Shown here piece by piece: positions 1 through 37,956 of a stretch of 37,956 nt of DNA (within the stretch, counting starts at the first letter, position 1; each line of letters begins with the position of its first letter). The translations under genes were made by a program, and so were the position numbers. The notes beneath the pieces are model-generated. The model worked only from the letters and a program-made list of their open reading frames with translations, did no database searches and was not told the DNA's origin. This DNA comes from Bacteroidota bacterium (lineage in GTDB: Bacteria > Bacteroidota > Bacteroidia > Bacteroidales > UBA7960), in assembly GCA_018335675.1 (NCBI GenBank), contig JAGXRQ010000046.1:1-37956 (forward strand), written 5' to 3'.

Positions 1-3000
1 ATAATTACCAACACCGCTTATTGCAAATAAATCTGCATAATTGAAGATAAGATTATAAGGACTTGCACCTACGCTAGTTACTGTAGTTGCGTTTCCTCCG
101 TTGATGTTGTAAGTAAATGACCAAGGGCTATCTCCTGTTAGCTCAACAATCACAGCCAGGGTAGTTCCATCATCGCAAAATTCTGTTAAACCGCCAACTG
201 TGCCAATAATTTTAGCAGTGGCTGTTTCAACAACACCAACAGTAAAGATATTATTTGTAGCTGCGGTAAAAGAAACAGGAGTGGATGTTTGAATAGTTCC
301 ATTTGTTGCACCAAAGTCGAATATTAACTGACCAACACTTGTCCATCCCGGAACATATTGAGCTACTCTTAGCTTCTGTCTGTATAAAGCATTATTTGGC
401 ACCGGCATAGGGCTGCTTAGCGCATCCCAGCGAATTCTGATGTTTGCCGTTCCAATTGCAGCACACTGAATTGTCCAATATTCATTGTCGCTTACAGTTT
501 GCAGAGGATTAACAAGATTACTTCTATCTGCAGGTGCTTCATTATAATACCTGACTGTCCAGTATTGATTTCCGGTAGTTGCTGTTCCAAACACTCTAGC
601 AGCGCCATATCTTGTGCCATTTCCAACAGGGAAAATAAAAGAAGAGCCATTGCTGATAAGCTTTCTAAGATTTCCATCAACAAAGGAAGCAGAGCTTCCG
701 CCTGAAACCGCCAACAAAGAAGTCCAACTTAATGAGAGATTGTTTGACTGAGTGATAAAGTTACCGCGAGTTAAGGTCATAGTTCTGCTGACAACTACAT
801 TGCTGTTTAAAGTAACATGATTTGCAGTTTTATTAATGGATAAATTGTAGAATGTTTCGCTAGCAGCAGTGTTTTGAAGAGTTTGAGCTAAACCACCCTC
901 AAAAGAGACAGTTCCTGTGCCAGGAAGGAAGCCACCGGAAACATTATTCAGCCAATTTTTGTAAATAGTAATGTTTCTGTTATAATTTCTATTGTCAAGG
1001 ATGCCTTGGCTAATCGATAAGTTACCCTGTACCAAAAGATCAACAGCAGGAATATATTTAAATGATGCTGCTCCTGAAAAAGTAACATTCTGATAAGTTG
1101 TAATATTAGAAGGCAAAGTTCCGGTGCCTACATATTCAACTGTGCTTCCATCGGTATTCATAAATACTTCATAATTTCCACCCGGGAATATAAATGAACC
1201 GGCTGCGGTAGATGTAATTTTCAATGTTCCTGCGCCTGTAACGTGGCCTAAGTTGTGTTCTATAGTTTGGCCCAAATCCAATATTGCTCCCGAAGCAATA
1301 TCAACCGAATATGCAAAAGCATTATTAGCCGTTGATGTTATTGTATGTCCGTTGCGAATAAAAACGGGGTTTCCATTTGGTGCGCAACCGCATGCAGTTG
1401 AGCCGTCAGTCGACCAAACATTGGTAGTATTATTCCAGTTTCCTGATATTAAGCTGTACAATGGTGGTTTGCTTACAAAATTGGCGGCTAAACCGGCTGT
1501 ATATTCTCCATTTATGTAATTTACGTCGGATAGAGTAATGGTGTTTGCGACCGTATTAATTGCACCTACCGTTGTCCAGGCCATATCGTTGTATCTGCCG
1601 CCCACATAGCTGGCTTCATCACCTTGTACATCGCCGTCAAGATAGGTGTAGGTATGAGTTACAGTAGGAGTTGCCCCAAATCCGGAAGAACTAACAGTCC
1701 AGTAATATTGAAGCTCATCACCTTGAGCGTTTGCAGTTGCAGGATGAAAACGGTTTATAGGCTTTATAGTGATTGAGCCAGCCGAGCCGCCGGTGTTTGT
1801 AACATTCATTGTTACCGGGGTATATTTTCCGGCAACGCCAATTGGATACATAAATAAGCCTGTTCCACTCCATTGGCGAGTTATGCCAAGGTCGGAGATT
1901 ACCCCATTTGTTGTTATAAAAGAAGAAGATGATGAGTTTAGTATTGAAGTTATATTTGGTCCCAACGTTAAACCATGCGATTGCATAGCAAGGTAATTGT
2001 TTGTTGTACCAAAATCTAAACCACTTGTAATATAAAACGAATTGTTGCTTGTAACCGTTTTTGAAGCAGTGTTTAAATATGCTAGATAACCAAAAACTGC
2101 ATTGTTACTACCAAAAATACTTTGACCTGTTGTGCTGCTAAAAACAAGAGCACCAGCTGACCCATTAGACGAATGTACGGCGTAATTATAAACATTGCCA
2201 TATAGGTTTATTAACCTGCCAACCTGCGATAGCTCCCCATTTGTTATGTTCAAATTGCCATACACCTCTATGTTGCTTGTGCCAGTTACATCAACCCTAC
2301 CATTAGTTTGGTTGTTGTTAATTGTTATGGTACCAAAACGTATGGGGTTTGTGCCCGAGTTTTGAATTGCCTGACTTGCAGCAACACCATTAAATATTGT
2401 TGTTTGAGTTGCATTAACATATTGATAAATATTGGCAGAAGTAGCAGTGGTATGACTTATCAGGCTACCCCCAATGGTAACGTTTAAACCGTTGGTATTA
2501 AAAGTAGATGCCTGAGCCGCTGTTGATGAGCCTATCTGAAGGTTCCCAAGTATTGTTGCAGGAAAGGTAATCAACCTTGCATGCTTAACCCTAGTATTAC
2601 CATCTACCGTTAAATTCCAAACCGGACAACCAAGGTATAATTCAAATATATCGCCATTTAATGCATTAGTACCACCAAGTTGAATTGTTCCTCCTGTTAC
2701 ATTGTAGCTACTTGGGTTAAGATATAGGTCTCCAAACGTTTTTACACCAACTGTTTCACTTCTATTTAAAAGAAGTGTACCACCAGACATGGTAAAACTA
2801 CTTCCTTCGTTAGTAACCTCAAAAAAGGCTCTTGCTAAAATTCTGCTTCTTCCTAAAATATTAATAGTGCCTCCGCTTTGATTATAAACTAGGGCACCGG
2901 AAGTTGAAGTTGCTGAACGCCTTATTTGCCCCCTAACATAAAGGGTCCCATCACTTACAACTATTTCTGGCCTACCACCACCCGCAACTTCTATATCATT

Positions 3001-6000
3001 ATTATTTGCTGTTGCTGCTGCTCCGCCTACATTAAGCGCACCCCCGCTAACCTCAATTTTGCCTGCAAGGGTAATATCAGAGGCGTTATCATCGCCACCT
3101 ATGGTTATAGTGCCACCCGCAACTGATAGGCATGCAGTTTCGGGAATATTGAATATATGCGCCCCAGATATGCTGGCTGAAGGCCCGTTAAACCTAACAG
3201 TTCCATTGGTTATAGTTAGTGCCTGTTGAATAGCTGTGTTTATAACAAAATTGCTTGAGTTAATATTTAGGCGTGAGCTTTGACCACTACCCTTATCCAC
3301 AAATATGCGGTTAAAGCGCGTAGTTGCACCTGTACCGCTGAGGGTTTGCTCAATTATTGGAGTGAAGTAAACATTGGCATAGCGAGCAGCGGAAGCAAAC
3401 AGGTTAAAAGTGCCGTTATTAATCAGGTTTCCGTTAACATTTAGCCTGTTTACAACTTCAGTCCCTGATGCTACCGTATAAGTTGCACCCGATGATATGT
3501 TTATATTCCCATTTACTGTCACAATGTGTGGCCTGTCGTTTGGATATTGAAATGTACCCGACTCTACCAATAAGTCTTTTTTAATCTGAATACTTGTAGG
3601 AGCCAGATTGTTGATAGTGGAAATACCGCTACCTCTAATGATTAAGTCATTGTGCACCCTTAGGTTGCTACCGGGCAATGTAATAGTACGCCCTACTCCG
3701 GGGTTTACTATCAGGTTGTTATACTCCACAAAGCTGCCTGCTTCTGTTGGTTCAGGAGCTACAAAGAGATATAATCCAGTAACATTGTCAACTCTCATTC
3801 CAAATTGACTGACACAGACAATTGCCACATAAATTGGTTGACCAATGTATGCGGCAAGATTAACATTCGTTGTTGTCCAGTTTTGGTCAGCAGGGGTACT
3901 TCCTAGAACCGTTACAAAATCTCCAATGTTAGTTCCAGTAGTTGAAACACGAACCATGAAAGATGAGTTAGCACCTCCAGGAGGGCCTGTGCGTCTCCTT
4001 CTTTGAAAAGAAAATGTTGATTGTCCTGTTAGGGGTATTAGTCTTGGCGTAATTAAGTAATCATCATTTACTTGACCTGCGGCTTGATCGTTTATAACGG
4101 CAGCACCACCGGGATTTCCCAAATCTGTACTATGGTACCAAACGCCTGTTCCGGTGCCTGCATCAATTATAGTCCAACCTATAGGAGGAAATGTTGTATT
4201 TGTGAAAGGCTCGTTTAGTATTGAGGAATTTGCTATTATGAAGTTATGTAAATAGTTAGGGTCACTAGTAGCCACGGGAGAAATTGAAAAATTTTGCGCC
4301 CCTGTAGTATAGTACTCCACTGTACCACCACCTTCAGCAAGGAACTCTCCCCAATCGGCAAGAGGGAAGCTGGTTGTTGCTGTTGAAGAAGATATTCTTA
4401 ACAAGCCGTTTCCTGTAACAGCACCACTATGAAGGGATCCGAAGTTGTGACCGGTAAACACTCCCAGGTCGAGTGTTCCTCCGTTTTCTATGGTAAGGGT
4501 TCCGGCTCTTCGGTCGTTGGCACTAACAGTTACAATATGTCCATTTTGAATTATTACAGGGTTGCTGGCAGTAGGGGCACCGGTAGCAATAGGATCGCCA
4601 GAAGAATTGGGGCTCCATGTGGCAGCCACATCATAATCGCCACCTCCGTTACGACTATAAAAGGCCGTAATAGCACCAAATGCACCGGGTTCTCCGGCTG
4701 TAAAGTCGCCCTGTGGCGTTGGGTGTGTATCAAACAAAATTTCATTAATAATCTCCGAAACTTTTTCAGAGGCATAAGTAGTCCAGGAAGTAGGAGCATA
4801 TACTCCCGGCACGTAATTGCCTTCAGTGCCGTTAACATCAGTTTGACTGTAATACAATCTCAATCGCATGCTGTTTGCCGGTAAGCCTGAAAATCCCGAT
4901 GAAGAGATTTTCCAGTAGTAATTTAAAACATTATTACTTGTTGCCAAAGGGTGTCTGCTATTTGCCGGAGTAATTCTAACGCTACCCCACACAGTTGGCG
5001 CATTTGCAAACTGCAGCCTTGCAGGAGTGTATTTGCCGGCCGAGCCGATTGGGAAAAGTCTTAAATCAGTTGATGCGAATGTAACAACCACACCTGCATC
5101 AGATTGCAAACCATTTGTTTCAATCATACGTGTGGCTGAGAAATCTGTATAAACACTAGAGCTGCTGGTAAGATCATGATAAATTCTGCTGTTTGCCGAC
5201 AGACTTAGACGGTTTGCGCCTATTGTGAGTTTTGCGGCAGTGTTGGCAAGCCTTAAATTGCCTGTAAGAGCTATATTTGCTGTTGTTGATGTTGTACCGG
5301 TTGCTTTGTTCAACCTTAAATTGCCAAACACACCATTGCCATCGCCTGAAATAATCTGGTTTCCGCCTCCGCTTAATATTATTGCCCCAAGCCCCTGACT
5401 TTGATGAGCACCGCTGATTGAGATATTTCCTGCCACATTAATTGTCAATCCCATATCCTGCAGTATTGTTGCTGTTGCGATTGATAAATCGTTTCGAATA
5501 GCCAAATTGTTTGTAATTGAAACAATAGCTGAATTCGAAATACTCATATTGTACAACCCCGGACCTGTGATAGTTCCGGCATTAGTAAATAATTGCCCTG
5601 CAGAGCCATTAAAAATTGTTGTATTTGTTCCGGGAATATACGTGGCACCTGCTGCTATTGTTGCATTACCTTTGATTGTAACGTTTTGGTTTGCAGCATC
5701 GAATTTTGCAGGACTTGAGATTGAAAAATTACCATTTAATGTTAGAGGTCTGATTGGTTGTGCATCTATGCCAGCCCCACCATGGCCCGGAAAACTAGAG
5801 AGAATAGCACTGTAGGTAGAAGAACTGCTAATTGTATTTAAATTCCACAAAGGAGCAATTGTGTTTATTTTTGCATTACGTGCAGATGGAACTGTTAAGT
5901 TTATAGTACCTCCAGAAATGTTAATATTTGATAGATTTGCGCAGAGAATAATACTGAATTCGGCACCAACTTGGTCGCCGGCTCCTGTTCCTGTTGGATT

Positions 6001-9000
6001 ACCGAGAATGTTAATAGTACCTCCGCTCATATTCATAACATTGTCTGCAAAAGGAAGAGTAAGGCTTCCGTACATTCTGAACTCATTAGCTCTAACTGTA
6101 GTAATTTCACGTTGTATATTTACTGTGCCTCCTGTTTGAATATATGTACCTCTATGAGTTCCCGGATTAATAGACGGCCTGATAATATCGGTTGTAAAAG
6201 TACCGCCATTTATTTCAAATTCTGCTGCAACCCTTAAAACGAGCCCAATGTGAGAATTATCAATAAAAGAGCCATTGTTTATAGAAATTTTTCCGAATAG
6301 GTAGAATCCATCAGCCCTTTCGTGAGTTGCTGTGTTGGTTATGGTCAATTGAGCACCATCAACAATTAATTGGGCGTTTGTGCCAATAGCCCAGCCTTCT
6401 CTATGGCAAATTTGGGGAACAATAATATTTGAACCAAGCCGTAAAGTTCCATTATATAATCGAATATTTCCATAATTCACATATCCAGGATCACCGTAAG
6501 TATATCCAAAAGGCCTAAAAAAATCTCCTGAAGCAGTCATGTCAACAGTATATGTTTTATTCGATCCTTTATCTACAATAAACCAAAATGGCTCAAATGA
6601 TCCGTTTAAAGAAATAGTTTGATTTTGGGCAGGACTAGTGCAATAAAATAATGCAAATCCTGTTGCTGGAATTCCATCATAACTTGGTTCTGCAAGATTG
6701 TGTAATCTAACCGCACCACCGCTTTGTACGGTAAGGTTGCCGTGCAGAAAAACATGATGGTACTGATTAGCATTTCTAACCGAAATATTTCCGTTACCTT
6801 CAACAATAACATCATCATAGAAATACACATATCTCATGGTTGCATCATTCCCTATTCTGAAATGCCCCGATTTAACGGTAAGATTTCCATTAACAATAAA
6901 ATTCCCTCCAACAGAAGCAACTCTTGCGGTATTAGAAAAATTTATAATTAAATTGTTAAATGTATTTCTGTTGAATGTGAAATCTGCCGGATTGCCGTAA
7001 AATTCTATTGTTCCGCCGGTTGGTGCTACAAAAGAAGACATTAGTCCGGCGGGTAATGTACCCGAGCTAAGTTTTAAAATACCTTGTCCGTTTAAATTAT
7101 TAAAAGTATTTCCGGTAGTAGCCACTAAATCTAAAATACCGCCATTTCTGATTTCAACAATTTCAACAGTTTTGCTTCCCGCAGTAACAGTAACAGTTCG
7201 TCCGTTTAAAATTACAGCCTTATCATTTGCTCCCGGCAAAAGACTGCCCGGATTACTAAAAATGGTACCGGAAGGATCGGTTGTCCAAGTTGAAGCGCTC
7301 TCCCAGTTGCCATTTTGATAGCTATACAAAGTGGCTCCTGTTGGTGCGCAGGAAATATTGGCTTGCCACCCTGCAGCAACCGTTGCTGCATCGGAATAAA
7401 ACAGAAAGGTTAATGTATTTCCGCTTGAAACAAGAGTGCCCGGACTTGTAGCTCCGGTATATTGCCCTACTAAAGGCGAATTAAAATCAGGCCCGTCATA
7501 AATTCTTAAATAATCAGTAGTATGAACATTAAAGGAAACAAATGCTGCTTTTATATTTCTTCCGTCAGTTGATTGATAGGTTACGGCATATGTTTCGTTG
7601 TTTGCATAATTTCCGCCCGCACCTCCAGTGTCGTAAAATGTTGCTGAACAAGTAACGGTTGGGGTAGGAACATTGGCATAAGTTACTGTAGTAACCCAAG
7701 TATTATTGTTTATAAATGAATAATGGGTGTTGCAACCCGGCACTACAGAACCCCAGGTTCTCATTATGCCAAGAGTAATAGGAACGATACCATCGATATA
7801 AACTCCATTTGCGATATCGTTATAAATTGCTGCTAAGGTTATATCGCAATTACCTCCTGAATCCAAGTTGCAACGAAACCATTCATATACAGCATTATTG
7901 CCCCTTATCCGTGTATAAACCTCACTTCTCCATTGACCATTTTGTGCTGTATATCTCCATTGAGAGGCGGTTTGTGTAACAACTGCGCCGGCTGTTGCAG
8001 TAATATATTTTGTAACTTCATTAACTTCCGGGTTAAGGCAGGAGCCGATATTTCCGGCTGAATATGTGTTAGTTACAGTTGGGTCGATAGTAACAGGGAA
8101 TACTCGATTTTCAGCCATTAGCCACTCCAAAGGCACAACGGTTGTAAGCTTAAGTATATTGCCTTCAATTTCATATCTGTAGGAGCCTTCAATAAAAGAC
8201 TTTTCTTTTTTATCAGCAATGCTATTATCAATATCAACAGAAAAATAGTCACCACAAGCAATATCCAGACTTGAAAAAGAGGTCATTTTACCTTCAAAAA
8301 ACACAGGTAATTCAAATGCACCCATATAGGCACCTTTTTCATCGGTAATTATTAAACTACCTTGCCACCCAAAATTTGTTTCAAACCCATCTCCTTTTAA
8401 TATTTTCCAACCTTTTGGCAGTTCAACAAACTCTGTAAAATTGATTTCGCCTCCTTTATTTGCAATATTTGGTTTTTCATTAATTATATAATCTGTTTTA
8501 ACTTGCCAGTAATCAATTTTCTGAATACGGTCAATATTTTCCCACAGATTATTAATAACAACTGTATTGTCGGAAAAAGAATAGCGGTTATTGCTGCCTG
8601 CTGTTTTTTCTGAAATGATATTTCCATCAGAATCGACAATGCTCATTTTTGCCTTTTCTCCAAACAAAATGGTTTCTCCGCTATGTGAAAGCTGCATTTG
8701 GGTTAAACCTGTGGTCGCATTAACATAAATAGGCAGCTTAGTTGTCTCCATGCCATACAAATTAGACTTTCCTTTAATAGGTTTGACTAAATTGTCAATA
8801 GAAACAAGATATCCGTCTTTCTCATAATGCAGTGTGCCATAGCTATATTGGGTAGAAAAAGTTCCATCAGGATTTTTAAATGTGCGTGAGTTGGCTGTAC
8901 GCATACCCATAATCTCTTCACTTTCTGGTGATTCATCAAGCTTCGCTTTTCCATACTCCGGATGTAGCTTATCTTCCGGGCGATTTTCTGAAATAAAATC

Positions 9001-9306
9001 ACTTATGTTTTCCCCGATTGTCTTAGTGATATGGTTTCTGGAAGCCTTATCCATAGAAATATCCGGAGAAGTGGTTTCCATCGCTTTTAAACTATGTGAA
9101 GCCTCAATAACTTCGGTAGCAATTTTGATCTTATCTCCGCTGCTTGACACATTTTTAGAATCAGCTTGATGGCTAATTTCCTGAAGTATTAATTCAGTTT
9201 TATGCTCTTGAGTAAAGGCAGTCTTTGATAAAATAAAACTCGACAATGCAAAAATTGTCATCATCAAATAATGCTTTTTAATGGCGAAAAGTGTAGTTGT
9301 TTTCAT
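1..9306 (-). CDS. Giant secreted multidomain adhesin-like protein (3' end beyond window)
   Basis: The minus frame starting at ATG 9306 has no stop down to base 1, giving at least 3102 residues; the C-terminus is missing. Residues 1-32 are a signal peptide (MKTTTLFAIKKHYLMMTIFA then a hydrophobic stretch). Residues 33-410 are a conserved-looking head ending in VFPVTIDPTV. A CUB domain lies at about 553-653 (LRIYDGPD). Three supermodules follow, each a G8-like start (NGNWESASTWT at ~660, AATWSPNSSGDP at ~1548, SGNWNNTTNVWS at ~2614), a run of short Gly/Asn/Thr-rich strands like a right-handed beta-helix, and a PIGxxGxYTP domain (~1418, ~2482, degenerate ~2887). A cleaved-adhesin/choice-of-anchor-J domain sits in module 2 (~1698-1848). 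The left edge cuts an Ig/PKD-like repeat (TEFCDDGTT). Seen: frame and motifs. Inferred: surface or matrix adhesin exported by T9SS; a sorting tail is expected but not visible. Confidence 0.9.
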   Translation of the reverse strand, partial: MKTTTLFAIKKHYLMMTIFALSSFILSKTAFTQEHKTELILQEISHQADSKNVSSSGDKIKIATEVIEASHSLKAMETTSPDISMDKASRNHITKTIGENISDFISENRPEDKLHPEYGKAKLDESPESEEIMGMRTANSRTFKNPDGTFSTQYSYGTLHYEKDGYLVSIDNLVKPIKGKSNLYGMETTKLPIYVNATTGLTQMQLSHSGETILFGEKAKMSIVDSDGNIISEKTAGSNNRYSFSDNTVVINNLWENIDRIQKIDYWQVKTDYIINEKPNIANKGGEINFTEFVELPKGWKILKGDGFETNFGWQGSLIITDEKGAYMGAFELPVFFEGKMTSFSSLDIACGDYFSVDIDNSIADKKEKSFIEGSYRYEIEGNILKLTTVVPLEWLMAENRVFPVTIDPTVTNTYSAGNIGSCLNPEVNEVTKYITATAGAVVTQTASQWRYTAQNGQWRSEVYTRIRGNNAVYEWFRCNLDSGGNCDITLAAIYNDIANGVYIDGIVPITLGIMRTWGSVVPGCNTHYSFINNNTWVTTVTYANVPTPTVTCSATFYDTGGAGGNYANNETYAVTYQSTDGRNIKAAFVSFNVHTTDYLRIYDGPDFNSPLVGQYTGATSPGTLVSSGNTLTFLFYSDAATVAAGWQANISCAPTGATLYSYQNGNWESASTWTTDPSGTIFSNPGSLLPGANDKAVILNGRTVTVTAGSKTVEIVEIRNGGILDLVATTGNTFNNLNGQGILKLSSGTLPAGLMSSFVAPTGGTIEFYGNPADFTFNRNTFNNLIINFSNTARVASVGGNFIVNGNLTVKSGHFRIGNDATMRYVYFYDDVIVEGNGNISVRNANQYHHVFLHGNLTVQSGGAVRLHNLAEPSYDGIPATGFALFYCTSPAQNQTISLNGSFEPFWFIVDKGSNKTYTVDMTASGDFFRPFGYTYGDPGYVNYGNIRLYNGTLRLGSNIIVPQICHREGWAIGTNAQLIVDGAQLTITNTATHERADGFYLFGKISINNGSFIDNSHIGLVLRVAAEFEINGGTFTTDIIRPSINPGTHRGTYIQTGGTVNIQREITTVRANEFRMYGSLTLPFADNVMNMSGGTINILGNPTGTGAGDQVGAEFSIILCANLSNINISGGTINLTVPSARNAKINTIAPLWNLNTISSSSTYSAILSSFPGHGGAGIDAQPIRPLTLNGNFSISSPAKFDAANQNVTIKGNATIAAGATYIPGTNTTIFNGSAGQLFTNAGTITGPGLYNMSISNSAIVSITNNLAIRNDLSIATATILQDMGLTINVAGNISISGAHQSQGLGAIILSGGGNQIISGDGNGVFGNLRLNKATGTTSTTANIALTGNLRLANTAAKLTIGANRLSLSANSRIYHDLTSSSSVYTDFSATRMIETNGLQSDAGVVVTFASTDLRLFPIGSAGKYTPARLQFANAPTVWGSVRITPANSRHPLATSNNVLNYYWKISSSGFSGLPANSMRLRLYYSQTDVNGTEGNYVPGVYAPTSWTTYASEKVSEIINEILFDTHPTPQGDFTAGEPGAFGAITAFYSRNGGGDYDVAATWSPNSSGDPIATGAPTASNPVIIQNGHIVTVSANDRRAGTLTIENGGTLDLGVFTGHNFGSLHSGAVTGNGLLRISSSTATTSFPLADWGEFLAEGGGTVEYYTTGAQNFSISPVATSDPNYLHNFIIANSSILNEPFTNTTFPPIGWTIIDAGTGTGVWYHSTDLGNPGGAAVINDQAAGQVNDDYLITPRLIPLTGQSTFSFQRRRRTGPPGGANSSFMVRVSTTGTNIGDFVTVLGSTPADQNWTTTNVNLAAYIGQPIYVAIVCVSQFGMRVDNVTGLYLFVAPEPTEAGSFVEYNNLIVNPGVGRTITLPGSNLRVHNDLIIRGSGISTINNLAPTSIQIKKDLLVESGTFQYPNDRPHIVTVNGNINISSGATYTVASGTEVVNRLNVNGNLINNGTFNLFASAARYANVYFTPIIEQTLSGTGATTRFNRIFVDKGSGQSSRLNINSSNFVINTAIQQALTITNGTVRFNGPSASISGAHIFNIPETACLSVAGGTITIGGDDNASDITLAGKIEVSGGALNVGGAAATANNNDIEVAGGGRPEIVVSDGTLYVRGQIRRSATSTSGALVYNQSGGTINILGRSRILARAFFEVTNEGSSFTMSGGTLLLNRSETVGVKTFGDLYLNPSSYNVTGGTIQLGGTNALNGDIFELYLGCPVWNLTVDGNTRVKHARLITFPATILGNLQIGSSTAAQASTFNTNGLNVTIGGSLISHTTATSANIYQYVNATQTTIFNGVAASQAIQNSGTNPIRFGTITINNNQTNGRVDVTGTSNIEVYGNLNITNGELSQVGRLINLYGNVYNYAVHSSNGSAGALVFSSTTGQSIFGSNNAVFGYLAYLNTASKTVTSNNSFYITSGLDFGTTNNYLAMQSHGLTLGPNITSILNSSSSSFITTNGVISDLGITRQWSGTGLFMYPIGVAGKYTPVTMNVTNTGGSAGSITIKPINRFHPATANAQGDELQYYWTVSSSGFGATPTVTHTYTYLDGDVQGDEASYVGGRYNDMAWTTVGAINTVANTITLSDVNYINGEYTAGLAANFVSKPPLYSLISGNWNNTTNVWSTDGSTACGCAPNGNPVFIRNGHTITSTANNAFAYSVDIASGAILDLGQTIEHNLGHVTGAGTLKITSTAAGSFIFPGGNYEVFMNTDGSTVEYVGTGTLPSNITTYQNVTFSGAASFKYIPAVDLLVQGNLSISQGILDNRNYNRNITIYKNWLNNVSGGFLPGTGTVSFEGGLAQTLQNTAASETFYNLSINKTANHVTLNSNVVVSRTMTLTRGNFITQSNNLSLSWTSLLAVSGGSSASFVDGNLRKLISNGSSFIFPVGNGTRYGAARVFGTATTGNQYWTVRYYNEAPADRSNLVNPLQTVSDNEYWTIQCAAIGTANIRIRWDALSSPMPVPNNALYRQKLRVAQYVPGWTSVGQLIFDFGATNGTIQTSTPVSFTAATNNIFTVGVVETATAKIIGTVGGLTEFCDDGTTLAVIVELTGDSPWSFTYNINGGNATTVTSVGASPYNLIFNYADLFAISGVGNY

Positions 9307-9480
9307 ATGTGGTTTAGTTAAATTTCGTATATATCCCTAAGTATTTTATGTGGTGCTAGGTTTTCTTTAGACGACTAGGCGTAAGTCATTGAAAGCTAGC
9401 AAACAACACAAAACACAGTGTTATTAACCTACAAAAGTAATATTATTTTAACAATTTTTATACGTAGTTATACTGAAAAA

Positions 9481-9512
9481 AGTCGACAGTCGGCAGTCGA
9501 CAGTCGATAGTC
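9481..9512. repeat. Left arm of inverted repeat (GTCGAC/GTCGGC type)
   Basis: This arm is built of a GTCGAC / GTCGGC / GTCGATAGTC word repeated at about 7-base steps. Its last 18 bases (9495-9512, AGTCGACAGTCGATAGTC) are the exact reverse complement of 9681-9698. The rest matches imperfectly. It is followed by TCTCTGTGAATCTCTGTGTA, itself a short direct repeat of TCTCTGTG. Confidence 0.85.
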
Positions 9513-9548
9513 TCTGTGAATCTCTGTGTAACTAAGGGTTGCGGAAGA

Positions 9549-9632
9549 GGGGGGAGGGGTATAAAGGTATAGGGTATAGGGGTATAGGGGTATAGGGGTA
9601 TAGGGTATAGGGGAGGGGTTTATAGGGTATAA
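9549..9632. repeat. GGGGTATA tandem repeat tract
   Basis: About nine 7-8 base units of the form GGGGTATA or GGGTATA run in tandem, with a GGGGGGGAGGGG stretch at the start and a GGGGAGGGG interruption near the end. Nearly every unit carries three or four G in a row, so the plus strand could fold into a G-quadruplex. The base composition is sharply different from the AT-rich surroundings. Confidence 0.85.
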
Positions 9633-9656
9633 AAAAACCCCCCTATTATGGGGGGT
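9631..9656 (-). terminator. Rho-independent terminator of the protease gene
   Basis: Read on the minus strand this is CCCCCC-ATAATA-GGGGGG followed by seven T: a six-pair all-GC stem (seven with the flanking A-T pair) plus a U-run. It lies about 50 bases after the stop of the trypsin-like gene (stop 9705-9707), which is the expected place and direction. Confidence 0.75.
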
Positions 9657-9668
9657 AGTATTGGGTTA

Positions 9669-9703
9669 CTATCAACTGCCGACTATCGACTGTCGACTTC
9701 CGA
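9669..9703. repeat. Right arm of inverted repeat
   Basis: Bases 9681-9698 are the exact reverse complement of 9495-9512. The arm reaches to within two bases of the stop codon of the protease gene. The two arms enclose 168 bases holding the G-rich tract and the terminator. Confidence 0.85.
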
Positions 9704-9704
9704 C

Positions 9705-12700
9705 TTACTTCACCACTAGTCTCTGAACTTCGCTAAAGTCTCCTGATAATATTCTTACTAAATATAATCCAGGAGTAATTTCGCTAAGGTTTATTTCTTG
9801 TGTTTGCAGTAATTCTGCTTCTCCAACAGTAAGAGTTTTTACAACTTGACCTTGAACATTAACCAGCTGAATCATTGTTTCATTTTCTAATCCTCTCAAT
9901 GTTATAGAAACGTTGTTGGTTGCAGGGTTAGGATATACAGAAATCAAAGGACGTTCGATTAGTGAAATCAAATCATTAGATTCTCCCGCTTTTGCTCCAA
10001 CAGAAACAACAACATCATCAATTGCAAAATGTGCACCGTCGTTACCGGTATATCTGAACTGCAGCCTTAAATTAGATTGTCCGGCGTATGCGGATAGGCT
10101 TACATTTGCTTGTAACCAATCGTATGCTGTAGCAGTGCTAAAACCGGGATGATTATCGCTTGTCCAAATCTGTGTCCAAGCTCCATTGTTAACGCTGGCT
10201 CTCACTGTCAGAGTACAGTTGTTGCTAGGAGAAACTGACCAATAATAGCTACCGCTAAACCAGAATGATAAATTTGGATTAGATAGGCTGCTAAAATTGA
10301 ATGTTGCAGTAGTTAGCTGTTCGTCTTGATTTACAGCCTGCCATGGAACGTAAGCAAAGTGAGTTCCTGATTTTGGAGAAACAGTTGCACTTCCAATAGT
10401 ATAGCCGGTAGAACGTGTCCAAGTATTAGTAGCTTGAGAAGCAAGGCTCCAGCAATCAGGCACCCAGCTTTGACTAAAGTTTTGAGTATATGGGAACGAT
10501 GAAACAGTACAGCTTGTTCCTGTAATAGAAACATCATCTATACTCCAGTAGTATCCCCAAGTTCCTGTATAGTTCCACTTAAATTTAACTTGAGATTGAC
10601 CAGCAACTGCAGGAATACTCATATTGAACGTTGCAGGGTTGCCGGTGTCAACAGTCCAAGCCTGAACCTGAGTCCATGTAGATCCATTATTTGTGCTATA
10701 GAAGAATCTTGCAGTAGATCCGGTATAATGACGATAATAATGTTTAAACGACACATTAACTGTTGTGTATGCGCTTAAGTTGAGTGTAGGTGTTATTAAA
10801 TCTGCATTCTGAGAGTTTCCGCTACCATAGCCATCACTGTTTAGGAATGCATAATTTCCTGATGCACCAGACATAGAACCGCCTGTTCCGAATTGCCATA
10901 CTTGTCCGTTTCCTTGATTATCAATTATAGACCAGCAAGTAGGTAAAGTGGTATTGGCAAAACCTTCATTAAAAGGTAAAGTATATGCAGGGCATCCCTG
11001 AGCTGCGAAATGTGCAGTTGCAGTGGCATTTGCATTCATTGTTAGGTTTAGAGACTGACTTGTATAATCAGTACCATTAACAACCCACTTAACAAACTGT
11101 TGGCCTGAACCCGGAGTTGCATTAATATTTACAACACTTCCTGCATTATAAGTATGATTTCCAACTGCAGGAGTTGTTGTTCCGTTTCCGCTAACAGCCA
11201 TTGTTAAAGTGTATTGAATAGGAGCAAAATGTGCCGTTGCTGTTTTGTTTGCATTCATTGTTACTGTAGTAGAAGCAGTAAGCACATCAGACTGTCCTGT
11301 TATAACCCATTTTACAAACTGATGACCTGAGGCCGGAGTTGCGTTAAGATTAACAACAGTTCCAGAGTTATGTGTGTTTGTTCCAACAGCAGGAGTGGTA
11401 GTTCCGCTTCCACTTACAGCTGTAGTAAGTGTATATTGGATTGGAGTGAAATGTGCAGTAGCTGTAACATTACTATTCATAGTAACATTAATAGACTGAT
11501 TAGTATTATCGGCTCCATTAACAACCCACTTAACAAATTGCTGACCTGAGCCGGGAGTTGCACTAAGATTAACAACAGATCCTGAGTTGTATGTGTGGTT
11601 TCCAACGGCAGGAGTTGTTGTTCCTGTACCATTGGTGGCCATTGTCAACGTATATTGCTGAACTGCTGAACTACCCGTAATTTGAACATCGTCAATACAC
11701 CAGTAGTAACCCCATGTTCCTGTAAAATTCCACTTAAATTTTACCTGAGATTGTCCTGCTACATTTGGTATCTGCATGCTAAATGTTGCTGGGTTTGCTG
11801 TAGTAGCAGTCCATTGTTGCACTTGAGTCCATGTAGAACCATTATTTATACTATATGATAATGTTGCTGTTGAGGATGTTTGATACTGACGGAAATAATG
11901 CTTGAATGACAGAGTAACTGTTCCGTAGCTGCTCAGGTTTAATGTTGGAGTTACAAGGTCGGAATTTTGAGTATTTCCGCTACCATAACCATCACTATTT
12001 AAATGCGCATAATTTCCGGAAGATCCGGTTAAGCCGTTACTGACAGTTCCGAACTTCCAAACCTGTCCGTTGTTTCTATGGTCAACAATACTCCAGCATG
12101 TTGGAAGAGATGTTGTTCCAAAGCCTTCATTAAAAGGAAGAGTATAGGCATTGCAAGTTGGAGTATCTTGAAAAAAATATGCTGTGGCAGTAGTATTTGC
12201 ATTCATTGTAATTTGCAATGATGCAGTAGTATAATTACTTCCATTGACTATCCACTTATCGAATACGAATCCCGGAGATGGGCTGGCAGAAATATTTACA
12301 GTTGAGCCCTGATTGTAAGTATGAGTTCCCGGTACTGGACTTACAGAGCCGGTACCATTAACGGCCATTGTTAGAGTATATTGAGTTGTTTGTTGTGTTC
12401 CTGTAATCTGAACATCGTCAATACACCAATAATAACCCCAAGAGCCTGTATAATTCCATCTGAACTTAACGTTATTTTTATTGGCAACAGCAGGAACTTG
12501 CTGAGTAAAAGTTGCAGGGTTTGCAGTAGATGCAGTCCATTGTTGTATTTGGGTCCAAGTAGATCCGTTATCTAAGCTATATGATAAAGTTGCTGTAGAA
12601 ACAGTATTGTATTGGCGGAAATAATGTTTGAAGGTTAAAGTTACTGTTGAATATCCGGTGAAATTATAAGTAGGAGAAACTAAGTCAGAATTTTGAGTAT

Positions 12701-14114
12701 TTCCACTTCCATAACCATCACTGTTTAAGTATGCATAATTTCCGGAAGCTCCGCTAAGGCCGCTGGCAACAGTACCAAATTTCCAAACCTGTCCGTTTCC
12801 TTGTCTGTCTATTACACTCCAGCAAGAAGGTGTTGTTGTTCCGCTAAAACCTTCATTATAGGGAAGAGCTGTTATAGTTCCACATTGAGTAGCTGCACTA
12901 GTTGTTGCACCTGAAGAATATTGGTTTGTGGCATTATACGACCAAACTTTGTAGTTATAAGTTGTTGCTGCCGATAATCCAGTGTGCTGGAAGCTTGTAG
13001 CTGTTCCTCTGTAAAGAATTGTGCCACCACCTGACAGTGCTTGTCCGGCGCTATATGTAGTTCCGTTTGCTGGTGTTCCGAAAGTTCCGCTTGGTGACCA
13101 TGCAACCATAACACTGTTGTTTGCAGCATTTTTAGTCCACGCAAGATTTATCTGACTTTGGCTAGCTCCAGTTGCAGTAACATTTGTTGGATTAGCAACT
13201 CCACCGCTCGGACCTTCCCAAGTTAGTCCGGTAGTTGTCTGAATCCAAGTTTGAAAATAAGATACTCTTGCATATATACCGGGGTAATATGGACGTGCAC
13301 AGCCAATTCCCCAACTTGTTGCACCTGCGAGGCGATAACCCACAGGAGAATCTGCAGCCGGAACAACAAACGGACCACCGCTGTCGCCCTGACATGCATC
13401 AACACCACCTTGTGTTAGGTTTCCAGCGCATATCATATCATCAGTAACCTGTCCGGTAGTGTAATATCCCGGACTCATTGCCTGAGCATTAGAAACAATA
13501 GGAACAGATGCTTTTAATAAAGTATTTGATGCAGAGCCTCCTTCGCTTGTAGCACCCCAGCCTGTAATTGTTGCAATTACTCCAGGGTCTTGAATTCCTG
13601 CAGAGGCGTGTGCTGCTGTTACAATAGGGATTGCTTTAACGTTTGCTCCTGAAAGGTCGAGAGGTGTGCTAAGTCTTAGCAAGGCAATATCGTTGCGATG
13701 TGTGCTTGCAACATACTGTGGATGCTTAATCTCTTGAGCTACAACACGGTCTTGTCCGGTTGTGTGTGTTTTGTTTGTAACACCTGCACGAATCTTAATG
13801 TTTGAGTAACTTCCAAGACAATGTGCGGCAGTTAAAATCCAATATTCGCTAATGACAGTACCTCCACAAAACTGTGCGTTAGAACTTGTCATAATGGCAA
13901 CCTGCCAAGGAAAGTCTGTTATACTAGCAGTTGTTCCACCTACAATTCTACCTAAAATAGGCTCATCCAAATCAAAGTCTAGCAAGCTAGGCTGTTTGAT
14001 AGATATTGGAGGGTTTTCGGGGTTGATTTCAGCAGTTGTTGTATTTGCTGTTAATAGTAAGAAAGAAATTAATGCAAGAAAAGTAGCTTTGTGAAAGAAG
14101 TAAAGTTTATTCAT
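9705..14114 (-). CDS. Secreted trypsin-like serine protease with T9SS sorting domain
   Basis: A 1469-aa S1-family protease. Signal peptide 1-28; short propeptide to R56, then mature start IVGG at 57. Catalytic triad: H98 (TAAHC), D142 (NDIALLRL), S245 (GDSGGP). D239, six residues before the serine, sits where trypsin has Asp189, so cleavage after Arg/Lys is expected. After the protease (57-295) come a fibronectin-III-like domain (~308-409), choice-of-anchor-J domains (~417-573, 657-815, 1044-1200, divergent 1205-1372), InlB-type B-repeats (~578-647, 820-889, 893-963, 967-1036) and a T9SS sorting domain (~1390-1469, SVYPNPA, ending LVVK). Known of these families: the sorting domain directs T9SS export; anchor-J and Fn3 domains are often binding modules. 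Oddity: the cysteine expected at VSNAQC is alanine (A212), leaving C229 without its usual partner. Confidence 0.95.
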   Translation of the reverse strand: MNKLYFFHKATFLALISFLLLTANTTTAEINPENPPISIKQPSLLDFDLDEPILGRIVGGTTASITDFPWQVAIMTSSNAQFCGGTVISEYWILTAAHCLGSYSNIKIRAGVTNKTHTTGQDRVVAQEIKHPQYVASTHRNDIALLRLSTPLDLSGANVKAIPIVTAAHASAGIQDPGVIATITGWGATSEGGSASNTLLKASVPIVSNAQAMSPGYYTTGQVTDDMICAGNLTQGGVDACQGDSGGPFVVPAADSPVGYRLAGATSWGIGCARPYYPGIYARVSYFQTWIQTTTGLTWEGPSGGVANPTNVTATGASQSQINLAWTKNAANNSVMVAWSPSGTFGTPANGTTYSAGQALSGGGTILYRGTATSFQHTGLSAATTYNYKVWSYNATNQYSSGATTSAATQCGTITALPYNEGFSGTTTPSCWSVIDRQGNGQVWKFGTVASGLSGASGNYAYLNSDGYGSGNTQNSDLVSPTYNFTGYSTVTLTFKHYFRQYNTVSTATLSYSLDNGSTWTQIQQWTASTANPATFTQQVPAVANKNNVKFRWNYTGSWGYYWCIDDVQITGTQQTTQYTLTMAVNGTGSVSPVPGTHTYNQGSTVNISASPSPGFVFDKWIVNGSNYTTASLQITMNANTTATAYFFQDTPTCNAYTLPFNEGFGTTSLPTCWSIVDHRNNGQVWKFGTVSNGLTGSSGNYAHLNSDGYGSGNTQNSDLVTPTLNLSSYGTVTLSFKHYFRQYQTSSTATLSYSINNGSTWTQVQQWTATTANPATFSMQIPNVAGQSQVKFKWNFTGTWGYYWCIDDVQITGSSAVQQYTLTMATNGTGTTTPAVGNHTYNSGSVVNLSATPGSGQQFVKWVVNGADNTNQSINVTMNSNVTATAHFTPIQYTLTTAVSGSGTTTPAVGTNTHNSGTVVNLNATPASGHQFVKWVITGQSDVLTASTTVTMNANKTATAHFAPIQYTLTMAVSGNGTTTPAVGNHTYNAGSVVNINATPGSGQQFVKWVVNGTDYTSQSLNLTMNANATATAHFAAQGCPAYTLPFNEGFANTTLPTCWSIIDNQGNGQVWQFGTGGSMSGASGNYAFLNSDGYGSGNSQNADLITPTLNLSAYTTVNVSFKHYYRHYTGSTARFFYSTNNGSTWTQVQAWTVDTGNPATFNMSIPAVAGQSQVKFKWNYTGTWGYYWSIDDVSITGTSCTVSSFPYTQNFSQSWVPDCWSLASQATNTWTRSTGYTIGSATVSPKSGTHFAYVPWQAVNQDEQLTTATFNFSSLSNPNLSFWFSGSYYWSVSPSNNCTLTVRASVNNGAWTQIWTSDNHPGFSTATAYDWLQANVSLSAYAGQSNLRLQFRYTGNDGAHFAIDDVVVSVGAKAGESNDLISLIERPLISVYPNPATNNVSITLRGLENETMIQLVNVQGQVVKTLTVGEAELLQTQEINLSEITPGLYLVRILSGDFSEVQRLVVK
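10515..12866 (-). repeat. Internal domain duplications in the protease gene
   Basis: Three copies of an approximately 470-base unit encode near-identical anchor-J domains (12396-12866, 11670-12146, 10515-10985). Four approximately 210-base units encode B-repeats (12174-12383, 11448-11657, 11226-11438, 11007-11216). Protein similarity is high, with shared phrases such as LNSDGYGSGN and the WGYYW motif. Many silent positions differ, so the duplications are not very recent. The third anchor-J copy has Ser where the others have Cys in YYWCIDDV. Confidence 0.8.
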
Positions 14115-14445
14115 AATAAAGTGATTTGGTTGGTGATTGGTGAATATTAAAATTATATTTTATGTCTTGTAATTTATCATTTAGCGGTTGTTTTTTATAA
14201 TTAACAGTTGTTTGTGATATAAAACGAAAATAATAGCGTTAAAAACGAAACCGAAAGATAAAAAAAAATTTTCAAAATAAAACAAGTATTTAATAAAAAT
14301 AAATAAGCGCAAAACTTGTGGTTATTTAAAATATTATCACCAATAATTGCTTGTTTAAAACCAAAGCAGAAAAAAAATAGGCAGAAAAATTTATGTGAAA
14401 CACGTAAATAGAAGTAAAACTACTTTATTTGTTAATTATTTATCA
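14115..14445. other. AT-rich intergenic region upstream of the protease gene
   Basis: These 331 bases hold no gene. They carry the terminator of the upstream 250-aa gene (14385-14409) and presumably the protease promoter. The nearest match on the minus strand is TATCTTTC at about 14253-14260 with a TTG 22 bases further up, one base off TAnnTTTG and slightly too far apart, so this is a weak candidate. The rest is poly-A/T-rich with no clear structure. Confidence 0.5.
14385..14409 (-). terminator. Candidate Rho-independent terminator
   Basis: On the minus strand ATTTACGTG-TTT-CACATAAAT forms a nine-pair stem with one mismatch and then runs into TTTT. It lies 37 bases beyond the stop of the 250-aa cargo gene. 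The stem is AT-rich, so its strength is uncertain. Confidence 0.45.
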
Positions 14446-15198
14446 TTATAAAGAAACGACAAGTTTTCTTGTAGAAATAATAATGTTGTCAACGACGAAA
14501 GAAACCATAAACATACCTCTTTGCAGAGAAGAAGTATCAAGCCTGTATTTATTTGAAGAAGAATCTAAAAGAATCTCATTTATCAACCTTCCGGTAATGG
14601 AATATATTCTAATAGAAGATGTACTTTCAGACGAGACTGTATAATTAACTTCAGTGTAGTCTTTAGCAGGATTTGGGAATAAAGAGTTAAGAGAAGAAAC
14701 AATTTGTGGTAATTCAATAATAGAATTAGGCTCCTCTTCTTCGTAAACAAAATGTACAATAACCTCAACTGTTTCAAAATCTTCACGGTCGGAAAAGAAC
14801 TCATATTTAATAATAGAAGTTCCTTCTTTACCGTCGGGAATATAGTCAGCGTAGAAGTCGGCGGCAGTTGAAGTTTCTCCCGGTTCAAGCAAAATGGGAA
14901 CATCAGCTTCAAAAGTATTCTCATCTAAGCAGGCATCATTCCAGCAAAAATAATTTATTGTACCTGGGATAACATCAACTTCAACTTTTCTAACCAAAAC
15001 AGAAACAATAACATCCTTGTCATTTCTAAAGAAAATTTTGGCTTTCATTATACCAAATACATCAATATCTTCAACGAATAGTTCGCCGTTTGTAATGTCG
15101 TTGCCATCTTTATCAAGCAAAACCAGTTCCTGAGCTTTAATTAAAAAAGCATTCAGCAAAAATGTTGCGAAAACCGAGAGTAGTAAAAACTTTTTCAT
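14446..15198 (-). CDS. Small T9SS-sorted secreted protein of unknown function
   Basis: A 250-aa protein. I chose ATG 15198 because it gives a clean signal peptide (MKKFLLLSVFATFLLNAFLI then KAQ); the open frame reaches back to 15261 but that extension looks non-coding. The mature part (about 24-170) is acidic and beta-rich. It carries a pair of cysteines (FCWNDACL) and the phrase LEPGETSTAADFYADYIPDG, typical of immunoglobulin-like beta sandwiches. The last ~75 residues are a T9SS sorting domain (SLFPNPAKDYTEVNY, ending LVVSL). It lies upstream of the protease gene on the same strand but with its own candidate terminator between, so they are probably separate transcripts. The function is not recognised; known sorting-domain biology implies export to the surface or medium. 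Confidence 0.85.
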   Translation of the reverse strand: MKKFLLLSVFATFLLNAFLIKAQELVLLDKDGNDITNGELFVEDIDVFGIMKAKIFFRNDKDVIVSVLVRKVEVDVIPGTINYFCWNDACLDENTFEADVPILLEPGETSTAADFYADYIPDGKEGTSIIKYEFFSDREDFETVEVIVHFVYEEEEPNSIIELPQIVSSLNSLFPNPAKDYTEVNYTVSSESTSSIRIYSITGRLINEILLDSSSNKYRLDTSSLQRGMFMVSFVVDNIIISTRKLVVSL

Positions 15199-15218
15199 AA
15201 TACAATGTATTTGGTTAG

Positions 15219-15226
15219 CAAAAATA
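15219..15226 (-). promoter_or_regulatory. Candidate -7 box for the 250-aa cargo gene
   Basis: TATTTTTG on the minus strand fits TAnnTTTG and lies about 20 bases before the start codon at 15198. The nearest TTG upstream is 17 bases away, shorter than the usual 19-21, so support is modest. Confidence 0.35.
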
Positions 15227-15331
15227 GCTAAAAAATGTAGCCACAAAATTAACAAAAACAATCAAATATCTATATGTTTTACTATAATATCTAAATGAAT
15301 CAAAACATTCGACATATATATATATTTCACA

Positions 15332-15339
15332 TACTTTTG
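15332..15339 (+). promoter_or_regulatory. Candidate -7 box for the Omp28-like gene
   Basis: TACTTTTG fits TAnnTTTG. A TTC, one base from TTG, lies 21 bases upstream at 15308-15310. It would give a leader of about 100 bases before the start at 15446. Confidence 0.35.
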
Positions 15340-15445
15340 GGAAAACAAGATATTCTTTATATTTTTACCATCCCAAAAATAATACCACATATTTTGCTGC
15401 TGAAACAAAAATTTTTTATAAATCATAATTTAAACCAAAACACTT

Positions 15446-17893
15446 ATGAAAAAATCCGTAACACTATCAATTGCATTAATACTGGCGTTTTTTGTTTCAA
15501 ATGCACAGGTATTAATTAATGAAACATTTTCATCAGGGACATTTCCACCGGTAGGTTGGAGTATTTCAGCACAGGCAGGTAACTGGTCGACTGTAACATC
15601 AAGCAATGCAGGAGGGCAATCGCCTGAGGTCAGACTAAACTGGACACCAGCATTTAACACAACAACAAGATTAATAATGCCTGTTATGGATGTTGCTGCT
15701 TTAAATGCCACAACAGTAGTAGCGTCATTTAAGCATATGTTGGATCACTATTCAGAAACATACAATATTGGGTTTTCTTATAGAATAGGCAGTGGAAGTT
15801 GGGTTAACATTTGGTCGCAATCGGTTACACAGAGTATCGCAGCCCAGACAAAGACTTTTATTATAACAGAGGCTGCTATTTTGGAAAGCAGTGAAGTTCA
15901 ATTTTCAATTTTCTTTTCAGGAAACAGCTATTATTTAAACTATTGGTATATTGACGATGTAACAATTCTAGCACCTGAAGGTATGGATTTAGCTTTAACC
16001 AAAGTAAATCTTCCAAATGTATTTGCATCACCATATACAATTACAGGAACGGTTTCTAATTTTGGGGCAGAAGAAATTACTTCTTTTGACCTAAATTGGG
16101 TAATAAGCGATAAAGAAGTTGTTACAGAATCTTTCTCAGGGTTGAATATTTCAGCATTCGAAACATTTGATTTTAGTGCTGCCAACGCTCTTGACCTAGC
16201 ACCTGGACAATATGATATTGAAGTTTATATATCAAACGTTAATGGACAGGCAGAAGATGATGATGCGAGCAATGATTCATTCAATAAAGCATTTCAAGTA
16301 GCGCATAATTCAGTAGCTCGTCGGCCGGTTTTTGAATCATTTACGAGCTCAACTTGTCCGCCTTGCTTCACATTTAATAATAACTTTTTTAATGCATTCA
16401 CTACTACCAACGCAGACGATATTGTATTAATTAAGTATCAGATGAACTGGCCGGGAAATGGCGACCCTTACTATAATGCAGACGGAGGTATTCGCAGAAC
16501 GTATTATGGCGTTAGTGGTGTTCCTTCTCTTTTTATTGAGGGCAAATCAACAACACTTAGCTCAGTTGCAATAAACAATGCTTTAGCAGAAGGCAAAAAC
16601 AATCCTGCTTTTGTTATTATTGAAAGCGAATATTTTATGGATGGAAAGACAATTTCAATTTCAGGAAGCCTTATGCCATATGCTAACTTTGAAGGAGTGA
16701 GAATGCACGTCGGAGTTATTGAAGGCGTTACATATAATAACGCAACATCAAATGGTGAAACTTCCTTTAAGCACGTTATGCATAAGATGTTACCTAACGG
16801 AAACGGTACTTCTATTAATCTAGTTGCTTTAAACGAGTATGATTTTTCATTTGAATTCAATATGTCATCAACAAAGGTTGAAGAGATGCACGACTTGAAA
16901 GTAGTTATATTCCTCCAAAACAATGCTACCAAAGAAATTTATCAGAGTGGATATGCGCAATTGGTTGGTCCTCCGATTGCAAATGCAAACATAGTTGGCG
17001 GAGAAGCAACAGCTGAGATAACCGCTAACATAATTATCAATTTTAGCATGCCTGTGTTTGATACTGATGGCTCTAACCTTACAAGCGAAACAGCAAAAGA
17101 AAAAGTTACTTTCCAAACTTCGGCTAAAGCTGATGTTGATTTCGACCTTACTTTAAATGCATCTTCAACTTCTTTTACAATTACTCCGGCAGAAAATCTT
17201 GAGTTTTCAACAGATTATATAATTACTATTCAGCCATTAATGGGGATTACAGGTGAAATTTCTGAAGAAGTGACATTTGAATTTACAACCAGAGATATAG
17301 TTGCTGCTCCTTCGGTAACATTTAATGTTTTAAGCAATGAAACAAATGTTGCAATCACTAAGGTTCTTAAAATTTATTTTGATCAAGCAGTAAGAAACAC
17401 AGATGGTAGTGCAATTAACAACACAAATGCTGCTGCTTTGGTTAATCTAAAAGACAATTCAGAAAACAATGTGGCATTTACGGCTACAATTAACACTGCA
17501 AAAACTGAAATTACAGTTACACCTACATCAAGTTTAAATTATAATACTACATATACTCTTGAAGTATTGCCGGTGCTTGGAACAGACCAAGAGTCGGAAC
17601 TATCTGCTGTATCATTTACTACTGTTCAACAAGTTGGAATAAATGACATCGTACTTGAGGGGGTAAACATTTATCCTAATCCGGCAAGTGATTATTTAAT
17701 AATTACACTACCTGGAGAAAATGCTTCTGTAATAAACATTTATGACATTAAAGGTAAGCTTGTTATTTCTGAGCAAGTTGAGGGAGGCAGCACAAGAGTT
17801 AATGTTTCCGGTCTTATGAATGGTGTTTATATGATAAGAATAATTGATGGGGAGAAAGTCTTTAACGGGAAATTCAACATTTTGTCTAAATAA
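15446..17893 (+). CDS. Omp28-like secreted protein with CPPC thioredoxin-type domain, Ig-like domains and T9SS tail
   Basis: An 815-aa protein with signal peptide 1-20 (ending SNAQ). Residues ~25-176 are a choice-of-anchor-J domain (NETFSSGTFPPVGW, WYIDDVTI). Residues ~180-288 look like a CARDB/Ig-type domain. Residues ~290-505 match the Omp28-related family. They begin FESFTSSTCPPC, with CPPC at 304-307, and have a Val-Pro at 359-360 (GVSGVPSLFIEG) where thioredoxin folds carry the cis-proline. Two SbsA/Big_5 Ig-like domains follow (~508-615, ~620-727), then a T9SS sorting domain (~738-815, NIYPNPASDYLIITL). Seen: the CxxC and the cis-Pro context, suggesting a thiol-active or once-active thioredoxin fold. 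Inferred: surface-exposed disulfide chemistry or a structural role. It is the first gene of a plus-strand cluster with a TlpA-like thioredoxin and a DUF6029-like barrel. Confidence 0.88.
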   Translation: MKKSVTLSIALILAFFVSNAQVLINETFSSGTFPPVGWSISAQAGNWSTVTSSNAGGQSPEVRLNWTPAFNTTTRLIMPVMDVAALNATTVVASFKHMLDHYSETYNIGFSYRIGSGSWVNIWSQSVTQSIAAQTKTFIITEAAILESSEVQFSIFFSGNSYYLNYWYIDDVTILAPEGMDLALTKVNLPNVFASPYTITGTVSNFGAEEITSFDLNWVISDKEVVTESFSGLNISAFETFDFSAANALDLAPGQYDIEVYISNVNGQAEDDDASNDSFNKAFQVAHNSVARRPVFESFTSSTCPPCFTFNNNFFNAFTTTNADDIVLIKYQMNWPGNGDPYYNADGGIRRTYYGVSGVPSLFIEGKSTTLSSVAINNALAEGKNNPAFVIIESEYFMDGKTISISGSLMPYANFEGVRMHVGVIEGVTYNNATSNGETSFKHVMHKMLPNGNGTSINLVALNEYDFSFEFNMSSTKVEEMHDLKVVIFLQNNATKEIYQSGYAQLVGPPIANANIVGGEATAEITANIIINFSMPVFDTDGSNLTSETAKEKVTFQTSAKADVDFDLTLNASSTSFTITPAENLEFSTDYIITIQPLMGITGEISEEVTFEFTTRDIVAAPSVTFNVLSNETNVAITKVLKIYFDQAVRNTDGSAINNTNAAALVNLKDNSENNVAFTATINTAKTEITVTPTSSLNYNTTYTLEVLPVLGTDQESELSAVSFTTVQQVGINDIVLEGVNIYPNPASDYLIITLPGENASVINIYDIKGKLVISEQVEGGSTRVNVSGLMNGVYMIRIIDGEKVFNGKFNILSK

Positions 17894-17910
17894 TTTCATT
17901 GAATAAATAA

Positions 17911-17944
17911 CACAGAGCAGCACAAAGAACAATATCTTTGTGCT
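17911..17944. repeat. Hairpin repeat between the Omp28-like and TlpA-like genes
   Basis: AGCACAAAGA (17919-17928) and TCTTTGTGCT (17935-17944) form a perfect ten-pair stem with a six-base loop. Flanking CACAGAG and CTTTGTG words extend the symmetry imperfectly. There is no U-run, so it is not a classic terminator. CTCTGTG words also occur at 9511-9529, suggesting a dispersed intergenic repeat. It might act as an attenuator or mRNA-end stabiliser. Confidence 0.6.
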
Positions 17945-17987
17945 CTTTGTGTTTCAATACTTAAAGAAACATTTAAAAACAGATGTT

Positions 17988-18509
17988 ATGAAAATTAGAA
18001 ACCTGTTAATATTTTTTGCCACTGCATTGGTTGTGATAACAACTAATGCGCAAAGCAATCGCATCCCTTCTATTATGATAAAAAATCTTGAAGGTCAATG
18101 CATAAACACCTCAGAATTTCAAAATGATGGCAAACCCTATGTTGTAAGTTTTTGGGCCACATGGTGTCGTCCATGTCTTAAGGAGCTTACAGCAATTGAT
18201 GAAATTTATGAAGATTGGCTGGAGGAAGGATTTAAGCTTATTGCAATAAGTACAGACAATGCTAGAACAAAAAACAATGTGATGCCTATGGTAAAAGGAA
18301 GAGGTTGGCAGTTTGAATTTTATAGCGATGAGAATGGTGATTTACAAAGAGCCATGGGAGTAAATATGATTCCACACACGTTTATTCTAGACGCTAATGG
18401 AAATATAATAGAACAGCACAGGGCATTTTCTGATGGTATGGAGTGGGAAATGTTTGAAAAACTTAAAAAGATAATGAATGAAAGCAAAGTTGAAACTCCT
18501 GAGGAATAA
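17988..18509 (+). CDS. TlpA-like periplasmic thioredoxin
   Basis: A 173-aa thioredoxin-fold protein of the TlpA/ResA type. I chose ATG 17988 because it begins a normal signal peptide (MKIRNLLIFFATALVVITTN, cleavage after AQ). The open frame extends to 17940, but that part overlaps the repeat hairpin. The active site is WCRPC (C60, C63) in the context FWATWCRPC, with the cis-proline at P129 (NMIPHTFIL). Known of the family: these proteins reduce or exchange disulfides outside the cytoplasm, for example in cytochrome maturation. Here no cytochrome gene is nearby. The neighbours are an Omp28-like CPPC protein upstream and a DUF6029-like barrel downstream, whose start overlaps this gene's end by 32 bases, implying co-translation. 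The acidic tail (SKVETPEE) lies within the overlap. Confidence 0.9.
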   Translation: MKIRNLLIFFATALVVITTNAQSNRIPSIMIKNLEGQCINTSEFQNDGKPYVVSFWATWCRPCLKELTAIDEIYEDWLEEGFKLIAISTDNARTKNNVMPMVKGRGWQFEFYSDENGDLQRAMGVNMIPHTFILDANGNIIEQHRAFSDGMEWEMFEKLKKIMNESKVETPEE

Positions 18510-20151
18510 GATATCAGTTTTATTTCTAGCGTTATTTTTGTTTTCTCTTAATAGCTATTCCGGAGAGTTATTGCCCGGCGCGCGTATTTGGGGAAATTTC
18601 CAGATGGATGCTCAGTATTATCTTCAGGATTCATTAATAGGTGCACCTGATGTATCTGAGAAAATTCTCATGAATGGCTTTGCCAATATTAATTTTTCAT
18701 GGAATAATTTTTCAATGGGGATGAGATATGAAAGCTATCAGAATGCAATGCTTGGATACGACCCCAAGTATAAAGGCAGCGGAATACCATACAGATTTGC
18801 ATCCTATACACAAGACAATCTGGAAATAACTATTGGTAATTTTTATGACCAATTTGGAAGTGGGTTAGTTTTTCGAGCATACGAAGAACGAAATCTTGGA
18901 ATAGACAACGCAATGGATGGAATAAGGTTGCTTTACAGACCTGTTTTAGGACTTACACTTAAGGGTATAATTGGTCAGCAGAGATTGTTTTTTGACAAAG
19001 GGCCAGGTATAGTTAGAGGATTTGATGCTGAGTTTTGTATTAATGAAGTTATAACTTCTTTGGCTGAAAACAATAACAGATGGATTATAGGAGCTGGAGT
19101 TGTAAGTAAGTATCAAAGAGATCAAGACCCATTGTTTAATCTTCCCGAGAATGTTGCTGCGGTTTCTGGCAGACTGAAATATACCCGAAGTGCTTTTATG
19201 TTTTCGGTCGAATATGCTCATAAAGTTAATGACCCATCTTCAGAAAACAATTTTATATACAAAGACGGACAAGCGCTACTGCTTAATACCTCATATTCAT
19301 CGTCTGGTCTGGGCATATTGCTTTCAGCAAAGAGAATAGATAATATGGGCTTTAGGTCAGACAGAAATGCGACAGGCAATGATCTTAATATTAATTATCT
19401 GCCGCCAACAACAAGACAACATCTCTATAGTCTGTCAGGAATGTATCCTTATGCAACTCAGCCAAATGGCGAAATAGGGGTGCTGGGAGAACTAACCTAT
19501 AAAATTCCCAAAGGAGGTTTTTTGGGCGGACAATATGGAACTACCGTTGTTGTTAATTACAGCCTTGCCAACTCTATTTATAAAGAAAAACTGAACGACA
19601 CAACTGCAATTGGACAAAGAGGTACTCTAGGTTATAATACTGATTTTTTTAAAGTTGGAGATGAAAAGTATTTTGAAGATTTTAATATAGAAATAAGTAG
19701 AAGGATTTCACGAAATCTGAGAGGTCTGTTTTCTTATGCGTATATAACATATAATCAAAATGTAATTGAGGGCTATTTGGACAAGGGGATGGTTTATGCA
19801 CATGTTGTAATTGCCGATTTTACTCACAGATTGCCAAATCGCAAAAGCGTTAGATGGGAGTTGCAGCATTTATATACCGAGCAGGATAAGGGGAGTTGGG
19901 CAATGGCAATGTTAGAATATAGCATTTCGCCAAATTGGTTTTTTGCTATTTCAGACCAGTATAACTACGGAAACAAGGTTAAAGAACTTCAGCAACATTA
20001 TTATAATGTTTCAGCAGGATATACTATTAATGCAAACAGATTTGCAGTTTCTTTCGGTCGACAGAGAGAAGGTATTGTTTGTGTAGGTGGTGTTTGCAGG
20101 CAGCTGCCGGCATCTTATGGGATTTCTCTTAACGTAACCAGTTCGTTCTAA
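18478..20151 (+). CDS. DUF6029-type outer-membrane beta-barrel protein
   Basis: A 557-aa protein with signal peptide 1-28 (hydrophobic VLFLALFLFSLNSYS). It then consists almost wholly of short alternating amphipathic strands rich in Tyr, Asn and Gly, ending in a terminal Phe (NVTSSF), as expected for an outer-membrane barrel. The region AMLGYDPKYKGSG ... YDQFGSGLVFRAYEERNLG resembles, from memory, the Bacteroidota family DUF6029, whose function is unknown. A CVGGVCRQ motif near residues 540-546 offers two cysteines spaced CxxxxC close to the C-terminus. The start at 18478 is required for the signal peptide and lies inside the TlpA-like gene. The stop is separated by one base from the convergent ABC-F gene. 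Inference: it works with the thioredoxin-like partners encoded just upstream. Confidence 0.75.
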   Translation: MKAKLKLLRNKISVLFLALFLFSLNSYSGELLPGARIWGNFQMDAQYYLQDSLIGAPDVSEKILMNGFANINFSWNNFSMGMRYESYQNAMLGYDPKYKGSGIPYRFASYTQDNLEITIGNFYDQFGSGLVFRAYEERNLGIDNAMDGIRLLYRPVLGLTLKGIIGQQRLFFDKGPGIVRGFDAEFCINEVITSLAENNNRWIIGAGVVSKYQRDQDPLFNLPENVAAVSGRLKYTRSAFMFSVEYAHKVNDPSSENNFIYKDGQALLLNTSYSSSGLGILLSAKRIDNMGFRSDRNATGNDLNINYLPPTTRQHLYSLSGMYPYATQPNGEIGVLGELTYKIPKGGFLGGQYGTTVVVNYSLANSIYKEKLNDTTAIGQRGTLGYNTDFFKVGDEKYFEDFNIEISRRISRNLRGLFSYAYITYNQNVIEGYLDKGMVYAHVVIADFTHRLPNRKSVRWELQHLYTEQDKGSWAMAMLEYSISPNWFFAISDQYNYGNKVKELQQHYYNVSAGYTINANRFAVSFGRQREGIVCVGGVCRQLPASYGISLNVTSSF

Positions 20152-20152
20152 T

Positions 20153-22093
20153 TTATTGCTTGACTTCATCAAGTTTTAATTGAAGCTCTTCCCATAGAGC
20201 TTCTTGTTTGATGATCATTATTTTTATGTTTTCATACTTTTGATAAACATTGTTACTCGTGATAATATCAGAATTTCCAGAAGGGTTGGAGATAATGCTC
20301 TCCAGCTCTTTTTTTTCATTTTCCAGTCGGGTAATTTCAGCCTCACATTTTTCAATTTGAGCTTCAATTTTTCTAATGTCTCTTTCGGCTTGCTTTTTTT
20401 GTTCCCAGCTTAGTTTATTTGATGAGTCAACAGCGTCTTTTGCCACATTAGAAACAGTTTTTGCAGTCTCAAGATCTTTCAATGAAGAAATATTTCTGCT
20501 GGCAATAAAATCATATACATCCCCAATAAACTCTTTAATTTGTTTGTTTTTAAATTCAAACACTTTATCCGTAAGACCTTGGAGAAAATCCCTGTCGTGA
20601 GAAACAATAATGATAGTTCCTTTATACTGTAATAATGCAGTTTTTAGAATATCTTTAGACTGCATATCGAGATGATTGGTTGGCTCATCCAAAACCAATA
20701 AGTTTACTGGTTCTAATAACAATTTTGCTATTGCAAGCCTTGATTTTTCGCCACCTGAGAGAACACTTACTTTCTTTTCAACATCATCATCGCTAAAAAG
20801 GAAACCACCCAAAATATTTCTGATTTGCTTTCTAATTTCACCTGCTGCTACATCATCAAGTGTTTGAAAAACTGTTTTTTCCGGACTCAGATAGTCAGAT
20901 TGATTCTGAGCATAATACCCTATTTTAACATTATGCCCGGGAATAACTTCTCCTTGATGTTCCAAATCATTAATAAGAATTCTGGAGAGAGTAGTTTTTC
21001 CCTCCCCGTTTTTTCCAACAAAAGCTATTCTTTCACCTCGATTAACCATAAGGTTAATGTTTGAAAGAACTTGTTTTTCGCCATAACTTTTAGAAACATT
21101 TTTCAACTCTATCACTACTTTGCCGGAAGGAGGAGCCTCAGGGAATCTAAAGTGAATGGATGTTTTGTCAATGTCTTCTATTTCAATTCTCTGAATTTTT
21201 TCTAAAAGCTTAATTTTGGATTGCGCCTGACGAGCTTTAGTAGCTTTAGCTCTAAATCTTTCAATAAATCTTTCAGCCTGAGCTATTTGTTTTTGTTGGT
21301 TATTATAAGCAGCGGTTTCATGTTCAAGTCTTTCAAGCCTCATATGTTCATACTTAGAATATGAAGCTTTGTAATCGTATGTTTTTCCCATCGAAATTTC
21401 AATAGTTCTATCGGTAATATTATCCAGAAAAGCCCTATCGTGAGAGACGAGCATAACCGCCCCACTGTAGTTTTTCAAAAAATTTTCAAGCCATTCGATA
21501 GATTCTATATCCAGATGATTAGTGGGCTCATCTAAAAGCAAAAGGTCCGGATTTTTAAGAAGAATTTTAGCAATTTCAACACGCATTTGCCATCCACCGC
21601 TAAATTCAGACATAGGTCTTGAAAAATCTTTTTGTTCAAAGCCGAGTCCGATAAGAACTTTTTCAGCTTTTGCTTGCTTATGATGTCCTCCAATTATATC
21701 CAACCGGTGATTTGCATCTGTGAGATTATTGATAAGATTTTGATAATCGTCGGATTCATAATCTGAACGTTCAGATATTTCTTTTGTAAGCTTAGAAATT
21801 CTTGATTCCAGCTTAAGAGCTTCGTCAAAGGCGGTCATAGCTTCATCCATCAGGATCTTTTTGCTTGAAAGATATATTTCCTGAGGGAGGTATCCAACAG
21901 ATGATCCAGATGGAAATGCAACACTTCCTGTTTCAGGTTTTTGCAGACCTGCAAGAATTTTCATTAGGGTTGATTTTCCGGTGCCGTTTTTACCAACCAA
22001 TCCGATACGAGAGGTTTTATTAATAATAAAACCTACGTTCTCGAAAAGGAACTTTCCTGAAAACTGAACAGAAAGATTGCTTAGAGAGATCAT
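20153..22093 (-). CDS. ABC-F family ATPase (Uup/YdiF-like)
   Basis: A 646-aa soluble protein with two ABC ATPase domains and no membrane segment. Domain 1: Walker A GKNGTGKS (34-41), signature FSGGW (164-168), Walker B LLLLDEPTNHLD (184-195). Domain 2: Walker A GKNGEGKT (360-367), signature LSGGE (445-449), Walker B LLVLDEPTNHLD (465-476). The long charged helix pair between them (~240-315) is the linker that in ABC-F proteins reaches into the ribosome. The C-terminal ~560-646 is a charged coiled coil like the Uup CTD. Known of the family: translation factors acting on stalled or initiating ribosomes, some conferring antibiotic protection; which role applies here cannot be told. Its start lies six bases after the aspS stop, so the two are probably one operon. 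Confidence 0.95.
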   Translation of the reverse strand: MISLSNLSVQFSGKFLFENVGFIINKTSRIGLVGKNGTGKSTLMKILAGLQKPETGSVAFPSGSSVGYLPQEIYLSSKKILMDEAMTAFDEALKLESRISKLTKEISERSDYESDDYQNLINNLTDANHRLDIIGGHHKQAKAEKVLIGLGFEQKDFSRPMSEFSGGWQMRVEIAKILLKNPDLLLLDEPTNHLDIESIEWLENFLKNYSGAVMLVSHDRAFLDNITDRTIEISMGKTYDYKASYSKYEHMRLERLEHETAAYNNQQKQIAQAERFIERFRAKATKARQAQSKIKLLEKIQRIEIEDIDKTSIHFRFPEAPPSGKVVIELKNVSKSYGEKQVLSNINLMVNRGERIAFVGKNGEGKTTLSRILINDLEHQGEVIPGHNVKIGYYAQNQSDYLSPEKTVFQTLDDVAAGEIRKQIRNILGGFLFSDDDVEKKVSVLSGGEKSRLAIAKLLLEPVNLLVLDEPTNHLDMQSKDILKTALLQYKGTIIIVSHDRDFLQGLTDKVFEFKNKQIKEFIGDVYDFIASRNISSLKDLETAKTVSNVAKDAVDSSNKLSWEQKKQAERDIRKIEAQIEKCEAEITRLENEKKELESIISNPSGNSDIITSNNVYQKYENIKIMIIKQEALWEELQLKLDEVKQ

Positions 22094-22099
22094 TTGAAT

Positions 22100-23845
22100 C
22101 TACAAATCCAATTTAAGGTGCAGATCTTTAAGCTGCTGTATGTCTACTTTAGAAGGACTGTCAATCATTACATCCCTTCCGGCATTGTTTTTCGGAAAAG
22201 CGATATAGTCGCGAATCGACTCTGAGCCACCAAATAATGAGCAGAAGCGGTCGAATCCGAAAGCTATACCACCATGAGGTGGTGCGCCATATTTGAAAGC
22301 ATCTAAAAGAAAACCAAACTGCGATCTGGCTTCTTCTTCAGTAAAGCCTAATACTTTAAACATTTTGTTTTGAAGTACGCTGTTAAATATTCTAATAGAA
22401 CCACCGCCAATTTCTACGCCATTGATAACCATATCATAGGCATTTGCTCTTACGTTTGCAGGGTCAGACTCCAATTTATCAATATCTTCAGCAACAGGAG
22501 AAGTGAAAGGGTGGTGCATAGCAAAATACCTTTTTGCATCTTTGTCATATTCAAGAAGAGGAAAATCCACAACCCAGGCACAAGCAAATTTGTTAACATC
22601 TCTAAGATTTAGTTGTGAGCCCATTTCAAGCCTCAATTCGCCCATACCCTTAAGAGTTTGATTTTTATCTCCTGCCAACACAAGGAGAATATCTCCGGGC
22701 TTTGCATTTAGAGCTTTTGCCCATTCTGCAAGGCTTTCTTGTGAGTAGAATTTATCAACAGAAGACTTATAAGAACCATCAGAGTTGCATTTTACATATA
22801 CAAGACCTTTAGCTCCAATTTGTGGGCGTTTTACCCATTCTGTGAGTTCATCCAGCTGTTTTCTTGTATATTCACCACAACCGTTGGCGCAGATTCCCAA
22901 AACAATTTCTGCATCGTCAAATACTTGAAATCCTTTAGATTTAACCAGATCATTAAGTTCTACAAACTTCATGTCGAATCTTAGATCGGGCTTGTCGGAG
23001 CCGTAGTATTTCATTGCATCCGCATAAGTAATTCTATCAAAAGAAATATTTTCGACACCTTTTACAGTTTTGAATAAATGCTTTGCCAAACCCTCGAATG
23101 TGTTTAAAATGTCATCTCTTGTTACGAAAGACATCTCGCAATCTATTTGAGTAAATTCAGGTTGACGGTCTGCTCTAAGATCTTCATCTCTGAAACATTT
23201 AACTATTTGGAAATATCTGTCAATTCCACCAACCATAAGCAATTGCTTGAATGTTTGAGGAGATTGTGGAAGAGCATAGAATTGTCCAGGGTTAATCCTA
23301 GAAGGCACAAGGAAATCTCTAGCCCCTTCAGGTGTAGATTTAATAAGAACCGGGGTTTCCACTTCAATAAAATCCTGATCGTTTAGATATTTTCTGGTTT
23401 CAATGGCCATTTTGTGCCTTAGCTCAAGATTTTTTCTAACAGGCTTACGTCTTATATCAAGATAACGATATTTCATTCTAAGCTCATCGCCTCCATCAGT
23501 ATCATCTTCAATAGTAAAAGGTGGTATTTCTGAAGGGTTGAGAATATCTAATTTGTTTACAATGAGTTCAATATCTCCAGTTGGGATTTTTGTGTTTTTG
23601 CTGCTTCTTTCCGCAACAACACCCTCGGCAGATACAACAAATTCTCTTCCAAGTTCTCTGGCTTGTTTGCAGAGTTCAGCATTGGTTTGCACATTAAAAG
23701 CGAGTTGAGTAATCCCGTATCTGTCGCGAAGTTCAACGAAGGTCATGCCTCCAAGTTCTCTAGAGCGTTGCACCCATCCGCACAATACTACTTCTTTTCC
23801 GGCATCAGATAATCTGAGTTCACCACAATTATGAGTTCTAAGCAT
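22100..23845 (-). CDS. aspS: Aspartyl-tRNA synthetase
   Basis: A 581-aa class II synthetase that charges tRNA with aspartate. The start [11 protein letters not shown] at ATG 23845 matches the usual bacterial AspRS N-terminus; an upstream in-frame ATG at 23914 lies beyond the likely promoter. Order: N-terminal OB-fold anticodon-binding domain (~1-110, [20 protein letters not shown]), catalytic core with [18 protein letters not shown] (motif 2, ~215), the bacterial GAD insertion (~285-415), and motif 3 GGIAFGFDR (~524). The length is normal for the bacterial type. The sequence alone does not show whether it also charges tRNA-Asn. It is the first gene of a two-gene unit with the ABC-F ATPase. 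Confidence 0.98.
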
Positions 23846-23865
23846 ATAGTTAAATTTTTGATTGG

Positions 23866-23873
23866 CAAAGGTA
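23866..23873 (-). promoter_or_regulatory. Candidate -7 box of aspS
   Basis: TACCTTTG on the minus strand fits TAnnTTTG and would start transcription roughly 15 bases before the aspS start at 23845. The region 20 bases upstream has TTT rather than TTG. Confidence 0.5.
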
Positions 23874-23951
23874 GTAAAAATAGCTAATTTCGAAAACGCA
23901 TAAAATGTAATCACCTCTTGGGGAAAATTATATATAATTATAAATATTCAT

Positions 23952-23959
23952 TAACTTTG
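23952..23959 (+). promoter_or_regulatory. Candidate -7 box of the sensor kinase gene
   Basis: TAACTTTG fits TAnnTTTG. A TTA lies about 21 bases upstream in place of TTG. It leaves a leader of around 50 bases to the start at 24019 and is divergent from the aspS box about 80 bases away. Confidence 0.4.
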
Positions 23960-24018
23960 GTAGCTATTTATCTGAAAAGATGTAATTTAAAGACGTTTAA
24001 TTATTGCTTTTTGAAGGA

Positions 24019-27000
24019 ATGTATAGGTTTATTCATATAGTTATAATAATGCTGTTCGCTCTGTTGTTCTCTTGTAAAGAAAGCAGAAGAGAGTCGAACA
24101 ACATTGTTAATGAACCAAGAATTACAAAATATGACCCAACAGCTGTCAAATCTGTTACAGCAATAATTCCTGACGCAAAGAAATTGGGCAATCCCAAAGT
24201 CGTTGTTGCCGGAAATCCTACAATTAATAAAACAAATACACATATAAAGCCTTTAAAAATTTCTGGCATTACCAAAAGAAAAGCTGGCAAACCTGAAATT
24301 AACACACCCGGCGAAAACGGTTATAAAACGCCTCTTTCTATTCCTACAATTCACAGAAAAAGCATTGCAGGAACGCCCGAAATTATTGAATCCAAAGAGC
24401 CTTACTTTAAAGAGAGAAATTCACAAAGCTTTAAATTCTATACCAGATTGCAGAGGTTAATGCATGATGATATAAGCAGTATAATTCAGGACAGAAGTGG
24501 CAACTTATGGATTGGATATTATTTTAGTGGTGTTACAAGATTTGATGGTAAGCATTTTTCACATTTTTCAGAAGATAATGGTCTTGCAAAAAACAGAATA
24601 ACATCAATAATTGAAGATAATGCAGGAAATCGTTGGTTTGGATCAATTGGTGGCGGAGTTAGCAAGTATGATGGAAGATATTTTACAAACTATACTATAA
24701 AAGAAGGGCTTTGTAGCAATACAATAGAAGCTATGTTTAAAGATAGTAAAGGGAATATATGGCTGGGATCATACGGAGATGGAGTTTCTGTGTTTGATGG
24801 AGTTAAATTTGTTAATTATAGCGTAGAGCATGGCCTTAGCGACAATTTCATTTATGTAATTAAGGAAGATAAAGAAGGAAATATATGGATGGGTACACTT
24901 TCAGGTGGGGTTAGCAAATTTGATGGAAAGAGCTTTTTTAATTATACAACAAAACAAGGATTGAGTGACAATACCGTAAACTCTATTCTTATAGATTCTC
25001 AAGATAACATCTGGATAGCTACAAATGGTAATGGAATAACTATCTTGTCGAAAGATAAAAATGATTATAATATTCAGGTTTTAAACAAAGATAATGGCCT
25101 AAATAGTAATAGTATAATGTCGTTGATTGAAGACAGAAATGGTAGCATTTGGATGGGGACAAGAGGACAGGGTGTTGCTAAGATAGAAAACGATGAAGTC
25201 CATTTTTATTCTCAAAATGAGGGATTAATCAGCGAAATAGTAAATGCAATTTATGAAGATAAAGATGGAAACATTTGGTTAGGTACAATTGGGGGTGGTT
25301 TAGCAAAGTTTTACGGTAGAATATTTTCTCACTTTACTTCTTATGATGGATTGCCAAACAGTTCGATTAGGGCTTTTGCGCAAGATAAAAACGGGAAAAT
25401 ATGGTTTGGCTCGAGCGGTGATGGTGCTTATCTGTATGACGGAAAGAGTTTTTTAGGATACTCAGAAAAACAAGGGCTGCCCAACAATTATCTTAGAGAT
25501 ATTATTCAAGACTCTAGAGGCAATCTTTGGTTTGGAACAAGTGGTGGCGGATTAAGTATGTTTGATGGAAATAAATTTTATCATTATAAAGAAAAACAAG
25601 GACTTTGCAATGATTTCATATTTAATCTTTTTGAAGACAACCAAGGAAATATATGGGTAGGTTCTGCAGGAGGAGGAGTTTGTAAGCTAATTTTTAGCGG
25701 AAGAGTTCTTCCGGATAGTGTAATTCATTTTACAACAGAAGTAGGGCTCCCGGATAATAGCGTAATTCAAATACTGCAAGACAAGAGTGGAAATATGTGG
25801 TTTGGCACCAGCTATCACGGTGTTGTTAAATTTGACGGCTCAAACTTCCATTATTTTAATACTACGAATGGCCTACCTTCTAATGAAACTACCTCAATGA
25901 TTGAAGATAGCAATGGAAATATATGGATTGGCTATTACGGTAAAGGAGTTACAATGTTTAATGGAAGTCTATTTATTAATATCAGTCAAAGAGAAGGCTT
26001 AATAAATGAGTACGTATTTTCAATTTTGGAAGACAAATCTGGAAATATTTGGCTTGGCACAAGATATGGTCTTAGCATGCTGGCGAAAAAGCACATAGAG
26101 GTATTAGAAAAAGTTTCTTCAGGTAATAGTTTTTCTGCACAGTTTATTGTGATTAAAAATTTCACTCATGAAGAGGGATTTCTCGGGATAGGGACTAACC
26201 CAAGAGCCATGATGTTGGATAATAAAGGAAATATATGGATAGGAGCAAATGAAATCTTAACACATTATAATTCCGAAGAAGGCAACAGAGAAATTAATAC
26301 ATCAGGCGTATATATTTCAGGCGTTGAAGTGTTTAATCAAACAATTGATTGGCAGGCATTTCAAAAAAACACCGACACTATACTTACACTTGAAAATGGA
26401 ATGAAGATAGATAATGTAAGATTTTCAGAGTTTGAAAAATGGTATAAAACACCCTTAAACCTTAGCTTGCCCTATGATAAAAATTATATTAGTTTTAACT
26501 TTATAGGAATATCTACAAGTTTTTCCAAAAAGATCAGATATCAATATATTCTTGAAGGATTTGATGCCCAATGGAGCTCTCTAAACAGCAGAACAGAGGC
26601 TCATTACGCAAATTTACCACCTGGAAAATATACATTTAAAGTCAAAGCACTCAATTCGGACGGGTTTTGGAGCAATGAGGCATTATATGATATTGAAATT
26701 AGATCTCCTTGGTGGAACACCGGAATTGCATATCTTGTTTGCGGATTTATTGTTCTAATGTTAGCGTTTGTTGTATTCAGATATTTAAAGAAAAGAGCAT
26801 ACGATAAAAATCTGGAACGACAAAAGGCTGTTTTGCTCGAGCAAGAAATGGAAATTGCCAGAAAATCTGTAGAGTTTAAACAGAACTTTTTGGCAAACAT
26901 GAGCCATGAGATTAGAACCCCATTAACAGGTATTTTAGGAATGGCGGATATAATTGCAAAAACAGAGCTAAATGATCAACAACAGGAATATCTTAATACG

Positions 27001-28002
27001 CTTATCCAAAGCGGAGAAAATCTTAGAGAAATAATAGGTCTTATTTTAAATTACTCAAAACTCGAAGCCGGACACGTAAAATTAAAAAATGTTGATTTTT
27101 CAATTTCTCATTTGTTAAGTAACCTAGAAAATCTTTACAAGCCACTTTGCGAAAAAAAGGGACTTAGATTTGAGAATATAGTGAGCTCCCAACTTCCTGA
27201 ATTTGTTAATTCAGATATGCATAAGATAAATCAGATATTGAATAATCTTTTATCAAATGCCGTGAAATTTACAGATTCAGGAGAAATACAGGTAAAAGCA
27301 TTTCTCGATAATAAGCAAGTGCAAGGAGTACAAAAAGACAAAAAACTTATATTTGTAAGAATAGAAGTAAGAGATACAGGAAGAGGAATGGGAGTTCAAG
27401 AGCAAAAGCGCATTTTCCTTCCTTTCACACAAATTGAACAAGACCAAGTTAGAACATTTGAAGGAACCGGATTGGGTTTGTCTATAAGCAAAGAGCTTAC
27501 TAAAATATTGGGTGGTGAAATTGGAGTTAAGAGCTCTACAGACAATGGAAGCACTTTTTGGTTTACTTTTAAGGCCGGAATTACAGAAAACGCAAAACAA
27601 CAAAATCCAAAACAAGAAGAAAGAATGGAAGATAAACATAAGAATCTCAATATCCTCTTGGTTGAAGATAAGCCGGTTACACAAAAAGTAGTTAAGTTGA
27701 TACTAAATTCATTGGGGCACAATGTTGATTTTGCAAATAATGGAGAAGAAGCATTAAGCAATTTCAAACAAGGCAAACACCATTTGGTACTTATGGATAT
27801 TCAAATGCCTGTAATGGATGGCATTACAGCAACTAGAAAGCTTAGGGAAATGTACAGAGAATTACCGCCTATTGTCGGATTAAGTGCCAATGCCTTTGAG
27901 GGCGATAGAGAAAAATATATGGCATTAGGTCTTGATGAATATCTTACCAAGCCCGTGAAAGAAGAAGACTTTGTTAATCTGATAAACAGACTAAAAATAT
28001 AA
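24019..28002 (+). CDS. Hybrid sensor histidine kinase with double reg_prop propeller
   Basis: A 1327-aa protein counted from ATG 24019; a TTG at 24004 is the only earlier option and is not needed. The N-terminus (MYRFIHIVIIMLFALLFSC) reads as a lipoprotein signal with C19. A basic linker (~25-145) carries repeated G-x-P-x-[IV] words. Fourteen W-x-G propeller repeats (~150-740), enough for two seven-bladed propellers, are followed by a Y_Y_Y domain (~808-894), one membrane helix (~901-924) and a coiled coil. Then come HisKA with H963 (NMSHEIRTP), HATPase_c (~1058-1184, DTGRGMG, GTGLGLSI) and a receiver domain (~1211-1327) with D1260 (LMDIQMP) and lysine in LTKPV. There is no DNA-binding HTH after the receiver, so phosphate must pass to another protein. 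The ligand is unknown; relatives with this sensor often sense glycans. nadD starts two bases after its stop. Confidence 0.95.
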   Translation: MYRFIHIVIIMLFALLFSCKESRRESNNIVNEPRITKYDPTAVKSVTAIIPDAKKLGNPKVVVAGNPTINKTNTHIKPLKISGITKRKAGKPEINTPGENGYKTPLSIPTIHRKSIAGTPEIIESKEPYFKERNSQSFKFYTRLQRLMHDDISSIIQDRSGNLWIGYYFSGVTRFDGKHFSHFSEDNGLAKNRITSIIEDNAGNRWFGSIGGGVSKYDGRYFTNYTIKEGLCSNTIEAMFKDSKGNIWLGSYGDGVSVFDGVKFVNYSVEHGLSDNFIYVIKEDKEGNIWMGTLSGGVSKFDGKSFFNYTTKQGLSDNTVNSILIDSQDNIWIATNGNGITILSKDKNDYNIQVLNKDNGLNSNSIMSLIEDRNGSIWMGTRGQGVAKIENDEVHFYSQNEGLISEIVNAIYEDKDGNIWLGTIGGGLAKFYGRIFSHFTSYDGLPNSSIRAFAQDKNGKIWFGSSGDGAYLYDGKSFLGYSEKQGLPNNYLRDIIQDSRGNLWFGTSGGGLSMFDGNKFYHYKEKQGLCNDFIFNLFEDNQGNIWVGSAGGGVCKLIFSGRVLPDSVIHFTTEVGLPDNSVIQILQDKSGNMWFGTSYHGVVKFDGSNFHYFNTTNGLPSNETTSMIEDSNGNIWIGYYGKGVTMFNGSLFINISQREGLINEYVFSILEDKSGNIWLGTRYGLSMLAKKHIEVLEKVSSGNSFSAQFIVIKNFTHEEGFLGIGTNPRAMMLDNKGNIWIGANEILTHYNSEEGNREINTSGVYISGVEVFNQTIDWQAFQKNTDTILTLENGMKIDNVRFSEFEKWYKTPLNLSLPYDKNYISFNFIGISTSFSKKIRYQYILEGFDAQWSSLNSRTEAHYANLPPGKYTFKVKALNSDGFWSNEALYDIEIRSPWWNTGIAYLVCGFIVLMLAFVVFRYLKKRAYDKNLERQKAVLLEQEMEIARKSVEFKQNFLANMSHEIRTPLTGILGMADIIAKTELNDQQQEYLNTLIQSGENLREIIGLILNYSKLEAGHVKLKNVDFSISHLLSNLENLYKPLCEKKGLRFENIVSSQLPEFVNSDMHKINQILNNLLSNAVKFTDSGEIQVKAFLDNKQVQGVQKDKKLIFVRIEVRDTGRGMGVQEQKRIFLPFTQIEQDQVRTFEGTGLGLSISKELTKILGGEIGVKSSTDNGSTFWFTFKAGITENAKQQNPKQEERMEDKHKNLNILLVEDKPVTQKVVKLILNSLGHNVDFANNGEEALSNFKQGKHHLVLMDIQMPVMDGITATRKLREMYRELPPIVGLSANAFEGDREKYMALGLDEYLTKPVKEEDFVNLINRLKI

Positions 28003-28004
28003 AT

Positions 28005-28583
28005 GTGAAGAATAAAATCGGACTTCTGTTTGGTTCTTTCAACCCTGTGCACAATGGGCATTTAATTATTGCAAATTACATTTTACAATACGAAGACCTA
28101 GACGAAATCTTATTGGTTGTTTCTCCACAAAACCCGTTTAAAACTGAAGAGCAAATGCTTGACGAAAGTAACCGATATAGAATGGTAGAGCTTGCATTAA
28201 ACGGAAATGAGAAAATAAAGCCCTGTGATATTGAACTAAAAATGGGAACTCCATCCTATACAATAAATACTCTTGAAAAGCTAATTAAAGAAAATGCAAA
28301 CAACGAGTATATTCTCATTATTGGATCCGACAATCAAGATGATTTGGACAAATGGAAGGATTATGAAAAGATATTTAGTTTGGTTGATATTTTTGTGTAT
28401 CCTCGCTATGGATATAAACCTAAAAAGTTTAACAATCACAATAGAATAAAACAAGTTAGTGCGCCATTGATTGAGATGTCTTCTTCGTTTATCAGAAACT
28501 CCGTGAAACAAGGCAAGGACATTCGCTACTTTGTTCCAGATGCTGTGTTTGAAGAAATTTCAAGAAACAATTATTACAAATAG
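28005..28583 (+). CDS. nadD: Nicotinate-nucleotide adenylyltransferase
   Basis: A 192-aa nucleotidyltransferase that converts nicotinate mononucleotide plus ATP to deamido-NAD in NAD synthesis. The ATP-binding motif is GSFNPVHNGH near residues 10-19, and the second nucleotide motif SSSFIRNSVKQG lies near 165-176. The length is typical of NadD. The start is GTG at 28005: the overlapping ATG at 28003 is followed at once by TGA and cannot serve. Tight spacing after the sensor kinase (two bases) suggests the two are co-transcribed, though no functional link is evident. Confidence 0.95.
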   Translation: MKNKIGLLFGSFNPVHNGHLIIANYILQYEDLDEILLVVSPQNPFKTEEQMLDESNRYRMVELALNGNEKIKPCDIELKMGTPSYTINTLEKLIKENANNEYILIIGSDNQDDLDKWKDYEKIFSLVDIFVYPRYGYKPKKFNNHNRIKQVSAPLIEMSSSFIRNSVKQGKDIRYFVPDAVFEEISRNNYYK

Positions 28584-28615
28584 TTGCTCTCTTGACTGGT
28601 TAAAATGTATTTATT

Positions 28616-28640
28616 AAATCAAAATATTTTGATTTTTTTT
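28616..28640 (+). terminator. AT-only palindrome with T-run after nadD
   Basis: AAATCAAAATATTTTGATTT is a perfect 20-base palindrome running into TTTTT. It may be a weak Rho-independent terminator for the kinase-nadD unit. Because it lies next to the tolC promoter region it could instead be an operator. Confidence 0.45.
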
Positions 28641-28671
28641 GATACGTGTAGACTTCAGATACTTAAATTTG
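28639..28671 (+). promoter_or_regulatory. Candidate promoter of the tolC-like gene
   Basis: TTG at 28639-28641 and TAAATTTG at 28664-28671 fit the Bacteroidota -33/-7 pattern. The spacer is 22 bases, one more than usual. The start codon at 28691 lies 20 bases after the -7 box. Confidence 0.5.
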
Positions 28672-28690
28672 TCTTTTTTATATCAAAACC

Positions 28691-30112
28691 ATGAAAATAA
28701 GATCAATAGCTTTCTTAATAGTTTTTGTAATTGCATGTAATGTCTCTTTTGGCCAAAAAAAACAATGGTCGATTAATGAATGTATTGAATATGCTTGGGA
28801 AAACAATCTAAGATTGAAGCAACAACAGCTCAGAGTGTATATTGCAAAGCAGAGCCTGCTTCAAAGCAGGGGAAATCTTTTTCCAACGCTTAATGCTAAT
28901 GCTTCTCATCTTTATAACTATGGACGAACTGTTGATCCATTAACAAACGAGTTTGCAACTGAACGAATACAATCAAACAATTTCTCAATAAGCAGTGGAC
29001 TAACAGTTTTTAGTGGGCTTCAGATATACAACACAATAAAACAAAGCAAACTGGAGTTGGAAGCAGAAGAGTACGATGTAAGCAAAATGCGTAATGACAT
29101 TACCTTGTCTATTGCATTGGCTTACTTGCAAATTATTTATAGTTTAGAAGTTTTAGAAACCACTAATAATCAGGTTGAAATAACTCGTCAACAGCTTGAG
29201 AGAACTAAAAAGCTTGTTGACGCCGGAACACAGCCTAGAGGAGCGTTATTTACTATTGAAGCTCAACTCGCTTCTGAAGAACTACAGCTGATAAATGCTC
29301 AAAACAGACTCAATCTAGCTTATCTGGACTTAGCTCAAATGCTTGACATCAAAGACGTAGAAAACTTTGAAATAAAATCTCCTGAAGTAGAATTTGTTCC
29401 TCAAAAGGAATATGAATATTCACCTATGCAAATTTATAATGTTGCCATAGGTGTGCAACCGGAGATAAAATCAGCAGATATTCGGGTGAAAAGTGCAGAA
29501 AAAGGATTGGCAATAGCTCGAGGAGCAAGAAGTCCAATGCTTTCTCTAAGAGGGTCCTATGGAACGGGCTATACTGAGAATAGTAGAGAAATAGTTGACA
29601 TTATTCCCGGAGAACCGACAGAAATTGGTGTAACCGCAATGGGAGAGCCTGTTTTTGCACCAACATTTCAATATAATACTCAGATAAAGCCTTTTTCTGA
29701 CCAATTGAATGATAATTTGAATCATAGTTTTGGCTTTTATCTTACTATACCTATTTTTAATAATTTTCAAGTTAGTGCCGCAGTGTCAAGGTCAAAAATA
29801 AATCTTGACAATTCGCGTATTTCAAATCAGCTTGTAAAAGACCAGTTGTTTAAAAACATTCAACAGGCGCACGCCGACGCCTCTGCTGCATTAAGAAGAT
29901 ATAGCGCATCTTTGAAAAATGTTGAGGCATTGAAAGAATCATTTCGATATATTGAGCAAAGGTTTAATGTTGGGATGGTTAACTATATTGAGTATAACGA
30001 TGCAAAAAACAGGTTAGCAACCGCAGAATCTGAATTATTGCAATCTAAATTTGAGTATGTTTTCAGAACATCCATACTTGATTTTTACATGGGCAATCCG
30101 CTAAGATTTTAA
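28691..30112 (+). CDS. TolC-family outer-membrane efflux protein
   Basis: A 473-aa protein with signal peptide 1-21 (ending SFGQ). It has the two-fold OEP pattern: WSINECIEYAWENNLRLKQQ at the start of the first repeat, long alpha-helical stretches with heptads (TRQQLERTKKLVDAGTQPRG), then a second helical repeat (IEQRFNVGMVNYIEYNDAKN). Known of the family: these form the trimeric outer-membrane duct of tripartite efflux or type I secretion systems. The periplasmic adaptor gene follows 29 bases later. The inner-membrane pump (ABC or RND) is not in the window, so the exported substrate cannot be guessed. Confidence 0.92.
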   Translation: MKIRSIAFLIVFVIACNVSFGQKKQWSINECIEYAWENNLRLKQQQLRVYIAKQSLLQSRGNLFPTLNANASHLYNYGRTVDPLTNEFATERIQSNNFSISSGLTVFSGLQIYNTIKQSKLELEAEEYDVSKMRNDITLSIALAYLQIIYSLEVLETTNNQVEITRQQLERTKKLVDAGTQPRGALFTIEAQLASEELQLINAQNRLNLAYLDLAQMLDIKDVENFEIKSPEVEFVPQKEYEYSPMQIYNVAIGVQPEIKSADIRVKSAEKGLAIARGARSPMLSLRGSYGTGYTENSREIVDIIPGEPTEIGVTAMGEPVFAPTFQYNTQIKPFSDQLNDNLNHSFGFYLTIPIFNNFQVSAAVSRSKINLDNSRISNQLVKDQLFKNIQQAHADASAALRRYSASLKNVEALKESFRYIEQRFNVGMVNYIEYNDAKNRLATAESELLQSKFEYVFRTSILDFYMGNPLRF

Positions 30113-30141
30113 TTTATTGATAACACTTCAAATACTATACG

Positions 30142-31503
30142 ATGAGCACAAAGAAAATTTTAAAATATGGGTTATTGGCTGTTGTTGCGCTAATAATATT
30201 CATAATTATAGGAAGAAATGCAGGCTGGGTTGGAAGTAAGCCCAAAACTTCTGTCACGGTTGAAAAAGTTGAAAAACGTACTATTGTTGAAATTGTAAGT
30301 TCTAATGGGAAGATACAACCCGTTATTGAAGTTAAGATTAGTCCTGATGTATCCGGAGAAATTGTTGAGCTTGCAGTTAAAGAGGGGGAGTTTGTTAAGC
30401 GTGGCGATTTGTTGGCAAGGATAAATCCAGATCTTTACGAATCTGCACTTGACAGAATTAGCGCATCACTAAATACGACAAAGGCAAATCTGGCTAATGC
30501 AAGAGCAAGGCAAGCGCAAGCTGAGGCGCAGTTTATTAATTCAACTGCATCTTATGAAAGAAATAAAAGGCTTTTCGAACAGGATGCAATTTCAAATGCA
30601 GAGTATGATCAAGCCAGAGCACAATATTTGGTTGGAAAAGCTGAGACAGAAGCGGCAGCACAGAGTGTAATAGCGGCAGAATATCAGGTTAAAAGCGCTG
30701 AGGCAGCACTTAAGGAAGCTCGCGAAAGTTTGTCCAAAACACGCATTTTTGCACCAATGGATGGAACAATATCCCGTCTTGATTCCGAACTTGGGGAAAG
30801 AGTAGTTGGAACATCGCAATTTGCCGGCACAGAAATGATGAGAATTGCAAATCTTTCGGAAATGGAAGTGCTTGTTGAGGTTAATGAAAATGATATAGTT
30901 AGAGTAAATTTGGGAGACACAGCAACTGTGGAAATAGATGCATATCTGGGTCAGAAATTTAAAGGTGTTGTTAGCGCAATAGCTAATTCCGCAAAAACAC
31001 AGGGGTTAGGGATAGAACAGGTTACGAATTTTGAAGTGAAAATATTGATTATTCCTGATTCATACAAGCATTTGCAAAAACCTGAAATTAATCACTTATC
31101 TCCATTCAGACCAGGAATGTCGGCTTCAGTTGATATTCAAACACAAACGGTTGTGGATGTTTTGACAGTTCCAATACAGGCTGTTACAACCAGAGACCCA
31201 AAAACTTTAAAGAAAAAGACACAAGAAGAAAAAGCTGATAGTGTTGCAGAAAGCACAACAGTGATTAAGAAAATTGAAGATGAAAAACCTTTAGAAGTAG
31301 TATTCATATACGACAAGGGAATTGCTAAAGTTGTTGAGGTTAAAACCGGAATACAGGATTCCTACTATATTGAAATTACAGAAGGGCTTGAATTAGATCA
31401 GGAGGTAATAACAGGGCCATATCATTCTGTTTCAAGAAATTTAAAAGATGGCGATGAAGTTGTAAAATCAGAAAGAAAAGATATTTTTAGCGAAAATAAA
31501 TGA
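30142..31503 (+). CDS. HlyD/MacA-type periplasmic adaptor subunit
   Basis: A 453-aa membrane-fusion protein. One N-terminal membrane helix (~8-24, LLAVVALIIFIIIG) anchors it. A biotinyl-lipoyl half-motif follows (ISPDVSGEIVELAVKEGEFV, then KRGDLLARI), then a long coiled-coil hairpin (~105-200, rich in Ala, Gln and Glu), the second lipoyl half (TRIFAPMDGTISRL) and beta-barrel and membrane-proximal domains (~230-445). An extra charged insertion (~355-395, KKKTQEEKADSVAES) interrupts the last domain. Known of the family: it bridges a TolC duct to an inner-membrane transporter such as MacB. Its stop overlaps the tsaB start in an ATGA. Confidence 0.92.
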   Translation: MSTKKILKYGLLAVVALIIFIIIGRNAGWVGSKPKTSVTVEKVEKRTIVEIVSSNGKIQPVIEVKISPDVSGEIVELAVKEGEFVKRGDLLARINPDLYESALDRISASLNTTKANLANARARQAQAEAQFINSTASYERNKRLFEQDAISNAEYDQARAQYLVGKAETEAAAQSVIAAEYQVKSAEAALKEARESLSKTRIFAPMDGTISRLDSELGERVVGTSQFAGTEMMRIANLSEMEVLVEVNENDIVRVNLGDTATVEIDAYLGQKFKGVVSAIANSAKTQGLGIEQVTNFEVKILIIPDSYKHLQKPEINHLSPFRPGMSASVDIQTQTVVDVLTVPIQAVTTRDPKTLKKKTQEEKADSVAESTTVIKKIEDEKPLEVVFIYDKGIAKVVEVKTGIQDSYYIEITEGLELDQEVITGPYHSVSRNLKDGDEVVKSERKDIFSENK

Positions 31504-32219
31504 CATACATATTAAATATTGAAACTGCGACTAAGAATTGCTCAGTTGCATTATCTGCAAATGGAGAAATAGTAGCACTAAGGGAAGATATTGACAAAGG
31601 ATATAATCATGCGGCATTGCTAACCGTTTTGATAGATGAGCTTATGAAGTCTCAGAAATTAGATTATGATAAGCTTAGTGCGGTTTGTGTGAATAAGGGC
31701 CCGGGCTCTTATACCGGATTAAGAATAGGAGTATCTGCAGCAAAAGGCATTTGTTTTGCGAAAGATATACCTTTGATTGGAGTGGATTCTTTGTATTCAT
31801 TAGCTCAGCAATGTCTGGATACAAGACTAGACATTATCAATTCTAAGGTAAAAGATGGCCTTTTCTACCTTTGTCCGATGATTGATGCCCGAAGAATGGA
31901 AGTTTACTCTGCTGTATATGATGAAAAATTGAAATTAATAGAACCTATAAATGCAGTTATTGTTGAAAATGACTCATTTAAAAAGCGGATTGAAGAAAGA
32001 CCTTTTTTTATTTTTGGAGATGGTGCAGAGAAGTGTGTTGATAGTTTGAAACACTCCAATCTGTTTTTTATTCCTGAAATAATGGGATCAGCAAGAGGGA
32101 TGATAAAAGAAGCCTATAATAAATATTTATCAGGCGAATTTGAGAATCTTGCATATTTTGAACCTTTTTATTTAAAGGACTTTGTTGCAGGAAAACCTTC
32201 AGTGAAAGGGCTGCAATAG
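31500..32219 (+). CDS. tsaB: tRNA threonylcarbamoyladenosine biosynthesis protein TsaB
   Basis: A 239-aa protein of the ASKHA fold. Its N-terminus (YILNIETATKNCSVALS), the phrase NKGPGSYTGLRIGVSAAKG and DARRMEVYSAVYD are typical of TsaB. It is the dimerising partner of TsaD in making the t6A modification at position 37 of ANN-decoding tRNAs; it is not itself catalytic. The length is normal. The ATG overlaps the stop of the adaptor gene (ATGA), so it is probably translationally coupled to the efflux genes, an unrelated function. Confidence 0.95.
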   Translation: MTYILNIETATKNCSVALSANGEIVALREDIDKGYNHAALLTVLIDELMKSQKLDYDKLSAVCVNKGPGSYTGLRIGVSAAKGICFAKDIPLIGVDSLYSLAQQCLDTRLDIINSKVKDGLFYLCPMIDARRMEVYSAVYDEKLKLIEPINAVIVENDSFKKRIEERPFFIFGDGAEKCVDSLKHSNLFFIPEIMGSARGMIKEAYNKYLSGEFENLAYFEPFYLKDFVAGKPSVKGLQ

Positions 32220-32266
32220 CAGAGTTAAATTAAAAATACACTTTTCAGATATTAAATTGTTTTGTG

Positions 32267-32274
32267 TAATTTTG
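32267..32274 (+). promoter_or_regulatory. Candidate -7 box of the FtsB/DivIC-like gene
   Basis: TAATTTTG fits TAnnTTTG and lies 18 bases before the start at 32293. No clear TTG is seen 19-21 bases upstream. Confidence 0.4.
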
Positions 32275-32292
32275 GACAATCAATAAAGCATC

Positions 32293-32607
32293 ATGAAATT
32301 TAAGCTGCCAAAATTACCTCAAACACCTTCCTTTCTGAAGAACAAGTACATAATTGCTTCTTTGGCAGTGTTTATTTGGTTGTTGTTTTTTGATAATAAC
32401 AACTTCTTTCAGCAATATCGTTTCAGCCAGGACATAAAAAGATTGCAAAGAGAAAAAGCATATTACATTAAAGAAATAGAGAAGGATAGTATTATGCGAC
32501 AAGAGTTGAAAGAAAACCCCGAAGCTCTTGAAAAATTTGCCAGAGAACAATACTACTTAAAGAAAGAAGGAGAAGATATTTTTATTGTTAAGCCGGATCA
32601 ACGTTAA
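32293..32607 (+). CDS. FtsB/DivIC-like septum formation initiator
   Basis: A 104-aa bitopic membrane protein. A short basic cytoplasmic start (MKFKLPKLPQTPSFLKNKY) is followed by one membrane helix (~20-34, IIASLAVFIWLLFF). A coiled coil follows (~43-75, DIKRLQREKAYYIKEIEKD), then the tail phrase ALEKFAREQYYLKKEGEDIF that is characteristic of the family. Known role: it joins FtsL and FtsQ/DivIB in the divisome. The 3' end overlaps that of priA by 20 bases on the opposite strand. Confidence 0.9.
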   Translation: MKFKLPKLPQTPSFLKNKYIIASLAVFIWLLFFDNNNFFQQYRFSQDIKRLQREKAYYIKEIEKDSIMRQELKENPEALEKFAREQYYLKKEGEDIFIVKPDQR

Positions 32608-35080
32608 TAATAATTCTAACAGACTTCCATTTTTGTTCAGACTTAAACTCATCAAGGATTTCACGAATTTTGTTTTTGTTTGCTTTAAGGGTTGAGTCTT
32701 TGCCCAATTTTATCAAAATATTTTTAATGTACTGATTTTTAATTCTTGCAATAGGAGGAAACTCAGGGCCAAGAACAAAGTCGCCGAATATTTTTCTGAA
32801 CCTTGCCGCCAACAAACGAGATCCTTCGCTTATTAACTGTGGGTCTGTATGCACCAAAGACAATGAGATTAATCTGAAATAAGGAGGATATTTAAATCTT
32901 TGTCTGTCTTCCAATTGGCTGTTGTACATTGCAATATAATCAGAATCAATTACCATTCTGACAATGGCATGCCAAGGGTCCATTGTTTGTATAACAACCA
33001 TTCCTCTTTCCTTATTTCTACCGGCTCTTCCACTAACTTGCGACATTAGCTGGTAAGCTCTTTCGTGAGCTCTGAAATCAGGTATAGTTAGAAGATTGTC
33101 TGCATTCAATATACCAACTACTCCCACATGAGCAAAATCGAGTCCCTTGCTAATCATTTGAGTTCCTATCAGTATGTCAATTTTTTTATCTGAAAAGTCG
33201 TTAATAATTTTTTGATAAGCATTTTTTGCTCTGGTAGTATCTGTATCCATTCTGGCAATTGTGGCATCCGGAAAAAACGTCGGAAGCTCGTCTTCAATTT
33301 TTTCTGTACCAAATCCCTTCATCATAACTGCAGTAGAATTGCATGCAGGGCAATTGCCGGGAGGTGGCGTTGTGTATCCGCAGTAATGACACTTCAAACT
33401 ATTGATATGCTTATGATACACAAGTGTTACATCGCAATTATTGCAACTTGGAATCCAGTTGCATTCTTTACATTCAATCCTTAAAGAATAGCCTCTTCTA
33501 TTTTGAAACAACAAAACTTGCTTCCCCTTATCAAGAGTTTCCTGCATTTTTTCCAATAGAAGAGAAGAGAAATGCGATTTTAAAGTTCGTTGTCGGGTTT
33601 CTTTTTTAATATCTGCCACAAATATTTCAGGAAGCATAACCCCGCCATGCCTGGTAGTTAGAGTTACAAGTCCGTATTTGCCAGCTTTTGCGTTGTAGAA
33701 TGTTTCAACGGAAGGCGTTGCAGATCCCAGCAGCACTTTTGCTCCAGATTGTTTTCCAAGGTAAATTGCAGCATCTCTGGCATTATATCTTGGAGAATGG
33801 TCTTGCTGTTTGTAACTTGTTTCGTGCTCTTCATCAACAATTACTAGCCCAAGCTTTGTATAAGGAAGGAATAGAGCCGAACGAGGACCAATAACAACTT
33901 TATAATTTATGTTTTTCCCAAGCGACTCTATGCCGCCATAGGCAATGTTATTCCATACTTCAACTCTTTCATTATCGTTAAACTTTGAATGATAAATACC
34001 TGCATCTGCGCCAAAGTGTAATCTTAACCTTTGAGTAATTTGAGTTGTGAGTGCAATCTCAGGCAGGAGATAAACCACCTGCAGTCCTTTTGCAATATAT
34101 TCTTTAATAAGATTTATGTAAATCTCAGTCTTACCGCTAGATGTAATGCCATGAAGCAATACAATATCAGTTTTTTCAAAACACTCTTTTATTTCATTAA
34201 AAGCTTGTGTTTGTTCGCTGCTGAATTTTATCTTTTCGATTTCCGCTTTTTGATGTTCAAATCTGCTTACTTTTTTCTTGTAAACTTCAAAAACACCCTT
34301 ATCTATTAGCGTTTTAAGAATCGCATGAGGGTTTTTAATACCCTCAAGTAGCGCCGATTGCATAACCTCTTTTTTTTCAGGCTCATATCTGCCGGAAAGC
34401 TTAATGTATGATATGAGAACTTCAAGCTGCTTGGGAGCTTTTTTCTCAAGCTTATCAAACAATTCCTTTAGAGCATTTTCTTTTTGCAATTCAGGCGAAA
34501 GTTTTACAAAGGGTTCAAAACGCTGGCGGTATGGATTTTCTAGTTCTTCCTTAAGAAGCACTACATTTTTTTCCATTAGGTTTTGAATAAGGTTGAAAAC
34601 CTTAGCTTGGCCTGTAACTTTGGTTATCTCTGTTATACTTAACACCTTTCTTATTTCTAAAGCTTCGGCAACAAGATATTCCTTTTCATTAAGAGTTTCG
34701 AAATTATTATCAAAGTCAGGATTGAAAACAACTTTTGTTTCACTTGCAAGCTTCAGAGCAGGAGGGAGGGCTGTATTCATTACTTCTCCTTCTGTGCACA
34801 TATAATATGAGGCCATCCATTCCCAAAAAGTGAACTGTTGCTCAGTTATGATGGGCTTCTCGTCAAGAATAGAATTAATATACTTTACAGAATACTGTGA
34901 AGGAGGGTTTTGATGAATTTTTCTTATGATGGCAGAATATAATTTTTTAGCACCGAACGGAACAACCACCCTTTTCCCGACTTCAACCAACTCATTTAAC
35001 TCATATGGAACCCTGTATGTAAAGTATCCCTTTACAGGTAGAGGCAAAAGGACATCAACAAATAAGGTTATTCTTTCCAT
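32588..35080 (-). CDS. priA: Primosomal replication restart helicase PriA
   Basis: An 830-aa 3'-5' helicase that reloads the replisome at stalled forks. The N-terminal DNA-binding part (~1-110) begins ITLFVDVLLPLPVKGYFTYR. The helicase core has Walker A GITSSGKTEIY (~312-322) and Walker B VIVDEEHETSY (~411-421). A zinc-binding cysteine cluster lies at about 535-577 (CKECNWIPSCNNC, CHYCGY, CPAC). Helicase motifs V-VI follow (IGTQMISKGLDF, QVSGRAGR). The length is somewhat above that of the E. coli protein. It has a well-formed promoter of its own and is followed by no visible terminator, since its end overlaps the convergent FtsB-like gene. Confidence 0.97.
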   Translation of the reverse strand: MERITLFVDVLLPLPVKGYFTYRVPYELNELVEVGKRVVVPFGAKKLYSAIIRKIHQNPPSQYSVKYINSILDEKPIITEQQFTFWEWMASYYMCTEGEVMNTALPPALKLASETKVVFNPDFDNNFETLNEKEYLVAEALEIRKVLSITEITKVTGQAKVFNLIQNLMEKNVVLLKEELENPYRQRFEPFVKLSPELQKENALKELFDKLEKKAPKQLEVLISYIKLSGRYEPEKKEVMQSALLEGIKNPHAILKTLIDKGVFEVYKKKVSRFEHQKAEIEKIKFSSEQTQAFNEIKECFEKTDIVLLHGITSSGKTEIYINLIKEYIAKGLQVVYLLPEIALTTQITQRLRLHFGADAGIYHSKFNDNERVEVWNNIAYGGIESLGKNINYKVVIGPRSALFLPYTKLGLVIVDEEHETSYKQQDHSPRYNARDAAIYLGKQSGAKVLLGSATPSVETFYNAKAGKYGLVTLTTRHGGVMLPEIFVADIKKETRQRTLKSHFSSLLLEKMQETLDKGKQVLLFQNRRGYSLRIECKECNWIPSCNNCDVTLVYHKHINSLKCHYCGYTTPPPGNCPACNSTAVMMKGFGTEKIEDELPTFFPDATIARMDTDTTRAKNAYQKIINDFSDKKIDILIGTQMISKGLDFAHVGVVGILNADNLLTIPDFRAHERAYQLMSQVSGRAGRNKERGMVVIQTMDPWHAIVRMVIDSDYIAMYNSQLEDRQRFKYPPYFRLISLSLVHTDPQLISEGSRLLAARFRKIFGDFVLGPEFPPIARIKNQYIKNILIKLGKDSTLKANKNKIREILDEFKSEQKWKSVRIIINVDPA

Positions 35081-35099
35081 ATTAGATTAGTTGTTATTT

Positions 35100-35131
35100 C
35101 AAAATTATTGAAAAAAACGAGTAAGGTTCAA
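35100..35131 (-). promoter_or_regulatory. Promoter of priA
   Basis: On the minus strand TTG (35129-35131) and TAATTTTG (35100-35107) are separated by exactly 21 bases. This is a full match to the Bacteroidota housekeeping pattern TTG-N19-21-TAnnTTTG. The -7 box ends 19 bases before the priA start. Confidence 0.6.
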
Positions 35132-35149
35132 TAAAACATTCATTTGTTA

Positions 35150-35184
35150 ATAAAAAGAGGCTGCCAGAAAGTATGTGGCAGCCC
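35150..35184 (-). terminator. Rho-independent terminator of the Ig-repeat cargo gene
   Basis: GGCTGCCA (35159-35166) and TGGCAGCC (35176-35183) form a perfect eight-pair GC-rich stem with a nine-base loop. On the minus strand it is followed by TCTTTTTATT. It lies about 25 bases after the stop of the cargo gene (35209-35211) and before the priA promoter. Confidence 0.85.
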
Positions 35185-35208
35185 CTAGATATTGCTTTTG
35201 TTTAGAAA

Positions 35209-37956
35209 TTATTGTACTACAAAACTTTTTGTAGTAGTGCCTTTTTCATTTGAAAGTCTGATGTAATACAATCCTTTTTGATAACTGGACAAATCAATTT
35301 TTTCATTAACCTTGCCGTCAACACCGGCGTAGTTTAATGTTGTAATCAATTGTCCTTGCATATTATAAATGCTAACATTTGCATTGTGGCCAATGTTTTC
35401 CCAAATAAGATTTATGTGACTTCTTGCAGGGTTTGGATATAATGTTATATCTGAATCTAAAAGATCAACAATGAAGTTTTTAAACTCAAATACGGCAGTT
35501 ACATCAGTATCCTCGGTTATTACAAAAGAATAAGGATTAACAGTGATTTGTCCTGAATCAAACATATAATATAAAAACTCATAATCAGTTGCATTTACAG
35601 CAGTAAGCTCAACTAGTTTTCCTTCCTCTATTTCGTAAGGTTCTGAAAGAAGATTTCCGTCAACTCTAACTTCAACACTTCCTCCACCTACAGGAGAAAT
35701 GGTAACATTAAGAGTATAAATTTCAGGCAACGGATTAACAAATACTGTAACCTGATCGAAGTTATCACAATCAGAATCAAGGTCAACAACCATTAGAGTA
35801 AACACAGTAGTTTCAGTTAGGTTAACTGTTACAGGGTTTTGAGCATTAGCGTCAACCAGCAATGCTGCAGGTTCCCAGCTATACGCATAGGTTCCTGTGC
35901 CACCGTCGGCTGCTGATAAAGTTGTAGATGTTCCGTAGTCAATGGTCTGGTTATTTCCTGCATCAGCAATTGGTCTGTCGGGAAGAACAAGATCAATTGG
36001 GTCTGAAATCCCGATACAGTTATTTGCGTCTATTGCCCAAACAATATACTCACCTGAAAAACGGGCAATAAGCGTTGAAGAATTTTCATCTTCAATTTCT
36101 ACTCCATCAATAAACCATATATAATTATCGAAATCGGGAGTTGCTTCTAAAACCTGAGAACAAAGTTCAATAATGCCATCAGTTGTAATTTCTACAATTG
36201 GAAGCGGAAGCTCAATTATAGAGATGGGTTCAGTCATAACAAAGCAACCAAATTCATTAAATACAACTACATAGTAATCACCGGTTTCATCAGCGTGATA
36301 AAAATCGTCTATAGCACCAATAAGTATTTCACCATCTTTATACCATTGATATGATTCAAAGCCCGGTGTAGCTTCAAACAAAACATCAACGGACTGTCCT
36401 TCACAGATTACAATTATAAGATTATCCAAATCGTAACCATCTGCAGTTATTACGACCTCAGGCAAAGGATTTACAGTTATTTCTATTGTGTTTGAAGAAT
36501 TAATACAATTAAATCCATCAGTAACAACAACATAGTATTCTCCTTCCTCAGAAGCTACAAAATTATCTTCATCATGGTTTTCGATTAAAACATTATTCCA
36601 ATACCACTCATATTTTACAAAGCCAGGAGTTGCCTCAAGCAGAACAGATTCTCCCAAACAAAACTCAGTATCTCCATCGGCAATAATTTCTACAACAGGC
36701 AGAGGATGAATGATAATAGTAACAATTACAGAAGAATTAGAACAAGAATTATTGTCAGTCACAACAACATAATATTCGCCTGCATCAGTTACAAGATAAG
36801 AAGCATCATTTGCTCCCAAAATTGCTTCGGCATTTCTGTACCATACATATGAATCATAACCTGTAGTTGCTTCAAGCAAAGCTTCTACTGTTTCATTTTC
36901 GCAGAATTCAATAGGCCCTACCGGTGTGATAGATACAACAGGCAATTCAAATATTGTAACAGTTATTTTATTCGAAATATTCGAACAATTATCATCAGAA
37001 ATCTCAACATAATAAACACCGCTTTCTGTAGCTGCCCATACATCATATTCGGGACCTTCAGCTCCGGGAATTGCAACATCATCTTTATACCACTTATAAG
37101 AAATAACACCCTCGCCCGTTGCTGTAGCAATAAGGTCAACAGAATTTCCGTCACAAACTTCAGTATTTAAAGAAGCAATAGAGACTTCAGGCAGATCATT
37201 TACAATTACAGTTTGAATTGCAGAAGCCCTTTGACAGCCATTTTCGGCAGTTACAACAACGTAGTACTCACCGCCTTCTGTTGCAATATATGTTGGGCCG
37301 TCTTCACCTGTTAGCTCTCCAATTGTATTTTCATACCATTGGTATGCAGGAAAGTCCGGAATAGCCTGAAAAGCTACTTCTCCGCCTTCACAGAATTCTG
37401 TAGCTGATTCTGCAATAACGAAAACAATGGGAATAGGAAGTATTGTAAGGTCTATGCTGCCATTCATTAATGCTTCGCAATTTGTAGATGCATTTATAGC
37501 AAGAACTGTGTAAGTACCAATAGAAGTTACGTTTGCAAATTCAAGTACATCGCCATCTCCTTCCAGAAATATTCCTAAATAAAAACCATTTCTATGTAAT
37601 CTGTAATTAACCCCAATTTCTGATCCGGAAACGAAAATACTTACACCCGGGCTTCCAGAACAGTACTCGTCATCACCTGAAACGTTAAATACTGAAGGCA
37701 GCGGATTAACCGCCACAGAGGCGTTACCGTTCATAGTGTTAAAGCAGAAAGTAGTATTATTTTCGGCAGTAATAGTATAAGTTCCTGGATTAGTAACTCC
37801 GTTGAATGCAATAGCGGCACCAGTACCTGCCAAAGTAGTTCCGGTAGGAGTTCCATTAAGCACAAGTTGATAGGTAACACCGGACTGGGAACCCGAAAGG
37901 TTAATTGTAACACCAGCACCACCGGCGCAGAAACTTCCCCCACCTGAAACGTTAAA
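35209..37956 (-). CDS. T9SS-sorted surface protein with tandem Ig-like repeats (5' end beyond window)
   Basis: The minus frame is open from the right edge to the TAA at 35209, giving 915 residues with the N-terminus missing. A GTG at 37863 is in the middle of a repeat and is not the start. Two SprB/PKD-like repeats (FNVSGGGSFCAGG, FNVSGDDEYCSGS) come first. Six tandem Ig-like repeats of ~80-90 residues follow, with the pattern LPxVxI...EFCxGxxVxLxATxGFxxYxWY...GEYYVVVTDxNxC. Each repeat has one early and one late cysteine, likely a disulfide. The sixth is shortened after ELC. A PKD-like domain (ADAGNNQTIDYGTSTTLSAA), an InlB-type B-repeat and a T9SS sorting domain (ITLYPNPARSHINLIW, ending KSFVVQ) complete it. 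Inferred role: adhesion or a long surface stalk. The missing front may carry an enzyme or binding domain. Confidence 0.88.
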   Translation of the reverse strand, partial: FNVSGGGSFCAGGAGVTINLSGSQSGVTYQLVLNGTPTGTTLAGTGAAIAFNGVTNPGTYTITAENNTTFCFNTMNGNASVAVNPLPSVFNVSGDDEYCSGSPGVSIFVSGSEIGVNYRLHRNGFYLGIFLEGDGDVLEFANVTSIGTYTVLAINASTNCEALMNGSIDLTILPIPIVFVIAESATEFCEGGEVAFQAIPDFPAYQWYENTIGELTGEDGPTYIATEGGEYYVVVTAENGCQRASAIQTVIVNDLPEVSIASLNTEVCDGNSVDLIATATGEGVISYKWYKDDVAIPGAEGPEYDVWAATESGVYYVEISDDNCSNISNKITVTIFELPVVSITPVGPIEFCENETVEALLEATTGYDSYVWYRNAEAILGANDASYLVTDAGEYYVVVTDNNSCSNSSVIVTIIIHPLPVVEIIADGDTEFCLGESVLLEATPGFVKYEWYWNNVLIENHDEDNFVASEEGEYYVVVTDGFNCINSSNTIEITVNPLPEVVITADGYDLDNLIIVICEGQSVDVLFEATPGFESYQWYKDGEILIGAIDDFYHADETGDYYVVVFNEFGCFVMTEPISIIELPLPIVEITTDGIIELCSQVLEATPDFDNYIWFIDGVEIEDENSSTLIARFSGEYIVWAIDANNCIGISDPIDLVLPDRPIADAGNNQTIDYGTSTTLSAADGGTGTYAYSWEPAALLVDANAQNPVTVNLTETTVFTLMVVDLDSDCDNFDQVTVFVNPLPEIYTLNVTISPVGGGSVEVRVDGNLLSEPYEIEEGKLVELTAVNATDYEFLYYMFDSGQITVNPYSFVITEDTDVTAVFEFKNFIVDLLDSDITLYPNPARSHINLIWENIGHNANVSIYNMQGQLITTLNYAGVDGKVNEKIDLSSYQKGLYYIRLSNEKGTTTKSFVVQ

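Follow-up and report, generated by a model that had tools for sequence, protein, structure and literature searches.

Thiol relays of the DsbD/CcdA type terminate in the periplasm, and we know of no earlier thiol relay that runs through an outer membrane. The P. gingivalis protein HBP35 (PG0616) has thioredoxin activity in vitro and reduces insulin through its CxxC motif (PMC2907840). PorA, described as a signalling protein in this one species, relays a surface signal to PorXY-SigP; direct contact between PorA and PorY was not detected by the authors, who concluded that 'other factor(s) should mediate' and stated that the route from the surface to the inner membrane is open (PMC7712824). The barrel family DUF6029 turned up in a single paper of our literature search, and its probable P. 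gingivalis member, PG2174, is called just an uncharacterised vesicle protein (PMC4335976). In that search we found neither experimental work on DUF6029 or the gene set considered here nor a description of the set as one system.

Here, a locus of a Bacteroidota bacterium is analysed in a window of 37,956 nucleotides, which is the whole stretch of DNA under study. Judged from sequence, a TlpA-like thioredoxin, a DUF6029 barrel, surface thioredoxins of the Omp28 type and a PorA-family protein almost certainly form a conserved gene set in Bacteroidota, and the view that they constitute an envelope module based on thiols is well supported.

Components of the gene set in the window

The initial annotation described three consecutive plus-strand genes at 15446-20151, and the sequence bears this out (15446-17893, a TlpA-like gene and 18478-20151). 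Its list of parts was incomplete, since the set in the window also includes a divergent PorA-family gene (14446-15198, minus strand), and a small Omp28 lipoprotein of the source genome, encoded on a different contig (G000:C38, L001:1186-2037), had been overlooked as well. With these two members included, the set more likely serves to control a T9SS surface signal by redox state.

The first plus-strand gene (15446-17893) encodes a multidomain protein of 815 residues, which had been taken for a T9SS-exported Omp28 protein with a CPPC site. The sorting domain (PF18962 51.5 bits, cut-off 27; TIGR04183 50.2 bits) and the CPPC motif (residues 304-307, bases 16355-16366, plus strand) are both present, but the match to Omp28 (PF11551) scores 29.1 bits and is below the gathering score of 34.9; filing the protein as Omp28 was therefore rejected, and alignment and fold lead us to describe it as Omp28/HBP35-like. 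Its thioredoxin fold and beta-sandwich domain (16265-17047, plus strand) is modelled by AlphaFold2 with a pLDDT of 88.5 and is predicted to fold like the surface thioredoxin HBP35 (5y1a: Z 22.8 over 213 residues, 2.3 A, 16% identity). Both CxxC cysteines are invariant among 34 aligned Omp28 sequences, as is a proline further along the chain, where thioredoxins have their cis-Pro, so that the expectation of a conserved active site was upheld, with the qualification that the seeds of the Omp28 model had been chosen by a C..CP pattern. A terminator-like hairpin (17919-17944, plus strand) lies between this gene and the TlpA-like gene, for which reason the former may be a separate transcript; the hairpin is a consensus match, of which the region holds 7 against 4.2 expected.

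The TlpA-like gene (17988-18509, plus strand) encodes a putative periplasmic thioredoxin of 173 residues. Its reading frame opens with GTG at 17940, but the likely start is the ATG at 17988. The typical features of TlpA/ResA proteins are all present, namely an AhpC-TSA/Redoxin domain, the WCRPC motif that had been reported (18162-18176, plus strand) and a signal peptide, which was judged by eye. The protein matches PDB 2m72 (E=7.5e-43), which we take to be P. gingivalis PG_2175, and does not reach the NCBIfam equivalog and subfamily cut-offs. Redoxin matches in the source genome number only 10. The overlap of 32 bases with the DUF6029 gene is exact (18478-18509, plus strand), and overlapping genes recur in homologous loci, where the overlaps are short and often span 4 bases.

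The DUF6029 gene (18478-20151, plus strand) encodes a predicted outer-membrane beta-barrel of 557 residues, and its match to PF19494 is full-length (E=2.5e-186; 620.9 bits against a gathering score of 27; profile positions 6-538 of 538). In the AlphaFold2 model (pLDDT 94.7), the barrel runs from residue 36 to the last residue and has 24 strands by DSSP. The CxxxxC pair noted near the C-terminus is indeed there, as CVGGVC (C535 and C540; 20080-20097, plus strand), and a pattern search of the genome places the start of the match at 20080. It belongs to a CxxGxCR pair that is the sole conserved cysteine pair of the family and is invariant in 80/80 sequences of the alignment (A2). Strand parity in the model places it on the outer side, in the last extracellular loop (predicted loop 12). 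The closest solved folds include the ushers FimD (Z 18.3, 3ohn) and PapC (Z 17.4), which form 24-strand pores; identification of DUF6029 as such an usher was rejected, since the number of strands fits but the N- and C-terminal periplasmic domains are absent from its 557 residues.

The PorA-family gene (14446-15198, minus strand) encodes a T9SS-sorted protein of 250 residues with a C-terminal sorting domain (Por_Secre_tail, residues 174-249 as numbered on a 251-residue reading) and, by likeness to PorA, a probable Ig-like N-domain. The match to PorA-N (6kjk, E=2.1e-6 over 70 positions) was obtained with profile A7, which is made from 32 members of the family and starts with the window protein. 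The CFGQC of PorA aligns under the cysteine hairpin of this family, which reads CWNDAC in the window (14929-14946, minus strand). C85 and C90 are invariant in the profile, the two cysteine columns are filled in 66/66 aligned copies, and the spacing is C-x3-C or C-x4-C in 62/65. The source genome also has one PglZ-domain match, in a frame of 519 residues, as expected for a PorX.

Recurrence across Bacteroidota

Neighbours were counted by six-frame search, because TlpA genes can hide under longer antisense reading frames. A TlpA gene lies upstream of DUF6029 on the same strand within 1.5 kb in 66/80 sampled loci and 69/75 named loci, and an Omp28 or other redoxin gene lies downstream within 2.5 kb in 59/81 and 73/77, respectively. 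Seeds for the TlpA, Omp28 and redoxin HMMs were neighbours from the first sample, chosen by the patterns WC..C, C..CP and C.HC, so that counts and motifs in that sample are to some extent circular. The named set comprises the closest 80 of 573 relatives and was kept out of HMM building. The counts include one locus below the DUF6029 cut-off and without the cysteine pair (L112) and two with broken or cut reading frames (L058, L059). No upstream TlpA was found in 9/80 sampled loci, and no downstream surface thioredoxin in 22/81, the window among them. Co-occurrence outside this genome, which the initial annotation had set as a test, is thus found far more widely across the phylum.

A control barrel, PorP_SprF, has a thioredoxin-type neighbour in 1/30 loci against 29/30 for the best-scoring DUF6029 loci, window included, which rules out a chance arrangement as well as a general tendency of outer-membrane barrels to have thioredoxin neighbours. 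LamB, intended as a second control barrel, was absent from all 21 genomes searched. A search from the TlpA side gave matches in 275 genomes, and of the 20 loci inspected among these, 17 contained DUF6029, 18 Omp28 and 14 the PorA family. Furthermore, among 296 genomes DUF6029 is present in 58/62 with Omp28 and 44/55 with the PorA family, although these genomes are mutually related and Fisher values overstate their independence. On this comparison of sequences, the gene adjacency in the window is beyond chance, given the invariant DUF6029 pair and the TlpA and Omp28 neighbours that recur across the phylum.

WCxPC is found in 126/129 TlpA neighbours, which had been selected by score and a CxxC; the residue preceding the later proline, considered as a possible cue to redox direction, is mostly V or I where the pattern matched, and 54/129 gave no pattern match. 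The commonest Omp28 partner is a small lipoprotein encoded directly downstream of DUF6029 and not the 815-residue type. Upstream Omp28-type proteins occur in 29/161 loci, window counted in, with a Por_Secre_tail match in 27 and an Omp28 match in 23 of these 29. A strict pattern assigns a lipobox to 63/109 Omp28 neighbours, and a relaxed pattern divides the same proteins into 95 with a lipobox, 9 with T9SS sorting and 5 with neither, 3 of which show a QCD box by eye. One or more acidic residues at positions +2 to +6 after the lipobox cysteine are found in 94/95 Omp28 lipoproteins, which suggests that they are surface-exposed; the stretch resembles published lipoprotein export signals and is not identical to them (PMC5080379). 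In one family of loci (f24), CxHC redoxins take the place of Omp28 (18/19 loci), and among those inspected one has a lipobox and one is T9SS-sorted. The surface thioredoxin thus comes as a lipoprotein, as a T9SS-sorted protein or as a CxHC-redoxin replacement.

PorA-family genes are less constant and lie near DUF6029 in only 64/161 loci. Eleven genomes have PorA homologues without a DUF6029 match, and in two loci (L243, L252) TlpA and PorA are near each other without it, which indicates that the barrel is not needed everywhere. The fullest arrangement is a row of six genes in locus L236 (TlpA, DUF6029, Omp28, a PorA-like gene, an Omp28-like gene, DsbD), with CVGGSCY in the PorA-like protein alongside CAGGVCR in DUF6029, and its TlpA is 64% identical to 2m72. 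In P. gingivalis, the locus tag of PorA (PG2172) is directly followed by that of Omp28 (PG2173), and this order, together with L236, points to PG2174 as the DUF6029 member. A DsbD relative lies directly 3' of DUF6029 in L033; DsbD was found in 2/181 loci, one of them the query's own.

Some neighbours would suit other functions. In f24, a gene represented by an iron-dependent repressor recurs within six genes in 11 loci, and genes of two TonB-receptor clusters do so in 9 and 7. In another family (f25), a Wzi-like barrel gene lies two places downstream on the opposite strand in 7/7 loci, and the representative of its cluster matches Wzi (PF14052) with 33.1 bits (cut-off 30.1).

A possible thiol relay and its alternatives

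The initial annotation proposed a thiol pathway from the periplasm to the surface; the conserved thiol-based module has held up, but the transfer of electrons or disulfides is a step that we infer only. Our main reading, to which we give a probability of a little under one half, is an outer-membrane thiol-disulfide relay that acts on the DUF6029 barrel and the PorA hairpins and tunes the T9SS signal. Inner-membrane DsbD/CcdA would feed TlpA. Contact between periplasmic TlpA and a cysteine pair on the outer side is not obvious, and TlpA could determine whether the DUF6029 hairpin is reduced or oxidised, either by way of the lumen or during assembly, prior to barrel insertion. Outside, Omp28/HBP35-like thioredoxins would exchange disulfides of the DUF6029 hairpin with those of the PorA hairpin. 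PorXY-SigP would in turn be tuned by how oxidised or reduced PorA is, so that T9SS expression tracks conditions at the surface. We weakly favour the reducing direction. A more specific version, which we consider unlikely, is a dedicated outer-membrane thiol transducer, in which TlpA, barrel and surface thioredoxins act on the PorA hairpin and the outside redox state is read as T9SS expression. If the relay exists, it would be the missing link from PorA at the surface to PorY in the inner membrane.

The PorA and DUF6029 pairs could also be static structural disulfides, and TlpA and Omp28 might merely make or proof-read them, with neither relay nor signalling. DsbA and DsbC serve the disulfides of LptD in a comparable way. 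Of all neighbours in the sampled loci TlpA is the most regular, the barrel is exposed to the periplasm before insertion, and the short hairpin spacing (C-x4-C in DUF6029; in most PorA-family members, C-x3-C or C-x4-C) fits a disulfide. A role as folding helpers nevertheless leaves unexplained a second, surface-held thioredoxin and its replacement by surface redoxins in f24, and we hold it to be the leading, if improbable, rival.

It is rather less probable that DUF6029 serves as an export route or docking receptor for PorA, with the thioredoxins keeping the PorA cysteines in the right state. PorA gets to the surface without the T9SS translocon, and PorA-N resembles FimH (PMC7712824), which would suit the fold likeness of DUF6029 to FimD and PapC, and PorA-family and DUF6029 genes stand in one row with Omp28 between them (L236, L251). 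However, OprD-type porins score nearly as high as the ushers against the model (Z 17.7), so that the likeness may reflect just strand number, PorA itself has a T9SS domain, and the 11 genomes with PorA-family genes but no DUF6029 match argue against a dependence on DUF6029.

Uptake of haem, metal or thiol compounds by a porin with thioredoxin-fold binders at the surface and in the periplasm is ranked below this as similarly doubtful. HBP35, the closest fold to the Omp28-like domain of the window, binds haemin, but the binding fragment, M135-P344, is without the active-site cysteines (PMC2907840). The f24 repressor has a FeoA domain, and with the TonB receptors it would suit such uptake, but among the clusters with members listed these neighbours occur in f24 only, and in the window the set is not flanked by them. 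Export of polysaccharide through a Wzi-type DUF6029 porin, as proposed in PMC9603273 and suggested by the f25 neighbour, is very unlikely, because that neighbour occurs in one family only and the invariant cysteines and thioredoxins are left unexplained.

Comparison with described systems

The polysaccharide-porin proposal concerns the identical Pfam family; it is based on HHpred likeness, and the portions of the paper at hand mention neither cysteines nor thioredoxins (PMC9603273). The present set gives DUF6029 a likely chemistry and unites HBP35-, Omp28- and PorA-type proteins in one module.

The PorA-PorXY-SigP system of P. gingivalis is shared in so far as the window has a PorA-family gene beside the set, and PorA and Omp28 of P. 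gingivalis bear the adjoining tags PG2172 and PG2173. The thiol set is absent from its description: the PorA paper has no mention of Omp28, operon, neighbor, PGN_0120-0122, disulfide or redox (PMC7712824). The set supplies named candidates with conserved active-site cysteines for the PorA-to-PorY gap, and may serve as a redox link in PorA control of the T9SS. P. gingivalis relatives have already been solved (PDB 2r2c, 5y1a, 6kjk, 2m72), which makes the question directly testable. HBP35 shares with the window protein the predicted fold, CxxC and T9SS sorting, whereas the latter is 815 residues long, has extra Ig/CARDB-like domains and adjoins tlpA and DUF6029.

The pneumococcal Etrx1/Etrx2-MsrAB2 system also has surface thioredoxin-fold lipoproteins, in CcdA-Etrx-SpMsrAB2 electron pathways (PMC3914529), but it is Gram-positive, with neither outer membrane nor barrel. 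Relays from DsbD/CcdA to TlpA/ResA share the TlpA-like protein and the typical part DsbD, encoded next to the set at L236 and L033. Unlike in those relays, the invariant pair here lies in a predicted outer-membrane barrel and further thioredoxins are probably held at the surface, and a thiol system at the outer face of the outer membrane would be a new site for such chemistry.

The DUF6029 barrel and its gene neighbours in the window

The initial annotation had described three consecutive plus-strand genes (15446-20151) as a possible envelope thiol system, and gene calls, reading frames and Pfam/NCBIfam domain searches confirmed all three. These are a T9SS-sorted protein of 815 aa with a CPPC motif (15446-17893), a TlpA/ResA-like thioredoxin with a WCRPC motif (open reading frame 17940-18509, likely start at 17988), and a DUF6029 barrel (18478-20151), whose frame overlaps that of the thioredoxin gene by 32 bases, as had been noted. 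A terminator-like hairpin (17919-17944) lies between the 815-aa gene and the TlpA and DUF6029 pair. The genome, 3.36 Mb in 150 contigs of which the window is one (C46), contains only 10 Redoxin matches.

Elsewhere in the window, a minus-strand reading frame (1-9306) that is at least 3102 aa long fills the left quarter and runs off the contig end, and is a very large gene. Short tandem repeats of AGGGGTAT and AGTCGAC units (9481-9613) separate it from a second large minus-strand gene (9705-14114), which encodes a T9SS-sorted, trypsin-like protease whose 1469 aa include repeated choice-of-anchor-J/MAM-like modules. In addition, an outer-membrane efflux protein gene adjoins an HlyD-type adaptor gene (28691-31503), and the reading frames flanking this pair include no pump gene.

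A DUF6029 match was found in 80 of 296 genomes in a sample of the phylum. Among the 81 DUF6029-type proteins compared, the CxxxxC pair noted near the barrel C-terminus (C535/C540) recurs as CxxGxC in all but three, namely two with broken or cut frames (L058 and L059) and one with a sub-threshold match (L112). In an alignment of 80 rows both cysteines, both intervening glycines and the arginine that follows are invariant. No other column holds cysteine in 8 or more of the 81 sequences, except one near the N-terminus (9/81). The AlphaFold2 model (pLDDT 94.7, pTM 0.87) has 24 barrel strands as counted from the DSSP string, with turns that are mostly short at one end and longer loops at the opposite end, and places C535 and C540 within a small hairpin of the last loop (530-545). 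As the C-terminus closes the final strand, strand parity predicts this loop to be extracellular. Structure comparison gives FimD/PapC pores and OprD-type porins as the closest solved folds, and no solved structure of a DUF6029 sequence relative was found at E up to 1. The one paper that the literature search gave for DUF6029 proposes it as a possible polysaccharide porin (PMC9603273).

Thioredoxin-fold neighbours across the phylum

Gene neighbourhoods were compared at 80 further DUF6029 loci from the phylum sample and at a second set, the best 80 of 573 relatives, which spans Bacteroidales, Flavobacteriales, Lentimicrobium, Hymenobacter, Chlorobiota and Kapaibacterium records, among others. 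Six-frame searches located a TlpA-like gene upstream on the same strand within 1.5 kb of DUF6029 in 66 of the 80 sample loci with flank and on the opposite strand in a further 5, and the same-strand upstream arrangement in 69 of 75 second-set loci. An Omp28 gene follows within 2.5 kb downstream in 38/81 sample and 73/77 second-set loci; another redoxin stands there instead in a further 21 of the 81 sample loci, and neither is present in 22/81 and 4/77, respectively. Such a thioredoxin-fold neighbour of any type occurs within 1.5 kb at 29 of the best 30 DUF6029 loci versus 1 of 30 loci of PorP_SprF, the control barrel family. The co-occurrence of TlpA and Omp28 genes with DUF6029 in Bacteroidota, suggested as a check in the initial annotation, is thus recurrent. 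By genome, DUF6029 is found in 58 of 62 with Omp28 and 22 of 234 without; as the genomes are related, the Fisher values cannot be read as independent probabilities.

The sample loci fall into 25 families, and among the clusters with members listed, other recurrent neighbours are confined to single families. In family f24 (L094-L105) an iron-dependent repressor cluster, with a FeoA domain in its representative, lies within six genes of DUF6029 at 11 loci, and two TonB-receptor clusters lie nearby at 9 and 7 loci. In family f25 (L045-L053), 7 loci have, two places downstream and on the other strand, a gene of ~550 aa whose cluster is represented by a match to the capsule barrel Wzi. Some further clusters are scattered over families, among them an LptB-like ABC protein and what was judged by eye to be an HlyD-type adaptor.

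The commonest gene downstream of DUF6029 encodes a small Omp28 lipoprotein. PF11551 matches all 30 selected small proteins (29 neighbours and the copy in the window's own genome), 6 of which carry a T9SS domain, and their alignment has invariant C, C, P, W and G. A lipobox-like cysteine is present in 95 of 109 Omp28 neighbours; of the others, 9 have a T9SS domain and 5 lack both. The genome's own Omp28 lipoprotein (L001:1186-2037, CPNC) is located on contig C38 instead of in the window. Family f24 has one or two CxHC redoxins downstream of DUF6029 instead in 18 of its 19 loci; where loci were inspected, one redoxin bears a lipobox and another a T9SS domain. One Omp28 neighbour of 511 aa (L157:4098-5633) has two CVNC motifs and is apparently a duplicated surface thioredoxin.

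The long Omp28-like protein upstream of TlpA, as in the window, is found in 29 of 161 loci, window included, and carries a T9SS tail by Pfam in 27 of the 29. Across 34 sequences of the long and small kinds C, C and P are invariant; conservation of the CPPC cysteines had been put forward as a second check. The window's Omp28-like domain is predicted to combine a thioredoxin fold with a beta-sandwich (pLDDT 88.5) and matches P. gingivalis HBP35 with Z 22.8 over 213 residues. The CxxC of HBP35 reduces insulin (PMC2907840).

A PorA-family partner and the P. gingivalis locus

The gene at 14446-15198, divergent from the three-gene core, has a T9SS tail as its sole Pfam match. Copies of its N-domain were found at 64 of 161 loci, for the most part upstream and in divergent orientation, and the 66 copies that were aligned all keep both cysteines of a short hairpin. 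No family in Pfam or NCBIfam matched more than one of 32 such domains with E of 0.01 or lower, and a profile of the 32 copies retrieved PorA-N (6kjk, a 1.3 A structure; E=2.1e-6) as the sole solved chain below E=0.001, with PorA CFGQC aligned under the family's hairpin. DUF6029 is present in 44 of 55 genomes with this family, or 36 of 39 for hits below ~1e-12; relatedness of the genomes limits the Fisher values here as well. The locus of Hymenobacter duratus BT646 (L138), a species not known as a pathogen, includes all five parts of the set. At L065:6866-8374 (minus strand), a single frame of 503 aa beside DUF6029 contains three copies of the domain.

The best solved relative of the window TlpA is 2m72 (E=7.5e-43), which we take to be PG_2175. 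A search with 2m72 through the class to which the window belongs gave hits with E of 1e-20 or lower in 275 of 395 genomes. Twenty loci picked among the best matches listed contain DUF6029 in 17 (15 within a 600-base measure), an Omp28-type gene in 18 and the PorA family in 14, and as read from the table, 7 have all five parts. The other three (L237, L243 and L252) have this type of TlpA without DUF6029 in the stretch, and two of them keep it near a PorA-family gene. At L236, where TlpA is 64% identical to 2m72, one strand carries in order TlpA, DUF6029 (CAGGVCR), Omp28, a PorA-like gene (CVGGSCY), an Omp28-like gene and DsbD; the PorA-like protein has a T9SS tail that scores below the cut-off, and the Omp28-like protein is likewise a match below the cut-off. 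A DsbD relative also lies directly 3' of DUF6029 at L033, so that DsbD stands near the set in 2 of 181 searched loci, one of which is the query's own. In P. gingivalis, PorA is PGN_0123, or PG2172 (PMC7712824, Table 2), PG2173 is named an Omp28 lipoprotein (PMC9722745) and PG2174 is an uncharacterised vesicle protein (PMC4335976).

Proposed thiol-disulfide exchange at the outer membrane

With one invariant cysteine pair in each member of the locus, the simplest reading is disulfide exchange at or around the outer membrane. TlpA and thioredoxins of the Omp28/HBP35 type would act on the hairpins of DUF6029 and PorA as the end points, and DsbD may be the source of reducing power. The DsbD genes at L236 and L033, together with two DsbD_TM matches in the window's own genome, weakly favour the reducing direction. 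From its place on the cell surface, PorA sends a signal to PorXY-SigP; it gets to the surface independently of the T9SS translocon and, in the authors' view, must act via other factors (PMC7712824). The window's own genome also encodes a 519-aa protein with the PglZ domain that a PorX should have. Of the periplasm-to-surface thiol pathway originally proposed, the conserved set of cysteine-pair proteins stands; the contacts between them, the direction of exchange and any signalling that would follow are what we infer. Metal uptake and help with folding are possible rival readings of the same gene set.

Among the three papers that a literature search gave for outer-membrane thiol exchange in Bacteroidetes, none has such a system in its title or abstract, which is weak evidence as subscription papers fell mostly outside the search. 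Among the ten papers retrieved for PorA with redox terms, only one concerns this PorA (PMC7712824), and the words redox and disulfide are absent from it. We regard the gene set as a new form of thiol-disulfide relay; on the boldest reading, a transducer that spans the outer membrane, it would be of a new kind.
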